This document shows, piece after piece, positions 1 through 64,000 of a stretch of DNA of 64,000 nucleotides (position 1 is the stretch's first letter; the number at the start of each line of letters is the position of its first letter). Source of the DNA: Acetobacter sicerae. Lineage in GTDB: Bacteria; Pseudomonadota; Alphaproteobacteria; Acetobacterales; Acetobacteraceae. The position numbers and the translations under genes are program-made. The notes beneath the pieces were generated by a model that saw only the letters and a program-made list of their open reading frames with translations, did not search any database and had not been told where the DNA came from. The stretch is taken from assembly GCF_011516765.1 (NCBI RefSeq), contig NZ_JAAABN010000006.1, positions 124,001 to 188,000 on the forward strand, given 5' to 3'.

Positions 1-1501
1 CGGACAGATCGATCTGCGGCGGTGGTGCGCCGAGCGTGCTGCGACGTTCGCCCAGCGCTCCGGAGCCGAAGTTCTTGCCGATCTCCTTCACCTCGGCGGC
101 GATACGGGACCAGCGGAGTTTCTCGTCGCCCAGCAGAGCACGGAGTTCGTCGCGTTCGGTGGAGAGAGCGGTGTGCTCCTTGCGGATCTCGATCTCTTCC
201 AGCTTGCGCAGGCTGCGCAGACGCATGTTGAGGACGGCTTCGGCCTGCATTTCGGTGAGGCTGAAGGTCGCCATCAGGCTGGCCTTGGCGTCGTCTTCCT
301 CGCGGATGATGCGGATCACCTCGTCGAGGTTGAGATAGACGGCGAGGAAGCCTTCGAGGATTTCGAGGCGTTTCTCGACGGCCGCGAGACGGTGGGCGCT
401 GCGGCGCTCCAGCACTTCGTGGCGATGGTCGAGCCACGCCTGCAACACGGAACGCAGATCCAGCACGCCGGGGGCGCGATCCGGGCCGATGACGTTCATG
501 TTGAGCGAGAAGCGGCTTTCGAGCTGGGTCGCCTTGAACAGCGTCTCCATCAGCACTTCCGGCTCGATGGTGCGGTTTCTCGGCTCCAGCACGAGACGGA
601 TGTCGGACGAGCTTTCGTCGCGGATGTCAGCCAGCAGAGGCAGTTTCTTCTGCACCAGCAGGTCGGCGATCTGCTCGATCAGGCGGGATTTCTGCACCTG
701 ATACGGGATTTCGGTGACGACCACCTGCCATGTGCCGAAACGGCCCTGCTCGACTTCCCAGCGGGAGCGGATGCGGAAGCCGCCACGCCCGGTTTCGTAC
801 GCTTTCAGGATCGCGTCAGAATCCTCGACGATGATGCCGCCAGTCGGAAAGTCCGGGCCGGGCATGTGCTGGAGGAGTTCGGCCACGGTGGCGTCGGGCT
901 TGCGGATCAGCAGACCGGCGGCGGCGCAGATTTCACCGGCGTTGTGCGGCGGAATGCTGGTGGCCATGCCGACGGCGATTCCCGCAGCGCCGTTGGCGAG
1001 CAGATTCGGGAAGGCGGCGGGCAGGACGACCGGCTCGGCGTCCTCGCCGTCATAGGTGGGGCGGAAATCGACGGCGTCGTCATTGATGCCTTCGAGCAGC
1101 GCCTGCGCGACCTTGGTCAGACGGGCTTCGGTGTATCGCATGGCGGCGGCGTTATCGCCGTCCACGGAACCGAAATTGCCCTGCCCTTCCACAAGCGGGA
1201 ATCGGACGGCGAAGTCCTGTGCGAGCCGCACCAGCGCTTCGTACACCGAGGCGTCGCCGTGCGGATGGTATTTACCGATCACGTCACCGACGACACGTGC
1301 ACACTTTTTAAACCCGGATGCGGGATCAAGGCGAAGCTGGTGCATGGCGAAGATAAGACGACGATGCACCGGTTTGAGACCGTCCCGCACGTCCGGCAAC
1401 GAGCGGGACATGATTGTCGACAGCGCGTAAGCCAGATACCGCTCGCTCAGGGCGTCGGTAAGTCGGGTGTCCTCGATATGGCCTGCGAACGTGTCACTCA
1501 T
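1..1501 (-). CDS. parC: DNA topoisomerase IV subunit A, C-terminus cut off by the window edge
   Basis: Catalytic subunit of topoisomerase IV, which decatenates sister chromosomes in the cytoplasm together with ParE. The minus-strand translation begins [20 protein letters not shown] and runs into [34 protein letters not shown] and [20 protein letters not shown], the classic GyrA/ParC breakage-reunion core. The short N-terminus and the [20 protein letters not shown] block favour ParC over GyrA. About 500 N-terminal residues are present and the gene runs off the left edge. The ATG at 1501 has a strong GGAGG ribosome site upstream. A divergent lipoprotein gene starts only 45 bp away, so the promoters of the two genes must overlap coding sequence. 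Identity is sure; ParC versus GyrA is probable. Confidence 0.93.
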
Positions 1502-1546
1502 GTCCTGTGTCCTCCGTCGTGCGCACCCATAACGGAGAGATACGCT

Positions 1547-1999
1547 TTGGCCAACGTCCTGACCGGTTTTTCACGCCGTCCGGCATTTCGATTTGCCTCT
1601 CTTTTCGCCGCTCTGGGCAGCCTTGCCGCCTGTTCACCGGCGGATCGCTACCTCCGAACCGATGAACAACTCGCTTACAGCGGCTTTACCGCCCATCCCG
1701 CGGACACCACCGCCCGTTACGAACTCATGAACATTCTGCCCGCCGGGATGCTGACCTATCGCCCCACCAGCACCGGGCCTGTCTATCTTTACGCCGACCG
1801 CATCGGCTGTGGCTGCGTCTATATGGGGAGTCAGGCTGCTTTCGTGGATTATTCGCATAAAACACTGAAAGGGGTGCCGAGTCAGGCCGCCATGACCGCA
1901 GAAATCAACCAGCACCCGGGCTGGGACTGGACTGTCTGGTCAGAAAGTGCCGATCCGGGCCCAAATCAGCCGAAACATATGATCGGCGCTGAGTGGTAA
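1547..1999 (+). CDS. Small predicted lipoprotein, TTG start
   Basis: A 150-residue secreted protein of unknown function. It starts with a basic N-region, then a hydrophobic stretch and a lipobox (SLAACS, cysteine near residue 26), so it is probably lipidated and anchored in the inner or outer membrane. The rest is rich in Tyr, Thr and Pro and carries a [10 protein letters not shown] segment. I chose TTG at 1547 because GGAGAG lies 7 nt upstream and because everything further upstream in this frame is antisense to parC. It is divergent from parC with a 45-bp spacer. No family was recognised. The protein-like composition and the lipobox make it a credible gene, but its function cannot be inferred. 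Confidence 0.72.
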
Positions 2000-2250
2000 T
2001 CGGCTCCAGACGGGCAGAACCAGTCGGATCCGACAGTCTTCCAGCCTTTTCCAGCACCTGATCAGAAAACTGTCCGCTGATGCACAAGAGGCCCGCCAAA
2101 AATTACTGACGAAGGATCTGTTTCATTTTTCAGGCGAAAAGCCAGTTAAAACCGGGAATCACCGGATTTCCACTCCTTTCGCCTTTCGTCTGACCGGATT
2201 AACGCATTATAAATCGCTACAAAGTTTTACATCCGGATACAGACAGGTTC

Positions 2251-3018
2251 ATGCCCGAAAACCATAGCAATCCGACGAACTCCCTTACACTGGCGCGCAC
2301 CCTGCATGTCGTCCGCAAAGGCGAAGCTCCTCCCATCATTTCGCTCCCCTCCCATTTCATCCCGGATTCGGAAGAGGCCGCCTATGATGTGCAGAATCAC
2401 GTCGTCGCTCTGAGCGGCCCCGTGCGTGGCTGGAAAGTCGGAGCATCCGGGCCTGATGCAGAACCTTCCGCCGCTCCGCTGCACGCTGAAACATTGTTCT
2501 CGGATGGCGCCGTTCTGCCTGCGGATTTTTTCCATCACCGCGGTGTGGAAGCTGAGATCGCCTATCGCTTCGACAGAGCCGTAGGTCCGGATCTGTCACC
2601 GGATGCCGTGCTGTCCGCCGTCGGCAGCGTGCATCCGGCCATTGAGGTGGTGGACACACGTTTCATCGAACCCGGCTGCCAATCCAGTCTGACGCATATG
2701 GCCGACCAGCAGAACCACGGTGCGCTTATTCTCGGTCCGGCTTTCTCAGACTGGCGGAAATTCGATCCGGCGCAGGAAAAGTTTGTGATGAGGATCGACC
2801 ATCGCCGCGTATCCGAACAGGTCGGCGGTAACGCAGCCGGTGACCTGACGCGGTTGCTGGTCTGGCTGGCCGGTCATGCAGCCCGACGCGGACTGCCTAT
2901 CGAAGCGGGAACAGTTGTGACAACCGGCTCTCTTTCTGGCGCGTTTTTTGTGCCGCACCGGACGCATGTCAACGTGCGGTTCGATACACTCGGTACGGTC
3001 ACTGCGTTTCTTGAATAG
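2251..3018 (+). CDS. 2-keto-4-pentenoate hydratase / fumarylacetoacetate hydrolase-family protein
   Basis: A 255-residue cytoplasmic enzyme of the FAH superfamily, closest in layout to the MhpD/2-oxopent-4-enoate hydratase branch. Family members hydrate or decarboxylate 2-keto acids at a divalent metal site. Supporting segments are GWKVGASGPDAE near residue 60, the metal-binding VEAEIAYRF around residue 98, and VVTTGSLSGAFFVP near the C-terminus, which corresponds to the usual VxTGSLTG motif. The ATG at 2251 has a weak ACAGG ribosome site. No aromatic meta-cleavage genes lie nearby, so a catabolic hydratase role is not supported by context and the substrate is unknown. It stands alone, converging on recO. 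Confidence 0.8.
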   Translation: MPENHSNPTNSLTLARTLHVVRKGEAPPIISLPSHFIPDSEEAAYDVQNHVVALSGPVRGWKVGASGPDAEPSAAPLHAETLFSDGAVLPADFFHHRGVEAEIAYRFDRAVGPDLSPDAVLSAVGSVHPAIEVVDTRFIEPGCQSSLTHMADQQNHGALILGPAFSDWRKFDPAQEKFVMRIDHRRVSEQVGGNAAGDLTRLLVWLAGHAARRGLPIEAGTVVTTGSLSGAFFVPHRTHVNVRFDTLGTVTAFLE

Positions 3019-3124
3019 CCTGTTATTTCAGCCAGCTATATGTTTTTCAAACACGAAAAGATCTGTCTTCGCATCTTCTCGTCATCTGCTGAGAGAGGCT
3101 TCGGGACTCCGCCCCTTGCCTCGG

Positions 3125-3142
3125 CCAAAGGCTCGCCTTTGG
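3125..3142. terminator. Short hairpin between convergent hydratase and recO genes
   Basis: CCAAAGG and CCTTTGG flank a CTCG loop in the 154-bp gap between the plus-strand hydratase gene and the minus-strand recO gene. It is a plausible bidirectional transcription end, but no clear T-tract follows on either strand. Confidence 0.4.
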
Positions 3143-3172
3143 TAAACGCAACGCACCAACCGAAATATCCGA

Positions 3173-3943
3173 TCAGTCGCCCTCCGGACCTGTCACAAAA
3201 GACTGCACAACATCCGCCAGTCTGATTCGTGCCGCAGGGAGTGGACGATGAAGAGGACCAAAAACGTCTCGCGACAGGAAATGTCCTGTCAGACGCAGAC
3301 CGTCCCGCCAATCCTCCGCTGTGCCATAGTCCGATTCATCAAGTAGAAAAGCGGGTAATGGCAAAAGACGCGAAGCCCATTTTCCCGCGCCTTCCTGAGA
3401 CACAGCGCGCCCTGTGCGGGGTGAAACGTAAATCAGATCGTCCGTCTGCCCTGTAACGGCGCAGCAGGACAGATCCAGTGCAAAACCAAGATCCCGCAGC
3501 AGGATCGTCTCCCATCGGATGAGAGTCGGGATTTCTACCTCAGGCCCCTGTGTTCCAAGCATCGCAAGCACCTGCGCGCTGTCCTGACATAGTCCGGGAT
3601 AAGGCTCACCCTCCGCCAATGCGCTATCCGCAACAGCGCAAAGAGAAGTCAGGCAGGCAAGGCTGGAACGTGACGACAAAGCACGGGCCGCATTGGGTCC
3701 TGCCATTTCGCCAGTGACAGTCCCGAGTTGCCCCTGAATACGCGTCCGCCACTGGGCCTGCACAAGGTTGCCGTTCTGCCACGTCGCGGCATTCCGGCGA
3801 CCAAGGCCGCCTTTGACCAACCCATGGGAAACGCCCTGAGCTGGAGAGAACAGATGCACAAGAGCGTCAGCCTCCCCAAAGGGAGCGACAGATAAAACAA
3901 GGGCGGGTGCTTCCCACTCAAGAGATGCCCCGCCCCCATTCAT
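3173..3943 (-). CDS. recO: DNA repair protein RecO
   Basis: A 256-residue recombination mediator of the RecFOR pathway that helps load RecA onto SSB-coated gaps. The N-terminal OB-fold region is recognisable (ALVLSVAPFGEADALVHLFS, then GLVKGGLGRR and QWRTRIQGQLGTVTGE), followed by the helical domain (ETILLRDLGFALDLSCCAVTG) and the C-terminal LTGHFLSRDVF. The cysteine pair in LSCCAVTG lies where many RecO proteins have zinc-finger cysteines, but a full CX2C-CX2C set is not visible. The ATG at 3943 lies 17 bp downstream of the tsf stop, so recO may be cotranscribed with rpsB-tsf, in the place often occupied by pyrH and frr. Confidence 0.88.
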   Translation of the reverse strand: MNGGGASLEWEAPALVLSVAPFGEADALVHLFSPAQGVSHGLVKGGLGRRNAATWQNGNLVQAQWRTRIQGQLGTVTGEMAGPNAARALSSRSSLACLTSLCAVADSALAEGEPYPGLCQDSAQVLAMLGTQGPEVEIPTLIRWETILLRDLGFALDLSCCAVTGQTDDLIYVSPRTGRAVSQEGAGKWASRLLPLPAFLLDESDYGTAEDWRDGLRLTGHFLSRDVFGPLHRPLPAARIRLADVVQSFVTGPEGD

Positions 3944-3960
3944 ATCAGAACGACCTGACC

Positions 3961-4866
3961 TTAGCCGCCAGCAGCCTTGGCCACTTCGCTGGCAAAGTCG
4001 TTTTCTTCCTTCTCGATGCCTTCACCAAGCTGGAAGCGATCGAAACCGACCAGCTTGACGCCAGCCTTGGAAAGAACGTCCTTCACGCGGCTCTCGCCGT
4101 CATGCACCCACACCTGCTCCAGAAGAACGACTTCTTCATAGAACTTGCGGATACGACCATCGATCATCTTCTCGACAATCGCTTCCGGCTTGCCAGAAGC
4201 CAGAGCCTGCTCCTTCAGCACCGCGCGCTCACGCTCGATGGAAGCAGGGTCAACGCTGCTGACATCAAGAGCTGCCGGACGCGTTGCCGCAACATGCATG
4301 CCGACCTGACGGCCCAGAGCGATGATGGCGTCGCTCTCGGACGGTGCTTCAATGGCTGCCAGCACGGCGATCTTGCCGAGACCCGGCTTCAGAGCGCCGT
4401 GAATGTAGGTAGCGACAACGCCAGACGGAACTTCCAGCACGCGGGCGCGGCGGATCGACATGTTCTCACCAATGGTGGCGATGAGATGCGTCAGTTCCTC
4501 GGCAACCGTGCGACCGGAGGCAACCGTCGCGTTCTTGATCTTATCAAGGTCTTCACCGACCTTCAGCGCAGCCTTGGCGACTTCCTCGACAAAACCCTGG
4601 AACGCTTCGTTACGGGCCACGAAGTCGGTCTCGGCATTGACCTCGACCATCGCAGCGCGCTTGCCTTCGGAAACAGCACCCACGAGACCTTCGGCGGTCA
4701 CACGGCCAGACTTCTTCGCAGCGGCAGCGAGGCCCTTCTTGCGCAGCCAGTCAATGGCGCCTTCGATCTCACCGGCGGCTTCGTTCAGCGCCTTCTTGCA
4801 GTCCATCATGCCTGCACCGGTCTTCTCGCGAAGTTCTTTCACGAGGGCAGCAGTGATTTCCGCCAT
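3961..4866 (-). CDS. tsf: Translation elongation factor Ts
   Basis: A 301-residue guanine nucleotide exchange factor that recycles EF-Tu-GDP. The N-terminal UBA-like domain starts [20 protein letters not shown] and continues [20 protein letters not shown], followed by the conserved [14 protein letters not shown] (TDFV contacts EF-Tu) near residue 77 and [10 protein letters not shown] further on. A GGAGAG ribosome site precedes the ATG at 4866. It lies 105 bp downstream of rpsB, the conserved S2-Ts gene order, and is followed closely by recO. Confidence 0.98.
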
Positions 4867-4887
4867 GATTCTCTCTCCACAATAGCA

Positions 4888-4961
4888 GCAAGCACGTCAC
4901 CCTGCGGGACGTGCTTGCAATCTTTCATCAGCCGGGTCTGCAGAAATGATCCACAGACCCG
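4888..4961 (-). promoter_or_regulatory. Two tandem hairpins between rpsB and tsf
   Basis: The 105-bp rpsB-tsf spacer holds two inverted repeats. In transcript order the first pairs CGGGTCTG with CAGACCCG (4933-4961) and the second is a perfect 11-bp stem, GCAAGCACGTC/GACGTGCTTGC (4888-4918). Neither is followed by a T-tract before the tsf ribosome site. They could act as a partial terminator, attenuator or RNA-processing site that sets the S2 to EF-Ts ratio. Confidence 0.5.
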
Positions 4962-4971
4962 CTGCCTTGAA

Positions 4972-5775
4972 TCAACCGGCTTCGGCAGGGGCCGCAGCAG
5001 CCGGAGCTTCCGCTGTTTCTTCAACAGCAACCGTCTCGGACACAGGCAGTTCTTCAGCAGCGCCGAAGTCACGGCCCGAAGCGCTCATCTCGGCGGAGAT
5101 ACCGTCAAGGACAGCGCTGGAAACGAGGTTGCAATACAGTTCGATCGCACGGATGGCGTCATCGTTACCCGGGATCGGGTAGGTCACGCCCTCCGGGTTC
5201 GAATTGCTATCGAGAATGGCGACAACCGGGATACCAAGCTTGTTGGCTTCTTCGATCGCCAGCTTCTCTTTTGTCGTGTCGATGACGAACAGGATGTCAG
5301 GCAGACCGCCCATTTCCTTGATACCACCGAGGGAGCGCTCAAGCTTCTCCTTGTCGCGGGTGATGTCGAGGATTTCCTTTTTCGTCAGGCCCTGCGTCTC
5401 GCCGCTCAGCATGTCTTCGATCTGACGCAGACGCTTGATGGAGCCCGTGATGGTCTTCCAGTTGGTCAGCATGCCACCGAGCCAGCGGTGATTGACGTAA
5501 TACTGGCCGCAACGCTGAGCTGCTTCAGCAACCTGATCGGAAGCTGCGCGCTTGGTGCCGACGAACAGAACACGACCACCGCTTGCGACTGTGTCACGGA
5601 TGACCTTCAGGGCGCGGTCAAGCAGAACAACCGTCTGCTGCAGGTCGATGATGTGAACCTGGTTACGCACACCGAACAGGTACGGCGCCATACGCGGGTT
5701 CCAGCGGCGGGTGTGGTGACCAAAGTGAACGCCAGCCTCAAGAAGCTGACGCAGTGTGAAATCAGGCATCGCCAT
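4972..5775 (-). CDS. rpsB: 30S ribosomal protein S2
   Basis: A 267-residue small-subunit ribosomal protein. It opens [20 protein letters not shown] with [18 protein letters not shown] following, the universal S2 signature. Further S2 blocks are [34 protein letters not shown], and [20 protein letters not shown] with GNDDAIRAI after it. The C-terminus is an Ala/Glu-rich tail typical of alphaproteobacterial S2. An AAGGA site lies 9 nt before the ATG at 5775. It is the first gene of the rpsB-tsf(-recO) transcript; the 273-bp upstream gap should hold its promoter and leader. Confidence 0.98.
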
Positions 5776-6048
5776 GATTCAGAATCCTTGCGTTCCGGTT
5801 GTTCCTCCGCAGCGCACCAAATCCGAAAGAACGGACACCAGTGCGGACGCTGCGTGTGAAGTCCCGTGTCACTGGACACAGGCAGGCGCGGTATGACTAT
5901 TTTCCGCGAAAAAATCAACCCCGAAGGTCAGGCTGCAACGGAACAGTCATTTCCCGGACAACCGAACGAAAGACCTGCTCCCCGACGAACACAGATTCCG
6001 ACCGGTTGATCACTCAGATCCCTCCAGCATCGAAACCTGTTTCCAGTC

Positions 6049-7194
6049 TCAGTTTTCCGTCTGCAACGGAACGCCAGAGCGGATCAGCAATTCTCTCAGA
6101 TTACGCACGACCGGGAAGACTTCGACATTGTGGTCACCGCCGAGTTCTTTCCACGCCTGCTGTTCCATCTCCACGATTTCCTTATCTTCCATGAAGATGC
6201 GGTTGGTGAAGATGCCCAGAACCGGCCATGCCAGATCGAGCAGGAACTTCCACTTCGGACGCTTGACCGAGAGCAGACCATAGCTCTGCGTGATCGCTTC
6301 GTCTTTCCCGTGCGGCACGTAGGCCACCCAGAGATCCATGACGAGATCACCGTCCTTATCCCTGATCTGCAACGTCTGATAAGGATAGGTCGTGCGTATG
6401 GTGACGATTTCATCGACCGGCTGGTCTTTGACATCGATATTCTTGTCATGCTTGCCAAAGATAAGGCGTTCGGCCAGCGGCTGATCGCCGCCTTTGCGGG
6501 CGAAACTGTAGCTGGCTTCTACGAAGTTCTCACCCTTGCTCTGTCCCATGAAACGGGCCGTGATCTGCCCCATCTGTTTCCGGTGCAGGAACTGATGATT
6601 CATGTCCATCAGGTTTTCATGCATGAAGGAATAGTGGCAGTTCACCAGCGGATCGAAGTGACGCGTTTTGAATTCAGGATTATCCGCCTGACAGGGCACA
6701 GGAACCGGAACCGTCTTCGCCAGTTCCGGATCGCCGGGGAAAATGAAGACCAGACCGCTCCGCTCCTGGCAGGGGTATGTCTTTACTCCACGTCCAACAC
6801 CCGGCTTATTGAGATAGGGCACCGTGACACAGGAGCCTTTTCGATCAAATGACCAGCCGTGATAGCAGCAGCGGACAACATCCCCATCCACGGTTCCCTT
6901 GCTGAGGGGAACCTGTCGATGAGCGCAACGATCCTCAAGCGCATAGATGGGAGAGCCGTCCTCGGGACGAACAATCACAATCGGATCGCCAGCGAAACGC
7001 GTTGCGAACGCCTTTCCGGGCTTGATCTTCCTGGACCATGCCACCGGATACCAGAAGTCAGGATTGAGACTGACACGACGCAGATCGGGACCGGTGCGGT
7101 GGTAAAGTTCGCTTGTAACCGCAGCAGTTCCCCGCTCCGCGTCACCCTGAACCTCAGCCGCCTGATTCTCCCGGCTTTCCTGCTGCGTCAACAT
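6049..7194 (-). CDS. Orphan Rieske-type oxygenase, substrate unknown
   Basis: A 381-residue alpha-subunit-like Rieske non-haem iron oxygenase. The [2Fe-2S] ligands are Cys90, His92, Cys109 and His112 (CAHR...CCYHGW, spacing CXH-X16-CX2H). The mononuclear iron site is probably ENLMDMNHQFLHRKQMG, with the usual Asn/Asp...His...His pattern. The C-terminal domain looks like the single-component demethylase/hydroxylase branch (vanillate O-demethylase, sterol or pheophorbide oxygenase relatives) rather than the alpha3beta3 dioxygenases. No ferredoxin or reductase gene is adjacent, so electrons must come from elsewhere. It differs clearly from GbcA in this window. The ATG at 7194 follows GGGAGAAT. 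Rieske oxygenase is certain; the substrate is not known. Confidence 0.85.
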   Translation of the reverse strand: MLTQQESRENQAAEVQGDAERGTAAVTSELYHRTGPDLRRVSLNPDFWYPVAWSRKIKPGKAFATRFAGDPIVIVRPEDGSPIYALEDRCAHRQVPLSKGTVDGDVVRCCYHGWSFDRKGSCVTVPYLNKPGVGRGVKTYPCQERSGLVFIFPGDPELAKTVPVPVPCQADNPEFKTRHFDPLVNCHYSFMHENLMDMNHQFLHRKQMGQITARFMGQSKGENFVEASYSFARKGGDQPLAERLIFGKHDKNIDVKDQPVDEIVTIRTTYPYQTLQIRDKDGDLVMDLWVAYVPHGKDEAITQSYGLLSVKRPKWKFLLDLAWPVLGIFTNRIFMEDKEIVEMEQQAWKELGGDHNVEVFPVVRNLRELLIRSGVPLQTEN

Positions 7195-7403
7195 ATCCTG
7201 TATTCTCCCGCCTCACCCGCACGATTGCCGTTCCAACATGTGGCAACGCCAGCTCTACGCTTTTTGGCAACGTGCAATGACAGCGTAAAAGGATCAACCT
7301 CCCACATAACGAATACAAGACGCTGATATGCATACCAGCACAACCGGATTGTGCTTCGGCCTTGATATCAATCAATATCCTGCGTGGGCAGAAGGATACT
7401 GAA

Positions 7404-7691
7404 TCAGCTCTGGGACAAACCGTAGAGTGAATATTGCTGCATCATATGGCTGGTTGGATACTGATCAACGACTTCGCCGGTCGTATTATAGGTCTCGACC
7501 ACCACGATACCGAGAGCCGGATCAATATGGGAAGCGGGGTTGATGACTGGCAGGGCATTGAGATCGGCCACAGACTTGCTGACGCTTGCGGTTTTACCAG
7601 CCGACGCATCGCTTTGCGCGTCAGCATGTGTCGAAAGCGCTACAGCAACCTGTGCAGTGGCGGCGTTACTGGCAATTGTCGAGATATCCAT
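7404..7691 (-). CDS. Small hypothetical protein, Ala/Ser-rich N-terminus
   Basis: A 95-residue protein of unknown function. A GGAG ribosome site (with AGCAGG closer in) precedes the ATG at 7691, which supports real translation. Residues 1-45 are Ala/Ser/Thr-rich and probably disordered. Residues 60-90 contain GIVVVETYNTTGEVVDQYP followed by SHMMQQYSLYG. This vaguely resembles the D-x-x-TGEVIRQIP strand of FlaG-type proteins, but no flagellar gene is nearby and the match is too weak to name it. There is no signal peptide or membrane segment. It stands alone between dnaE and the Rieske oxygenase. Confidence 0.6.
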   Translation of the reverse strand: MDISTIASNAATAQVAVALSTHADAQSDASAGKTASVSKSVADLNALPVINPASHIDPALGIVVVETYNTTGEVVDQYPTSHMMQQYSLYGLSQS

Positions 7692-7771
7692 CCTGCTTCT
7701 CCGAGGACAGTTCAGTTATTCAGGATTCAACCTTTGTCACTCTGTGGATAAAAATGCAACTAAAAGTTGCA

Positions 7772-10700
7772 TCACCTTATCTCGATAGCCGTTATACCAG
7801 AAATCATCTTCAGGGCTTGCCCGACAACCGGGCTTAACCGGTAACCGGTGCGCAGACGCACCTCGAGTTCCTGCGTGTCCGAAATACGCGGCAACAGAAC
7901 AACCTTGCCTTTACCACCCTGCTGTCGGGACAGGACGGCCTGAATATCACTGACAGCATCGGCATCCTCCAGCCAGATCCGCATTTCTCCACCGGTCTGG
8001 GAGGCGACATCCTCCAGTTCCACAAGATCGGAGGCCGTAATGCGCATCGCCTCCCCTTCCAGTTTCAGATCAGCCGTTACAAGAACCGCTCGACCCGCCA
8101 CCAGAATTTCTCTGACGCGCCCCAGCACCTCTGAAAACAGCGTCACCTCACAACTTCCGGTTGCATCTGAGAGCCGCAGCCAGGCCATCTTGCTGCCACT
8201 CCGGGTCGGACGCTCCTTGCGGTCCACAACGCATCCCGCAATCTTGACCCGCGTGATTCCGCCTTCCGCCGTCGGCAGCAGCTGAGACATAGGCACAACA
8301 CCCAGTCGCCGCATGACCGGCTTATAGGAATCAAGTGGATGGCCAGTCATATGAAAGCCAATCGCATCGGCTTCGTAGGACAGTTTTTCAAACTCGGGCC
8401 AGTCCTGCTCCTTTGACAGAAGCAGCGGCTCCGGCTCGGAAGGGCCACCAAACAGGCCACCCTGCCCGCTGTTCATCTCCTGCACACGGGTATGAGCCCG
8501 TTTCAGAATCATCTCGATGGCGCTGAACACGCGGGCACGGTTCGGCTCCATTGAGTCAAAAGCCCCGGCCCGCGCGAGGTTTTCGAGCTGCATCTTGTTG
8601 AGGTTTTTCGGGTCCACACGGGCGGCAAAATTCGCAAGATCACGGAACGGCTTCCCGCCACGCGCTTCCATCAATCCCTGCATGGCGACAAAACCGACCT
8701 TCTTCACCGCCGCCAGCGCATAACGGATGGCGAGCGTGCCGTCTTCCTGCTTCTCGACCTTGAAGTCGGCATCGGATTTGTTGATGTCTGGGGGCAGCAC
8801 GCGGATGCCGAGGCGTTCGGCCTCCTGACGCAACGCAGCAAGTTTTTCCGTCCGCTCCCGCGCCAGCGACATGCAGGCGGCGAGGAACGACACCGGGTAG
8901 TTCGCCTTCATCCACGCCGTTTGATACGACACCAGCGCGTAAGCGGCGGCGTGGGACTTATTGAAGCCGTAGTCGGCGAACTTCGCCATCAGGTCGAAGA
9001 CTTCGACGGCTTTGTCCTTGGGGATACCGCGACCCGTCGCGCCCTCGGTGAAGATCTCGCGCTGCTTGTCCATCTCGGCGCGGATCTTCTTGCCCATCGC
9101 ACGACGCAGAAGGTCAGCGGCGCCGAGGCTGTAGCCCGCCATCTTCTGGGCGATCTGCATGACCTGTTCCTGATAGACCATGATGCCATAGGTCTCTTCC
9201 AGGATGTCGCGGATTTCCTCGTGTGGCGGCTCCCATGCCTCGCCGTGTTTGCGCCGACAGTAATCGGGGATGTTGGCCATCGGACCCGGTCGATAGAGCG
9301 CCACGGCGGCGATCAGGTCTTCCAGCCGGGTCGGGCGCATCTGCTTGAGGACGTCCCTCATGCCCGCGCCTTCGAACTGGAACACGCCGGCGGTGTCGCC
9401 GCGTGACAGCATTTCGTAAGTCAGCTTGTCGTCGAGCGGGATTTTCGCGAGATCGACCTCGATGCCGAGGCCTTTCAGGAACCGCACGCCACGCTGGAGG
9501 ATGGTGAGCGTGGTCAGGCCGAGGAAGTCGAACTTCACCAGTCCCGCCTGCTCGACATATTTCATGTTGAACTGCGTGACGAGCATGTCGCTCTTCGGAT
9601 CACGATAAAGCGGGACAAGATCGACGAGTTTGCGATCACCGATCACCACGCCGGCGGCATGGGTCGATGCGTGACGGTAGAGCCCTTCCAACTGCTGCCC
9701 GATTTCCATCAGACGGCGCAAAGCCTCGTCCGTATCACGCATTTCCTGAAGTTTTGGTTCGCCGGCGATGGCGTCCTTCAGAGTGGTGGGTTTGGCGGGG
9801 TTGTTGGGGATCAGTTCCGCGACGCGGTTGACCATGCCGTAAGGCAGACCAAGCACGCGACCGACGTCACGAACCGCAGCGCGGGCCTGCAACTTTCCGA
9901 AGGTGATGATCTGCGCCACGCGGTCGCCGCCATATTCGCGGCGGACGTAGGAGATCACTTCATCGCGGCGGTCCTGACAGAAATCGATATCGAAGTCAGG
10001 CATCGAGACACGTTCCGGGTTCAGGAAGCGCTCGAACAGCAGATTGAACGGAAGCGGGTCGATGTCGGTGATGGTGAGAGCATAGGCCACCAGCGAGCCT
10101 GCGCCGGAACCACGCCCCGGCCCTACCGGAATATCGTGGGCCTTCGCCCACTGGATGAAGTCCGCAACGATCAGGAAGTAGCCCGGAAATCCCATGCGGG
10201 AAATGATATCGAGTTCGAATTCCAGACGTTCTTTGTAAACGGCACGGGTTTTCTCATCAGCGCTGATGGCGGCGAGACGAAGCTCCAGTCCTTCCCGCGC
10301 CATGGCCCGGACAGTCTCGTCTTCGGTCTGACCCTCACGCACTTTCGGACAGATAGGCAGCAGGGGTTTGCGGGTTTCGACCTTGATGGCGCAGCTTTTC
10401 GCAATAGCGAGCGTGTTGTCACAGGCGTCCGGCAGATCGGCGAACAGCTTGCGCATGTCGGCTGGCGGCTTGAACCAGCATTCGGGAGAAACTTTCCAGC
10501 GGTCTTTCTCCGCCATGGTCCGTCCCTGCGCAATACAGATCAGCGCGTCATGCGCCTCGTGCATCTTGGGCTGCGGAAAGAAACACTCATTGGTCGCGAC
10601 AATCGGCAGACGCATCCGGTCTGCAAGCGCCAGCACGCCGGGCTCGACGGCTTCCTCTATCGGGAGACCGAACCGATTGAGTTCTACAATGAGACTGTCG

Positions 10701-11191
10701 CCAAACCCCTCGTGCAGTTGAGCCAGCCATGCCTCTGCCTGCTCCTGCTGCCCCTCAGCCAGCATCTGATAGAGCGGCCCGCGCGTGCCGCCGGTCAGCA
10801 GGAAAAGCCCCTTGCTGCGTTCGCACAGCATATCGAGCGTGACCGTAGGATCCGCCGTGTCGCCTTCAAGAAAACCTGCCGAAGACAGAAACTGGAGATT
10901 CGCCAGTCCTTCCTCATTACGCGCCAGCAACACGATCGGTTCTGAAGGGGCACCGGGCCGATCATCACGTGGTGGCAGGCCAATCTGACAGCCAATGATC
11001 GGCTGGACGCCTTTTCCCGAACAGTATTGCGAGAATTCCAGCCCTCCAAAAAGATTGCCTGTGTCGGTGATGGCGACAGCGGGCATCTCCATGCCACGGG
11101 CGAGCGCAACCAGTTCGGGGATGCGGATGGCACCCTGACTGAGGGAGTAGGCGGAATGAACGCGAAGATGGACGAAATCAGCGTGTGGCAT
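7772..11191 (-). CDS. dnaE: DNA polymerase III alpha subunit
   Basis: The replicative polymerase, about 1,139 residues. The N-terminal PHP domain opens MPHADFVHLRVHSAYSLSQG. The polymerase core has GPGRGSGAGS (residues 358-367) and the catalytic aspartates in MPDFDIDF (Asp399, 401 and 403). The tandem helix-hairpin-helix region and the C-terminal OB fold (GCVVDRKERPTRSGSKMAWL) follow. The open frame extends 35 codons upstream to a non-ATG codon, but homology begins at the ATG at 11191; ATG 11203 is an alternative and neither has a good ribosome site. Length and the absence of imuB/imuA neighbours argue for DnaE1 rather than the error-prone DnaE2. Confidence 0.96.
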   Translation of the reverse strand: MPHADFVHLRVHSAYSLSQGAIRIPELVALARGMEMPAVAITDTGNLFGGLEFSQYCSGKGVQPIIGCQIGLPPRDDRPGAPSEPIVLLARNEEGLANLQFLSSAGFLEGDTADPTVTLDMLCERSKGLFLLTGGTRGPLYQMLAEGQQEQAEAWLAQLHEGFGDSLIVELNRFGLPIEEAVEPGVLALADRMRLPIVATNECFFPQPKMHEAHDALICIAQGRTMAEKDRWKVSPECWFKPPADMRKLFADLPDACDNTLAIAKSCAIKVETRKPLLPICPKVREGQTEDETVRAMAREGLELRLAAISADEKTRAVYKERLEFELDIISRMGFPGYFLIVADFIQWAKAHDIPVGPGRGSGAGSLVAYALTITDIDPLPFNLLFERFLNPERVSMPDFDIDFCQDRRDEVISYVRREYGGDRVAQIITFGKLQARAAVRDVGRVLGLPYGMVNRVAELIPNNPAKPTTLKDAIAGEPKLQEMRDTDEALRRLMEIGQQLEGLYRHASTHAAGVVIGDRKLVDLVPLYRDPKSDMLVTQFNMKYVEQAGLVKFDFLGLTTLTILQRGVRFLKGLGIEVDLAKIPLDDKLTYEMLSRGDTAGVFQFEGAGMRDVLKQMRPTRLEDLIAAVALYRPGPMANIPDYCRRKHGEAWEPPHEEIRDILEETYGIMVYQEQVMQIAQKMAGYSLGAADLLRRAMGKKIRAEMDKQREIFTEGATGRGIPKDKAVEVFDLMAKFADYGFNKSHAAAYALVSYQTAWMKANYPVSFLAACMSLARERTEKLAALRQEAERLGIRVLPPDINKSDADFKVEKQEDGTLAIRYALAAVKKVGFVAMQGLMEARGGKPFRDLANFAARVDPKNLNKMQLENLARAGAFDSMEPNRARVFSAIEMILKRAHTRVQEMNSGQGGLFGGPSEPEPLLLSKEQDWPEFEKLSYEADAIGFHMTGHPLDSYKPVMRRLGVVPMSQLLPTAEGGITRVKIAGCVVDRKERPTRSGSKMAWLRLSDATGSCEVTLFSEVLGRVREILVAGRAVLVTADLKLEGEAMRITASDLVELEDVASQTGGEMRIWLEDADAVSDIQAVLSRQQGGKGKVVLLPRISDTQELEVRLRTGYRLSPVVGQALKMISGITAIEIR

Positions 11192-11324
11192 GACGTATAT
11201 CATAGCACAGCGTGACAGGCGCTGGGGAGATATCTCATTTCTTATAAAGAAAGCACAATAAAAAATATTGATATTAAGTGGATGCAGCAATATCAACTAC
11301 ATAGGATTGAATAAGATCACCCAA

Positions 11325-12071
11325 ATGACAAAAAATAAGATTAATTCCGTTTCTGATAGCCTCGCAAAGATATTAGAAAACTGCCGTGAAGACTACCCTG
11401 AAGCCTGCGCGCTTACTGATGCCTACATAAAGGCATTACCTGATATGAACAGAAATATACTGAGCGGCAACCTGAAAACTCCCGAACTCATCACCTCCGG
11501 TATTCTGGTGGCGGGCATGGGTACGTTATTTTATACGACGGCCTCATCAAGCTTCTTCCCTCCCTTCTATTCGATTGCAAAAAGCATAAGCGAGTTTGTG
11601 CTTTTCTCATGGCTATTCACCGCTTCAGTCATTGTATTCTTTGCAGTTGAAATTACAAAAATCTTCATAACGTCAGATACACTCAAACAATTGAACATCA
11701 ATAATGATCTGACATCTTTTCTGACATTATGGGAAGAAATCGAAAGCAATAAACAAATACCGGCGGAAGCAACACGCAAAGTCCAGACAAAAATTACATT
11801 ACTAAACCTTGAAAACGCTTGCAAATATCAAAAACATATTCAGATCGTTTTCTGGTTTGCCCGCTTCTGCACAATTATTCAGGGACTGACGATCGCCCTA
11901 GCCGCTTTCTCAGCCGGGTGGATCGAACAGGCCCACAAACAATACCCACACTGTTTTTCGGATGTCACGCCCGGTGATGTTGGCAAAGCTGAAAAATGCC
12001 AGTCCGAGATCAGGTTATGGGAACAGCCACTTCGAAAGCCCCAACAGGAAACCTACCCTTCACACCATTAA
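11325..12071 (+). CDS. Hypothetical membrane protein, AT-rich
   Basis: A protein of about 248 residues with no recognised family. The cytoplasmic-looking N-terminus (MTKNKINSVSDSLAKILENC) is charged. Hydrophobic segments follow at roughly residues 55-80, 90-115 and 175-205, including FVLFSWLFTASVIVFFAVEI and TIIQGLTIALAAFSAGWI. Between the second and third lies a polar, possibly coiled-coil stretch, and the tail contains two cysteines. I prefer ATG 11325 over the TTG at 11268, which lies close to the dnaE start; neither has a convincing ribosome site. Codons are markedly richer in A/T than in flanking genes, suggesting recent acquisition. It is divergent from dnaE. Confidence 0.6.
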   Translation: MTKNKINSVSDSLAKILENCREDYPEACALTDAYIKALPDMNRNILSGNLKTPELITSGILVAGMGTLFYTTASSSFFPPFYSIAKSISEFVLFSWLFTASVIVFFAVEITKIFITSDTLKQLNINNDLTSFLTLWEEIESNKQIPAEATRKVQTKITLLNLENACKYQKHIQIVFWFARFCTIIQGLTIALAAFSAGWIEQAHKQYPHCFSDVTPGDVGKAEKCQSEIRLWEQPLRKPQQETYPSHH

Positions 12072-12132
12072 AAGCTTCTCGATCGCCAAGAAAACTATCG
12101 ATTCCATCATACACGGACCAAGGTTCCTCTTT

Positions 12133-12675
12133 ATGAAGCACTTACTTTTCGTCCTGCTGCTTTTCGTGCCGGTGCTGGCTCATGCAGCGCCCCAGAACGT
12201 CATACTGAGTGCCGGCAACACCACCTCCCGCCTGCATGCAAAGACCCTTTTCACGCCCGTCGACGGCACCTTCGAGAAAGTCGTTGGAGATCTTTCCTAC
12301 GATCCCGAAACTCAGGTTTGTCACGTCGATCTCAGAATGGAGGTCAACTCCCTGAAGGTTGGCAGCGCCCTTCTACGCACAGCGATGCTGTCCGGGCTTA
12401 TGCTGGACAGTGATGACCACCCCTCCATGCGCTTCGCTGGTGACTGCCAGCCAAAAATCACCAATAACAAGCTGGAAACCTTGCTGGTGGGCAAACTCAC
12501 CATGCGCGGGCAGACGCATCCCCTCACATTCAAGGTCAGGATGCATTTTTCGCGCAACACACTGACTGAAATCAGCAGTTCCGCGACCTTCGACCAGCGC
12601 CAATGGGGCATGAGCACAATGCTGGGCACAGTGCAGCCGCTCGTTCAGGCCGAAACGAGTATCATGCTGAAGTAA
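12133..12675 (+). CDS. YceI-family periplasmic protein
   Basis: A 180-residue secreted lipocalin-like beta-barrel protein of the YceI family, whose members bind isoprenoid or other lipids. The signal peptide MKHLLFVLLLFVPVLAHA precedes cleavage at Ala-Ala-Pro. The family core is visible: FEKVVGDLSYDPETQVCHVD, the DDHPSMRFAG block (normally FP...F), GKLTMRGQTHPLTFKVRM and FDQRQWGMST (normally R-x-DFG/WG). Two cysteines (VCHVD and GDCQPK) could form a disulfide. ATG 12133 was chosen because the signal peptide starts there; the longer open frame overlaps the upstream membrane-protein gene. A hairpin follows the stop. Confidence 0.82.
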   Translation: MKHLLFVLLLFVPVLAHAAPQNVILSAGNTTSRLHAKTLFTPVDGTFEKVVGDLSYDPETQVCHVDLRMEVNSLKVGSALLRTAMLSGLMLDSDDHPSMRFAGDCQPKITNNKLETLLVGKLTMRGQTHPLTFKVRMHFSRNTLTEISSSATFDQRQWGMSTMLGTVQPLVQAETSIMLK

Positions 12676-12737
12676 TATAAAAAAACAGATGAATAACTTA
12701 CTACTGATCGCAAGTCAGTAAATTCAATAAAATGAAA

Positions 12738-12765
12738 ATGCCGAAGATGAATCCATCCTCGGCAT
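12738..12765 (+). terminator. Hairpin downstream of the YceI-like gene
   Basis: ATGCCGAAGATG pairs with CATCCTCGGCAT with one mismatch, 62 bp after the stop. It lacks a strong T-tract. It probably ends plus-strand transcription before the convergent lut operon. Confidence 0.5.
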
Positions 12766-12789
12766 AGCAATGACAGTAAATTTATTTTC

Positions 12790-12832
12790 TCTGCGGGTGC
12801 ATGGAAGAACGCTTCCTCCATGCACCCGCAGA
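12790..12832 (-). terminator. Long hairpin at the end of the lutABC operon
   Basis: TCTGCGGGTGCATGGA and its exact reverse complement (a 16-bp stem) flank a short loop, starting 6 bp beyond the lutC stop on the minus strand. It is the likely end of the lut transcript. Confidence 0.6.
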
Positions 12833-12838
12833 TTTATG

Positions 12839-13456
12839 TCAGCTCTGCTTCGGGCAGAACAGAACATGCAGCGACCGCACGCCCTGCGCACCGTGGATCA
12901 GCACACCTTCAATATCCGCAGTCGCAGACGGACCCGTCTGGAAAACAGCATATTTGTGCTCGCGGAGTTCCGGGCGTCGATAGGCGTTATGCAGGTTGGC
13001 CACGATCTGCGAAGGATCAAGCAGAACGATCAGATGCTGCGGGAGATAACCACTCGTATTGACGATCAGTTCATCATCCGTGAGGCAGAGCGAGCCTGTC
13101 TCAGCCACGCCGAAAGCCGCACGCACAACACCGATTTCCACATCGGCGAGAGAATGCGGGTCCATGTCCGGCAGAATCTGCCGAATCTGAAGCGACGCAT
13201 CGCCATGCAACTCCGGCACACAGGTAGCGATGATGCCCTTTCCTGCCACGGCGGCGCGCAGAGCCGACACCGGATCCTGCCCCTGCGGATCAAGCACTTT
13301 TCCGCCCATCTTCACGAGCATTTCGGAAAAAGCCGTCACCAGATCGGACAGTGCTTTCTCATCGAACAGCGGCACGTCCGGCAGCGGGGGCTGAATTTTC
13401 GGACGGTTGGCCCGGATAGCGGCGAAAATCGCCGCACGGCTATCTGTGCTGCTCAT
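12839..13456 (-). CDS. lutC: Lactate utilization protein C (LUD domain)
   Basis: A 205-residue LUD-domain protein of the LutABC/LldEFG complex that oxidises L-lactate to pyruvate. Residues from MSSTDSRAAIFAAIRANR onward match LutC. The family motif region is FGVAETGSLCLTDDE, followed by YLPQHLIVLLDPSQIV and ending TGPSATADIEGVLIHGAQGV, which is strongly conserved in LutC. The ATG at 13456 overlaps the lutB stop by one base (TGATG), so translation is coupled. It is the last gene of lutABC, just before a strong hairpin. Confidence 0.9.
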   Translation of the reverse strand: MSSTDSRAAIFAAIRANRPKIQPPLPDVPLFDEKALSDLVTAFSEMLVKMGGKVLDPQGQDPVSALRAAVAGKGIIATCVPELHGDASLQIRQILPDMDPHSLADVEIGVVRAAFGVAETGSLCLTDDELIVNTSGYLPQHLIVLLDPSQIVANLHNAYRRPELREHKYAVFQTGPSATADIEGVLIHGAQGVRSLHVLFCPKQS

Positions 13457-14994
13457 CACTTCTTCTTCCCATCCATGCCACGTGTACGCTTGTACCACTG
13501 ATGGAATGTTTCCTTTGGCACATGCGGCATTTCACGACCACGCGTCCAGGTGTTCAGCTTGTTATACAGAACAAAGCGCGGCAGGTGACGCAGGGCGCTG
13601 TCGGCCATCGGCAGGCTCGCACGATACAGCTTTGGTGACGCCAGAAGCGCGCCCGCCGCTTTCATCATGCTCTTCTTGAAAGCCGGAATTTCATGATTCT
13701 CGGCCAGAACCTGACGCCAGTCGGCAATCTGCTCGTGAATGTTGATCTTCACCGGACAGACGTTCGTGCAGCTTCCGTTCATGGTCGAAGAGAATGGCAG
13801 CGTCGAGTATTTGTGACGGTTAAAGGTCGGATCGATAATCAGCCCGATCGGACCCGCATAGGTCGCGCCATAGCTGAGACCACCGGAACGACGGAACACC
13901 GGACAGGTGTTCATGCAGGCGCCGCAACGGATGCATTTCAGAGAGGTCCAGAACTTCTCCAGACCAAGACGGTCCGTGCGGCCATTATCGACGATCACGA
14001 TGTGCATCTCGGCCCCACGACGTGGGCCACGGAAATGCGAGGTATACTGCGTGATCGGAGAACCCAGAGCGCTGCGGGACAGCATCCGGACGAACACGGC
14101 CAGCGAGTTCAGGTTCGGGATGATCTTCTCGATACCCATCGAGACGATGTGCAGACCCGTGGTGTTGGCCGACAGATCCGCATTGCCTTCGTTGGTGCAG
14201 ACGACAACCGAGCCGGTTTCCGCGACTGCGAAGTTACAGCCCGTCATGCCCGCATCCGCTTTCAGGATCAGCGGACGCGTGTGCTCGCGCTGCTGCTCGG
14301 TCAGATAGCTCACGTCTGAATTATTCGGGTCAGAGCCGAGTGTTTTTGCAAACACCTCCGCCACGTCCGTCCGCAGCTTATGAACGGCGGGCACCACGAC
14401 GTGACTGGGGTTCTCATTGTCGAGCTGCTGGATGCGCTCGCCGAGATCAGTCTCGACAACCTGCACCCCTGCTTCCGCCATCGCTTCGCGGAAGCCGCAT
14501 TCCTCGGTGAGCATCGACTTGCTCTTGATGAGGCTTTTGGCGTTCTTCGAGCGCAGGATTTCCGCAACGATGCTGTTATGCTCGGCAGCATCCTTCGCCC
14601 AGTGAACCTTGACGCCATTCGCAATGGCATTCTTCTCGAACTGTTCGAGATAGGTGTCCAGATGCGTCAGCGTATGCGTCTTGATGTCGGATGCAAGCTG
14701 GCGGAGATCTTCCCACTCTTCGATGATCTCTTTCTGACCATCCCGCTTCTGCCGCAGATCCCACAGACGCTGGTCATGCATGGCCAGATGCTCAGGGGCA
14801 GCCATAAAGCGACGCGCCGCCTCCTGCTGATCAATCGGGCGATTACCCCGAATGATCGCACCCCGCGGCTGCGGCTCAGGACCGCGCGCTGGCATGGTGA
14901 CGGAAGCTCCAGCGCCATGCGTCAGATTGGCGGGCGCTCCGTCGTTGGTGCGACCGGCCGGAGTGGTCGGCGCCGCCTGATTGTCGATGCTCAT
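13456..14994 (-). CDS. lutB: Lactate utilization iron-sulfur protein B
   Basis: A 512-residue iron-sulfur protein of the L-lactate dehydrogenase complex. An N-terminal low-complexity extension of about 45 residues (Ala/Pro/Gly-rich) precedes the LUD domain, which contains ADAGMTGCNFAVAETGSVVV and ANTTGLHIVSMGIEKIIPN. The C-terminal ferredoxin-like module has CIRCGACMNTCPVF and CTNVCPVKI cysteine clusters for two [4Fe-4S] centres. The ATG at 14994 overlaps the lutA stop in an ATGA. Transfer of electrons from lactate to the quinone pool is inferred from the family. The extension is longer than in Bacillus LutB and looks disordered. Confidence 0.92.
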   Translation of the reverse strand: MSIDNQAAPTTPAGRTNDGAPANLTHGAGASVTMPARGPEPQPRGAIIRGNRPIDQQEAARRFMAAPEHLAMHDQRLWDLRQKRDGQKEIIEEWEDLRQLASDIKTHTLTHLDTYLEQFEKNAIANGVKVHWAKDAAEHNSIVAEILRSKNAKSLIKSKSMLTEECGFREAMAEAGVQVVETDLGERIQQLDNENPSHVVVPAVHKLRTDVAEVFAKTLGSDPNNSDVSYLTEQQREHTRPLILKADAGMTGCNFAVAETGSVVVCTNEGNADLSANTTGLHIVSMGIEKIIPNLNSLAVFVRMLSRSALGSPITQYTSHFRGPRRGAEMHIVIVDNGRTDRLGLEKFWTSLKCIRCGACMNTCPVFRRSGGLSYGATYAGPIGLIIDPTFNRHKYSTLPFSSTMNGSCTNVCPVKINIHEQIADWRQVLAENHEIPAFKKSMMKAAGALLASPKLYRASLPMADSALRHLPRFVLYNKLNTWTRGREMPHVPKETFHQWYKRTRGMDGKKK

Positions 14995-15734
14995 ACCCGT
15001 TCCCCATTCAGGATCTGCGAAATGTGGATGTATTTCGTCGGCAGACCGAGCCGCTTGGCGCACCCTTCCTGATGCATCATGCAGGAACTGTCTGACGAGG
15101 TCACATATTCCGCGCCGGACTTGGCCTGATCGCGGGCCTTGTCCTGTCCCATGCGGGCGGACGTCGCCTCCTCGAACACGGAGAAGGTGCCTCCGAAGCC
15201 GCAACATTCATCCGGACGGGTGATATCGACAAGCTCGAGCCCCTTCACCATGCCGAGCAGATCACGCGGCTTGGAGAATTTCTTCTCGCGCAGTTCCGTC
15301 ATGCTGGCGATGTTGAGGCCGCGCAGGGCGTTGCAGTTATTGTGCAGCGCAACCTTGTGCGGGAACTCGGCCCACGGAAAACCGTCCACTTTCAGCACGG
15401 CATGCAGAAACTCGACCAGTTCATATGTGTGCTCGCGGACGTGCTTCACGTCATCGGTCTGCGCCACGGCGTCGAAGTTGTTGCGGATGTGATTCACGCA
15501 GCTTCCGGACGGCGCAACGATATAGTCATAATCCTTGAAGTTGCGGACGAAGAGTTCCTCCGTCGCCTTCGACTCCTTGTGACAGCCCGTGTTGGTCATC
15601 GGCTGACCACAGCAGGTCTGGTCGAACGGATACTCAACCTCGCAACCGAAGCGCTCCAGCAGTTCGAGCGTCGCCTGCCCCACCTCGGGGTGAAACGCAT
15701 CAACGTAACACGGAACAAACAACCCAACTCGCAT
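14991..15734 (-). CDS. lutA: Lactate utilization protein A (CCG-domain iron-sulfur protein)
   Basis: A 247-residue protein with two cysteine-rich CCG domains, as in LutA/LldE and the GlcF or heterodisulfide-reductase families. It begins MRVGLFVPCYVDAFHPEVGQ, then has DQTCCGQPMTNTG and, in the second half, DECCGFGGTFSVFE, with GSCVNHIRNN and DSSCMMHQEG supplying further cysteines. I chose ATG 15734 because GAGGAAG lies about 6 nt upstream; the longer open frame runs into the intergenic region. It is the first gene of the lutABC operon. Confidence 0.92.
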   Translation of the reverse strand: MRVGLFVPCYVDAFHPEVGQATLELLERFGCEVEYPFDQTCCGQPMTNTGCHKESKATEELFVRNFKDYDYIVAPSGSCVNHIRNNFDAVAQTDDVKHVREHTYELVEFLHAVLKVDGFPWAEFPHKVALHNNCNALRGLNIASMTELREKKFSKPRDLLGMVKGLELVDITRPDECCGFGGTFSVFEEATSARMGQDKARDQAKSGAEYVTSSDSSCMMHQEGCAKRLGLPTKYIHISQILNGERV

Positions 15735-16039
15735 GGAACGCTTCCTCACAGAGATGACCCCGCCATTCTCGAAAGGGGGTGTCACCTTATAGCTATTACA
15801 GGTGCCGGAAATGCTCTTTTCGCACACTCCTGTCGAGTTCAGATCCGCCCGTTTCAGACAGAAATTCCCGCCAGACCCGGCAATGAAACCGGCATTTTGA
15901 TTCGGTCGTGACTATTACGTCAGGATCGCCACAAGTAAACCGATGCAGATCAATACTTCGATACTCAGGCCCCCAGACGACATCGCCCCGACGAAATTGC
16001 CGGGGCGATGAAATCACCGATCCTTTAAAACCGTGCGCC
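15735..16039. other. Intergenic region between lutA and pdc, with the pdc terminator
   Basis: This 305-bp gap has no supported gene. It must contain the lutABC promoter. At 15981-16010 a perfect 10-bp stem (CATCGCCCCG/CGGGGCGATG, loop 10) lies 30 bp past the pdc stop and probably ends pdc transcription. Confidence 0.55.
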
Positions 16040-17722
16040 TCAGTTTTTCTGCGGCGGACGACTGTTGGCCTTGGCGACCTTCTTGCCCCACTGAACCAGT
16101 GTGTCGGTGCAGTCTTCGGTGGCGATATGGCACTCGATAAAGGTCGGGCCCTTCTTGTTGGTCTTGGCCTTCGCAATGGCGTCGGCCAGCTCCGCGCCGG
16201 TGCGGGCGTGCAGACCCAGACCGTGACCGTCCTCGGCGTTGAACGCCTTGATGAGACCGGCATAGTCCCAGTTCTTGATGTAGTTGTACGGGCCGTCGTG
16301 GATCTTGATCTCGATGACGTAACCACGGTTGTTCACAAGGAACACGATGACCGGCACTTCGTAGCGGATCATCTGCGCGACTTCCTGCGCAGTAAGCTGG
16401 AAGGAGCCGTCACCAACCATCAGGATGTGCTGACGGTCAGGCGAACCGATGGCGTTACCGAGAGCAGCAGGCACCGACCAACCGATGGAACCCCACTGCA
16501 TTTCCGTCTCAACGCGAGCGCCGCCCGGCAGATGCATGCGGACAGCGTTGAACCAGCTGTCACCTGTCTCGGCCGTGATTGTGGTGTTTCCATCAATCAT
16601 GGCGTTGATCTGACGCGCCATTTCATCGTTGGTCAGAGGCACAGTCGGAGCGGTTTCCGGAATCTTGACCGGTGTGTAGGTCGTGTTTTCAACCGTAGCC
16701 GGACGGCTCGGAGCTTTCTCGCTCAGAGCGGCGATGAATGCACCGAGGTGGAAGCCGGCGAAGCTCTTGCCGTCAACTGTCACTTCGGCGAGATCAGCGA
16801 TCAGGGCCTGTGATGCAGGCGGCTTGGACTGCCAGCCAACCGTTGCGTAATCGTTGAAGATCGGAGCGAGACAGATCACGCCGTCGGCCTTCTCGACCAG
16901 TTCCTGAGCGCCGGGTGAGCTGACTTCACCCCAGTAAACGCCACGGAACGCCTTGTGATCTTCCGGGAAGAAGCTCTTGGCCGCACTCATGACCGTCACG
17001 GCGCAACCAATACGGTCCGCAAGCGCCACGATCGGCTCAAGCGAGCCCAGCGTGCGGACACGGCTGCCGACGAGGATAACGACGTTCTTGCGCGTTTCGA
17101 TAAACGTGCAGGCGGCCTTAACAGCAGCGTCAAGGCTGACCTTGTCAGGCGTTGTTTCCGCAAGCAGGGTGCCGACCGGACCCGGACGGACGCACTCGGC
17201 GGAAGCCAGATTGCAGGGAATCTCAATATAGCAGGGCTTGCGCATACGCAGAGCCGTGCGGATGGCGTGATCGATCTGGGCCGGTGCGTTCTCGGCGGAG
17301 AGAATGACTTCCGTGGCGCAGGTGACCTGACGGAACATCTCGGCCTGATAGCCGTAGTTCGAGTTGCCGATCGTGTGATGCAGGATATGGCCTGAACCCT
17401 GATCATTGGTGTTCGGTCCACCGGACACGAAGATCACCGGCAGGCTCTCGGCGTAAGCGGAGCCAATGGCGTTGATGGCCGAAAGAGCGCCGACATTGAA
17501 GGTGACAATCATGGCAGCCGCACCGTTGGCGCGGGCATAACCCTCGGCGGTGTAACCACAGTTCAACTCATTGCAGCTGTAAAGCTGCTTGGTGGAGCCT
17601 TCCTCCAGAAGCTGATCGAGCAGGACGAGGTTGAAATCACCTGCGACCGCAAAATGGTCTTTCAGACCGATCTGGCCCAGACGCTCCGAGAGATAATGGC
17701 CGACAGTATATGGCTTGGTCAT
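16040..17722 (-). CDS. pdc: Pyruvate decarboxylase
   Basis: A 560-residue thiamine-diphosphate enzyme that converts pyruvate to acetaldehyde and CO2. It begins MTKPYTVGHYLSERLGQIGL. Glu52 (CNELNCGYTAEGYAR) is the conserved cofactor-activating glutamate, GHILHHTIGN supplies the catalytic His pair, and VGDGSFQLTAQEVAQM with the downstream NN is the ThDP/Mg motif. The substrate-recognition block EIKIHDGPYNYIKNWDY is typical of Zymomonas and acetic-acid-bacterial Pdc rather than indolepyruvate decarboxylase. A strong GAGGAGG site precedes the ATG at 17722. It is monocistronic by spacing. It lies next to lutABC, so lactate-derived pyruvate can feed directly into acetaldehyde and acetate formation. 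Confidence 0.95.
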   Translation of the reverse strand: MTKPYTVGHYLSERLGQIGLKDHFAVAGDFNLVLLDQLLEEGSTKQLYSCNELNCGYTAEGYARANGAAAMIVTFNVGALSAINAIGSAYAESLPVIFVSGGPNTNDQGSGHILHHTIGNSNYGYQAEMFRQVTCATEVILSAENAPAQIDHAIRTALRMRKPCYIEIPCNLASAECVRPGPVGTLLAETTPDKVSLDAAVKAACTFIETRKNVVILVGSRVRTLGSLEPIVALADRIGCAVTVMSAAKSFFPEDHKAFRGVYWGEVSSPGAQELVEKADGVICLAPIFNDYATVGWQSKPPASQALIADLAEVTVDGKSFAGFHLGAFIAALSEKAPSRPATVENTTYTPVKIPETAPTVPLTNDEMARQINAMIDGNTTITAETGDSWFNAVRMHLPGGARVETEMQWGSIGWSVPAALGNAIGSPDRQHILMVGDGSFQLTAQEVAQMIRYEVPVIVFLVNNRGYVIEIKIHDGPYNYIKNWDYAGLIKAFNAEDGHGLGLHARTGAELADAIAKAKTNKKGPTFIECHIATEDCTDTLVQWGKKVAKANSRPPQKN

Positions 17723-17819
17723 GAAATACCTCCTCTAAAGGATTTGCCGGGTTTCCTGCCCGACACCCCAATTTGGAAGGCAGTCTGACGAGAGAGTCGC
17801 CTCATGACCACTATATGGA

Positions 17820-17860
17820 AACAGCGCGATCCATATATAAAAAATATGGATCGCGCTGTT
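17820..17860 (-). terminator. Perfect 17-bp inverted repeat after the class I aldolase gene
   Basis: AACAGCGCGATCCATAT and its exact complement flank a 7-nt loop, 31 bp beyond the aldolase stop and upstream of the pdc start. On the minus strand the loop reads TTTTTAT. It is the probable terminator separating the aldolase gene from pdc. Confidence 0.65.
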
Positions 17861-17890
17861 CGCAGAAAAGCGCCAGATCTGGCGGAAGCC

Positions 17891-18787
17891 TCAGACCTTG
17901 TTCACTGAAGCGTCATAAATCCTGTCGATCGTCTTGCCGAGAGTGGCGTCAAATTCGGCGTCGGACATGCCGTCCTGCAGGCCTCCAAGCAGAGCCCGGG
18001 AGAAGCTGGCGATCATGCCGTGATTCTTCTTCAGACGCTCACAGGACTCATCAAGCGAGTATCCGCCCGAAAGCGCCACCACACGCTCAACGCGCGGATG
18101 CTTGCTGAGATCTTCATACAGGTCGGCAACCTCGGGGATCGTGACCTTCAGCATGACCTTGTAGTCGCCCGGCATCGCGTTGAGCGCCTTGAGCAGTTCA
18201 TCGTGCAGGATGGCTTCAGCGCCCTTCTTGTCAGGGCTTTTGACCAGAACTTCCGGCTCGATGATCGCAACCAGACCGTGAGACGCAACCTGATGGGCAA
18301 TCTCGAACTGCTGCTTCACGATGGCGGCAATGCCTTCCTGATTCGGAAGGTTGATGACCGAACGCTCCTTGGTGCCGTAAATACCAAGTTTCGCAGCGCG
18401 CTCCAGCAGCGCATCAAGGCCGGGATTCGGCTTCATCAGACGTACGCCGTTGGCTTCGTCCTCAAGCCCCTTGTCGATCTTCAGGAACGGCACGACGCCA
18501 CGATCTTCCCACAGATACGCAGGAACCGGCTTGCCTTTTGCAAGTCCATCCATTGTGCGCTCGAACAGGATCGCACCGATCACCTTCTCACCGGAAAAGC
18601 TCGGAGCCGTGATGATCCGCACACGCATCTCATGAATAAGGCGGAACATATCCTCTTCGGAAGAATAGGCCGTCTCAGGAATGCCATAAGCCTTCAGAGC
18701 GCCCGGCGTTGAGCCTCCGCTCTGGTCGAGTGCCGCGATAAAGCCGCCCTTTTCCGAAATCTGGCTTTTCATACGGTCGTTGGACAT
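17891..18787 (-). CDS. fda: Fructose-bisphosphate aldolase, class I
   Basis: A 298-residue Schiff-base aldolase that cleaves fructose 1,6-bisphosphate reversibly in glycolysis and gluconeogenesis. It is co-linear with the short bacterial class I enzymes typified by staphylococcal Fda: GFIAALDQSGGSTPGALKAY, GVVPFLKIDKGLEDEANGV, QFEIAHQVASHGLVAIIEPE and YKVMLKVTIPE, whose lysine is the probable Schiff-base residue, then VVALSGGYS and the terminal IYDASVNKV. The ATG at 18787 is followed by MSNDRMKSQISEKGG. It appears monocistronic. Class I is metal-independent, unlike the zinc class II enzyme of most proteobacteria. Confidence 0.94.
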   Translation of the reverse strand: MSNDRMKSQISEKGGFIAALDQSGGSTPGALKAYGIPETAYSSEEDMFRLIHEMRVRIITAPSFSGEKVIGAILFERTMDGLAKGKPVPAYLWEDRGVVPFLKIDKGLEDEANGVRLMKPNPGLDALLERAAKLGIYGTKERSVINLPNQEGIAAIVKQQFEIAHQVASHGLVAIIEPEVLVKSPDKKGAEAILHDELLKALNAMPGDYKVMLKVTIPEVADLYEDLSKHPRVERVVALSGGYSLDESCERLKKNHGMIASFSRALLGGLQDGMSDAEFDATLGKTIDRIYDASVNKV

Positions 18788-19050
18788 TCTTATTACCCTT
18801 TATTCTTAACGTATGGTGCGTGCCTGGGAACGCCCGAACAGCCGATGCCATCCTCTATGCTTCGGGTCATGCCGCGACAGAAGAACATCGACCCCACACC
18901 CTTCCGGTTCCCTGCATGCACACCGACGAAACCCAAAAGGACTGAAATCCGAGTGGCCCAATCCAGACAACGTGACATTTACACGGAGTGATCGGCTGCG
19001 CCACCTCCCCCGTGGAGAAGATAATATTAAAAATCCTAAAAGCGGCGTCA

Positions 19051-20511
19051 TCAGGGCGTTTCCGGCTGCTCCTTCATCACCATGTCCGTCAGTATGGATG
19101 ATCCGGGCGTCTCAGGCATCAGCATGGGCGGCTTTCTGGGCGTCAGATACCAGCCGACCACAAAAACGATCACCAGCAGAGGCGTCGCCCCGACAGTGAT
19201 GGTCCCGGCCGGATAATCGCACGCCATCAACACGACAACGGCCGCCAGAAAAGCCAGTGTCAGCCAGGATGTGAACGGCGCGCCCGGCATGCGGAATGTG
19301 GGAGCGGCAATGTCTCCCCGACTGACAGCCCTGCGAAAAGCGAGCTGACTCAGTATGATGATGCCCCATGTGCAGATAATGCCGATTGCCGCAAAACTGA
19401 GAACAATCTCAAAAACACTCTGCGGCACGATATAATTGAGCACGACACCGACAAGATAAAACGCCGCGATCAGCAGAATACCGGCATAGGGCACGGAATG
19501 GCTGTTCATGGCGCCCAGAAACCGCGGCGCTGATCCGCCAAGCGCAAGAGCGCGCAGGACACGACTGGTGGAATAAACGCCCGAGTTCAGGCTGGACAAG
19601 GCCGCCGTCAGCACGATGAAATTCATCACGCTATCGGCATAAGGCACGCCCAGCGCATTGAAGAATGTCACAAACGGACTTTCGCCCGCCTGATAGGCGG
19701 TCCATGGCAGCAGGCACACCAGCAACACGACCGACCCGACATAGAATACGGCAATCCGCCAGATCACGCTGTTGATGGCTCGGGGCAGAATCTCGCGGGG
19801 ATTGTCACATTCTCCCGCCGCCGTGCCGATCAGTTCGATCCCGGAGTAGGCAAACACCACCCCCTGGGTGAGCGCGAGCGCCGCCAGCATACCGTGCGGA
19901 AAGAAACCGCCATTATCAGCAATGAGGTGAAACCCGGTTTCATGTCCCGCGACAGGCACGCCAGTCCCCAGAATGACCGAACCCGCAATCAGAAAGACAA
20001 TCAGCGCGACAACCTTGATCATGGAGAACCAGAATTCCATTTCTCCAAAATATTTCACGCCGATAAGATTCATGCCCGTCACAAGACACAGGGCAATCAG
20101 CGCAAGCAGCCATTGGGGGAAAGAAGCGAAAGCGCTCCAGAAATGCATATAAAGAGCGACGGCCGTAATATCCGCGATTCCGGTCATCACCCAGTTGAGA
20201 AATGAAACCCAGCCCGCCACATAGGCCGCCTTGTCCCCGAGAAACTCACGGGCATGGGACACGAAACTGCCGCTGCTCGGGCGATACATGGTCAGTTCGC
20301 CAAGCGCCCGCAGAATGAAGAAGCTGAAAAGTCCGCAAACCGCATAAACGATGGCCAGCGAGGGACCGCCCTGCTGAAGGCGACTTCCTGCACCAAGGAA
20401 AAGGCCGGTGCCGATACAGCCGCCAATGGCGATCATCTGCATCTGCCTGCGACCCAGGGTCTTTTTATAGCCTTCGCTGGTGCTGTTCCGGCTGATTGTC
20501 GATTCAGTCAT
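19051..20511 (-). CDS. ansP: L-asparagine permease (AnsP-type amino acid transporter)
   Basis: A 486-residue, about 12-helix inner-membrane transporter of the APC superfamily, amino acid transporter family. The N-terminal GYKKTLGRRQMQMIAIGGCI and GTGLFLGAGSRLQQGGPS form the substrate-site signature. AGWVSFLNWVMTGIADITAV, EMEFWFSMIKVVALIVF, DNGGFFPHGMLAALALTQGV and LTAALSSLNSGVYSTSRVLR closely follow Escherichia coli AnsP. I chose ATG 20511; the open frame extends 27 codons further without supporting homology. The specific substrate is inferred from similarity; other small amino acids remain possible. Confidence 0.88.
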   Translation of the reverse strand: MTESTISRNSTSEGYKKTLGRRQMQMIAIGGCIGTGLFLGAGSRLQQGGPSLAIVYAVCGLFSFFILRALGELTMYRPSSGSFVSHAREFLGDKAAYVAGWVSFLNWVMTGIADITAVALYMHFWSAFASFPQWLLALIALCLVTGMNLIGVKYFGEMEFWFSMIKVVALIVFLIAGSVILGTGVPVAGHETGFHLIADNGGFFPHGMLAALALTQGVVFAYSGIELIGTAAGECDNPREILPRAINSVIWRIAVFYVGSVVLLVCLLPWTAYQAGESPFVTFFNALGVPYADSVMNFIVLTAALSSLNSGVYSTSRVLRALALGGSAPRFLGAMNSHSVPYAGILLIAAFYLVGVVLNYIVPQSVFEIVLSFAAIGIICTWGIIILSQLAFRRAVSRGDIAAPTFRMPGAPFTSWLTLAFLAAVVVLMACDYPAGTITVGATPLLVIVFVVGWYLTPRKPPMLMPETPGSSILTDMVMKEQPETP

Positions 20512-20626
20512 TCCATCCCGATCCCGTCTCTCCTGCAGGAGCATTACGGAACAGATTGGTTCGAACCCGGAATGTTGTCCATCGAAAAACAACAGATTTT
20601 TTCAGGAAACAGGCAGGAAGAAGACG

Positions 20627-21607
20627 TCAGAAAACCGTGTTGATGGCGAACTGGGGAGAAACTTTTATGCCGGTATTATGTCCAGCATAGTAAACCGCCG
20701 ATCCCGCGATAACGCCCCAACGTGCATTCCAGTTATATTCTATGGCGGGCGCCACCTGCCAGTCTGTCGAGGCGGAGCCGGTTCTGTTGATGGTCTGGCC
20801 CGACGCGTAGCGTCCCCGCAGACGGGAGCCGTTCGACCAGTCCCGCGCCACATCCGCCGCCAGCACCCATTTCTGGCTCAGGGCGTATTCCAGCGAAAAG
20901 CCCACCTGCCCGCTCATGCCCGGACTTCCACGCCCGACAAAGCCTTCCGATGTCCCGTAACTGGTGACATCCCGCAAACGCGCCGAATTCAGCGCGTGCC
21001 GGAACCAACTCCAGACGCGCAGACGCAGTTCATGCCCACCCGGCAATGTATAAGTGGACTGCTCGGTAAGGGCCATTCGGAACACATAAGCCCCTGTCCC
21101 GAAGCCGTCCTGCGACGCTCCCAGACGGGAATAGTCGCCCGTTGGAAAAATGACGCCCGCGAAAAGGTTCAGATCAGGAATGTAGCGTTTCGGGTTGGCG
21201 CGCATGAAACGCCAGATCATGTCGATCGGGAAATCGCCGAATTTGGGTCCATGCGCATGGCCTGCCCCATGCTTCCAGCCATAACTGATCACCGTATGCG
21301 CCTGGATGCTGAGATCATCCAGAATGCCATATTTCCACATCGTGGAGTTGGAAAAGGTCTGCTGACGCGGGTGCAGCGGATGCCCCGTGCCGTTGGACGC
21401 AAACGTGCCGACGGGCTGACTGTATGAGAAATAGGGCTCGATGCCCGCGTCTCCGGCATGATTCTTGGCGCCCGATGGCGAGACCAGCGATCCCGTGTAC
21501 CATTGCCCGGCTCTGGCATGTGGTATGCCAATCGCGAACAGGAGAAACACCCCACAAACGTAACCACCCGTGTTCCGCACCCAAGCCCCGCCAGTCATCT
21601 TCATCAT
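20627..21607 (-). CDS. Outer-membrane beta-barrel protein (MetA-pathway/transporter-like)
   Basis: A 326-residue exported protein. An N-terminal signal (hydrophobic YVCGVFLLFAIGIPHARA, cleavage near Ala-Gly) leads into a domain full of alternating aromatic beta strands and ends in ...SPQFAINTVF with the C-terminal phenylalanine typical of outer-membrane barrels. Segments such as FAGVIFPTGDYSRLG and AIEYNWNARWGVIAGSAVYY resemble the 'MetA-pathway of phenol degradation' / putative transporter family, whose members are poorly characterised. It lies upstream of ansP on the same strand (115 bp) and divergent from the symporter. The substrate is unknown. Confidence 0.7.
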   Translation of the reverse strand: MMKMTGGAWVRNTGGYVCGVFLLFAIGIPHARAGQWYTGSLVSPSGAKNHAGDAGIEPYFSYSQPVGTFASNGTGHPLHPRQQTFSNSTMWKYGILDDLSIQAHTVISYGWKHGAGHAHGPKFGDFPIDMIWRFMRANPKRYIPDLNLFAGVIFPTGDYSRLGASQDGFGTGAYVFRMALTEQSTYTLPGGHELRLRVWSWFRHALNSARLRDVTSYGTSEGFVGRGSPGMSGQVGFSLEYALSQKWVLAADVARDWSNGSRLRGRYASGQTINRTGSASTDWQVAPAIEYNWNARWGVIAGSAVYYAGHNTGIKVSPQFAINTVF

Positions 21608-21842
21608 TGCGCCAGATCAGCCACACCCACTGTGGCCAACACTACAAACGACCTGTTTATACAAGTATTTACGTTGGTGTAGTAAAAACAGTTCCTTAAA
21701 CCACAACTCAAAGTAAAGATTAGAGAATCACGAGAAACAGAACTCACCCGATAAAATAATTTTATTACTTTGACGTATCAACAGTTTTTCCTCTATAAGG
21801 CCGCCACGCGTCTAACACCACTCAACGGAGAAGAAAAGTTCG

Positions 21843-23099
21843 ATGGCCGCAGCCCCACCCCAGGTCAATACAAAAAGACGCACCTACGCCATCCTTGTCG
21901 CACTGTTTCTCGGTGTTCTGAGCGGGCTTCTTCTCCACACGCTCGGCGACAGCGCCGTCCATGGGGCGGAGCAGGCAGGAAAGCTGATGACCGGGCTTTT
22001 CCTGCGGCTGATCAAGATGGTCATCGCGCCACTTGTCTTCGCAACGCTCGTCAGCGGTATTGGCAAACTGGGTGACGACACGCTGGTTCTGCGTGTCGGG
22101 GGGCGCATCCTGCTCTGGTTCATCGCCATGTCCTTCGTATCTCTCACGATAGGCCTTCTGGCGGCCAACATCCTGCAACCGGGTATCGGCTTTTCACCGC
22201 CACCGATCACTGACATTGCGTCTCTCAAGCATCCTTTTCAGCCAATCGATTTCATCCTGCACATTGCGCCGACGAGCATTCTGGATTCCATGGCGCGGAA
22301 CGACATTCTTCAAATTGTCGTGTTCTCGGTGCTGTTCGGGTTAGCCCTCCCCGCCGCGGGCAAGGCCGGTAAAACCATGCTCAACTGGACCGAAGAGCTT
22401 GGTCACATCATGCTCCGGATGACCGACATGGTCATGCTTCTGGCTCCCATGGCCGTCTTCGGTTCGGTGATGGGAAGCCTCGCCAGCGGCGGCGGAGCGA
22501 TGCTGCTGCATTACGGCCGTTTTCTTATCGAATTCTACAGCACCATCCTCATCCTGTGGTGTGTTCTGACGGGCCTGGCTTTTCTGGTGCTTGGCCCCCG
22601 GATCAAGGATCTCCTCAAGGAACTTTTCCAGCCCATTATCCTCGGTTACGCCACGGCGAGCAGTGAATCCGTCTATCCGCTCCTGCTCGAGAAACTTGAA
22701 AACTTCGGCGTGCCAACGCGCATCAGCGGCTTTGTGCTGCCCCTCGGTTACAGTTTCAATCTGGATGGTTCGATCCTGTTCCAGTCATTTGGCGCGATCT
22801 TTATCGCCCAGGCTTACGGGATCAGCCTTCCCTGGTCGCAGCAGGCACTGATGGTGCTGGTCATGATGTTGAGCAGCAAAGGCATTGCCGGTGTGCCTCG
22901 CGCCTCTCTCGTGACGCTCGTGGCCGTACTGCCCCAGTTTGGTCTTCCGGAGGCCGGTATCGCCATCATTCTGGGGATCGATCATTTTCTTGATATGGCC
23001 CGGACCGCCACCAACGTGCTTGGCAACGGCTACGCTGCTGCGATTTCGGCAAAATGGGAAGGCGAACTTTCAGACGGACCAACCAAGGATGTCATGTAG
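21843..23099 (+). CDS. Dicarboxylate/amino acid:cation symporter (DAACS family)
   Basis: A 418-residue inner-membrane transporter of the GltP/DctA family, using H+ or Na+ to import glutamate, aspartate or C4-dicarboxylates. The family signatures are intact: LFLRLIKMVIAPLVFATLVS, the serine-rich hairpin ATASSESVYPLLLEKLE, GFVLPLGYSFNLDGS, the second hairpin SSKGIAGVPRAS, and DHFLDMARTATNVLGN, whose Asp, Arg and Asn residues form the substrate site. The arginine in DMARTATNV usually indicates acidic substrates. A hairpin follows the stop. Choice between dicarboxylate and glutamate is not possible from sequence alone. Confidence 0.88.
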   Translation: MAAAPPQVNTKRRTYAILVALFLGVLSGLLLHTLGDSAVHGAEQAGKLMTGLFLRLIKMVIAPLVFATLVSGIGKLGDDTLVLRVGGRILLWFIAMSFVSLTIGLLAANILQPGIGFSPPPITDIASLKHPFQPIDFILHIAPTSILDSMARNDILQIVVFSVLFGLALPAAGKAGKTMLNWTEELGHIMLRMTDMVMLLAPMAVFGSVMGSLASGGGAMLLHYGRFLIEFYSTILILWCVLTGLAFLVLGPRIKDLLKELFQPIILGYATASSESVYPLLLEKLENFGVPTRISGFVLPLGYSFNLDGSILFQSFGAIFIAQAYGISLPWSQQALMVLVMMLSSKGIAGVPRASLVTLVAVLPQFGLPEAGIAIILGIDHFLDMARTATNVLGNGYAAAISAKWEGELSDGPTKDVM

Positions 23100-23542
23100 A
23101 AATGGTCCCCATGAAGCGCCTGACATGAAAAGTTTTTCTACAGTTACAAAGTAGCAATGCAACAGGGATTTCTGAACGCCGCCTTTTCTAAAGAGCGGCG
23201 TTATCCAAAGCTTTTTTTGCAAAAACCTTCACCAAAAACTCTCTTTTAATTTACAGAAACCTTCACGAAAATATTTCCAATAATATTATTAAAAAAATAG
23301 GTTACACAGAATTAAATTTTCAAAAAAAACAACTACGATATGCGGATTTTTATTACATAAATTAATTATAAATAATCACGAAAAACAAACAAGATTCTGC
23401 CTCTGAAAACATTCCTCTTTCCATGCTCTGTCAGCATCTACCTCGCTGTATGGATGGCAGCCTCTTTGACCCACGGCCTTGTATTGCAAATAATTCGCAT
23501 TTCCGATACGGCCCTGCCCATACCAGTTATCAGGAGCCCTCA
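23100..23542. other. AT-rich intergenic region upstream of the TonB-dependent receptor
   Basis: This 443-bp gap carries the symporter terminator and then a markedly AT-rich stretch (about 23220-23400) with short palindromes such as AATAATATTATT. No gene is supported. It should contain the receptor promoter; an iron-responsive (Fur) site would be expected, but I could not assign one with confidence. Confidence 0.4.
23175..23202 (+). terminator. Hairpin terminator after the symporter gene
   Basis: AACGCCGC pairs with GCGGCGTT around a 12-nt loop, and a CTTTTTTT run follows 9 nt later at about 23211-23218. It is a reasonable intrinsic terminator. Confidence 0.6.
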
Positions 23543-25756
23543 ATGAAGTCCGCCATGCGCCGCAGCAGGGTTGTTTACGCCCTCCCTCTTTCGCTCCTTA
23601 TGAGCGGCGAGGTCCTTGCTGCTGATCAGGAAGAAAAGCCCGGCATGACGCACTCTCAGCAAATACCCGCAGCGGTTCAGAAACCGGGAAAATCCGCGAC
23701 ACCTGCGACAAAAGTCGAACATCTGGAAGTGCATGGACGACGGTCATCGACCATCGCCTCGTCAGCCACGAAAACAAACACGCCCCTTATCGAGACGGCC
23801 CAGTCTGTCAGCGTCATAACCCGCAATGAAATGGACATTCGCGGCGTGCTGGATCTCAATCAGGCCGTTCGCTACATCGCAGGCGTGACACCCAATCTGC
23901 GTGGCGGGGTCGGCACGCGCTACGATCAGTTCCTGCTCCGTGGCTTTACGATTCCAACCTTTCTCGATGGTCTGAAACTGCAGGACAGCCCGACCGGCTA
24001 TGCCACAGCACAGACCGACACATCCCGTCTTGACCGTGTGGAGATTCTGAAAGGTCCGGCTTCCGCGCTTTATGGTCAGTCCAGCCCCGGCGGACTGGCA
24101 GCACTCTCCAGCAAACTGCCGACCGATCAGCGCTTTTATGGCGGCGTCAACGCGACAGGCGGCAGTTTCAATCTTTACCGCGTGGATGCCGATGTTGGTG
24201 GATATGCAACAGATAACGGGTTTGTCCGCTACAGGATCTATGGCACCGCCAACGGACAGCACACCCAGCTTGCCCGCACAGGAAGCAAGCGTTTCTCCAT
24301 CAGCCCATCCTTCACATTCGGCGGTGATGGACCGACAACACTGACTCTTCTGGGAAACTATCAGTATGATCCGGAGAACGGCACCTATGGCGGCGTGCCG
24401 CTGGTCGGATCACTGAAACGGGCTTCCTTCGGCTACCTGCCGCGTAATTTCTACGATGGCGACTCCTCTTTTGAGAGATTCAACCGAAAACAGGGCGCCA
24501 TCACCTATATTCTCAATCATCGTTTCAATGATGACTGGAGTTTCTCCACGCGCGGACGCTATGACGACCTGAAAACCAGCTACCGCAGCGTCTATAACGC
24601 CGGTTACTACAGCAACACCTACACGGTGCCCCGCTATGCTTTCGGCACCGACGAGCATACGCACAATCTGGAGTTCGACAGCCAGTTCAAAGGCAAGGTA
24701 CGCACAGGCTTCCTGCAGCACAATCTGATGTTCGGCTTCGATTACATGCAGCAGAGCGCTGGAGAACAGGGATATTTCGGCAACGCGCCCGACATGGATG
24801 TGCGTTATCCGGACTACCACATGGCGATTGCTCCCATGAGCCCGTATGTGGATTATCGCACCAACTCGCACCAGATCGGTGTGTATGGGCAGGATGAAAT
24901 CCGCTGGCGCGGTCTGGTGCTGACGGGCAGCCTGCGTAACGACTGGTATCGTTCGCATCAGGTGGAATCAATTTACCACACCGACACCCATCAGGATCCA
25001 AGCCAGATCACCTGGCGCGCTTCCGGCCTCTATCACTTCGATTTCGGACTTGCTCCCTACATCAGCTATTCGACGTCCTTCCAGCCGCAATCGGGAATTG
25101 TCTCGAACGATGGTGGAAAAACCATGCGTCAGGCCAATCCATCCCTTGGCAAACAGCTTGAAGGCGGCCTGAAATATCAGATTCCGGGCACATCGGTTCT
25201 CTTCACGGTCGCCGGATTCCATATCGAACAGACTAACGTTCTCGTGGCGACAAATTCCGCTCTGGGCTTCAACACTGAAAGCGGGAAAGTCCATTCCGAT
25301 GGCTTCGAGTTTGAAGCTCATGCCGAACCCTATAAAAACCTTGTCCTGACTGCAGCGATCAGCGTGCAGAAAGTCCACGATGACTCAACGGGAAAACCGC
25401 TGATCCAGTCCGGAAAAGGCAACGCCTCCCTGTTTGCGTTCTACACACTGCCTTCCGGTCCGGCCAAAGGACTCGGTTTTGGTGGCGGCATGCGTTACAC
25501 CGCCAAGGCTTATGGCGGCGAAGCTTCATACGGCAGCGTATGGGTTCCGCAATACGCACTGTTTGACGGATCCCTGCGTTACGATCTTGCCCAGCTTTCT
25601 CCGTCCCTTCGCGGATGGACGGCGGCAGCCAGCGTCCGTAACATTTTCGACAGGCGGTTTGTCGCCAACTGTCTGGCCTATGCCTCTTATGGGCAGGAAT
25701 TCTGCTATTACGGAGAGCGGCGCAACGCGCAGGCCTCCATTGGTTACACCTGGTAA
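23543..25756 (+). CDS. TonB-dependent siderophore receptor
   Basis: A 737-residue outer-membrane receptor for ferric siderophores. The signal peptide (RRSRVVYALPLSLLMSGEVL, cleavage after LAA) is followed by a linker and a probable TonB box (VEHLEVHG). The plug domain has ETAQSVSVITRNEMDIRGVL, QFLLRGFTIPTFLDGLKL and RVEILKGPASALYGQSSPGG, the hallmark of the siderophore-receptor subfamily. The barrel ends NIFDRRFVANCLA...YYGERRNAQASIGYTW with terminal aromatic Trp. There is no N-terminal secretin/STN domain, so FecI/FecR-type signalling is not expected. ATG 23543 has CAGGAG 6 nt upstream. The ligand is unknown and no siderophore synthesis genes are nearby. Confidence 0.92.
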   Translation: MKSAMRRSRVVYALPLSLLMSGEVLAADQEEKPGMTHSQQIPAAVQKPGKSATPATKVEHLEVHGRRSSTIASSATKTNTPLIETAQSVSVITRNEMDIRGVLDLNQAVRYIAGVTPNLRGGVGTRYDQFLLRGFTIPTFLDGLKLQDSPTGYATAQTDTSRLDRVEILKGPASALYGQSSPGGLAALSSKLPTDQRFYGGVNATGGSFNLYRVDADVGGYATDNGFVRYRIYGTANGQHTQLARTGSKRFSISPSFTFGGDGPTTLTLLGNYQYDPENGTYGGVPLVGSLKRASFGYLPRNFYDGDSSFERFNRKQGAITYILNHRFNDDWSFSTRGRYDDLKTSYRSVYNAGYYSNTYTVPRYAFGTDEHTHNLEFDSQFKGKVRTGFLQHNLMFGFDYMQQSAGEQGYFGNAPDMDVRYPDYHMAIAPMSPYVDYRTNSHQIGVYGQDEIRWRGLVLTGSLRNDWYRSHQVESIYHTDTHQDPSQITWRASGLYHFDFGLAPYISYSTSFQPQSGIVSNDGGKTMRQANPSLGKQLEGGLKYQIPGTSVLFTVAGFHIEQTNVLVATNSALGFNTESGKVHSDGFEFEAHAEPYKNLVLTAAISVQKVHDDSTGKPLIQSGKGNASLFAFYTLPSGPAKGLGFGGGMRYTAKAYGGEASYGSVWVPQYALFDGSLRYDLAQLSPSLRGWTAAASVRNIFDRRFVANCLAYASYGQEFCYYGERRNAQASIGYTW

Positions 25757-25764
25757 ATCGGATC

Positions 25765-25797
25765 AAGGAGAGAGTGGTGTTTCACGGCTCTCTCCTT
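25765..25797 (+). terminator. Intrinsic terminator after the TonB-dependent receptor
   Basis: AAGGAGAGAG pairs with CTCTCTCCTT and runs into a T-tract, 8 bp after the stop codon. This is a textbook intrinsic terminator. Confidence 0.75.
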
Positions 25798-25948
25798 TTT
25801 AACCAGCCGGGATCAAAGGGACTACGCCCCCTTGGGGAGACGGGGTAAAGCCCTGATAACCACCCCATATATACGTAAAATATATACATATTTTCCGACC
25901 AAATCCCCTTCCGCCGTCCGTCAGAAATGTTTGACGCAACCACAAAAA

Positions 25949-25963
25949 GAACATAACATGAAC
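25949..25963. promoter_or_regulatory. LexA (SOS) box upstream of the radical-SAM/DUF4130 operon
   Basis: GAAC-N7-GAAC (GAACATAACATGAAC) is an exact match to the alphaproteobacterial LexA recognition motif GTTC-N7-GTTC read on the other strand. It ends 5 bp before the radical-SAM start codon, a position that would block translation-proximal transcription or a leaderless promoter. The downstream genes belong to a predicted DNA-repair family, which makes SOS control plausible. Not tested. Confidence 0.6.
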
Positions 25964-25968
25964 AAACC

Positions 25969-27201
25969 ATGAAACGGACTTTCTCGGAAAAACTCGCAAT
26001 CCTGTCTGACGCCGCAAAATACGATGCTTCCTGTGCATCGAGCGGCTCGGATCGGCGTGGGTCAAAGAAGGAGCCGGGACTGGGATCAACCGAACGGAGC
26101 GGCATCTGTCATTCATGGACGCCGGATGGCCGATGCGTCTCTCTGCTCAAGATCCTGATGACGAATTTCTGCATTTACGACTGCGCCTACTGCATCAACA
26201 GGGTTTCATCCGGCGTGGAGCGCGCCCGTTTCTCGGTCGAAGAAATCGTCTGGCTGACAATGGAGTTTTATCGACGGAACTATATCGAGGGCCTTTTCCT
26301 GTCCTCCGGCATCATCCGCTCATCCGATTACACCATGGAAGAACTGGTACGTGTCGCAAAAGTTCTCCGTCTGGACAGAGGGTTTCGGGGCTACATTCAT
26401 CTGAAAGCCATTCCCGACGCCTCCCCCGACCTGCTGGCGGAAGCCGGTCTGTATGCGGACCGCCTTTCCATCAATGTGGAAATGCCCACCGAGACAGGAC
26501 TGACCCAGTATGCGCCGGAGAAGGACTCCATCGGCATCCGGTCCGCCATGGGACACATCCGCAAAAAGATGGACGCGACGAAGGAGAAAACCCTTGCCGG
26601 ACGCCGCCCGCCCCGCTTCGCACCCGGCGGACAGAGCACACAGATGATTGTCGGCGCGGATGCTGCAACTGATCAGGATATTCTCTCAAGCAGTTCGGCG
26701 CTCTATTCCGACTACCGACTGAAACGGGTCTATTATTCCGCCTTCAGCCCCATCCCACATGCCTCACAGGCTCTCCCTGCCCAGAAGCCCCCTCTGCTGC
26801 GCGAGCATCGCCTGTATCAGGCAGACTGGCTGTTCCGTTTTTATGGCTTCCAGTTTCAGGAGATCACCGAGAACAGGCCCGACGGCATGCTGGATCTGGA
26901 AGTTGATCCAAAACTGAGCTGGGCTCTGGATAACCGCGCTGTCTTCCCGGTGGACATCAATCAGGCGCCTCGTGAACTGCTGCTGCGCGTTCCGGGCCTC
27001 GGGCCGCGTTCCGTGAAGGTGCTGCTTGCAACGCGCCGTCATAAGACCATTCGACTGGATGATCTGGAACGACTGCGCGTCAGCATAAGAAAAATACGCC
27101 CGTTCATCACCACCCCGGACTGGCGACCCATCAAACTGATCGACCGGATGGACCTCAAATCCCTCTTTGCGCCGCCGCCCCAGCAACTGTCACTTCTGTG
27201 A
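25969..27201 (+). CDS. Putative DNA modification/repair radical SAM protein
   Basis: A 410-residue radical SAM enzyme of the family annotated as 'putative DNA modification/repair radical SAM protein'. The [4Fe-4S] motif is CX3CX2C at Cys68, Cys72 and Cys75 (NFCIYDCAYCINR). The SAM barrel follows, with EGLFLSSGIIRSSDYTMEEL, RGYIHLKAIPDASPDLLAEA and RLSINVEMPTETGL. At residues 329-358 a helix-hairpin-helix DNA-binding element (DINQAPRELLLRVPGLGPRS) is fused at the C-terminus. The chemistry is unknown. The ATG at 25969 sits directly behind a LexA box and lacks an obvious Shine-Dalgarno sequence. Its stop overlaps the next start (GTGA), so the two products are translationally coupled. Confidence 0.85.
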   Translation: MKRTFSEKLAILSDAAKYDASCASSGSDRRGSKKEPGLGSTERSGICHSWTPDGRCVSLLKILMTNFCIYDCAYCINRVSSGVERARFSVEEIVWLTMEFYRRNYIEGLFLSSGIIRSSDYTMEELVRVAKVLRLDRGFRGYIHLKAIPDASPDLLAEAGLYADRLSINVEMPTETGLTQYAPEKDSIGIRSAMGHIRKKMDATKEKTLAGRRPPRFAPGGQSTQMIVGADAATDQDILSSSSALYSDYRLKRVYYSAFSPIPHASQALPAQKPPLLREHRLYQADWLFRFYGFQFQEITENRPDGMLDLEVDPKLSWALDNRAVFPVDINQAPRELLLRVPGLGPRSVKVLLATRRHKTIRLDDLERLRVSIRKIRPFITTPDWRPIKLIDRMDLKSLFAPPPQQLSLL

Positions 27202-27965
27202 AAGAGCATCTCGTTTCATTACCTGAGGCGGCGCCCTTTTCTCTGTGGCGCCTTCACGCCCGCTCCCTGCTGGCTGCGGGGATTGCACCCGAACATATCG
27301 TCTGGCGGAGTTCATCCGGGCAGGATGATCTGTTTTCACAGCCTGACCCATCACCAGAAACCGAAACATCCAAACCCCAGAAAATCAGCAGAAACTGTCT
27401 TCTGTTTCTCGAAACTCTTCTCTGCCATGCCAACCCTGAAAAATTCTCACTCGCCTATCGTATCCTGTGGCGAAGCAGGAGAGAGCGCTCCCTCCTGAAG
27501 ACAGGGACCGATCCCGACATTGTCATGGCCAACAGAATGGCCCATCAGATTGGCCGTGAAGTGCACAAGATGAAAGCCTTTGTCCGTTTCAGGGAGAAAA
27601 CGCCCCAAGGTAGCAACACACGCCACTTTGCAGCGTGGTTTGAACCGGAGCACCATATTCTTGAAAAGGCTGCACCTTTCTTCGCACGCCGTTTCACCGA
27701 CATGAACTGGATGATCCTCACGCCAAAAGGGTCCGTCGGCTGGGATGGAGAAACCTGTGTCGTCACCAGAGAAGCCTGCACACGGACAATTTTCGAAGAC
27801 GAGGCGGAGGCTTTATGGAAGACCTATTACCGCTCCATCTTCAATCCCGCCCGCGTCAAGGTGAAGGCGATGCGATCGGAAATGTCTCCCAAATACTGGA
27901 AAAACCTCCCGGAAACAGAACTGATTCCTGAAATGCTCGCTCAGGCTGCCCGCCAGACATGGTAA
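27198..27965 (+). CDS. DUF4130-type probable DNA metabolism protein, partner of the radical SAM enzyme
   Basis: A 255-residue protein of the family that regularly accompanies the radical SAM/HhH protein. Recognisable segments are FSLAYRILWRSRRERSLLKT, MANRMAHQIGREVHKMKAFV, RFREKTPQGSNTRHFAAWFE, HHILEKAAPFFARRFTDMNW and the C-terminal MRSEMSPKYWKNLPETELIP. In many bacteria this domain is fused to a UdgX-like uracil-DNA glycosylase domain; here the protein ends without one, and no such gene is adjacent. The GTG start at 27198 overlaps the previous stop by four bases. It probably acts on damaged DNA with the radical SAM protein, but the reaction is unknown. Confidence 0.82.
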   Translation: MKEHLVSLPEAAPFSLWRLHARSLLAAGIAPEHIVWRSSSGQDDLFSQPDPSPETETSKPQKISRNCLLFLETLLCHANPEKFSLAYRILWRSRRERSLLKTGTDPDIVMANRMAHQIGREVHKMKAFVRFREKTPQGSNTRHFAAWFEPEHHILEKAAPFFARRFTDMNWMILTPKGSVGWDGETCVVTREACTRTIFEDEAEALWKTYYRSIFNPARVKVKAMRSEMSPKYWKNLPETELIPEMLAQAARQTW

Positions 27966-28022
27966 GACTGCGTGCCGGATGGGTGGGCAATCGATCCGTT
28001 CTGGCCTACCATTCCGCCCACA

Positions 28023-28529
28023 ATGACGACTGACGCCGCCCCTCACCTGTTTTCTGCTTCCGTCGAGGCGCTTCTTGCCCGTGCGGACGAGCTGTGCGCC
28101 CAACGACATGTCCGGCTGACCGCCCTGCGACGTCAGATTCTCGGTCTGATGCTTGAGGCCAATGCTCCACTGGGTGCGTATGACCTTCTGCAACGCCTGC
28201 AGGCCATTCAGGGCAACGCCGCTCCGCCAACGGTCTATCGGACGCTTGAATTCCTCATGGAGTTCGGACTGATCCACAAAATCGAACGACTGTCAGCCTT
28301 CATGCCCTGCACGCACACGCTCGGTCGTGCGCCCTGTCACGAGCACGACGCCGATTGTGTCCACGCCAGCCAGTTCCTGATCTGCCGCAACTGCTCCAGC
28401 GTCACCGAACTTGAAGATTCCACGATTCTGGCCTCGATTGTCGCTGCGTCCCAAAAATCCGGGTTCCGGCTTCAGCATACAACCGTCGAAGTTGAAGGCC
28501 TGTGCGCGAAATGCGCGGCTCTCGCATAA
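28023..28529 (+). CDS. zur: Fur-family regulator, probably the zinc sensor Zur
   Basis: A 168-residue metal-dependent repressor. The winged-helix N-terminus reads HVRLTALRRQILGLMLEANA, then PLGAYDLLQRLQ and PPTVYRTLEFLMEFGLIHKI, the Fur-family recognition helix. The C-terminal half has two CX2C pairs (CRNC, and CAKC near the end) forming the structural zinc site, and a His/Cys-rich segment (CHEHDADCVH). FLICRNCSSVTELED and VEVEGLCAKCA favour Zur over Fur. The ATG at 28023 fits homology; a GTG at 27972 in the same frame is less likely. It lies 57 bp after the DUF4130 gene and could be cotranscribed with it. No zinc-uptake genes are nearby. Confidence 0.82.
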   Translation: MTTDAAPHLFSASVEALLARADELCAQRHVRLTALRRQILGLMLEANAPLGAYDLLQRLQAIQGNAAPPTVYRTLEFLMEFGLIHKIERLSAFMPCTHTLGRAPCHEHDADCVHASQFLICRNCSSVTELEDSTILASIVAASQKSGFRLQHTTVEVEGLCAKCAALA

Positions 28530-28569
28530 TATGACGAGGTAAAATCAGTCCGCGTTCAAGACTGACAGT

Positions 28570-28600
28570 GAAGCCGGAGCATACTATACGCCCCGGCTTC
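28570..28600. terminator. Bidirectional hairpin between zur and choX
   Basis: GAAGCCGG and CCGGCTTC flank a loop of about 15 nt in the 83-bp gap between these convergent genes. No strong T-tract is present on either side. Confidence 0.5.
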
Positions 28601-28612
28601 CGCACTGACTCC

Positions 28613-29548
28613 TCACTGTCCGAGATATGCCTGAACCGCTGGCAGACCCGGCTTGCCGTCCACTGTTGTGACACCATCCAGCCACTTCTCCACGGCTTCG
28701 GGATGCGCCTTCATCCAGTCCCTGGTCGCCTGCGCAGGCTTTGTGTGATTTTCTGAAATGGTTTTCATCATCTCGTTTTCGGAAGGGATGGTGAATGTCA
28801 GCTGCTTCAGCAGATGTCCCACATTCGGACATTTTTCCACGTAACCGCTGCCAACAACCGTGTTGACCTCGGCTGATGCGCCGAACTGCTTTTCACCACC
28901 TGTCAGATAGGTGAGATGAAAGTTCATGTTCATCGGGTGCGGTTCCCAGGCAAGGAACACGATCGGTTTCTGGGCAGGAATGGCGCGCGCAACCTGAGAC
29001 AGCATCCCCTGTTCGCTGCTTTCATTGAGATGGAATTTCCCGAGACCAAAATCGTTGGCCTTGATCATATCCAGAATGATCTTGTTTCCGTCATTGCCGG
29101 ATTCAATTCCATAAATCATATTATTTAACCTGGGGCCCCAACTCGCGATGTCCTTGAAATCTTTCAGGCCCTGTTGCGCAACATAATCGGGAACAGCAAG
29201 CGTATACCGTGCGCCGGTAAGGTTTTTTGTGATCCGTTCGACCTTGCCTCTTTTCAGGTAGGGGTCAACATAGGACGCGCCCGAGGGTTCCCAGTCACTA
29301 AGAAAGATGTCGAGCTGGTGATTTTCCAGTGAGAGATAAGCGACAGCCAGCGTCACCATCGTTTCGCGGGTTTTATAGCCCAGACCAGCGAGAAGGTTCA
29401 TTGTGACGCCGTTGGTGACAGCAGCATCCGACCAGCCGACATCTCCGATACGCACCATCTGACAGACTTCAGGTTCAGCAGCCTGAGCCGGCAGAACGCG
29501 CAGCCCGACGCCAAGAAAAACCATGGAAGCGAGAAGTTTCTTCTTCAT
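28613..29548 (-). CDS. choX: Choline ABC transporter, periplasmic substrate-binding protein
   Basis: A 311-residue periplasmic protein of the ChoX/ProX (OpuAC) family that delivers choline to ChoWV. After a signal peptide (KLLASMVFLGVGLRVLPAQA) come VRIGDVGWSDAAVTNGVTMN, LSDWEPSGASYVDPYLKRGK, MIYGIESGNDGNKIILDMIK and PIVFLAWEPHPMNMNFHLTY; the Trp residues in DVGW, SDWEP and LAWEPHPMN are where ChoX builds its aromatic cage for the trimethylammonium group. ATG 29548 starts the signal peptide; the upstream extension is spurious. It is separated from choV by 165 bp, the usual strongly expressed binding-protein arrangement. Choline rather than betaine is inferred from the adjacent bet genes. Confidence 0.9.
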   Translation of the reverse strand: MKKKLLASMVFLGVGLRVLPAQAAEPEVCQMVRIGDVGWSDAAVTNGVTMNLLAGLGYKTRETMVTLAVAYLSLENHQLDIFLSDWEPSGASYVDPYLKRGKVERITKNLTGARYTLAVPDYVAQQGLKDFKDIASWGPRLNNMIYGIESGNDGNKIILDMIKANDFGLGKFHLNESSEQGMLSQVARAIPAQKPIVFLAWEPHPMNMNFHLTYLTGGEKQFGASAEVNTVVGSGYVEKCPNVGHLLKQLTFTIPSENEMMKTISENHTKPAQATRDWMKAHPEAVEKWLDGVTTVDGKPGLPAVQAYLGQ

Positions 29549-29713
29549 ACCAGTGACACGTCCTTTTCCTGTCTGCCCGTTGCCGAAGTATGGGCGCACC
29601 TCAATACATTCCGCAACAGAAACAATTAAATCCTGCATGACTATGGCGCGACTTCCGCGCCGCAAGCTTTCTCTCCCCTATCAGAACTTGCATTATCCAT
29701 GATCAAAACACGA

Positions 29714-30952
29714 TCAATTGACTTTCGATGCGCGGGCAACTCCCGTAATCGCGCCGATCATGTCAGCGTCATCACACAATCCGATAATCTGACTGGCATC
29801 AGAAATCAGAACGGGCATCCCGCTTTTCTGGCGCAGAAGCGCGACTGTGTTGAGTGAAGCCGTAACCGGCACACAATAAACACACCCAGAAACGACCTTC
29901 AGCTCTGAAATATCGTCAGTGTCGTGAAATTGCAGGGGTATTTCCATGCCTGTCCTGTCCGACACGGTAGCCGTCACAGGGTTGAAACCATAATGGCCGG
30001 TTACGTCGAGTTGAATGGTACTATCATCCCACCGGGGACAAACTTCCAGAAGACGCATGACGCTTGCTGCATTCAGCAGCGGCAGCGGATTCATGTGCCT
30101 TACGAAATCACGGACATAATCATCGACCGGCGAGGAAATGATTTCCTGCGGTGGACCCGCCTGAATAATGCGCCCTTCCCGCATGATGGCGATATTGCTG
30201 CCGATCCGGAGCGCCTCATCAATATCATGACTCACGAAAACAATGGTTTTCTTGAGCCGTGTCTGAAGATCCAGAAGCTCGTCCTGAAGCTTGCGACGGA
30301 TCAACGGGTCAAGCGCCGAAAAAGGCTCATCCATCAGGAGGATATCGGCATCCGTTGCAAAAGCCCGCGCCAGACCCACCCGCTGCTGCATACCGCCAGA
30401 GAGTTCCGAAACATAGGAATTGGCCCACCGTGTCAGACCAACCAGTTCCAGTTTTTCCTCGGCGATTTTACGACGCGCATTGGGGGTGAACCCACGAAGC
30501 TCCAGACCAAACGAGACATTTTCCCGTACCGTCCGCCACGGCAGCAGACCGAACTGCTGGAAGACCATGGTGACGCGGGTACGCCGCATATCGCGCAATG
30601 TCTCATCATCACAGTTGGCGATATCGACAAAAGCAGTGCCATTCCCGATCTCGACACTGCCTCGCGTCACTTTGTTGAGACGGTTGGCGGCCCGCAGCAA
30701 TGTCGATTTACCGGAACCGGACAGTCCCATGAGCACGCTGATCTCACCGCGTCTGATCTCGAGGTTGGCATTCGCCACACCGACAGTCACACCCAGTTCA
30801 GCGGCGATCTGTTCGCGTGTGCCACCCTCATCCAGACGTTTGACTGCCTGGGCAATCGCACTTGACGAATTATTCCGATGAAAAAGAATATCCACGTTCC
30901 TGAAGGAGAGAGCAGCAGTTTTACCTTGTGGTTCTGTCCGCACGGCTTCCAT
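29714..30952 (-). CDS. choV: Choline ABC transporter, ATP-binding protein
   Basis: A 412-residue ATPase energising choline uptake. Walker A is GLSGSGKST starting at residue 76, the signature is LSGGMQQRVGLARA, Walker B is ILLMDEPFSALDP, and the H-loop is VSHDIDEALRIGS. The N-terminal extension of about 65 residues (RNVDILFHRNNSSSAIAQAV) is typical of the ChoV/ProV branch, and the C-terminal 120 residues correspond to a degenerate CBS-like regulatory region. The ATG at 30952 has a GAGGAG site 8 nt upstream. It lies 13 bp downstream of choW, so choWV are cotranscribed, probably with choX. Confidence 0.93.
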   Translation of the reverse strand: MEAVRTEPQGKTAALSFRNVDILFHRNNSSSAIAQAVKRLDEGGTREQIAAELGVTVGVANANLEIRRGEISVLMGLSGSGKSTLLRAANRLNKVTRGSVEIGNGTAFVDIANCDDETLRDMRRTRVTMVFQQFGLLPWRTVRENVSFGLELRGFTPNARRKIAEEKLELVGLTRWANSYVSELSGGMQQRVGLARAFATDADILLMDEPFSALDPLIRRKLQDELLDLQTRLKKTIVFVSHDIDEALRIGSNIAIMREGRIIQAGPPQEIISSPVDDYVRDFVRHMNPLPLLNAASVMRLLEVCPRWDDSTIQLDVTGHYGFNPVTATVSDRTGMEIPLQFHDTDDISELKVVSGCVYCVPVTASLNTVALLRQKSGMPVLISDASQIIGLCDDADMIGAITGVARASKVN

Positions 30953-30965
30953 ACAGATAGTCTCC

Positions 30966-31811
30966 TCAGTGCGTTTTCTTGCGGCAGAGCCGGTCCAGAA
31001 TGATGGCGACCAGAACAATAGCCAGACCGGATTCAAATCCGGTGTCGATTTGAACCGTATTCAGGGCCCGCACGACCGGCACACCCAGTCCACCCGCACC
31101 GACAAGGGCTGCAATCACCACCATGGAGAGACTGAGCATGATGCACTGGCTCAGACCCTCACGGATCATGGGAAGCGCCGCCGGTACCTCGACTTTCCAC
31201 AAGCGCTGCCTTGGCGTGGCGCCAAATGCATCGCCAGCCTCCAGCAAGGCTTTGGGAACAGAGGAAATCCCGAGCTGCGTCATGCGAATGGGCGCAGGGA
31301 TGGCGAACACCACGGTGGAAATTGTGCCCGGAACGGTGCCCAGACCAAACAGGATCAGGGTCGGGATCAGATAAACAAAGGTCGGCAGGGTCTGCATGAG
31401 ATCCAGAACTGGATGCAGGATCTTCGCAAGCCATGGGCGATGCGCGGAGGCGATGCCGATCGGCACCCCGATCAGCATACACGTGAAAGTCGCAAAAAAG
31501 ATGAGCGACAGGGTCGCCATCGTTTCCTGCCAGTATCCCTGATTGATGATGAACAGCAGGCCGAGCGCAACCAGCACGCACGTACTAATGGCACGCTTCC
31601 AGAACCACACGCCGATCGTCAGAAGCGCCACAAACAGGACGGGCGGCACCGAGGTCAGCAGGTTGGTGAAACCATCGGCGCAGGACCCGATCGCCTCGCT
31701 GATGACGTCGAAACCACCCTGACAATGATCCCTGATCCAGTCGACGGCATTCGACGCCACTTCACCGACAGGTATTTTATGCGATGTGATCCAGTCTTCG
31801 AGCCCGTTCAT
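30966..31811 (-). CDS. choW: Choline ABC transporter, permease
   Basis: A 281-residue inner-membrane permease with about six helices. It begins MNGLEDWITSHKIPVGEVAS, and the BPD-transporter core includes MATLSLIFFATFTCMLIGVP, LDLMQTLPTFVYLIPTLILF, GTISTVVFAIPAPIRMTQLG and the EAA loop EAGDAFGATPRQRLWKVEVP, followed by IMLSLSMVVIAALVGAGGLG. ATG 31811 was chosen because family homology starts there; the longer frame adds 19 residues without support. It is the first gene of choW-choV-choX and is divergent from the BetI-BetB fusion gene across a 504-bp control region. Confidence 0.93.
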   Translation of the reverse strand: MNGLEDWITSHKIPVGEVASNAVDWIRDHCQGGFDVISEAIGSCADGFTNLLTSVPPVLFVALLTIGVWFWKRAISTCVLVALGLLFIINQGYWQETMATLSLIFFATFTCMLIGVPIGIASAHRPWLAKILHPVLDLMQTLPTFVYLIPTLILFGLGTVPGTISTVVFAIPAPIRMTQLGISSVPKALLEAGDAFGATPRQRLWKVEVPAALPMIREGLSQCIMLSLSMVVIAALVGAGGLGVPVVRALNTVQIDTGFESGLAIVLVAIILDRLCRKKTH

Positions 31812-32315
31812 TGATCTCGCTTCACAGTCCGGAGATTTCAGGCCTGGCCAGGGCAGGCGGAAAGCCATGAGCAGGTATTCCCGTGAGCCGCGTCATACGG
31901 ACCCCACCCTTTTTCAGTTCGACATCGTAACCGAAAGACGGAGGATATAAAGTTCTTTCGTGCATCACGTCAGAAAGCACATCCTACGCCGCCTGATCTG
32001 AAACCGTTCAGGCTGACTACAGTTTATTCACCGCCCCATCATTGCGTTCAAGAAACAGAAAGGAATTGATTTATTCCGACGTCGCATTGGATAAAGTCGC
32101 CGTCCGTTATCCTTTTCGATGAGCACCATAGGCCGCCTTATTGAATCAGCGATCAAAGGCGGTCCACCACCGTAAAAACAGCTACTTCTTGAACGAAATC
32201 GCCAGAAAATTGACAGGAAAATTCATCTTTCCGTTTGCTGATTTCCTGTGGACATTATTTTTTCGTTTCGACATAAAGATAATATTGAACGATCATTCAA
32301 AGGCATTCGAATCCC
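31812..32315. promoter_or_regulatory. Divergent control region between choWVX and betIB-betA
   Basis: This 504-bp region has no supported gene and must hold both promoters. The clearest element is the palindrome at 32285-32300. Isolated CGTTCA or TTGAACG half-sites also occur (for example near 32006, 32046 and 32187), which might bind the same regulator. Confidence 0.5.
32285..32300. promoter_or_regulatory. Near-perfect palindrome, candidate BetI operator
   Basis: TTGAACGATCATTCAA is symmetric at 14 of 16 positions and ends 15 bp before the start codon of the BetI-BetB fusion. TetR-family regulators of bet genes bind dyads of this type close to their own promoter. The assignment is an inference from position and symmetry. 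Confidence 0.5.
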
Positions 32316-34412
32316 ATGATGCAGCCCCCCGCTCCTTCCGCCATGGCACGACTGGATGATGAGCGTCGCCGTAGTTTTGTTGCCGCAACACTCTCGGTTC
32401 TCGCCGACAACGGGTATGTCGGAACGACCCTCGCCCGGATCGCCGAGCGCGCAGATGTCTCCCCCAGTCTGCTGGTGCATTATTTCGGCGACAAGGACAC
32501 TCTGCTCGGCACAGCCTTCTGGTATCAGTCCGAATCGCTGCGTCATGAGATCCTGAACCGCTTTTTGACAGCCCGCACCCCGCGTGAGCGTCTGCAGGCC
32601 GTCATTGATTCCCTGCTGGCCCGTGACCAGTTTCAGCAGGAGGAAGGCGCGACATGGCTGTCTTTCTGGGGACAGGTCCCTTACGTGCCGACCCTCAAAC
32701 GTATCCAGCGGATCTACCAGAAGCGGATTCTGGCCAATCTGTCCCACGATCTGAAAGCACTTTTGCCCGGTCGGGACGTCCATTCCCTCGCCACCTCGAT
32801 AGCTGCGCTGATAGACGGCACCTGGCTCCGGGCTGCCCTTTCAGACTGGGAAGAGGCGGACAGCACCGCTGCCCGGGCGCAGGTCACGGCCTTTCTGGAC
32901 AGTCAGATCGCCCTGCATCAGGCGAACCTGCCTGCGCCATCCTTTCAGATCAGGCGGCAGGAGGTCTGCTCCAACTGGATCAACGGGCGTCCCATGCCGA
33001 CAAAGGGCGCACGCTTCGAAACGCGCAATCCCGCCACTGGCGAAGTGCTTGCAGAAGTGGAAATCGCTGGTGAGCAGGAGCACGCTACGGCGATTGAAAG
33101 CGCCAGACGTGGACAGAAAATCTGGGCACGGATGACCGGCACAGAACGGGGCCGGGTTCTACGCAAGGCCGCCGATCTTCTCCGCCGTGACAACGACATG
33201 CTCGCCCGCATCGAGACGCTCGACACCGGCAAGCCGATTGCCGAGACGGCGGCAGTGGATATTCTCTCAGGCGCGGATGCCCTCGAATATTTCGGCTCAG
33301 TCGCCAGCGCGATCAACGGCGAGGCGATGGATCTCGGCGAGCAGGCCTTCGCCTATACGCGCCGTGAACCGCTTGGCGTGACGGCGGGCATCGGCGCATG
33401 GAACTATCCGATCCAGATCGCCTGCTGGAAGTCCGCTCCGGCGCTGGCCTGCGGCAATGCGATGATCTTCAAAAGCTCCGAGATGACGCCGCTGACATCG
33501 GTGCGGCTGGCCGAGATCTACCGTGAGGCCGGCCTGCCCGACGGTGTCTTCAACGTGCTGCACGGCGCGGGAGATGTGGGACGACGTCTGTGCGCCGATC
33601 CCGATATTCGCAAGGTCAGCCTCACAGGTTCCGTTCCCACGGGCAAGGCGGTGATGCGTGAAGCCTCCAATACGCTGAAATATGTCACGCTGGAACTGGG
33701 CGGAAAATCTCCGCTCATCATCTTTGACGATGCTGACGTGGATAACGCCGTGTCCGCAGCACTGCTCGGCAATTTCTACTCGGGCGGTGAAATCTGCTCG
33801 AACGGAACACGGGTTTTCGTGCAGTCCGGAATCCGAGACCGCTTCCTTGCGGAACTGAAGCGGCGTGTCGAAGCCATGAAAATCGGCGATCCACTCGCGA
33901 CGGATACGGATGTTGGTGCGCTCATCAGCGTGCCGCATCTGGAAAAGGTCATGGCTTACGTGGAAAGTGGCATTGCTCAAGGCGCGCAGCTTCTGACCGG
34001 CGGTCGTCGTCTTACAGAAGGAGCATTCGGCAAGGGCGCGTTCATGCAGCCGACCATCTTTACCGGCTGTCATGATGACATGAAGATCGCCCGTGAGGAA
34101 ATCTTTGGTCCGGTCATGACCGTTCTCGATTTCCATGACGAGGATGAAGTCATTGTCCGCGCCAATGCAACAGAGTTCGGTCTGGCGGCGGGCGTGTTCA
34201 CAAACGATCTCACACGCGGCCATCGCGTTGTCGCCGCTCTGGAAGCAGGCACCTGCTGGATCAATCAGTACAACATCACGCCGATCGAAATGCCCTTCGG
34301 TGGCTACAAACAGTCCGGACTTGGTCGTGAAAACAGTCAGGCTGCACTGGATCATTACACACAGATCAAGAGCGTCTATGTGGCGCTCGGCAATGTCGAA
34401 TCCCCCTACTGA
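32316..34412 (+). CDS. betIB: Fusion protein: BetI choline-sensing repressor + BetB betaine aldehyde dehydrogenase
   Basis: One uninterrupted frame of 698 codons. Residues about 10-203 are a complete TetR/BetI regulator: helix-turn-helix TLARIAERADVSPSLLVHYF (38-57) and the BetI effector core ATWLSFWGQV...SIAALIDGTWLRAALS. A linker of roughly 12-15 residues (ANLPAPSFQIRRQ) leads into complete betaine aldehyde dehydrogenase, which oxidises betaine aldehyde to glycine betaine with NAD(P)+. BetB motifs are GAWNYPIQIACWKSAPAL, TLELGGKSP (general base Glu460) and GGEICSNGTRVF (nucleophile Cys494), spaced as in separate BetB. In most bacteria these are two genes. The only internal in-frame ATG near the junction (32994, Met227) lies inside the BetB fold and has no well-placed ribosome site. 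betA follows after 11 bp. Confidence 0.88.
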   Translation: MMQPPAPSAMARLDDERRRSFVAATLSVLADNGYVGTTLARIAERADVSPSLLVHYFGDKDTLLGTAFWYQSESLRHEILNRFLTARTPRERLQAVIDSLLARDQFQQEEGATWLSFWGQVPYVPTLKRIQRIYQKRILANLSHDLKALLPGRDVHSLATSIAALIDGTWLRAALSDWEEADSTAARAQVTAFLDSQIALHQANLPAPSFQIRRQEVCSNWINGRPMPTKGARFETRNPATGEVLAEVEIAGEQEHATAIESARRGQKIWARMTGTERGRVLRKAADLLRRDNDMLARIETLDTGKPIAETAAVDILSGADALEYFGSVASAINGEAMDLGEQAFAYTRREPLGVTAGIGAWNYPIQIACWKSAPALACGNAMIFKSSEMTPLTSVRLAEIYREAGLPDGVFNVLHGAGDVGRRLCADPDIRKVSLTGSVPTGKAVMREASNTLKYVTLELGGKSPLIIFDDADVDNAVSAALLGNFYSGGEICSNGTRVFVQSGIRDRFLAELKRRVEAMKIGDPLATDTDVGALISVPHLEKVMAYVESGIAQGAQLLTGGRRLTEGAFGKGAFMQPTIFTGCHDDMKIAREEIFGPVMTVLDFHDEDEVIVRANATEFGLAAGVFTNDLTRGHRVVAALEAGTCWINQYNITPIEMPFGGYKQSGLGRENSQAALDHYTQIKSVYVALGNVESPY

Positions 34413-34423
34413 GGAGGCAGGCC

Positions 34424-36082
34424 ATGGAACAGGAATTTGATTATATCGTCGTCGGAGCCGGGTCTGCCGGATGCGTGCTGGCCAACCGCCTGACGGAAGA
34501 CGGCAAGGACAATGTGCTGCTGCTGGAATTCGGTGGCAGCGACAAGTCGATCATCGTGCAGATGCCGACAGCGCTGGCCATGCCGATGCATTCCAAACGA
34601 TTCAACTGGTTTTATGAAAGCGAGCCGGAGCCTTATCTTGGTGGGCGACGCATGTTCACGCCGCGCGGCAAGGGGCTTGGCGGCTCCTCCTCCATCAACG
34701 GTATGGTGTATGTGCGCGGCAATGCACTCGATTTCGAAGACTGGGTGAAAGAAGGCGCTGTCGGCTGGTCCTATGCCGATGTTCTGCCCTATTTCAAAAA
34801 AGCCGAGTCCTGCACGGAAGGTGATGATACCTATCGTGGACGGACGGGGCCATTGCATACCCAGTATGGCACGGTGGACAATCCGCTCCATGCGGCATGG
34901 CTGAAAGCGGGATATCAGGCCGGTTATCCGGTCACGCATGATTATAACGGCTATCAGCAGGAAGGCTTCGACAAGATGAGCATGACCGTCAAGGACGGTC
35001 GGCGCTGGAACACAGCGAACGCTTATCTGCGCCCGGTCATGCATCGGAAAAATCTTGAGGTGCACCAGCAGGCTCGCGCAACGAAGATCCTGTTTGAAGG
35101 CAGGCGGGCTGTCGGCATTGCCTATACCCGCGCGGGCAAGGAATGTGTCGCACGGGCCCGGAAGGAAGTGATCCTCTCCGGTGGTTCGATCAATTCGCCG
35201 CAACTTCTGCTTCTTTCCGGAATCGGACCTGCCGATCAGCTTCGGGCGCTCGGGATTCCTGTGATCGCAGACCGTCCGGGTGTGGGCGAAAACTTGCAGG
35301 ATCATCTGGAGTTCTATTTCCAGATCGCCTGCAAGAAACCGATCACCCTCTATTCGGCCATGAGCCCGCTGGCGAAACTGAAGATCGGTCTCCGCTGGAT
35401 TCTGCGAAAAGATGGTCTTGGCGCCACGAACCATTTCGAAAGCTGTGGTTTCATCCGCAGCAAGGCAGGCGTCCCCTACCCTGACATCCAGTTTCACTTC
35501 CTGCCGCTGGCTGTCACCTATGACGGAAAAGGACTGGCGTCGGGCCACGGCTATCAGGCGCATGTCGGTCCGATGCGTTCGAAGAGCCGGGGTCATGTGC
35601 GCCTGAAATCGGCAAACCCGGAGGATAAGCCGAAGATTCTCTTCAACTACCTGAGTCATCCTGACGACTGGGAAGAGATGCGCGCCTGCGTTCGCCTGAC
35701 CCGTGAACTGTTCAATCAGGAGGCATTCCAGCCCTTCCACGGTCATGAACTGCAACCCGGTGAAGATTGCACGTCCGACGAGCAGATTGACGAGTTCATC
35801 CGCCAGAAGGTGGAAAGCGCGCTCCACCCCTCCTGCACCTGCAAGATGGGCGCACTCGACGATCCGATGGCGGTTGTCGATCCGGAAACGCGTGTGATTG
35901 GCGTGGAAGGACTGCGCGTGGTGGATTCTTCCATCATGCCGCGCGTCACCAACGGCAATCTGAACGCGCCGACGACGATGATCGCCGAAAAAGCTGCCGA
36001 TCACATCCGTAACCGGCCTATGCTGCTTCCGTCGCATGCACCGTATTATGTCGCTCCACACTGGGAAACCCGACAGCGCTGA
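34424..36082 (+). CDS. betA: Choline dehydrogenase
   Basis: A 552-residue FAD enzyme of the GMC oxidoreductase family that oxidises choline to betaine aldehyde (and can continue to betaine), passing electrons to the respiratory chain at the inner membrane. It has the N-terminal dinucleotide fold DYIVVGAGSAGCVLANRLTE, GMC signature GKGLGGSSSINGMVYVRGNA, second signature GGSINSPQLLLLSGIGP, and the C-terminal active-site region HPSCTCKMGALDDPMAVVD and VTNGNLNAPTTMIAEKAADH with catalytic His/Asn. A GGAGG ribosome site sits 6 nt before ATG 34424, and only 11 bp separate it from the BetI-BetB fusion, so both belong to one operon. Confidence 0.95.
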   Translation: MEQEFDYIVVGAGSAGCVLANRLTEDGKDNVLLLEFGGSDKSIIVQMPTALAMPMHSKRFNWFYESEPEPYLGGRRMFTPRGKGLGGSSSINGMVYVRGNALDFEDWVKEGAVGWSYADVLPYFKKAESCTEGDDTYRGRTGPLHTQYGTVDNPLHAAWLKAGYQAGYPVTHDYNGYQQEGFDKMSMTVKDGRRWNTANAYLRPVMHRKNLEVHQQARATKILFEGRRAVGIAYTRAGKECVARARKEVILSGGSINSPQLLLLSGIGPADQLRALGIPVIADRPGVGENLQDHLEFYFQIACKKPITLYSAMSPLAKLKIGLRWILRKDGLGATNHFESCGFIRSKAGVPYPDIQFHFLPLAVTYDGKGLASGHGYQAHVGPMRSKSRGHVRLKSANPEDKPKILFNYLSHPDDWEEMRACVRLTRELFNQEAFQPFHGHELQPGEDCTSDEQIDEFIRQKVESALHPSCTCKMGALDDPMAVVDPETRVIGVEGLRVVDSSIMPRVTNGNLNAPTTMIAEKAADHIRNRPMLLPSHAPYYVAPHWETRQR

Positions 36083-36115
36083 CCTGTCGGACATGGAAAC
36101 AGGAAATCCGATGTC

Positions 36116-36757
36116 ATGTCAGTGACGATTGAGACCCTTACCGGAGAACGTCTTCTTTCGGTTGTCCCTGATCTCGCACGTCTGCGAATCACGATCTTCC
36201 GGGAATGGCCTTATCTCTACGACGGCAATCTGGCCTACGAAGAGAAATATCTGCACGCCTACATGCGGAGTCCCGGCACTGCTGTTGTCGTGGCAAAGGA
36301 TGGTGACAAAGTTGTCGGCGCTTCGACCTGTCTCCCACTGAAAGATGAGATGGCGTGCATCCGTGCGCCCTTTGAAGAACGTGGTCTTTCCACGGACGAT
36401 TTCTTCTATTTCGGGGAATCCGTCCTGCTGGAATCCTATCGTGGACAGGGTATCGGCGTGCGTTTTTTCGAGGAGCGCGAGCGTCACGCACGCTCCGCAA
36501 GTAACGCGTCGTTTGCCGTATTCTGCGCCGTTCGTCGCTGGAAAACCGATCCCCGTCGGCCGGACAATGCAAAGTCTCTCGCGGATTTCTGGATGAAACG
36601 TGGCTTTACGCCCCTGCCCGGTGTCTCCTGCCATCTGGGCTGGAAGGAACCGGACGTCCCCGGCCAGCGTGACCATCTTCTCGATTTTCATATCAAACCA
36701 CTCAGAGGCGCCCCGATCCCCGAGGCACTCCTGCAAAAAGATCAGGACGAGGATTGA
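36116..36757 (+). CDS. GNAT-family N-acetyltransferase
   Basis: A 213-residue acyl-CoA-dependent acetyltransferase. The acetyl-CoA loop is SVLLESYRGQGIGVRFFEER (R-G-Q-G-I-G), preceded by the beta strand VVVAKDGDKVVGASTCLPLK and followed by a conserved core with VRRWKTDPRRPDN. The C-terminal half is longer than in minimal GNATs. ATG 36116 has AGGAA upstream and lies 33 bp after betA. Its stop overlaps the next start by one base (TGATG), so it is coupled to the carbon-nitrogen hydrolase. The acceptor is unknown; association with choline/betaine genes suggests an amine or aminoaldehyde metabolite, which is inference. Confidence 0.8.
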   Translation: MSVTIETLTGERLLSVVPDLARLRITIFREWPYLYDGNLAYEEKYLHAYMRSPGTAVVVAKDGDKVVGASTCLPLKDEMACIRAPFEERGLSTDDFFYFGESVLLESYRGQGIGVRFFEERERHARSASNASFAVFCAVRRWKTDPRRPDNAKSLADFWMKRGFTPLPGVSCHLGWKEPDVPGQRDHLLDFHIKPLRGAPIPEALLQKDQDED

Positions 36758-37638
36758 TGAACAAACCCCTCCGATTAGGCGTTCTGGCCTGGGAAGTCGC
36801 GAAAATCGGCTCTCTGGAAGATTATGCTGCCCATCTCGACAGACTGGTGGCCGAGGGCGCGACGCAGGCTGACCTGCTGCTGATGCCGGAATATGCCTGC
36901 ATGGAAGCGGCAGCGGCCGTCACAAAAGAGCCAGATCCCTCCGCCGAACTGGATGCAATATGCGCACACAGTGACGCCATTCTTGCCATCATGCGAGAGG
37001 CCGCGAAAAAGCATTCGGTCTGGTTGATGCCGGGCACCCTGCCCCGCCCCGAGGCAGCAGGCGTGCGCAATCGTGCCCCGCTGATCGCGCCTGATGGCTC
37101 CGTAGCGTTTCAGGACAAGCACGTCATGACGCGGTTCGAGAATGAATCATGGGGTGTGAAGGCGGGCAATCCACCCGGCGTATTCGAAACACCGTGGGGA
37201 CTGATCGGAACGTCCGTCTGTTATGATTCGGAATTTCCCATGCTGGCGCGGGCGCAGGTCGAAGCGGGCGCGTGGCTGATCCTTGTGCCGACCTGCACGG
37301 ATTCCATGCACGGCTTCAACCGCGTGAAGATTTCCGCGCAGGCGCGGGCGCTGGAAAACCAGTGTTTCGTGGCTGTTTCACCAACAGTCGGCGATGCTCC
37401 ATGGCTGGCCACACTGGATGAAAATCACGGCTGTGCGGGTGTTTATGGTCCGGTCGATAGAGGTTTCCCCGACGACGGTGTGATTGCGGAAGGAAAACTC
37501 GACGAACCCGGCTGGATCTTTGCCACTCTTTCTCCAGACACGCTGGAAGAAGTGCGGGAGAACGGTGCTGTCCGCAATTGCCGGGACTGGCCGACCACCG
37601 TGCCTCCATCCGGGAAGAATGCTTTTTCGGAAACATAA
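36757..37638 (+). CDS. Carbon-nitrogen hydrolase (nitrilase/amidase superfamily)
   Basis: A 293-residue cytoplasmic hydrolase. The Glu-Lys-Cys triad is complete: Glu45 (LLLMPEYACME), Lys121 (AFQDKHVMTRFE) and Cys155 (GTSVCYDSEFP). It resembles the aliphatic amidase/Nit2/N-carbamoyl-type branches, which cleave non-peptide C-N bonds, rather than true nitrilases. A TTG in frame at 36754 is less likely than ATG 36757, which overlaps the acetyltransferase stop by one base. The two coupled genes lie between betA and glyA, so they probably act on the same small molecule, perhaps as an N-acyl protection and deprotection pair. The substrate is not known. Confidence 0.85.
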   Translation: MNKPLRLGVLAWEVAKIGSLEDYAAHLDRLVAEGATQADLLLMPEYACMEAAAAVTKEPDPSAELDAICAHSDAILAIMREAAKKHSVWLMPGTLPRPEAAGVRNRAPLIAPDGSVAFQDKHVMTRFENESWGVKAGNPPGVFETPWGLIGTSVCYDSEFPMLARAQVEAGAWLILVPTCTDSMHGFNRVKISAQARALENQCFVAVSPTVGDAPWLATLDENHGCAGVYGPVDRGFPDDGVIAEGKLDEPGWIFATLSPDTLEEVRENGAVRNCRDWPTTVPPSGKNAFSET

Positions 37639-37732
37639 AAATTTCCGCGTTTCCGGGCAAGGAGACGTCGCAAATATGAAAGTCTCGAACGGCTCCTTGT
37701 TCCTATATTTTCATGCAACAGCGGCAGATTAG

Positions 37733-37750
37733 AGAATGGCGTTCCATTCT
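37733..37750 (+). terminator. Hairpin in the leader region of glyA
   Basis: AGAATGG pairs with CCATTCT around a CGTT loop, then TCTCCTG follows, 38 bp before the glyA ATG. It may end transcription from the amidohydrolase gene or attenuate glyA. I did not recognise a known riboswitch fold in the 150-bp gap. Confidence 0.4.
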
Positions 37751-37788
37751 TCTCCTGTCGAACTCCAGTTCAGGGCACGGCAAAAATC

Positions 37789-39078
37789 ATGAGCACGGAC
37801 ACGTTGAAGAGTTTTTTCCAGTCTTCGTTGGCTGAGGTTGACGCCGAGGTTGCGGCGGCGATTGCGAGCGAGTTCGAGCGTCAGCGCGACGGGATCGAGC
37901 TGATTGCGTCTGAGAACATGGTGTCGGAGGCTGTGCTGCAGGCTCAGGGCAGCGTTCTGACCAACAAATACGCCGAGGGTTATCCGGGCCGTCGCTACTA
38001 TGGCGGCTGCTCCGAGGTCGACAAGGTCGAGGTCCTCGCCATCGAGCGCGCGAAACAGATGTTCGGCGCGGGCTTCGCCAACGTGCAGCCGCACTCGGGC
38101 GCCAACGCCAACCAGGCGGCGTTCATGGCGGTTGTCGCGCCAGGCGACACGGTGCTGGGCATGAGCCTCGCCGCCGGTGGTCACCTCACACACGGCGCGG
38201 CCCCGAACTATTCCGGCAAGTGGTTCAACGCCGTGCAGTATGGCGTGCGCAAGCAGGACGGCTATCTCGACTATGACGAGATGGAATCGCTGGCCCGCGA
38301 GCACAAGCCGAAGCTGATCGTCGCCGGTAGCTCGGCCTATCCGCGCATCATCGACTTTGCCCGCGTCCGCAAGATCGCTGACGAGGTCGGCGCTTTCCTG
38401 ATGGTGGACATGGCGCACTTCGCCGGTCTGGTGGCGGCCGGTCTGTATCCGAGCCCGGTCCCGCACGCCGACATCGTCACCACGACGACGCACAAGACGC
38501 TGCGCGGTCCGCGTGGCGGCCTGATCCTGACAAACAGCGAGGCGCTGGCGAAGAAGATCAACTCCGCCGTGTTCCCCGGCCTGCAGGGTGGTCCGCTGAT
38601 GCATGTGATCGCCGCCAAGGCCGTCGCGTTCGGCGAAGCGCTGAAGCCGGAGTTCACCGAGTACCAGAAAGCTGTCGCGGCCAACGCGAAGGTGCTGGGC
38701 GAGACGCTTGTGGCGCGTGGCTTCGACCTCGTGACGGGCGGCACGGACAGCCATCTGCTGCTGGTCGATCTGCGTCCGAAGAAGGTGACGGGCAAGATCG
38801 CGGAAAAGGCTCTGGAACGCGCGGGCATCACGGCGAATAAGAACGCCGTGCCGTTCGACCCGGAGAAGCCTGCGATCACGTCCGGTATCCGTCTGGGCAG
38901 CCCGGCGGCGACGGCGCGTGGTTTCCGTGAGGCCGAGTTCCGTGAGGTCGGCGAGATGATCGACGAGGTTCTGACCGCGCTGGCCGCCGCTGGTGGCGAG
39001 GGCGATGTCGCCGTCGAGAACGCCGTGCATGAGCGCGTCAAGGCGCTCTGCGCGAAGTTCCCGATCTATAAAAAGTGA
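37789..39078 (+). CDS. glyA: Serine hydroxymethyltransferase
   Basis: A 429-residue PLP enzyme that interconverts glycine + methylenetetrahydrofolate and serine + tetrahydrofolate. The PLP lysine is Lys236 in [20 protein letters not shown]; other signatures are [40 protein letters not shown] and [20 protein letters not shown]. It is full length and uses GC-rich, highly biased codons, suggesting strong expression. Within this island it is well placed to convert the glycine left after betaine demethylation into serine, consuming a one-carbon unit released by sarcosine oxidase; SdaA, encoded further on, then makes pyruvate. It could also be the organism's only GlyA. Confidence 0.96.
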
Positions 39079-39115
39079 TTCTCATCTGTTTTTTCATAAG
39101 ATTTCAGGAACTGTC

Positions 39116-39526
39116 ATGACACAGGCCACGACCCGGGCTCTGATCGAGTCCTATTATGCAACTTTCAATGCTGGAAACCGCGATGACTTCCTTGCCTTGC
39201 TCGCTGACGACGTCATCCATGATATCAATCAGGGCGGAAGAGAAATCGGGAAAGAAGCGTTCCGCGCTTTTCTGGGGCGCATGGACCGCTGCTACAAGGA
39301 AACCATTGCCGACATCGCGGTGATGGTGAACGAGGACGGTACGCGCGCCGCCGCAGAGTTCATGGTGCATGGCGAATATCTTTCCACAGATGACGGACTG
39401 CCTGAAGCAAAGGGGCAGACCTATCTTCTGCCTGCCGGGGCGTTCTTCTCCGTGCATGACGGCAAGGTGTCGAGAATCTCCAACTACTATAATCTCCCGG
39501 AATGGGAACGTCAGGTTACAGCCTGA
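39116..39526 (+). CDS. SnoaL-like / ketosteroid-isomerase-related protein
   Basis: A 136-residue NTF2-fold protein. ALIESYYATFNAGNRDDFLA, LLADDVIHDINQGGREIGKE, FRAFLGRMDRCYKETIADI and FMVHGEYLSTDDGLPEAKGQ follow a conserved 'steroid delta-isomerase-related' family seen in proteobacteria. The enzyme fold has a hydrophobic pocket, but the substrate is unknown and a steroid role is unlikely here. AGGAA precedes ATG 39116; homology begins there although the open frame is longer. It lies 37 bp after glyA, probably cotranscribed, and is followed by a GbdR-like regulator, suggesting a part in one-carbon or betaine metabolism. Confidence 0.75.
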   Translation: MTQATTRALIESYYATFNAGNRDDFLALLADDVIHDINQGGREIGKEAFRAFLGRMDRCYKETIADIAVMVNEDGTRAAAEFMVHGEYLSTDDGLPEAKGQTYLLPAGAFFSVHDGKVSRISNYYNLPEWERQVTA

Positions 39527-39728
39527 CACGACAGGAAGGCGACACGCACTCTGTCAGGACCGTGCGTGTCGCCGTTCGAATGCACCTTGTCGTTTTTACA
39601 AAAGTCCGTCCGCACATAGCTTGCAGTTTGAAAAAGCAATTGTTGGCTGCTCTTTATTCGTTCTAAAGTCAGAACAAATAAACCGACGGCAGTCAGTCGT
39701 TCGGAATCTGAACGGCTGGAGGTGCAGT

Positions 39729-40817
39729 ATGTTGCAACGGAAACAGTCGCTACCAACCGAGACACCGAGCCTGCGTGTCGGAATTATTCTGGCGGAGAAT
39801 TTTACTCTGTCCGCCTTCTCACTGTTCATCGATCATCTGCGCCTCGCCGCTGACAAGGAAGACAAGAGCCGTCCCATCCTGTGCAGCTGGCAGATCATGA
39901 ACAGCCGTCCCGAATCCATCCGCGCCAGTTGCGGGATTTCCGTCAGCCGGACGTCAGACCTGATCAATCCTGCCGAGTTTGACTATATCGCTGTCGTGGG
40001 CGGTCTGCTGCATGGGCGCAGACAGGTGGATGAAGCGGCCATACGTTATCTTCAGAAAGCAGCCGGTCTCGGCATACCGCTGATCGGTATCTGCACCGGC
40101 GCTTTCGTGCTGGCCCGGGCAGGCGTGATGAGTGGCCGCACCTGTTGTGTCAGCTGGTACCATCGGCAGGATTTTCTGGAAGAGTTTCCGGATCAGCAGG
40201 TCACCAGCGAGCAGATGTATCTGGTTGATGGCGACCGAATCACCTGTTCAGGCGGCGGTGGGACCGCTGAACTGGCCCTGCATCTCATCGAAAAACACCT
40301 GAGCCGTCCGCTGGCGCGCAAAGCCAGTCATATTCTGCTTCTGGACCGCCCCCGTCGTGGCGATACCCCGTCCCTTCAGCCTCACCCGCCGATCAGCGAA
40401 GACATTGAGCATGTGGTCGATCAGCGGGTCAGACGGGCGATGATGGAGATGGAGCAGAATATGATCGACCCGCTCCCGATCAGCTCCGTCGCCAAGCGGC
40501 TCGGTATTTCTTCGCGCCAGCTCGAAAGACTATTTCAGTCGGTTCTGGGTATCCGTCCTGCGGTTTTCTACCGAATGATCCGACTGCGCTATGCCCGGTC
40601 CCTTCTCTCTCAAGGGGAAATGTCGATCACTCAGGTCGCGATCGAAACCGGCTTTTCCGATTGCGCGCATTTTTCACGCCAGTTCAAAACCATGTTCGGT
40701 CATTCACCAAGCTCAGTGAAAGGGCGGAGCGAGCAGCCTCTGCTCTCCCTCTCTCCCCTTCTTGCCGATCTCAAATCCCGGGAACGTGCGGGAGTGAGAT
40801 TGTTTGAATCCACGTGA
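39729..40817 (+). CDS. GlxA-type AraC regulator with DJ-1/PfpI domain (GbdR/CdhR-like)
   Basis: A 362-residue transcription activator. The N-terminal DJ-1/PfpI-like domain (LRVGIILAENFTLSAFSLFI, FDYIAVVGGLLHGRRQVDE, GIPLIGICTGAFVLARAGVM with a nucleophile-elbow cysteine) is a ligand sensor without the full catalytic triad. The C-terminal AraC domain has two helix-turn-helix units: ISSVAKRLGISSRQLERLFQ and ITQVAIETGFSDCAHFSRQF. This is the architecture of GbdR, CdhR, SouR and ArgR-type regulators of betaine, carnitine and sarcosine catabolism. GGAGG lies 7 nt before ATG 39729. It is a second such regulator in the island; which intermediate it senses is unknown. Confidence 0.88.
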   Translation: MLQRKQSLPTETPSLRVGIILAENFTLSAFSLFIDHLRLAADKEDKSRPILCSWQIMNSRPESIRASCGISVSRTSDLINPAEFDYIAVVGGLLHGRRQVDEAAIRYLQKAAGLGIPLIGICTGAFVLARAGVMSGRTCCVSWYHRQDFLEEFPDQQVTSEQMYLVDGDRITCSGGGGTAELALHLIEKHLSRPLARKASHILLLDRPRRGDTPSLQPHPPISEDIEHVVDQRVRRAMMEMEQNMIDPLPISSVAKRLGISSRQLERLFQSVLGIRPAVFYRMIRLRYARSLLSQGEMSITQVAIETGFSDCAHFSRQFKTMFGHSPSSVKGRSEQPLLSLSPLLADLKSRERAGVRLFEST

Positions 40818-40828
40818 GGTATGGAACT

Positions 40829-40861
40829 GATCATGCGAAAACCATGAGGTTTCGCATGATC
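40829..40861. terminator. Bidirectional terminator between the regulator and sthA
   Basis: GATCATGCGAAA and TTTCGCATGATC form a perfect 12-bp stem with a 9-nt loop between two convergent genes. T-rich arms on each strand fit termination in both directions. Confidence 0.65.
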
Positions 40862-40874
40862 GGCTCTCTCCGCC

Positions 40875-42359
40875 TTATTCCTTCTCCGCCGTTACTTTCT
40901 TTGTCCGACGCGGCGCTGATTCAGCGGGAGAAACAGCGGGCGGTTCCCCCTCCCCATCATGACGGGGCGTAATCCGGTTCCATACATCCAGAGCCGCACT
41001 TTTATAGGCTTCGGCAAAGGTTGGATAATTGAAGGTCGCCTCAATAAAATACTCGAAGCTTCCATCAAAGTTCAGAACAGCCTGACCAATATGGATCAGT
41101 TCGGTCGCAGCTTCTCCGACAATATGCACACCGAGAAGTCTGTGTGTTTCCAGACAGACGATGATTTTCAGAAAACCACCGCGTTCGCCCATGATCTGAC
41201 CACGGGACGTTTCGCGGAAACGGGCAATTCCCGTTTCATAGGGAATCTTCTTTTTCCGGACTTCTTCCTCCGTCATCCCGACCATGGAGATTTCGGGAAC
41301 CGAGTAGATTCCATAAGGAAAAAATTTTGGTGCGGGAGGCACAGGCTGACCACAGGCGTGACAGGCTGCAATCCGCCCCTGCTCCATGGATGTGGAAGCC
41401 AGAGCCGGGAAGCCGATCACATCGCCAGTCGCGTAGATACTGGGCACACTGGTCTGGAAAGTGACCGGATCAACTGCGAGGCGCCCGCGGTTATCCGCTT
41501 CCAGACCTGCCGCAGAGAGATTGAGACCCGCCGTCGCACCCTGCCTGCCGCCGGTATAAAGCAGCACGTCCGCACGCACTCTCCGTCCGCCTTCCAGAAT
41601 GGCGACGGGCTGTTCGGCTTCAATCACAATCGACTCAAGCGCGCTCCCGAGACGGAAATTGACGCTCTGATCACGTAACTGATGAACGAACTCGTCCACC
41701 ACCTCGTGATCGATGAAGTCGAGAATATGCTCACGCTGGTCGATGATGGTGACACGCACATCAAGAGCGCTGAAGATGGTGGCGTATTCAATCCCGATCA
41801 CACCCGCGCCAACGACCGTCAGCGAACGCGGGATACGATCCAGACTGACCATCCCGTCACTGTCGATGACGCGTTTTCCATCAAACGGAATATTCTTCGG
41901 TCGATGCGGCACAGATCCCACCGCCACAACGATGGCTTTTCCGCTGACCCTGCGACGATTTTTGTCTTCACTTTCAATTTCGACTGTATGCGCATCCACA
42001 AATCTGGCGTCACCATATTCCACAGTAATGCCATTGCGCAGGAACTGATGTTCCAGGATATCAACCTCGTCCTGCAGGGTTTTGCCGAGACGCATATCCA
42101 GATCCTGCGCCCCGATGTCCTGTTTGACCCGGTAGTTGATCCCGTAGATCCCTCGCTCCCGCCAACCGGTCAGATTGAGCACCGTTTCCCGCAGGGTTTT
42201 TGATGGAATGGTCCCGGTATGGACGGAGACGCCGCCCAGTTGCCCGCGTCTGTCGATGATCAGTACGGACCGTCCGAATTTCGAGGCCTGAACGGCGGCG
42301 CGCCGACCTGAAGGTCCACTCCCGATGACGATCAGGTCATAATCAAACGATCCAGCCAT
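40875..42359 (-). CDS. sthA: Soluble pyridine nucleotide transhydrogenase
   Basis: A 494-residue FAD protein that equilibrates NADPH + NAD+ with NADP+ + NADH in the cytoplasm. The fold is that of dihydrolipoamide dehydrogenase: DYDLIVIGSGPSGRRAAVQA, TVVGAGVIGIEYATIFSALD, SIYATGDVIGFPALASTSME and LNFDGSFEYFIEATFNYPTF. The active-site segment GGVSVHTGTIPSKTLRE lacks the redox-active CxxxxC pair of lipoamide dehydrogenase, which marks SthA. A charged C-terminal tail of about 30 residues (HDGEGEPPAVSPAESAPRRT) is longer than usual. It appears monocistronic. NADH from the betaine aldehyde and formaldehyde steps may make redox balancing useful here. Confidence 0.92.
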   Translation of the reverse strand: MAGSFDYDLIVIGSGPSGRRAAVQASKFGRSVLIIDRRGQLGGVSVHTGTIPSKTLRETVLNLTGWRERGIYGINYRVKQDIGAQDLDMRLGKTLQDEVDILEHQFLRNGITVEYGDARFVDAHTVEIESEDKNRRRVSGKAIVVAVGSVPHRPKNIPFDGKRVIDSDGMVSLDRIPRSLTVVGAGVIGIEYATIFSALDVRVTIIDQREHILDFIDHEVVDEFVHQLRDQSVNFRLGSALESIVIEAEQPVAILEGGRRVRADVLLYTGGRQGATAGLNLSAAGLEADNRGRLAVDPVTFQTSVPSIYATGDVIGFPALASTSMEQGRIAACHACGQPVPPAPKFFPYGIYSVPEISMVGMTEEEVRKKKIPYETGIARFRETSRGQIMGERGGFLKIIVCLETHRLLGVHIVGEAATELIHIGQAVLNFDGSFEYFIEATFNYPTFAEAYKSAALDVWNRITPRHDGEGEPPAVSPAESAPRRTKKVTAEKE

Positions 42360-42503
42360 GCGCTCTGTCCACCTGTTTTAAACATGACGCATAGCCGCAT
42401 GAAGGGTTGCCGCCGCCAAATCAACAGATGGTGTAAAACGCTCTCGTGACAGGTCTGAACCATATGTCATCAGTCACTGCGTCGTGTGCTCTTCCCCCAG
42501 CGC

Positions 42504-43454
42504 TCAGGAGAAAGATAAACCGTTCACACGCTTTTCAGCCTCGCTCGTGAAAATGCCTCGGGAGACCCGGAACAGCGTCTCGCGCAGCCACCGATGCACC
42601 GGGTCCGTATCGCGCCGTGGATGCCACGCCTGAAACGCCTCGACATAGGGCAGAGACAGGGGGAACGCGAAAGCCGCCAGACCGAGCGCGTCCATGGAGA
42701 TATGCTGCAACACAAGATCCGGGACCGCCAGAATGAGGTCCGTATCCTTCATGCTCTCGACCATGGCGTGATAATTCGGCACGACCATCACGATACGTCG
42801 GGTCAGTCCGTAATGGTCGCGCAACGCCCAGTCGATCGGGCCGCGCGCCCTGCCCCGTCGGGACACGCTGATATAGTCGTACAGCACCATACTCTGCGGC
42901 GTAACCGGCTCGGCCAGAATGGGATGGCCTTTCCGGACAAGTCCGTACATCTGGTGACGGAACAGGGTCTGCCTCCGGATTTCGGGCTTCATGCTGTCGG
43001 TCGCGCCAATATAAAGATCGATACTGTTGTGACGCAGAGGATCAGACGCCGGATCATCAACCTCCGGCGCGAAGACGATCTCGCACTTCGGGCATTCCTG
43101 ACGTAGCGCGCGCAACAGAGGCAGGCCGAGCGCGGCGACGATCAGATCGTTGGCGCGGATGGTGAAGGTCGGCTCCATGTTGGCCAGATCGGCCATGACC
43201 TGCGTCTCGATCAGACTGTCCGCCGCCCGCACGACATCCTGCACACGGTCCAGAATACCGGCGGCGAAGGAGGACGCCGTCATCCGCCGCCCGGACTGAA
43301 CAAGGATGGGATCGGAAAAAACAGTGCGCAGCTTGGCCAGATGACGGCTCATCGCCGGCTCGCTCACCTTGAGGCGACGCGCAGCGACCGAGACGCTTTC
43401 CTCCTCGATCAGCACCTGAAGGTAGCGTAGCAAATCAAGATCATAGCCTCGCAT
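42504..43454 (-). CDS. LysR-family transcriptional regulator
   Basis: A 316-residue regulator, divergent from the MFS efflux operon across 120 bp. The N-terminal winged helix is DLDLLRYLQVLIEEESVSVA, then ARRLKVSEPAMSRHLAKLRT, with FSDPILVQSGRRMTAS following in NodD/LeuO-like style. The effector domain begins FTIRANDLIVAALGLPLLRA. Position suggests that it controls the tripartite efflux genes in response to a drug or aromatic compound; this is inference. The ATG at 43454 has GGAAGG immediately upstream, closer than ideal, so the start could be wrong by a few codons. Confidence 0.88.
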   Translation of the reverse strand: MRGYDLDLLRYLQVLIEEESVSVAARRLKVSEPAMSRHLAKLRTVFSDPILVQSGRRMTASSFAAGILDRVQDVVRAADSLIETQVMADLANMEPTFTIRANDLIVAALGLPLLRALRQECPKCEIVFAPEVDDPASDPLRHNSIDLYIGATDSMKPEIRRQTLFRHQMYGLVRKGHPILAEPVTPQSMVLYDYISVSRRGRARGPIDWALRDHYGLTRRIVMVVPNYHAMVESMKDTDLILAVPDLVLQHISMDALGLAAFAFPLSLPYVEAFQAWHPRRDTDPVHRWLRETLFRVSRGIFTSEAEKRVNGLSFS

Positions 43455-43574
43455 CCTTCCAGATATAGACTTCGTTCAGCGAAGCGACCAGCACTAACCA
43501 TTCCGGAAAGTGGAATCATTACCTATCCGAAGTGAGGGTTTTCACCGGCGGTTTCCTGCTGATTATGCACCGCC

Positions 43575-45212
43575 ATGACCATCGCAGCTTCCGCACCGGC
43601 AACCGGCGCGCCCGTCATCCATGCCGCGCCGCCGATGCCGTCCTACATCCCGCCGTTCGGCCTGCGGACCGTGATCGGCTGCCTCGGCATGCTGCTCGCG
43701 GTGCATGTGGCGGGATTCAACGAGCATGTCACCGAGATCGGCCTGTCCGACATTCGCGGCGCGATGCACATCGGCCACGATGAAGGCACGTGGGTCATCG
43801 CCATCTACGAGGCGTTCAACATCGCCGCCATGGCCTTCACGCCGTGGTTCTACATGACGTTCTCGATCTACCGATTCTCCATCTTCATGACGGCGATGCT
43901 GGCGCTGCTCTCCATCCCGGCCCCGTTCATGCCGGACGTCACATCGCTCTGCATCCTGCGCGCCTTTCAGGGACTCGCGGGCGGCTGCCTGCCGCCGGTG
44001 CTGATGACCGTCATGCTGAAATATCTGCCGCCACCCATCCGCGTGTTCGGCATCGGCGGCTACGCCATGAGCGCGACCTTCGGCCCGAATCTCGGCCTGC
44101 CGCTGGAGGCGTTCTGGTTCGAGCATGTCGGCTGGCACTGGCTGTACTGGGAGATCATCCCCACGGCGGCGCTCGCCATCGCCATGATGGCCTACGGCCT
44201 GCCGAAAGACCCGATGCATTTCGAGCGGTTCGAGAAGTTCAACTGGTTTGGCATTCTGGTCGGCCTGCCCGCCATCTGCTCGCTGGTCATCGTGCTGTAT
44301 CAGGGCGACCGGCTGGACTGGTACCGCTCTCCCATCATCACCAACCTGACCTTCTGGGGTCTGGCCGCCTTCATCGTGTTCGTCATCAACGAGGCGTATC
44401 ACCCCAGCCCGTATTTCCGCATCCAGTACTGGAAATCCCGCAACATTCAGGCGTCGCTTCTGTCGTTGGTCGGTATCCTCGCCATCTGTTCCATCATGGG
44501 CGAAATCCCGGCGACCTATCTGGAAGCGGTGCGCGGCTACCGGCCCATTCAGGCAGCCCCGGTCTCGCTGGTTGTAGCCCTGCCGCAGCTCATCATGCTG
44601 CCGCTGATCGCCGCCATCTGTAACAGCCGCAAGGTGGACTGCCGCTTCGTGCTGGCGGGCGGGATGCTCTGCCTCGCAGGGTCGGCATACCTTGGCACCT
44701 GGCTGACGGTGGACTGGGTGCGCGACAATTTCTACCTGCCGCAGATCCTTCAGGTCTTCGGCCAGCCCATGACCGTCATCCCCACGCTGATGCTGGCGAC
44801 GATGGCCATGGGACCGGCGGACGGTCCCTTCATCTCCGGCATGGTGAACATGCTCAAGGGACTGGCCAACGCCGTCGCCTTCGCGCTGTTCTCCGCCTCC
44901 ACGCGCCGACGCGAACAGTATCACTCGACCATGCTGCTCGATCACCACGGCACGCACGGTCTCGCCCTGCAGGGCATGGGCGACCCGATCAACCAGCAGC
45001 TATCGGTCACGTCGCCGGACAGCGCCCATGTCGCCCGCAATTCGCTTCAGGTCTTCCACACCTATGTGCATGAGCAGGCGCTCGTACTGGCGCTGAACGA
45101 CATCTATTACGTGCTGATCTGGGTCTGCCTCGGTTACGCCGTCATGAATCTCATCCTGCCGCACCGCGTCTATCCGCCGCGTGCCCCTTCACCCAACGCT
45201 CCAGCCCGCTGA
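43575..45212 (+). CDS. MFS transporter, DHA2 (EmrB-like) family
   Basis: A 545-residue inner-membrane drug:proton antiporter with about 14 helices, the DHA2 topology. Family motifs include IRGAMHIGHDEGTWVIAIYE, which replaces the usual 'W..TaY.L' block, LRAFQGLAGGCLPPVLMTVM, and the C-terminal motif region GLANAVAFALFSASTRRREQ. It is followed 17 bp later by a HlyD-type adaptor and then an outer-membrane channel, so it probably works as a tripartite pump expelling substrates across both membranes. The large periplasmic loop with HHGTHGLALQGMGDP precedes the last helix, as in EmrB. Substrate unknown. Confidence 0.88.
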   Translation: MTIAASAPATGAPVIHAAPPMPSYIPPFGLRTVIGCLGMLLAVHVAGFNEHVTEIGLSDIRGAMHIGHDEGTWVIAIYEAFNIAAMAFTPWFYMTFSIYRFSIFMTAMLALLSIPAPFMPDVTSLCILRAFQGLAGGCLPPVLMTVMLKYLPPPIRVFGIGGYAMSATFGPNLGLPLEAFWFEHVGWHWLYWEIIPTAALAIAMMAYGLPKDPMHFERFEKFNWFGILVGLPAICSLVIVLYQGDRLDWYRSPIITNLTFWGLAAFIVFVINEAYHPSPYFRIQYWKSRNIQASLLSLVGILAICSIMGEIPATYLEAVRGYRPIQAAPVSLVVALPQLIMLPLIAAICNSRKVDCRFVLAGGMLCLAGSAYLGTWLTVDWVRDNFYLPQILQVFGQPMTVIPTLMLATMAMGPADGPFISGMVNMLKGLANAVAFALFSASTRRREQYHSTMLLDHHGTHGLALQGMGDPINQQLSVTSPDSAHVARNSLQVFHTYVHEQALVLALNDIYYVLIWVCLGYAVMNLILPHRVYPPRAPSPNAPAR

Positions 45213-45229
45213 ATCCGGAAACAGCCGTC

Positions 45230-46306
45230 ATGATCTATAAAAAACCCCTTCTCTATGCCGGATGCGCGGCCGTGGTGCTGGCCTGCGTCGCATGGGGCGG
45301 AACACGCTTCGTCAACGGCGACGGGATCAACCAGTACACCAACGACGCCTATGTCACCGCCGACTTCACAACCGTCGCGCCCAAGGTCGCCGGACGCATC
45401 GACCGCGTGATCGCGCAGGACAACGAACAGGTCCGCGCGGGCGAGGAACTCGCCCATATCGAGGATGACGATTACCGCGCCGCCCTCGACGTGGCGAAGG
45501 GCAATGTGATGGCCGCGCAGGGCGACGTGACCAATCTGGAAGCGGAACTGGCCCGGCAGGACTCCGTGATCGCCGAGGCCCGTGCTGCGGTTCTCGCCGA
45601 TCAGGCCAACCTGCTGTTCGCACGCCAGAACACCGCCCGTTATCGCAACCTGTCGGCTGGCGGTGCGGGCACCATCGAGCAGAAACAGTCTTCCGAAGCC
45701 CATGAGAAGGAAGAACAGGCCGCCATCGCCCGCGATCAGGCTGGCGTTGACGCCGCCATCCGGCAGATCGCCGTTCTCAAGGGACAGCTTGAACGGGCAC
45801 GCGGCGTTCTGCTCCGGGCACAGGGCGATGAGAAACAGGCCGAACTGAACCTGTCCTACTGCACCATTCCTGCCCCGGTTGACGGCGTGGTCGGCGAGCG
45901 TGGCGTGCGCGTGGGCGCCTACGTCCATCCGGGCACCGGCATCCTCGCCGTGGTGCCGACACAGGCGGCCTATGTGCTGGCGAACTTTCAGGAAACCCAG
46001 CTGACGAAAGTCCAGACCGGACAACGCGCCACCATCTGGGTCGATACGTTCCCCAACCATCCGCTGAAAGCGCATGTGGACTCCCTTGCCCCCGCGACGG
46101 GCGTGGCCTTCGCACCGATCCAGCCTGACAACGCCACCGGCAACTTCACCAAGGTCGTGCAGCGTATCCCGGTCAAGCTGACCTTCGACGCCGACCAGCC
46201 GCTCGCCGCCAAGGTGCGTGTCGGCATGTCGGTTGAAGTGAACATCGACACCAGCTCGAAGCCGGAAGGCCCACATGCCGGAGATGACCGCTATGTCTGG
46301 CGTTAA
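45230..46306 (+). CDS. HlyD/EmrA-family periplasmic adaptor
   Basis: A 358-residue membrane-fusion protein with one N-terminal membrane anchor (LYAGCAAVVLACVAWGGTRF). The lipoyl/barrel-sandwich halves are APKVAGRIDRVIAQDNEQVR (residues about 50-70) and CTIPAPVDGVVGERGVRVGA, separated by a long alpha-helical coiled coil rich in Ala, Glu and Gln. The C-terminal beta-barrel contains VLANFQETQLTKVQTGQRAT. It bridges the DHA2 pump and the outer-membrane factor. Its last 32 bp overlap the start of the next gene in another frame, so expression is coupled. Confidence 0.9.
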   Translation: MIYKKPLLYAGCAAVVLACVAWGGTRFVNGDGINQYTNDAYVTADFTTVAPKVAGRIDRVIAQDNEQVRAGEELAHIEDDDYRAALDVAKGNVMAAQGDVTNLEAELARQDSVIAEARAAVLADQANLLFARQNTARYRNLSAGGAGTIEQKQSSEAHEKEEQAAIARDQAGVDAAIRQIAVLKGQLERARGVLLRAQGDEKQAELNLSYCTIPAPVDGVVGERGVRVGAYVHPGTGILAVVPTQAAYVLANFQETQLTKVQTGQRATIWVDTFPNHPLKAHVDSLAPATGVAFAPIQPDNATGNFTKVVQRIPVKLTFDADQPLAAKVRVGMSVEVNIDTSSKPEGPHAGDDRYVWR

Positions 46307-47864
46307 GTTCTCTGGCGCTCATCCGTTGCGACAGGCCCTGTTTTCCGGTCCCACGTTTCTGGCTGTGACGCTGCTGGCTCTGGCGGGATGCACGGTCGGA
46401 CCGGACTTTCACAAGCCGCAGGTGGCCACGCCGGAGAAATGGCGCGATCCGCTGCCCGCCGCCGAAAGCCGGGTCACGACCGCGTCCACCGATCCGGCCT
46501 GGTGGAAGCTGTTCAACGACCCGATCCTGACCCGTCTGGAAAACGACGTCGCGGCCTCGAACCTCGACCTGAAAGCCGCCTCATTCCGGCTGGCGGAAAG
46601 CACGGCGGAACGCCGCATCGCCAGCGCCGCGCAGTTTCCGCACATGGAAGCCAACGGCTCCTATGCCCGCGAACGCGCCAGCACGAACGGTATCCTCGGC
46701 CTGATGGGCACGATGGAGCGGGCGGAGGCCGGAAGCATTGCGAGCGGCACACAGGGGTTCGGTCCGGCCGCATTGCCCGGCGGCGTCGGCAATCCATCCT
46801 TCAATCTGCCGCAATACGGTCTGAACGCATCGTGGGAAGTCGATCTCTGGGGCCATGTCCGCAGGCAGGTCGAAGCCGCGACGGCCGCCATGCACGGCAC
46901 TCAGGAAATGCAGCGCGACGTGCTGGTCTCGCTGATGGCGGAGACAGCGCAGAACTATATCGATCTGCGCGCTACACAGTCGCAGATCGATATCCTGAAC
47001 CACAATATCGACATCGCCCGTCACAGTGTGCAACTGACGACGCTGCGGTTCGATCAGGGCGCGGCGACACGACTGGATGTGGCCGAGGCGACCGGGCAGC
47101 TTCACAGCTTTGAATCCCGCCTGTCGCCGCTGAAAAGTCAGGAAATCCATCTGCTCAATGCGCTGAGTTTCCTTGTGGCGCGGGAACCGGGCGCTCTGAA
47201 TGCGGAACTGGGCAGGCCCGCCGCTGTCCCGCCCGTCCCGGCGGAAGTGCCTGCTGGCCTGCCCTCGGAACTGGCCGAACGACGCCCCGATATCCGCATG
47301 GCTTCCGAGCGTCTGCATGCCGCGACAGCGAATATCGGTGTCGCCATCGCTGATTTCTTTCCGCGTGTCACCCTGTCCGGCAGTCTGGATGTGCAGGCGC
47401 TTCAGTTCAGCGGACTGGGCTCATGGGCGTCCCGGCAATATGGCTTTGGTCCGACCGCCACGCTGCCGATCTTTGAGGGCGGCCGTCTGACAGGACAGCT
47501 TCGTCTGAGAAAGGCGCAGCAGCAGGAAGCCGCGACACTCTTCCAGCGCACCACCCTGAAGGCGTGGCAGGAAATTGACGACGCCATGGCTGCTTTCACC
47601 GCCGCCCAGAACCAGCGCGACCGGCTGGCGGAAGCGGTGCATGAAAACGAGATCGCTGTGCAGACAGCGAAAGCACAGTATGTTGAAGGATCTTCGGACT
47701 TCCTGAACGTCCTGACCGTGCAGAATGCGCTTCTGGCCTCCCAGAGCGCTCTGGTCGATGCGACGGCGCGCGTGGCGGTCTCTGTCACCCATCTTTACCG
47801 TGCGCTCGGAGGAGGCTGGGAAACCATCTACCCGGCGGCAGCCAACAGGAAAATGCCCGCATGA
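46275..47864 (+). CDS. Outer-membrane efflux lipoprotein (OprM/NodT family)
   Basis: A 529-residue TolC-like outer-membrane channel. The signal sequence ends in a lipobox with Cys39 (TLLALAGCTVGPDFHKP), and CTVGPD(F/Y) is the NodT/OprM hallmark. Two repeated outer-membrane-efflux domains follow, for example DPAWWKLFNDPILTRLENDV, SFNLPQYGLNASWEVDLWG, ERRPDIRMASERLHAATANI and FGPTATLPIFEGGRLTGQLR. I kept ATG 46275 (GGAAGG upstream), though in-frame ATGs at 46284 and 46293 are possible. It overlaps the adaptor gene by 32 bp, and its stop overlaps the next gene in an ATGA. Confidence 0.92.
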   Translation: MPEMTAMSGVKFSGAHPLRQALFSGPTFLAVTLLALAGCTVGPDFHKPQVATPEKWRDPLPAAESRVTTASTDPAWWKLFNDPILTRLENDVAASNLDLKAASFRLAESTAERRIASAAQFPHMEANGSYARERASTNGILGLMGTMERAEAGSIASGTQGFGPAALPGGVGNPSFNLPQYGLNASWEVDLWGHVRRQVEAATAAMHGTQEMQRDVLVSLMAETAQNYIDLRATQSQIDILNHNIDIARHSVQLTTLRFDQGAATRLDVAEATGQLHSFESRLSPLKSQEIHLLNALSFLVAREPGALNAELGRPAAVPPVPAEVPAGLPSELAERRPDIRMASERLHAATANIGVAIADFFPRVTLSGSLDVQALQFSGLGSWASRQYGFGPTATLPIFEGGRLTGQLRLRKAQQQEAATLFQRTTLKAWQEIDDAMAAFTAAQNQRDRLAEAVHENEIAVQTAKAQYVEGSSDFLNVLTVQNALLASQSALVDATARVAVSVTHLYRALGGGWETIYPAAANRKMPA

Positions 47865-48607
47865 ACGCAGCCAGAATGACCGTCCGGCGGTCTGAATCAC
47901 TTGGCAAAGCGCATTCCGGCGGCATGACGCTCCGATGCCACTTCGCCTTTGCGGACTGGCAGGACGCCGCGCATATTCATGAAGGCAGTCTGCGCGCCGT
48001 GAACCTCCTGTCGCTGCCTTCGGGAGAGCGTTACCAAATCGGACCTGAATCCAACGTGGAGATCCTTACATGGGTCGAGCGTGGATCACTGACCGCCAGA
48101 ATTGATGATTTTTCTTCTGAAAATCTGAAACCGGGTGATCTGCACCTTGCCAGCACCGGTCAGGGATGCGCCTCTCTCGACTGGAGCGCTGAACAGGGTG
48201 CTGCGGACTGCCTGCAGTTCTGGCTGCTTCCGGATCAGAACAACAGTGAGCCGACTCAGGAAGTCCGGCGTGCCTTCCCTGAAACGCAGGACGGCGCTTT
48301 CCGAATCCTTGCCTCCGGTTTTCCGGAAGATGATCCCGAAGAAGGAGAGACCGTTGCGGACGGCTCCCCGATTGCCCTGCAAACCCGCGCCCGTCTGTTA
48401 AGAGCAACTCTTCCGACCAATGAAGGCGCTGTCTACCAGACAACGCCGGGGCGCGATCTTTATCTGATCGTCGTCTCGGGGCATGTCACGATCAACAACA
48501 CTGTCCTGTTGCAGAGAGATGCAGCCGCTTTTGAAAACTGTGAAACCTTCACGGTCATCGCGCAGGAAAAATCCGTCCTGTTACTGACGGATGTTCCTGC
48601 GATCTGA
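47861..48607 (+). CDS. Pirin-like bicupin lacking the usual metal ligands
   Basis: A 248-residue protein related to the pirin/YhhW family. Family landmarks are the N-terminal HSGGMTLRCHFAFADWQDAA (normally HSFSFADYYDP-like), EILTWVERGSLTARIDD, LKPGDLHLASTGQGCASLDW and CLQFWLLPDQNNSEPTQEVR. In active pirins the first block carries HPH and a later His/Glu that bind iron; here the corresponding stretch is RYQIGPESNVEI (residues 58-69) and the GDVQxMSAGxGxxHSE block has become GDLHLASTGQGCASLD. Metal-dependent quercetinase activity is therefore unlikely. The ATG overlaps the efflux channel stop by four bases, placing it in the same operon. Role unknown. Confidence 0.7.
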   Translation: MNAARMTVRRSESLGKAHSGGMTLRCHFAFADWQDAAHIHEGSLRAVNLLSLPSGERYQIGPESNVEILTWVERGSLTARIDDFSSENLKPGDLHLASTGQGCASLDWSAEQGAADCLQFWLLPDQNNSEPTQEVRRAFPETQDGAFRILASGFPEDDPEEGETVADGSPIALQTRARLLRATLPTNEGAVYQTTPGRDLYLIVVSGHVTINNTVLLQRDAAAFENCETFTVIAQEKSVLLLTDVPAI

Positions 48608-48610
48608 CCG

Positions 48611-49462
48611 TCAGACCCCTTTCAGGATCTTCGCGTGGTGGTTCATGTGATCTTCGATAAAGGTCTGAATGAACCAGTAGGAATGATCATATCCGGCATG
48701 ACGGCGCAGCGTCAGCTTCTGCCCTGCGCCCTTTGCCGCTTCTTCCAGATGCCAGGGCTGTAGTTCGCGCTCAAGGAACTGATCTCCGTCGCCCTGATCC
48801 ACAAGGATCGTCGTCGGGTGCGTGTGACCGGCCTTGATGAGCAGAGTGGCGTCATGTTTCGCCCATACCGCCCTGTCCGGTCCGAGATAGGCGGTGAAAG
48901 CCTTCTCACCCCACGGCACAGCGGCAGGATGCACGATCGGCGCGAACGCCGAAACGGACTTCCATTTCTCCGGCGCACGGAGCGCATGGACCAGCGCGCC
49001 ATGACCACCCATCGAGTGACCGCAGATGCTCTGTCGTGTCGCATCAACCGGGAACTGGCTCGCAACCAGCTTCGGCAGTTCCTCGCTGATGAACGTGCCC
49101 ATGCGATAATGCGCGCGCCAGGGTGTCTGCGTGGCGTCCAGATAGAAACCGGCCCCTACACCCAGATCCCAGCTGTCCGTCTCACCCGGCACATTCGCGC
49201 CACGCGGAGACGTATCGCACGCCACCAGCGCGATACCGTGCTTTGCCGCGAAGCGAACGATGTTCGACTTGATCAGGAATGTATCCTGCGTGCAGGTCAG
49301 TCCCGCCAGCAGGTAAAGCACGGGAACCGGCTTTTCCTTGTTCGCGCCTTCAGGAATGAAGACGCCGAAGGTGGTCGGAAGCCCGAGGGCCTCCGACTGG
49401 ACCGTGTAGAAGCCGAGTGCGCCCCCGCAGCAGACGTGTTTGGATGCTGTTGTCAGGGTCAT
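48611..49462 (-). CDS. fghA: S-formylglutathione hydrolase
   Basis: A 283-residue serine hydrolase that splits S-formylglutathione into formate and glutathione, the second step of glutathione-dependent formaldehyde oxidation. The nucleophile is Ser150 in CGHSMGGHGALVHALR; ERELQPWHLEEAA and RRHAGYDHSYWFIQTFIEDH supply the acid/His region, with the conserved DHSY(W/F). Oxyanion-side motif LLAGLTCTQDTFL is present. GAGGAG precedes ATG 49462. It lies 10 bp after adhC, and both end the operon that generates formaldehyde from glycine betaine. Confidence 0.95.
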   Translation of the reverse strand: MTLTTASKHVCCGGALGFYTVQSEALGLPTTFGVFIPEGANKEKPVPVLYLLAGLTCTQDTFLIKSNIVRFAAKHGIALVACDTSPRGANVPGETDSWDLGVGAGFYLDATQTPWRAHYRMGTFISEELPKLVASQFPVDATRQSICGHSMGGHGALVHALRAPEKWKSVSAFAPIVHPAAVPWGEKAFTAYLGPDRAVWAKHDATLLIKAGHTHPTTILVDQGDGDQFLERELQPWHLEEAAKGAGQKLTLRRHAGYDHSYWFIQTFIEDHMNHHAKILKGV

Positions 49463-49472
49463 GTCCTGCTCC

Positions 49473-50585
49473 TCAGTATTCGACGACAGTGCGGATGCTC
49501 TCGCCACGCGTCATCATGTCGAAGCCTTCGTTGATTTTCTCAAGCGGCAGCTTGTGCGTGATGAGATCATCGATATTGATGCGGTTTTCCATGTACCAGT
49601 CAACAATTTTCGGCACATCGGTCCGACCGCGCGCGCCACCGAACGCCGAACCGATCCAGCGACGACCCGTGACAAGCTGGAACGGACGGGTGCTGATCTC
49701 CTGCCCGGCACCGGCGACGCCGATGACCGTGGACACACCCCAGCCACGATGGGCGCACTCAAGAGCCTGACGCATGAGGGTCGTGTTGCCGACACACTCG
49801 AAGGTGTAATCAGCGCCGCCGCCCGTCAGCTCGATGATACGGCCAACGACGTCACCATCCGGCAGATCCTTCGGATTGACGAAGTGCGTCATGCCGAACT
49901 TGCGGGCCATTTCCTCACGGGCCGGGTTGATGTCCACGCCGATGATCTTCTCGGCGCCCACCAGCTTCGCGCCCTGAATCACGTTCAGGCCGATGCCACC
50001 GAGGCCGAACACGGCGACCGTGGAGTTAGGCTCAACCTTGGCGGTGAAGATGACCGCGCCAATACCCGTCGTCACGCCACAGCCGATGTAGCAGATCGTA
50101 TCGAACGGCGCGTCTTCACGCACCTTCGCCAGTGCGATTTCCGGCAGAACCGTAAAGTTCGCGAAGGTCGAGCAGCCCATGTAATGATGGATCGGCTGGC
50201 CCTTGAAGGAGAAGCGCGAGGTGCCGTCCGGCATCAGGCCCTTGCCCTGCGTCGCGCGGATTGAGGTGCAGAGGTTGGTCTTCTGCGACAGGCAGGATTT
50301 ACATTCACGACATTCCGGCGTGTAGAGCGGAATGACATGATCGCCCGGCTTCAGGTGCTTCACGCCTGCGCCGACTTCACGAACGATGCCAGCGCCTTCA
50401 TGGCCGAGAATGGCGGGGAACAGGCCCTCCGGGTCAGCGCCGGAAAGGGTGAACTTGTCCGTGTGGCACAGGCCGGTCGCCTTGATCTCGACCAGCACTT
50501 CACCCTCGCGCGGGCCTTCGAGCTGGACCGTCTCGATCTCCAGTGGCTTGCCGGCTTCAAACGCTACCGCAGCTCTTACGTCCAT
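49473..50585 (-). CDS. adhC: S-(hydroxymethyl)glutathione dehydrogenase (class III alcohol dehydrogenase)
   Basis: A 370-residue zinc NAD+ enzyme that oxidises the formaldehyde-glutathione adduct to S-formylglutathione. Catalytic zinc ligands include Cys40 (TGLCHTDKF) and His62 (GHEGAGIV); the structural zinc cysteines are 92, 95, 98 and 106 (ECRECKSCLSQKTNLC). The coenzyme fold is FGLGGIGLNVIQGAKLVGAE, with GVDINPAREEMARKFG indicating NAD+ preference. IRATQGKGLMPDGTSRFSF is the class III signature. It lies 36 bp downstream of etfB and 10 bp upstream of fghA, so formaldehyde removal is tied to betaine demethylation. Confidence 0.96.
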   Translation of the reverse strand: MDVRAAVAFEAGKPLEIETVQLEGPREGEVLVEIKATGLCHTDKFTLSGADPEGLFPAILGHEGAGIVREVGAGVKHLKPGDHVIPLYTPECRECKSCLSQKTNLCTSIRATQGKGLMPDGTSRFSFKGQPIHHYMGCSTFANFTVLPEIALAKVREDAPFDTICYIGCGVTTGIGAVIFTAKVEPNSTVAVFGLGGIGLNVIQGAKLVGAEKIIGVDINPAREEMARKFGMTHFVNPKDLPDGDVVGRIIELTGGGADYTFECVGNTTLMRQALECAHRGWGVSTVIGVAGAGQEISTRPFQLVTGRRWIGSAFGGARGRTDVPKIVDWYMENRINIDDLITHKLPLEKINEGFDMMTRGESIRTVVEY

Positions 50586-50621
50586 TGCGCTATTCTCTTT
50601 CTTTCTCTGTTACTTCAATGA

Positions 50622-51386
50622 TCAGGCTTCGGGGGCCTGACCGGCATTGGGCAGAACACCCAGAGCACGCAGATGCGCGACAATCGCACGCGCAGCCTCG
50701 TGCGGATCGGGATCGACCATAAGCTGGCCGCCTCCGCTGTCCTTCGATGCGCCCGAAATCAGTTTCGGCCGCCTGCGATAGGGACGAAGCGTGCCTGCCT
50801 CTTCCTCAGCAGAAACAGGGTGAACCGTAACGACCTCTTCGTCCACCCACGTTTCCCGCTGACGGGCAAACACAAAAGCGGGAACGCACCGAGCTGTCTC
50901 CGGAACGGTGACGACACAGGGAAGCGTCACCGAAACAGGTTTGACCGCTCCTCTGGCACGGAACTGCGCGAGGGCAAGCTGCCCCGGAGAAGTCTGTTCC
51001 ATGGGCGCGCCAATATCCGTGGCGATGGGCCAGCCAAGAGCCTGCGCGAGTTGATACGGCAAAAGGCCCGTGTCACTGCCACCACGACCGCGTGCAGCGG
51101 CCAGCACGAGATCCGGCTCACCATCAGCAAACAGGGCATGGGTTTTCACCACCCCGGCCAGAGCCTGCACGGGATCGGCCCCTCCCCCTTTCAGGCAGAG
51201 GATATGGGTCAGGCCATAACCACCATATTCGGTCAGAACCGGGCTGGCCGGTCCGGCATGCAGGCCGATCATCTGTGTGACGCCAAGTTCGTGCGCAAGC
51301 CCGATGGCGCGGATTTCCCCCGGCACAGGCGCAGGACGCCCCGACACGGGATCAATCCCGGCGGACAGAAGAATAACCGCTTTCAT
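50622..51386 (-). CDS. etfB: Electron transfer flavoprotein, beta-subunit-like (dimethylglycine pathway)
   Basis: A 254-residue subunit of a dedicated ETF. It begins MKAVILLSAGIDPVSGRPAP and has the AMP/FAD-binding-type core DLVLAARGRGGSDTGLLPYQ and LAQALGWPIATDIGAP, ending in a YRRRPKLISGASKDSGGGQL segment. It is divergent from housekeeping EtfB but matches the protein encoded beside dgcAB in Pseudomonas (PA5400-5401 region). It accepts electrons from DgcA/DgcB during dimethylglycine demethylation, as inferred from context. The start overlaps the etfA stop in an ATGA. Confidence 0.85.
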   Translation of the reverse strand: MKAVILLSAGIDPVSGRPAPVPGEIRAIGLAHELGVTQMIGLHAGPASPVLTEYGGYGLTHILCLKGGGADPVQALAGVVKTHALFADGEPDLVLAAARGRGGSDTGLLPYQLAQALGWPIATDIGAPMEQTSPGQLALAQFRARGAVKPVSVTLPCVVTVPETARCVPAFVFARQRETWVDEEVVTVHPVSAEEEAGTLRPYRRRPKLISGASKDSGGGQLMVDPDPHEAARAIVAHLRALGVLPNAGQAPEA

Positions 51387-52603
51387 GCGCCCTTCTCCCC
51401 ATATTCGGCGGCGAGAACCTCACACAGCGCGAGCATGACGGTCTGCGCATCGGCAATGATGGCGAGACCGGCACGGGCCACCATCGCTGCGTGAAGGTCG
51501 GTGTTGACCGCCACGACGTGCTCCACACGCCCGAGCCCCTGAAGATGCTGCGGCGCTCCGGCAATGCCCAGCGCGACATAGCACTGCGCGTCGAGGATCG
51601 TGCCGGACGCCCCCACCTGCGTGGAGCGCGGCATGTCGCCATTGTCGCACACTACGCGGCTCGCGCCGGGTGTTGCGTGCAGGGCGCGTACGGTCGCGCG
51701 GAAACTGGCGAAATCCGTCACACCCCGTCCCGCCGACACCACAAACGGCGCATCCCCGAGATTCATGGTGGCCGGATCGGCTGAAATGACTGCGCCCACC
51801 GTCATGTTTGCAGACGCAGGGATCGGCTCTTCAACCGTTTCCTCCAGCGGCAGGATTTCGTGCGCGTCGCCTTCCCATGCTGGCACACGATCGGGCGCAA
51901 GCGTCATCAGAGCGGCGAGGCCACCGACCCACTCCTGACGCCCTGCGCCACAGGGGCGAATGACCTGTTTCGGCCCCAGCACCTCGATGCCCGGCAGCAG
52001 GCCAAGGCCGGTGCGGGCCGCAAGACGCCGCGCCATGTCCGCGCCTTCCTCACTTTCCGGCAGGAGGACGTGACGTGGCGACAGCGCATCCATCACGGCG
52101 ACAAGTTCCGCCACCCGCGTATCAGGATCGGAACCACCGGAAAGCGGCACAAAACGATCCGACCCTGCCACACCAAGCGATGCCTCATCGACAGTCTCAC
52201 CGACGACCACGACCGCACCACCTCCGGCATCCGCCAGCTTGCGGGCCGCGCCCAGCACCTGACGATCCGACCGGTCGAGCCGACCATCAGGCAGATCAGG
52301 CACAACGATGATAAAAAACTCTGGCTGCTCGACACGGACTTTCTTCGCGACAGGCGTAGTTGAAGCGACACTTCCCGCCATCTGACCGACAAGCCCGGAC
52401 CGCACCAGACGCGCCCGACCATCCCGCCCCGTCGTCAGAAGCCGCTGCCGTTCCGCGCGTGGATCACGCCGCAGACGACCGGACGGCGACGTCATCGGCC
52501 CATCCGGCGTGGCGCTCATGTCGTAACGCAGCCGTCCGTTTCCCGGCACAAGACGGGCCGCCCGTTCGGCGCGAGGGTCCCGACGGAGACGGAGCGCGCT
52601 CAT
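51383..52603 (-). CDS. etfA: Electron transfer flavoprotein, alpha-subunit-like (dimethylglycine pathway)
   Basis: A 406-residue ETF alpha subunit. The C-terminal FAD domain is recognisable: FVVSAGRGVTDFASFRATVR, then STQVGASGTILDAQCYVALG, IAGAPQHLQGLGRVEHVVAV and NTDLHAAMVARAGLAIIADA. The N-terminal tail of about 70 residues is unusual and contains LRRDPRAER twice (residues 6-14 and 44-52); homologues beside dgcB normally begin with a single RRDPRAE motif. It works with EtfB as the electron acceptor of the dimethylglycine demethylase. The ATG at 52603 overlaps the dgcB stop by four bases. Confidence 0.88.
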   Translation of the reverse strand: MSALRLRRDPRAERAARLVPGNGRLRYDMSATPDGPMTSPSGRLRRDPRAERQRLLTTGRDGRARLVRSGLVGQMAGSVASTTPVAKKVRVEQPEFFIIVVPDLPDGRLDRSDRQVLGAARKLADAGGGAVVVVGETVDEASLGVAGSDRFVPLSGGSDPDTRVAELVAVMDALSPRHVLLPESEEGADMARRLAARTGLGLLPGIEVLGPKQVIRPCGAGRQEWVGGLAALMTLAPDRVPAWEGDAHEILPLEETVEEPIPASANMTVGAVISADPATMNLGDAPFVVSAGRGVTDFASFRATVRALHATPGASRVVCDNGDMPRSTQVGASGTILDAQCYVALGIAGAPQHLQGLGRVEHVVAVNTDLHAAMVARAGLAIIADAQTVMLALCEVLAAEYGEKGA

Positions 52604-54495
52604 GCGGGCACCACCGCTTCCAGCACGAGTTCGGCGATGTCCTTCACTTCGGGGCGCGGCTCCGGCACGCCTTCCAGCATGGCGGTGCAGCCGGGGCATC
52701 CGACCGCGACAATCGCAGCACCGACTTCGGAAGCCTGCCCCATGCGGATGTCGGGAATACGCAGCTCGGCATCGACATCGCTGACCGGATTGCCACCACC
52801 ACCGCCACAGCACATGGACTGCTTGCCGTGGCGCTCCATCTCGACGGTCGTCTTGCAGGCCGCCGCCAGCAGGCGACGGGGCGCATCGAATTCGCCGTTG
52901 TAGCGGCCCAGATAGCAGGGGTCATGATAGGCGACGGACGGCAGATCACGCGCATCGAGTTTCAGACGCCCGGCACTTACCAGTTCGTCGAGGAACGTCG
53001 TGTGATGCACCACCTCCCACTTACCGCCGAGTGCGGGATATTCATTTTTCAGCACGTTCAGCGCATGCGGATCGGCGGTGACAATCCGCTGGAAACGGCG
53101 GCTGTTCAGTGTGCCGATCACTTCCGTGGCCAGCCCCTGAAAGGTCGCCTCATCACCCAGACGACGCGCCAGATCGCCGCAATCCGGTTCGGCTTCGCCC
53201 AGAATGGCGAACTTCACACCCGCCAGACGCAGCAGTTTCACGAGCGCGCGCAGCGTGCGGGCGTAACGCAGTTCGTACGCGCCATCACCCAGCCACAGCA
53301 GCACGTCCGTCTCATCCTCTTCGGTGAGGACCGGAACATTCTCGCCCGCCAGCCCATCCGCACGAGCGGACAGCGGACGCCCTCCGGACTCACCTGTGTC
53401 ACGCAGGCGGCGCAGCGCATCGGCGGCGCCGGGGCGCACTTCACCCAGCATCAGCGTCTGACCACGCCGGAGATCGACGATGGCGTCCACATGTTCGATC
53501 ATCATCGGGCATTGCTCGACGCATGAACGACAGGTGGTGCAGGCCCACAGCGTATCGGGATGGATCATCGCGTCCGCACCGATGATCGCGCTGGTCATGC
53601 TCCCCTTGCCCGCCGTCGGCGGTGCGTGCGGCGCGGGCGAGCCGGTATAGGCGCTGACGTCCTCACTACGGGCGGACAGGGCCAGCCCTTGAATGAGCGC
53701 CTTCGGGTTCAGTCTCTGCCCGGCGGCGAAGGCGGGGCAATGCTGTTCACACCGCCCGCACTCAATGCACGCATCAAAAGATGCAAGGATATTCCACGCG
53801 AAATCACCGGGAACAAGCGTGCCGAGCGTGGGAGCCGCGAGATCAAGCGGGCGCAGATCGGTGCTGCGACCGCCGCCGAACCGTTCCGGTCGGGAATGGG
53901 CCGCCAGCCATGTCACACCGGAGAACGCATGCCGCATCGGGCCGCGCGCCACCTGCACGACCAGTCCCGCGCCACCGCCCACCATCATGGCGAGCGGCAC
54001 CCACGCAACGCCCGATTTTTCCGGGATGGCGACATGCACCAGCGCCACAAGAGCGCCACCGAGATTCCACGCCAGCAGAGCGTCAGGCAGCCACAGGAAC
54101 CGACCACCAGAGAGCCAGGACGGCTTCCTCGGATTGCGGCGTTTCCAGACAAGATACGTGCCGCCAATAGCCGTGACGAAGAACACGCCGACACCGCCCC
54201 AGTAAAGGCGGCTTTCACGCAGCGCGGGAATTACACCGGCCGCGAGAGCCACCGACCCGGCCAGCGTTCCGCCCGCAACCAGCGCATGCATCGGGGCTGC
54301 GCCCTTGCGACGCTCCACCGCATGGTGGACATCCACCAGATAGCGCTGCGGAACCGTAGCCAGACCCCTGATCATGTCCTTCGGGCTGGCTTTTCCTTTA
54401 CGCCAGCGCCGGACCATCGGCACAGCGGAGGCCGCAAGCGCGCCAGCCATACCCCAGACCAGTCCGGATGCGAGGAGACCTGTCCTCCCGCCCAC
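52600..54495 (-). CDS. dgcB: Dimethylglycine demethylation protein DgcB (membrane iron-sulfur protein)
   Basis: A 631-residue protein combining an N-terminal membrane region (three to five hydrophobic segments in residues 1-190, for example GVGVFFVTAIGGTYLVWKRR) with a ferredoxin-like domain carrying two [4Fe-4S] motifs (CIECGRCEQHCPAF and CTTCRSCVEQCPMM) and C-terminal CCG domains (YHDPCYLGRYNG, QSMCCGGGGGNPVSD, VAVGCPGCTAML). It resembles heterodisulfide reductase subunit D/GlpC-type proteins. With DgcA it converts dimethylglycine to sarcosine, passing electrons to EtfAB or the quinone pool. The start is GTG 54495, 2 nt after the dgcA stop, with AAGGA upstream. Confidence 0.92.
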   Translation of the reverse strand: MGGRTGLLASGLVWGMAGALAASAVPMVRRWRKGKASPKDMIRGLATVPQRYLVDVHHAVERRKGAAPMHALVAGGTLAGSVALAAGVIPALRESRLYWGGVGVFFVTAIGGTYLVWKRRNPRKPSWLSGGRFLWLPDALLAWNLGGALVALVHVAIPEKSGVAWVPLAMMVGGGAGLVVQVARGPMRHAFSGVTWLAAHSRPERFGGGRSTDLRPLDLAAPTLGTLVPGDFAWNILASFDACIECGRCEQHCPAFAAGQRLNPKALIQGLALSARSEDVSAYTGSPAPHAPPTAGKGSMTSAIIGADAMIHPDTLWACTTCRSCVEQCPMMIEHVDAIVDLRRGQTLMLGEVRPGAADALRRLRDTGESGGRPLSARADGLAGENVPVLTEEDETDVLLWLGDGAYELRYARTLRALVKLLRLAGVKFAILGEAEPDCGDLARRLGDEATFQGLATEVIGTLNSRRFQRIVTADPHALNVLKNEYPALGGKWEVVHHTTFLDELVSAGRLKLDARDLPSVAYHDPCYLGRYNGEFDAPRRLLAAACKTTVEMERHGKQSMCCGGGGGNPVSDVDAELRIPDIRMGQASEVGAAIVAVGCPGCTAMLEGVPEPRPEVKDIAELVLEAVVPA

Positions 54496-54497
54496 GC

Positions 54498-56549
54498 TCA
54501 GAAATCCTTGCAGAGACGGAGCGCGTCGTAGAGCGCCGCATGAATGTTGCGTCCGGCCACGGCGTCCCCAATGCGGAACAGCGCGTATTCCCCGCTTTTC
54601 AGTCCTTCGACAGCGGGCTGCGTCCGCCCCTGCAGAAGCGTCGGAAGATCGGTCTGCCCGTGATTGGTGGAGCCTTCCTTCAGTTCCATGTAGAGCGCGT
54701 CACGCGGAAGAGTGCCGCATTCGACAATGACATGATCGACAAGGCGCTCTTCTTCCGTGTCCGTCATGGTGTTGCGCAGCACGGCGACCAGACGGTTGCC
54801 TTCCCGTGAGACCTCGCGCAACTCCATGTTGGGCGACATGACCACGCCCAGTTTGTACATCTCCCGCAGATGGATCGGCTGGTTGGTCGTGCCGACCTCC
54901 TGCGCGATCAGACGGTCATGTGTCGCCATCTCCACGAGGCAACCGTGCGTCGCCATGACTTCCGCAACGGACGCGGCATTGTGCTGACCCATTTCGTCAA
55001 ACAGCAGAACACTGCCTGAAGGATTAACGGTACCGGACAGCACATCCGCCGTGGTGTGAATAAGATCAGCGCCTTCAAATTCACCGCGCCATGCGCTGCC
55101 GCCGGTGGCGACAATGACGATATCCGGCTTTTCCAGACGCACCATTTCGGCGGTCGCCTCCGTGCCTGTGCGCACATCGACGCCCAGCTTGCGCACCTGC
55201 CCGTCCAGCCAGCGCACGATCCCGGTCAGCGCCTCGCGCCATGTCGCCTTCGCGGCAAGATTGACCTGTCCGCCGGTCTCATTCTCGCGCTCGAACAGCA
55301 CGACACTATGGCCACGCAACGCGCAGACGCGGGCGGCTTCCAGTCCGGCCACGCCCCCACCGATGATGGCGACCCTGTGCTTCGCGCCCGTCGTCGGCTG
55401 AACGTCGTGCGGCATGGTCGCTTCACGACCAGTCGCGGCGTTTTGCAGACAGAGCGCATCGCCGCCGACATAGATCCGGTCGATGCAGTATCCCGCTCCG
55501 ACGCACTGGCGAATATCGTCGGCACGTCCTGCTGCCAGCTTGTTCACGATATGCGGGTCCGCAATATGGGCGCGGGTCATGGCGACCATATCGATATGAC
55601 CTTCCGCAATGGCGCGCGCGGCGGTCGCCACGTCCATGATGCGCTGGGCATGAAACACCGGCACATCGGCTTCACGCTTGATGGCGCTGGCGAGATGCAG
55701 GAATGGCGCAACAGGAAAGGACATGTTCGGCAGGCTGACGGCGTGCGACATCTCGTCACGCGCCTGACCACCGATGACGTTGACGAAATCCACCAGCCCA
55801 CGCGCTGCGTAATCGGTGGCGATCGTCAGGCAATCCTGCTGGGACAGGCCATTCTGCAACATCTCGTTGCCCGACATCCGCATGCCGACGACAAAGTCCT
55901 CGCCCACCGCCTCGCGGATGGCTGTCAGGACCTCGATGCCGAACCGCATGCGGTTTTCAAGCGAGCCGCCATACTCGTCGACGCGGTCATTCGCGGAAGG
56001 GCTCCAGAACTGGTCGAGCAGATGACCATGAGCGCCGGAGATCTCCAGCCCGTCCAGACCGCCTTTCCTGCAACGCAATGCGGCGTCGGCAAAAGCCCTG
56101 ACCACACGACGGATATCCTCGATTTCCATTTCTTTCGGCATGGAGCGGGAGGCCGGTTCACGGCGCGGGGATGGTCCGATGACCGGCAGCCACGCATCGG
56201 TATCCCAGCGTGTGCGCCGCCCCATATGGGTGATCTGGATCATCAGTTTCGCGCCGTGCCCGTGCACACGGTCCGAGAACTGCTGAAAGAACGGAATCAC
56301 GCTGTCATCAACAACGGAAACCTGATTCCACGGCGTCGCCGGGCTGTCATGATCGACCGAGGAAGAGCCGCCGAACATGGTCAGGCCGATGCCGCCCTTC
56401 GCCTTCTCGGCGTGATAGAGCTGATACCGTTCCTGCGGCTTGCCGTCCTTGCCATAGCCCGGCGCATGGCTCGTGCTCATGACCCGGTTGCGGATCACCA
56501 TGTTTCTGATCCGCAGAGGCTTGAACAGGGCTTCGATATTGGAGCTCAT
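54498..56549 (-). CDS. dgcA: Dimethylglycine demethylase DgcA (FMN/FAD oxidoreductase)
   Basis: A 683-residue flavoprotein of the Old Yellow Enzyme-like trimethylamine/dimethylamine dehydrogenase family. The N-terminal FMN barrel has FKPLRIRNMVIRNRVMSTSH, GLDGLEISGAHGHLLDQFWS, PSANDRVDEYGGSLENRMRF and GHIDMVAMTRAHIADPHIVN. An iron-sulfur segment follows (CVGAGYCIDRIYVGGDALC, then QNAATGRE), and the C-terminal FAD fold has HRVAIIGGGVAGLEAARVCA. It oxidises N,N-dimethylglycine to sarcosine with release of formaldehyde. The ATG at 56549 overlaps the gbdR stop (ATGA), so the regulator and enzyme genes are coupled. Confidence 0.93.
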   Translation of the reverse strand: MSSNIEALFKPLRIRNMVIRNRVMSTSHAPGYGKDGKPQERYQLYHAEKAKGGIGLTMFGGSSSVDHDSPATPWNQVSVVDDSVIPFFQQFSDRVHGHGAKLMIQITHMGRRTRWDTDAWLPVIGPSPRREPASRSMPKEMEIEDIRRVVRAFADAALRCRKGGLDGLEISGAHGHLLDQFWSPSANDRVDEYGGSLENRMRFGIEVLTAIREAVGEDFVVGMRMSGNEMLQNGLSQQDCLTIATDYAARGLVDFVNVIGGQARDEMSHAVSLPNMSFPVAPFLHLASAIKREADVPVFHAQRIMDVATAARAIAEGHIDMVAMTRAHIADPHIVNKLAAGRADDIRQCVGAGYCIDRIYVGGDALCLQNAATGREATMPHDVQPTTGAKHRVAIIGGGVAGLEAARVCALRGHSVVLFERENETGGQVNLAAKATWREALTGIVRWLDGQVRKLGVDVRTGTEATAEMVRLEKPDIVIVATGGSAWRGEFEGADLIHTTADVLSGTVNPSGSVLLFDEMGQHNAASVAEVMATHGCLVEMATHDRLIAQEVGTTNQPIHLREMYKLGVVMSPNMELREVSREGNRLVAVLRNTMTDTEEERLVDHVIVECGTLPRDALYMELKEGSTNHGQTDLPTLLQGRTQPAVEGLKSGEYALFRIGDAVAGRNIHAALYDALRLCKDF

Positions 56550-57544
56550 GCGGACATATCCATGGTTGAAGTCTGTCTGGGGGAGCCTTCTTTCCGCCGT
56601 CGTTCATCACGTGGCGGGCAACCGAAGCGGCTGCGATAGGCTGAACTGAAATGCGAACTGGACACAAAGCCGCAGGCTGTTCCGATATCGGTGACCGACA
56701 TCGTCGTCTGACGGAGCAGACGACGGGCGCGCTCCAGACGCACTCCGACGAGATAGGCCGCTGGCGTGACGCCTGCGTGACGGCGAAAGATCCGCTCCAG
56801 CTGCCGCACGGAAAGATGCGCGGCCCCGGCGATCTCTTCGATCCGCAGCGGCCGGTCACTCTCCCGCTCGATCAGGCTCAGCGCCCGGGCCATCGCTTCC
56901 GGTGTTCCCGGAGGAACGGGCACAGGCTGGCGCTCATCGCCCGACCGGTCGCGTTCCAGAAGAAACTGCGTGGAGATTTCATTGACCCGCGACATCCCGT
57001 AACGGGAGGCGATGATCTTCAGCATCATGTCGAGCGGCGCGAGACCGCCCGTGCAGGTCAGTCGATTGCGATCAATGACGAAGAAGTCGTCCGTGATGTC
57101 GATTTCGGGAAATTCCTCGCGGATCGAAGGGAGATTTTCCCAATGTATGGCGCAGCGATAACCCCGAAGCAGACCCGCTTCCGCAAGCGCGAAGGTGCCA
57201 GTGCACAACGCCCCGAGCACGATACCCTGACGGGCCTGCTGCCGCAGCCATGTCAGCAATGCGGCCCCTGTCGCTGCACGGATATCAACGCCACCACAGA
57301 CAAAGACAACGTCAAAGCGAGGCGATGTTTTGACGGAATGCGTCGGCGCAAGCGATAGACCGTTGCTGGACAAAACGGGTTCCCCATCCAGCGACAGCAC
57401 GGACCAGGCATAGACTTCCTCGCCTGCCAGCCTGTTGGCCATCCGCAGCGCCTCGATGGCGTTACTCACGGCGATCATCGAATAGCCTGACAGAGTCAGA
57501 AAACCGAAACGCTGGAAGCTGCTGAGATCAGGCGAAACAGACAT
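56546..57544 (-). CDS. gbdR: GbdR-like AraC-family activator of betaine catabolism
   Basis: A 332-residue regulator with an N-terminal DJ-1/PfpI-like sensor (FGFLTLSGYSMIAVSNAIEA, FDVVFVCGGVDIRAATGAAL, GIVLGALCTGTFALAEAGLL) and a C-terminal AraC domain with two helix-turn-helix motifs (IEEIAGAAHLSVRQLERIFR and VTDIGTACGFVSSSHFSSAY). This matches GbdR, which senses glycine betaine and dimethylglycine and activates gbc, dgc and sox genes. Unusually, it sits inside the operon it probably controls: 2 bp after gbcB and overlapping dgcA by 4 bp. That would give positive feedback. Ligand assignment is by context. Confidence 0.9.
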   Translation of the reverse strand: MSVSPDLSSFQRFGFLTLSGYSMIAVSNAIEALRMANRLAGEEVYAWSVLSLDGEPVLSSNGLSLAPTHSVKTSPRFDVVFVCGGVDIRAATGAALLTWLRQQARQGIVLGALCTGTFALAEAGLLRGYRCAIHWENLPSIREEFPEIDITDDFFVIDRNRLTCTGGLAPLDMMLKIIASRYGMSRVNEISTQFLLERDRSGDERQPVPVPPGTPEAMARALSLIERESDRPLRIEEIAGAAHLSVRQLERIFRRHAGVTPAAYLVGVRLERARRLLRQTTMSVTDIGTACGFVSSSHFSSAYRSRFGCPPRDERRRKEGSPRQTSTMDMSA

Positions 57545-57546
57545 CG

Positions 57547-58653
57547 TCAGCGTTCGATCACCACGTCGCTGGTGGGCTTGGAACAGCAGATCAGGATCAT
57601 GCCCATATCGACTTCGCGCTGGCGGATGCCTCCTTCGTGCTTCATCTCAACCGTGCCGGACACAAGTTTGCACTTGCAGGTTCCACACAGGCCTTTTCCG
57701 CAGGACGCAGGAACACGCATGCCCTCGGCGCGGGCGGCGGAGAGAATGTTCGTATCCGCGCCACATTCGATCTCACGACGACTTTTGGTGAAGTTGACCT
57801 TATATGTCGTCTCACCGGGTTCCGGCGCGGCGAAAGCCTCTTCAAGTTCGCCCTGCATGAGCGTGGCGAAATCGAAACTTTCCTCATGATGACGGGTCAT
57901 GTCGAAACCACTGTCGGCAAGCAGCGTGCGGACTGCGGCCATATAAGGCTCCGGACCGCAGACATAGACCTCGCGTTCCAGAAAATCAGGAGCGACCAGC
58001 GGCAACATTGAGGCAACGAGGCGTCCACGCAGTCCCGACCAGCGACCGGAGGGCGTATCGCTCTCACAGATCGTGGAAGCGCGGAATCCGGGCCAGCGCT
58101 GCTCCATCAGCGCCAGTTCCCGCGCGAAAATCAGATCATCCGGGCTGCGGGCGCTGTGAAGAAAGACCACATCCGCCTCTCCACCGAGATCCATCAGCGT
58201 GCGGGACATGGACATCATCGGTGTGATTCCGCTTCCTCCCGATAGAAACAGAAACTTTTTCGATAGACTGTCAGCGCAGGTAAACTCTCCTGCCGGACCG
58301 GTAACCTTCACTTCCATCCCCGGCCGTAGCGTGTCGTGCAGCCAGTTCGAGACCGGCCCTTTCGTCACACGCTTCACGGTGATCGACACGCGATCCGGTC
58401 GGGTCGGCGCGGAGGACAGTGTATAGCTCCGGTTTATTTCTTCTCCCGATGGGCCGCATGGAAGGGAAAACGTCATGAACTGACCGGGCTGGTAGGAAAA
58501 ACGGCGCACCTGTGGAGCGGAAAACACGAATGTCTTCACATCATGCGTTTCGTCGATGACCTGACGGCAGACAAGCACCTCGTCCCGCTCCGGGTCCCAC
58601 AGAGGAGCGGAAGCAAGACCGTCCAGTTCCGCAAACACGCCGTCTGTCGTCAT
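57547..58653 (-). CDS. gbcB: Glycine betaine monooxygenase reductase subunit
   Basis: A 368-residue ferredoxin-NAD(P)H reductase that feeds electrons to GbcA. The FAD domain has RRFSYQPGQFMTFSLPCGPS, then INRSYTLSSAPTRP (RSYT/S flavin motif) and the NAD-binding LFLSGGSGITPMMSMSRTLM and EVYVCGPEPYMAAVRTLLAD. The C-terminal plant-type [2Fe-2S] ferredoxin domain has CGKGLCGTCKCKLVSGTVEM with the remaining cysteine in MILICCSKPTSDVVIER. The ATG at 58653 overlaps the gbcA stop in an ATGA. Confidence 0.94.
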   Translation of the reverse strand: MTTDGVFAELDGLASAPLWDPERDEVLVCRQVIDETHDVKTFVFSAPQVRRFSYQPGQFMTFSLPCGPSGEEINRSYTLSSAPTRPDRVSITVKRVTKGPVSNWLHDTLRPGMEVKVTGPAGEFTCADSLSKKFLFLSGGSGITPMMSMSRTLMDLGGEADVVFLHSARSPDDLIFARELALMEQRWPGFRASTICESDTPSGRWSGLRGRLVASMLPLVAPDFLEREVYVCGPEPYMAAVRTLLADSGFDMTRHHEESFDFATLMQGELEEAFAAPEPGETTYKVNFTKSRREIECGADTNILSAARAEGMRVPASCGKGLCGTCKCKLVSGTVEMKHEGGIRQREVDMGMILICCSKPTSDVVIER

Positions 58654-59906
58654 GCCAGAGCCGCCTTCATACGACCGATGTACCAGGCAGAAAATTTCTC
58701 AACCAGACCTTCCGTGTAAGGAGAGTATGGCCCGGCCTCAAAGGCAGGATCGGTCGCCCCCTGCTGGGAAATTTCGACGAGATCCGCATCCTGCTGGTTC
58801 GTCGCCTGCCAGACTTCCGTCAGACGTTGCAGATCATAATCAACGCCTTCGACCGCATCCCTGTGCACGAGCCATTTCGTGCGCACCAGCGTCGTGCCTG
58901 CATCCAGCGGGAATACGGCGAAAGTGACAATATGGTCGCCCATGAAATGGTGCCATGAATTGGGCTGGGTCCAGAAAGACAGGCCACCGATCGCCTTGTC
59001 CTTCAGATCTCCCAGCGGGATGCGGCAGGCTGCCCTGGTGTCCATCGTCTGGCTTTCACCAGAGCGATCGATCGGCAGCCGTTCGGTCCGGAAACCCGTG
59101 ACCATGTCATCAAGATGCTCGACTTCACGGGACGGCAGCCCCTCACCTTCCCAGCGCGCATGGCATGTGGTGGCCAGTTCCGCATAACGCTGTGCGTCAC
59201 GCTGACTTTCTTCATCCAGCGTTCCGGGCGCATAGCCGAAACCATAGGCAAAAAGCGGAATGGTCAGTTCAGGATGGTTCGGGCCGCAGTGATAGCACTC
59301 GCGGTTGTTTTCCAGCGTGAGCTTCCAGTTTCCTTTCTCGATGAGATCGGACTCGAACGCCACCCGTGTGTTTTTCAGATCGTGCGGCGCAAGATACGGC
59401 TCCATGACACGGGCCATGTCCTCGATATCTTCCGGCGGGTTTTCAGCAAGACAGATAAAGATCAGCCCGGCAACGGAACGCACCGCCACTTTTTTCAGGC
59501 CACGACATTTGAGGTCAAAATCTTCCCCCATATGTTCGGCAAATTTCAACGCGCCATCAATTCCATAGGTCCATGAATGATAGGGACAGACGATGTTTCC
59601 GATCATCGTCTTGCCTTCAGGGATCATGCGGGCGCCCCGGTGACGACAGACGTTATGGAACGCCCGGATGGCGTCATCATCATCACGCGTGATGATGACG
59701 GATGATTTTCCGATATTGACGACCATCGCGTCACCGGGTTCGGCAACATCCGGCTCGACACCGACATAAATCCAGTGCTGACCGAAAATATGCTTCATGT
59801 CTTCATCGAAGATGCCCTCATCCGTGTAGAACGGCGCTTCAAGGGCGAAACCCGGCTTGCGTCGGGCAAGGAGGGTTTTGAGCGTTTCTTCAGTTTGACC
59901 GGACAT
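58650..59906 (-). CDS. gbcA: Glycine betaine monooxygenase oxygenase subunit (Rieske)
   Basis: A 418-residue Rieske non-haem iron oxygenase that removes the first methyl group of glycine betaine, giving dimethylglycine and formaldehyde. The [2Fe-2S] ligands are Cys87, His89, Cys107 and His110 (NVCRHRGARM ... NIVCPYHSWTYG). The catalytic segment NWKLTLENNRECYHCGPNHP, with NRECYHC and later PELTIPLF, is the GbcA/stachydrine-demethylase signature. It is the first gene of a tightly packed nine-gene operon, gbcA-gbcB-gbdR-dgcA-dgcB-etfA-etfB-adhC-fghA, in which nearly all junctions overlap or abut. The 204-bp upstream gap should contain the GbdR-dependent promoter. Confidence 0.95.
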   Translation of the reverse strand: MSGQTEETLKTLLARRKPGFALEAPFYTDEGIFDEDMKHIFGQHWIYVGVEPDVAEPGDAMVVNIGKSSVIITRDDDDAIRAFHNVCRHRGARMIPEGKTMIGNIVCPYHSWTYGIDGALKFAEHMGEDFDLKCRGLKKVAVRSVAGLIFICLAENPPEDIEDMARVMEPYLAPHDLKNTRVAFESDLIEKGNWKLTLENNRECYHCGPNHPELTIPLFAYGFGYAPGTLDEESQRDAQRYAELATTCHARWEGEGLPSREVEHLDDMVTGFRTERLPIDRSGESQTMDTRAACRIPLGDLKDKAIGGLSFWTQPNSWHHFMGDHIVTFAVFPLDAGTTLVRTKWLVHRDAVEGVDYDLQRLTEVWQATNQQDADLVEISQQGATDPAFEAGPYSPYTEGLVEKFSAWYIGRMKAALA

Positions 59907-60110
59907 GACGGCGTTTCCTTCCCGATCCGACTCTGGTTCGACAACACCCAGTATGCGACTTTCAGAAAACTTTAATTTCCGAATTACGACATATTTTTAT
60001 ACCGTAACGACTTTGATGCCCGACTGTCCAATCCAAAAAGAACCAGGAACTTTTCTTACAAAGACGTCTCCTGTTTTATTGTTCAATATCAATAGGATAA
60101 TTAAAATATA

Positions 60111-61481
60111 TCAGCACTCGGGAAAACGGACCGCCAGACCACCCAGAGAGGTCTCCTTGTAGCGGCTGCTCATGTCCTTGCCCGTCTCGTACATTGTCTT
60201 GATCACGTCATCGAGAGAGACGTGATGGGACCCATCTCCCCGCATGGCCAGTGAGGCAGCGTTGATCGCCTTGATCGCCCCAAAGGCGTTGCGTTCGATG
60301 CACGGGATCTGCACAAGACCGCCCACCGGATCGCACGTCATGCCGAGATGATGCTCCATCCCGATTTCCGCTGCGTTTTCGACCTGCTCCGCCCCTGCCC
60401 CCAATGCCGCTGACAGGCCAGCGGCCGCCATGGAACAGGCGACACCCACTTCGCCCTGACACCCCACCTCCGCTCCGGAAATGGACGCGTTCCGCTTGAA
60501 CAGACCACCTATGGCGACAGCCGTCAGCAGAAAATCACGCTCTCCAGTCCGGGATGAGCCGGCGCTGTAATCACGATAATACCGGAGAACGGCAGGAACA
60601 ACGCCCGCCGCGCCATTGGTCGGCGCGGTAACGATACGCCCACCTGCCGCGTTCTCTTCGTTCACCGCAATGGCGAACAGACTGACCCAGTCCATGATCT
60701 CGTGGGCCGTGCGGACATTGCGGAAGCGATCCGCCTCCAGCCGGTCACGGATGGCCGGAGCGCGTCGTTTCACGCCGAGCCGACCAGGCAGCACGCCTTC
60801 CGTTCTCATCCCGCGATCGACGCACGCCATCATCACGTCGATGATGCGATCCACATAGGCCAGCACCTCTTCCACCGGACGCAGGGCGCTCTCATTGGCC
60901 AGCACGATCTCGGGAATGCTGAGGCCACTCCTTCGGGCACAGGCAAGAAGCTGCGTACCGCTACGGAAATCGAATGGCACATTGACGTTCTGGGGAACGG
61001 CCTCCGCGTTCTTGTCTTCCGGCACGACAAAACCGCCGCCGATCGAGCAGTAACGACGGATCAGAATGGCCTTTCCGTTTCCGTCCGTGGCAAGGAACTG
61101 GAGCGTGTTCGGATGGACGGGAGGCACCGTCTCCTTCTCAAAGACAATGTCCTTGTCAGCATCAAACGTGAAAATGCACCCACGCGGTCCAAGCTCATGC
61201 GTCTCGCGCATACGCACAAGAACGGCCTCGGCCTCATCGGGATCAACCATGTCGGGATGCAGACCACCCAACCCGAGAATGACGGCGCGATCCGTGGCGT
61301 GACCCACTCCCGTCCATGCCAGAGAACCATAAAGCGTAACCCGGACATGCAGAGGATGAACCGCTTCTGCCGCGAGCGCAGCCAGTTCGGTGATAAATTC
61401 CGCAGCGGCCTTCATCGGACCGACCGTGTGAGAGGAGGAAGGACCAATGCCGATCTTGAAGATTTCAAAAACACTGATCAT
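60111..61481 (-). CDS. sdaA: L-serine ammonia-lyase (iron-sulfur L-serine dehydratase)
   Basis: A 456-residue single-chain [4Fe-4S] enzyme converting L-serine to pyruvate and ammonia. It opens [20 protein letters not shown] and [10 protein letters not shown], the beta domain; the alpha domain has [60 protein letters not shown] and [12 protein letters not shown], which supply the cluster cysteines. It is full length. Flanked by soxAG upstream and gbcA downstream on the same strand, it completes the route betaine, glycine, serine, pyruvate. A 219-bp gap with a strong hairpin separates it from soxG, so it may have its own promoter. Confidence 0.95.
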
Positions 61482-61583
61482 GGCGAACTTTCCGATATGC
61501 CTTTACGCAGCTCGCCCAGAGCTCACGTCGAAAGTGCCGTGTGGACCGTCCTTGCGAGGAACCACTTCGATAAACTGCGAAGC

Positions 61584-61619
61584 CGAAGCGCGTTCCCCCT
61601 TGAGGAGAAACGCGCTTCG
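61584..61619 (-). terminator. Hairpin between soxG and sdaA
   Basis: CGAAGCGCGTT and AACGCGCTTCG form a perfect 11-bp stem with a 14-nt loop, 82 bp after the soxG stop on the minus strand. It probably ends or reduces sox operon transcription before sdaA. There is no T-tract. Confidence 0.55.
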
Positions 61620-61700
61620 AACCATTCATTCAGACAAAACAAATACCGTAATAATCTAATCTTTTCCGAACGATCCGGAAAAGCTCATAAGCGCAACCCA

Positions 61701-62240
61701 TCACCAGGCCGCGTCGAGAGCCGCCGCATCCATCATGGATGACAGATAGGGCCCGAAGGAACGCCACACTTCCAGATGGAACGTGTTTTCATCCGTGCGC
61801 CAGACCATACCATCAGCCTTGCCGAACAGCGTGCGCGTGACCATCCCGACAGGAAAGGACCGCTCCCGCATGTCCAGTGGACTCAATGCCGCCAGCGTGT
61901 CACGCAGCTTTTCGCCTTCCAGTGTCCAGCCGATCTGACGCTCCGAAACCTCCACCAGACTGTTCGGCACGGTGCCGAGATAGGTGGTGACGGCTTCAGG
62001 CAGTCCAGCGTCACCCGTAATGATGAACAGTTCCTGCGGCGCGAGACGCAGCAGCGTGCAGTCACCCGCAGCCGCACTTTTCAGCATGGCTGGAGTCTCG
62101 GACAGACCGAAGGCTCTGGCTGCGCCTTCCAGTGTGTCTTTCCGTCCCTGAAGGGCGAAGCGACGCCCTCCCTTGAGCGGCGTGGCCGTGAAGCCTGCAC
62201 GGGAAACAGCCAGTGAGTTGGAAACAGAGACGTCAGACAT
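61701..62240 (-). CDS. soxG: Sarcosine oxidase, gamma subunit
   Basis: A 179-residue subunit of heterotetrameric sarcosine oxidase (SoxBDAG), structurally similar to part of the glycine-cleavage T protein. Segments LRLAPQELFIITGDAGLPEA, SLVEVSERQIGWTLEGEKLR, SPLDMRERSFPVGMVTRTLF and GMVWRTDENTFHLEVWRSFG with PYL are typical SoxG. I chose ATG 62240 over an upstream in-frame codon at 62264; it overlaps the soxA stop by 8 bp. It is the last gene of the sox operon. Confidence 0.9.
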   Translation of the reverse strand: MSDVSVSNSLAVSRAGFTATPLKGGRRFALQGRKDTLEGAARAFGLSETPAMLKSAAAGDCTLLRLAPQELFIITGDAGLPEAVTTYLGTVPNSLVEVSERQIGWTLEGEKLRDTLAALSPLDMRERSFPVGMVTRTLFGKADGMVWRTDENTFHLEVWRSFGPYLSSMMDAAALDAAW

Positions 62241-64000
62241 TGAGGCGGGCTCCTTCCGCGTCATAAAACACCGGACTGGTGACGGTGACCGGGATCACCT
62301 TGTCTTCCATCGGCACGTAGAGGGTCTGTCCCATCCGGGCACGCCCACCGGACACCATGGCGAGAGCGATGGACCGGCCCAGCGTGGCGCTGTGATAGGA
62401 CGAGGTGACATGACCGATCTTGTTCATCGGGATGACCTCATTCGGGCTGGCGACAAGCTGCGCGCCCTCTTCCAGCACTTCCTGCGGCGCTTCCGTGTAG
62501 AGGCCGACAAGCTGGTAGCGGTCGGGGTCCTGCATCGCCGGAAGAGCCAGCGAGCGCTTGCCCACGAAGTCTTTCTTCAGCTTGCTGACCGCCCAGCCAC
62601 AACCGGCGTCAGCTGGCGTCGCCGTGCCGTCGGTTTCCTGCCCGACGATGATGTAACCTTTCTCGGCGCGCAGAACGTGCATCGTCTCCGTGCCATAAGG
62701 CGTCATGTCGTAAGGCTTGCCCGCCTCCCAGATGCGCTCCCACACTTCCAGCGCACGGCTCGGCGGCACGTTCACCTCGAAGCCAAGCTCACCGGAGAAG
62801 CTGACGCGGAACAGACGCATCGGAATACCGCCGATGGTGCCTTCCACGACGCTCATGTGCGGCATGGTGGCGTGCGAGATGTCGAGACCGTCCACGAGCG
62901 GCGCGAGAACCTCGCGTGCCTTCGGCCCCTGCACCGCAATGACCGCCCACTCTTCCGAAGTGGAAGTCAGCCAGACATTGAGATCCTGCCATTCAGTCTG
63001 GAGATAGTCCTCCATCATGTTCAGAACGCCAGCCGCACCGCCCGTCGTGGTGGTGACGTGGAAGCGATCCTTGGCGATACGACCGACAACACCGTCATCA
63101 TAAACAAAGCCGTTTTCACGACACATCAGACCGTAGCGGCACTTGCCGACACCGAGCTTGGTCCAGCCGTTGACATACATCCGGTTCATGAACTCGGCGG
63201 CGTCAGGTCCGACAACCTCGATCTTGCCCAGCGTGGTGGCGTCGAAGATGCCGACGCTCTTGCGGACAGCGAGGCACTCACGGGCCACGGCGGCATCCAT
63301 GTCCTCGCCCGGCTGCGGGAAGTAGCGGGCGCGACGCCACAGACTGACATCCTCGAAGACCGCGCCCTTGCTGCGCGCCCAGGGGTCGATCGGCGTGCGA
63401 CGATCCGGATCAAACAGGTCGCCACGCTCATGACCGCTGAAAGCGCCAAACGTCACCGGCGTGTAAGGCGCACGGAACGTGGTGAGACCGATCTGCTGTT
63501 TCGGGCGACCCAGCGCACTGGAAGCAATACCGAGCGCGTTCAGGTTCGAGGTCTTGCCCTGATCGGTCGCCATGCCGGTCGTCGTGTAGCGCTTGATATG
63601 CTCAATCGAACGGAAGCCTTCACGCACGGCAAGCTTCACGTCCTTGGCCGTCACGTCGTTCTGGTAATCGACGAACGCCATGGCCGTCAGACCCTTGCCA
63701 CGACGGGGCAACGCACCGGTGAAACCACCGCGACCGATGGCGTCACTCGTCACTTCCCACAGAGGAAGATCGACCTCCCCCTCGAAACCTGCATCTTTCG
63801 CCGCTGCGACACCAGCCTTCAGGCCATCGGCCAGAACTTCGCCAAGGTCGTAGAGGCCACGGCAGGAACCGGTCGAACGCTCGGCCTGCGCGGACTCGCC
63901 CGGCAGATAGGTGTCGAGTTCGGCGTTATAGACCACCTTGCCCTTGGACTGGGAGAACAGGTGCAGGCTCGGCGTCCAGCCACCCGCCATGAGCAGCAGG
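62233..64000 (-). CDS. soxA: Sarcosine oxidase, alpha subunit, N-terminus beyond the window
   Basis: The C-terminal 589 residues or so of SoxA, which demethylates sarcosine to glycine and hands the methyl group to tetrahydrofolate. The visible part enters in the NAD-domain (LLLMAGGWTPSLHLFSQSKG) and continues into VDYQNDVTAKDVKLAVREGF and IEHIKRYTTTGMATDQGKTS. It then has the aminomethyltransferase-like domain: GIFDATTLGKIEVVGPDAAE, FMNRMYVNGWTKLGVGKCRY, RVSFSGELGFEVNVPPSRAL and HVLRAEKGYIIVGQETDGTA. The internal ATG at 63990 is not the start. soxB and soxD are expected immediately to the right of the window. Confidence 0.95.
   Translation of the reverse strand, partial: LLLMAGGWTPSLHLFSQSKGKVVYNAELDTYLPGESAQAERSTGSCRGLYDLGEVLADGLKAGVAAAKDAGFEGEVDLPLWEVTSDAIGRGGFTGALPRRGKGLTAMAFVDYQNDVTAKDVKLAVREGFRSIEHIKRYTTTGMATDQGKTSNLNALGIASSALGRPKQQIGLTTFRAPYTPVTFGAFSGHERGDLFDPDRRTPIDPWARSKGAVFEDVSLWRRARYFPQPGEDMDAAVARECLAVRKSVGIFDATTLGKIEVVGPDAAEFMNRMYVNGWTKLGVGKCRYGLMCRENGFVYDDGVVGRIAKDRFHVTTTTGGAAGVLNMMEDYLQTEWQDLNVWLTSTSEEWAVIAVQGPKAREVLAPLVDGLDISHATMPHMSVVEGTIGGIPMRLFRVSFSGELGFEVNVPPSRALEVWERIWEAGKPYDMTPYGTETMHVLRAEKGYIIVGQETDGTATPADAGCGWAVSKLKKDFVGKRSLALPAMQDPDRYQLVGLYTEAPQEVLEEGAQLVASPNEVIPMNKIGHVTSSYHSATLGRSIALAMVSGGRARMGQTLYVPMEDKVIPVTVTSPVFYDAEGARLNV

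Follow-up and report, generated by a model that had tools for sequence, protein, structure and literature searches.

Fused BetI and BetB in Acetobacter sicerae and its relatives, a probable self-regulating repressor–enzyme of the bet operon

Can an enzyme carry the repressor of its own operon in the same polypeptide chain? In the betIBA operons of Escherichia coli, Acinetobacter and Vibrio, BetI and BetB are separate proteins whose genes stand in this order with betA next. Within a 64,000-nucleotide stretch of Acetobacter sicerae DNA (contig NZ_JAAABN010000006.1; the window), the same two families occur in the same order, again followed by betA, but here the first two genes form one frame. We propose that this gene probably encodes a self-regulating bifunctional protein, in which a BetI repressor half and a BetB enzyme half are joined by a flexible tether.

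One open frame encodes BetI and BetB

The frame at 32316..34412 (plus strand) opens with an ATG at 32316, runs through 698 codons with no internal stop and closes with a TGA that ends at 34412. The frame together with Pfam and NCBIfam profile matches identifies it as a betI::betB fusion gene for a 698-residue protein, on which Pfam recognized TetR_N (residues 22–64), TetR_C_6 (PF13977; residues 89–198, score 92.2 against a cut-off of 27) and Aldedh (residues 231–687). A TetR-type helix-turn-helix (HTH) part at about residues 16–66 (32361..32513), assigned by Pfam, conservation and low dN/dS, is followed by a BetI-type ligand and dimerization part at residues 89–198 (32580..32909), assigned by Pfam and conservation, then by a linker at residues 204–219 (32925..32972) with low model confidence, poor conservation and no start codons, and finally by the betaine-aldehyde dehydrogenase half at residues 220–698 (32973..34409), all on the plus strand. 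This last part is marked by its profiles and by Asn363, Lys386, Glu460 and Cys494, which we take to be the catalytic residues of BetB and which are invariant across 61 aligned fusions, as are W114, W118, D167 and W170 in the BetI ligand part.

The NCBIfam model of betaine-aldehyde dehydrogenase, TIGR01804, scored 685.6 bits (cut-off 668.6), and NF009725 scored 786.1 on the BetB half (cut-off 593). For BetI, NF001978 exceeded its cut-off (165.6 against 118 bits) and TIGR03384 reached 183.6 bits, about 18 bits short of its cut-off of 201.3. Among the 18 fused genomes compared, 16 fail to reach the cut-off of the latter model; G795 and G691 exceed it, as do the nearest two unfused genomes (G366 and G496). 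Overall the BetI half is 35% identical to E. coli BetI, and 27 of 37 positions that are near-invariant among the fusions are identical in the E. coli protein. By TIGR03384 the fusion is the sole BetI-grade protein of its genome (183 bits, runner-up 41); a second BetI-like protein with an E value under 1e-20 occurs in 3 of the 18 fused genomes (G991, G795 and G224). The claim of the first-pass annotation that a TetR/BetI protein and a complete BetB form one polypeptide is borne out by the single frame and its Pfam matches.

The surroundings of the gene also fit BetI, as it adjoins betB, betA and a choline transporter. The choline dehydrogenase gene betA (a GMC oxidoreductase; 34424..36082, plus strand) begins 11 bases 3' of the fusion. 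Counting duplicates, it follows the fusion in 104 of 105 fused loci, and the remaining one stops at a contig end. On the minus strand stands a divergent choline/betaine ABC transporter, recognized from the frame list and the neighbourhood comparison, with a choW-like permease (30966..31868), a choV-like ATPase (29714..31036) and a choX-like OpuAC substrate-binding protein (28613..29665); the last two are listed with TTG starts, and their true starts may be later.

The fusion recurs in many genomes

The same single frame was present in 79 of the 80 relatives in genome_contigs that best match the fusion among at least 579 confirmed loci; because these 80 are ranked by that match, they are uninformative on how frequent the fusion is. 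The exception, Aquibaculum arenosum, has a stop codon between the halves. As the frame recurs in isolates, in MAGs and on a complete plasmid of Komagataeibacter saccharivorans, where it is a single CDS, at 56–97% identity, we reject a stop codon missed in sequencing or assembly as a negligible possibility.

Hosts among these 80 loci include Acetobacter, Gluconacetobacter, Komagataeibacter, Acidocella, Acidisoma, Ancylobacter, Azorhizobium, Methylobrevis and Faunimonas, and the fusion is also found in MAGs of Caulobacterales, Sphingomonadales and Gammaproteobacteria; the orders represented are Acetobacterales, Caulobacterales, Hyphomicrobiales and Sphingomonadales. A candidate on an Indioceanicola plasmid (match H3) was rejected, BetB being its own separate frame there. 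In the family sample, 16 of 29 BetB-bearing genomes at the level of Acetobacteraceae carry the fusion (two of the 16 from Acetobacter, A. sicerae being one), and the other 13 comprise a shortened form (G139), one locus that ends at a contig edge (G057) and 11 that are unfused. The class and phylum samples, both of which include A. sicerae, contain it in 3 of 48 and 5 of 111 genomes, respectively. The two-domain architecture, whose spread the first-pass annotation had left to be surveyed, is therefore shared by many relatives. That annotation had also named a sequencing error and close relatives with separate genes as findings that would speak against the fusion: the error is excluded, yet the genus itself is mixed. 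Eight of 49 Acetobacter genomes are fused (A. sicerae and seven others at 79–97% identity) and four have an unfused BetB at 68–71% identity, with no BetI match found in the 6 kb upstream; the remaining 37 lack a close BetB, their dehydrogenases reaching at most about 43% identity among the matches listed.

Probably one fusion followed by losses

We oriented 171 loci and removed 17 duplicates, which left 154 (91 fused and 63 unfused BetB rows). One of the 91, L104, is counted as a fusion though it is without the HTH: it keeps BetI residues only from about 141 onward, has no HTH match in any frame, lacks the operator described below and, at the natural BetB start, has an ATG preceded by a ribosome-site match. 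Conversely, L105 owes its unfused label solely to the end of its contig at that point. In the BetB tree (154 rows), all 91 fused rows fall in one clade of 105 (SH-aLRT 95), which Aquibaculum adjoins to give a clade of 106 (SH-aLRT 98); the tree requires seven label changes, which we read as one gain and several losses. In the BetI tree (115 rows), a branch with an SH-aLRT of 98 divides precisely the 91 fused rows from all others, of which the separate BetI proteins of G366 and Aquibaculum are closest to the fused ones. Both trees are quick searches with SH-aLRT support only and midpoint roots for drawing. Several independent fusions are unnecessary, since all fusions group together in both trees, and one old fusion of a neighbouring betI–betB pair with several later losses of BetI is the simplest history. 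The occurrence in gammaproteobacterial MAGs suggests transfer.

Inside the fusion clade, 13 loci are without BetI, perhaps through about five independent losses. Four BetI-less Acetobacter genomes (L169–L172) retain the same neighbours, with choX divergent and betA behind betB, and by eye their betB opens, where a fusion would have its linker, on a ribosome-site-like run followed by an ATG. TIGR03384 matches only TetR-type proteins in these four genomes, at no more than 47.4 bits; the BetI-less genomes G241 and G674 have BetI-like proteins elsewhere (100 and 78 bits).

A candidate operator accompanies the BetI half

Upstream of the fusion gene lie two predicted BetI operators, for which no strand is assigned: a proximal one, TTGAACGATCATTCAA (32285..32300), with an exact TTGAA-N6-TTCAA, 31 bases before the ATG, and a distal one, TTGAATCAGCGATCAA (32141..32156), with one mismatch, 144 bases from the proximal. 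A palindromic operator before bet genes is a further predicted feature that the locus shares with BetI systems. The half-sites of both are nearly fixed in six Acetobacter sequences (A. sicerae and five relatives), with spacer and flanks varying, and the palindrome first noticed at 32285–32300 is real and conserved across relatives.

Counting half-sites upstream of fused genes yielded ATTGAA-N6-TTCAAT. With at most one mismatch, TTGAA-N6-TTCAA precedes 86 of 89 fused genes (the exceptions are L034, L070 and L104; 2 of the 91 fusions have too little upstream DNA and were dropped), against a mean of 1.35 and a maximum of 3 of 89 in random sequences matched for dinucleotide composition, a control that estimates false positives; the exact motif precedes 56 fused genes against 0.05 in the control. 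The motif is shared with the betIBA system, as the betI–betT interval of E. coli K-12 holds it with one mismatch (TTGATTGGACGTTCAA). A weight matrix found a site at 88 of 88 fused loci (L104 and fusions with fewer than 300 upstream bases being dropped) and at 23 of 23 unfused betI–betB loci, counts that are not independent because the matrix was trained on those loci.

Where the clade lacks BetI, the operator is missing too: none of the 13 BetI-less BetB genes in the fusion clade has one upstream (12 with 450 bases viewed, L107 with 195). Because choV stands just upstream on the same strand in L106 and L109–L112, the promoter of these five may sit beyond the 450 bases scanned. Nor is there an operator anywhere in the 8–15 kb of L169–L174, including 14 kb of L173, which is from the same genome as L106. 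Sites were found at 7 of 27 other loci, three of the seven with a BetI about 610 bases away; L105, one of the 27, has 2 bases in view. The BetI-less loci of the clade, from which the operator has gone as well, amount to natural deletion experiments.

The A. sicerae genome has four exact matches to TTGAAYNNNNRTTCAA, one of them at the fusion locus, and 21 matches when one mismatch is allowed, a reversed control giving 9. The three other exact sites lie between CN-hydrolase-like and SDR-like frames, between MerR-like and hydrolase-like frames, and inside or beside an HTH-protein-like frame (all named by eye), and from them no wider choline regulon could be made out in this genome. We consider operator conservation the strongest evidence that the fused BetI half looks functional as a repressor of its own operon, and the expectation of a working repressor half is upheld at the level of sequence: DNA-reading and ligand-part residues are kept, and a predicted operator precedes the gene.

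Both halves are under constraint

Comparison of the A. sicerae gene with four Acetobacter relatives (L009, L089, L010 and L011) gave dN/dS values of 0.02–0.05 for the HTH part, 0.05–0.11 for the BetI ligand part and 0.03–0.07 for BetB, with 0.12–0.75 for the linker in the three of these comparisons in which it was computable. We ran five further pairs. In L016/L017, L041/L048 and L081/L082, dN/dS was 0.05–0.12 for the HTH and 0.07–0.10 for the ligand part, and in L057/L085 it was 0.06 and 0.20. The BetI half is much less constrained in L013/L014 (HTH 0.48 and ligand part 0.38, against 0.13 for BetB), and the linker has no amino-acid changes in L041/L048 and L057/L085, so neither statement about selection, that on the BetI half or that on the linker, is universal. 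With L013/L014 as the exception, these ratios indicate that purifying selection is acting on both halves.

The relaxed pair L013/L014 is one of two observations that favour a BetI half carried along with the enzyme as a relic; the other is the absence of BetI from the 13 in-clade loci and its partial retention in L104, which make BetI dispensable in some lineages. Against this stand the low dN/dS of the BetI half in the comparisons with the A. sicerae gene, operators that occur with BetI and are gone without it, and the lack of a second BetI in the A. sicerae genome, and we regard a relic as highly improbable.

A probably flexible linker joins the halves

We next consider whether the halves might be separated in the cell, by internal initiation or by proteolysis of the linker, the fusion then merely coupling their expression. 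Between Arg187 and the NPATGEV motif of the A. sicerae protein, the only ATG, GTG or TTG codon is that of Met227, which lies within the first BetB strand and is preceded by no ribosome-site match as long as five bases. An AGGAGG stands near 32960, and no in-frame ATG, GTG or TTG follows it at a usable spacing. The missing ribosome site is weak evidence against an internal start, because 29 of 91 fusions, scored in this way, lack a match of at least four bases even at their own gene start. Against separation stand the junctions themselves, of which 16 of 91 are without ATG, GTG or TTG and 47 without ATG, and the loss of the first BetB strand at the junction in several lineages, as expected if free BetB is unnecessary. 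On the other side, in six of the 91 fusions an ATG close to the natural BetB start has a ribosome-site match of at least five bases, and some may therefore also make free BetB; two more have a GTG farther upstream with such a match, the linker is rich in Ala and Pro, and the BetI-less Acetobacter relatives show, by eye, a ribosome-site-like run and an ATG at this place. Separation of the halves appears unlikely on balance. The earlier statement that neither a stop codon nor a credible internal start divides the halves holds for this gene, the frame being open and Met227 the sole candidate, and a forced 1:1 dosage of repressor to enzyme is supported by the single chain.

The linker itself is poorly conserved: the frequency of the commonest residue, averaged over the 91 rows, is 0.27, compared with 0.66–0.80 for the HTH, the BetI ligand part and BetB. 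Among the fusions, 27 to 58 residues separate Arg187 from the NPA motif. An AlphaFold2 model built from 61 sequences (mean pLDDT 81.8) has two folded parts, with residues 206–214 under pLDDT 50, as are residues 1–13, 343–347 and 645–691. Among the 50 of 1596 structure matches listed, none is a solved structure with both halves; all are aldehyde dehydrogenases by title. The model and the alignment lead us to infer a flexible connection between the two halves, without signs that they are tightly coupled.

Fused loci mostly carry two candidate operators

Unlike the unfused loci with their single operator, the fused loci mostly have two: two sites in 70 of 88 and three in 5, against one site in 22 of 23 unfused betI–betB loci, the exception (L132) having two that are 20 bases apart. 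With a stricter threshold and a wider separation, at least two sites were present in 71 of 88 fused loci, against 0 of 23 among the unfused. A single site was seen in fused loci of Caulobacterales (L020–L023 and L040) and Sphingomonadales (L081–L084, L088 and L146) and in L018 and L098; the stricter threshold adds L016, L017, L030 and L052. As every fusion goes back to the same event, the contrast amounts to a single evolutionary observation.

Since repressors of the TetR family dimerize and BetB forms tetramers, the assembled fusion should carry two BetI dimers, which could grip two operators simultaneously. A BetB tetramer tying two BetI dimers into a bivalent repressor, to which promoters have answered with a second operator, is a tentative reading that we consider rather doubtful; it draws on general knowledge of the two families together with the second operator, and is the boldest step taken here. 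The second operator may instead serve the promoter of the divergent transporter, one operator per promoter, with no bivalent binding, an explanation that concerns this step alone and that we hold to be a serious possibility, a little short of probable. In its favour, at least two sites occur in 54–58 of the 60 fused loci with a divergent choline ABC transporter, depending on threshold, and only one in 11 of the 28 without a recognized one. Against it, each of the 10 unfused loci beside such a divergent transporter has a single site, and 17 of those 28 fused loci still have at least two; in some of the 28, however, little DNA is in view or a different divergent gene is present. A divergent promoter is also not the evident reason for two sites in L049, L072 and L055, because the upstream gene there is co-oriented (a TonB receptor gene in L049 and L072, an MFS gene in L055).

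The spacing between operators is mostly 133–206 bases in fused loci, and its lack of helical phasing adds to the case for one operator per promoter. After each cluster was reduced to a single locus, at three levels of identity that left 13, 28 and 42 spacings of 60 bases or more, we found no peak at the 10.5-base helical period (n × R squared of 1.5, 1.4 and 0.9); higher values at 10 (4.7, 3.2 and 2.1) and 13 (4.0, 5.8 and 6.7) were given no meaning. The excess of paired operators in fused loci is a new hint at tethering and at the quaternary structure that the first-pass annotation had raised, and the contrast of one against two operators makes the idea of an enzyme oligomer with bivalent DNA binding testable. 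If it is true, the oligomer of a metabolic enzyme has come to serve as the scaffold for that enzyme's own repressor.

Regulation and relation to known systems

In the mechanism that we propose for the self-regulating fusion, the BetI half would occupy TTGAA-N6-TTCAA operators in the interval that separates its own gene from the divergent transporter genes, thereby blocking the promoter; choline bound by this half would relieve repression, and the BetB half would oxidize betaine aldehyde to glycine betaine. On induction one repressor would be made per enzyme, and since the repressor pool would then grow with pathway capacity, the operon could close fast once choline is exhausted. We assume relief of repression and not release because the effect of choline on DNA binding differs among BetI proteins: in an excerpt of PMC7876524, choline causes the BetI of A. 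baylyi to leave its DNA, 'unlike in E. coli'. The earlier statement that BetI releases DNA on binding choline is, on that excerpt, too simple, holding for A. baylyi and failing for E. coli.

The fusion might also be a trigger enzyme in the strict sense, with the state of the dehydrogenase (betaine aldehyde, NAD+/NADH) altering DNA binding by the BetI half. PutA combines an aldehyde dehydrogenase module with a ribbon-helix-helix domain and a flavin redox switch, and proline and the flavin redox state alter its DNA binding. It is a precedent, an enzyme of enteric bacteria that excerpts of PMC6978683 describe as also repressing the put operon directly, and ten conserved BetI positions specific to the fusions, including A30, L52, L101, G119 and Q135, could be read in the same direction. 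Against this, the linker is of low model confidence, variable in length and fast evolving in the comparisons with the A. sicerae gene; just three BetB positions are fusion specific, two of them kept in 12 of 12 BetI-less relatives compared; and the BetI half retains ligand-part residues common to E. coli BetI. As evidence of an interface, the ten BetI and three BetB positions are not decisive. Sensing by the dehydrogenase, as the first-pass annotation had suggested, is unsupported so far, given the variable, disordered linker and the three fusion-specific BetB positions, and we think it improbable.

Judged by those excerpts, the A. sicerae protein shares with PutA the combination of a metabolic enzyme and its own repressor function in one chain. 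It differs in having a TetR-type BetI with its own ligand part; Pfam, which matched only TetR_N, TetR_C_6 and Aldedh, found no flavin domain and no homology to the ribbon-helix-helix or proline dehydrogenase domains of PutA. If our reading is correct, it places beside PutA another enzyme with its own repressor domain. Ruegeria pomeroyi, as described in excerpts of PMC12442346, is similar in the regulation of alphaproteobacterial bet genes by BetI through palindromes, with choline as the effector, and different in having two separate BetI proteins and another operator, the perfect palindrome ATTGACG-CGTCAAT.

BetI, BetB and BetI boxes are already known, and PutA is the nearest known design; the fusion is undescribed in the open-licence PMC literature searched, whose titles and abstract openings yielded no report of it. 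In the main text of PMC12442346 the word 'fused' is absent and 'fusion' is used only for a PCR method, and 'fused' in the available part of PMC7824335 refers to methyltransferase genes. In the annotated K. saccharivorans record the gene is named betB and its product just betaine-aldehyde dehydrogenase, so the regulator half may escape annotation-based surveys.

A remnant of the BetI half and a possible operator relic

One of the loci compared, L104 (genome G139, about 1303-1710), is a decaying betI::betB fusion gene, captured in an intermediate state. Both the HTH and the operator are absent, the C-terminal part of BetI remains in frame with BetB, and the natural BetB start has an ATG with a ribosome-site match. 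Neither a BetI half nor a full operator is present at the four Acetobacter loci with unfused BetB (L169-L172). Inspection of these sequences revealed a lone half-site-like CATTCAA about 80-105 bases upstream of betB, which may be an operator relic.

We also found an exact copy of the operator sequence TTGAATGCGCGTTCAA elsewhere in the A. sicerae genome itself (L180, about 1501-1516; G000:C2:373147), where it lies between two divergent frames, one CN-hydrolase-like and the other SDR-like.

Neighbourhood of the fusion gene

At L035, L043 and L053, all from gammaproteobacterial or unassigned proteobacterial MAGs, the divergent gene upstream of the fusion encodes an FAD-dependent oxidoreductase of the DAO family rather than the choline ABC transporter. 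In a Sphingomonadales MAG (L081), a sulfatase-family gene at 4207-5835, possibly encoding a choline-O-sulfatase, lies on the same strand as the fusion and about 138 bases upstream of it. On a Komagataeibacter saccharivorans plasmid (L184), a TonB-dependent receptor gene (2925-6031) is divergent from the fusion, and a second locus of this species (L015) carries three operator matches upstream of its fusion; together these suggest a possible link between outer-membrane uptake and choline in K. saccharivorans.

Downstream of betA, the window encodes GNAT, carbon-nitrogen hydrolase and serine hydroxymethyltransferase proteins (36116-39078). Among the loci in view, matches to the GNAT and hydrolase genes follow betA only in the window and its Acetobacter relatives L009-L011. 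Elsewhere in the window (25969-27965), two adjacent frames resemble, by eye, a radical-SAM protein and its partner.
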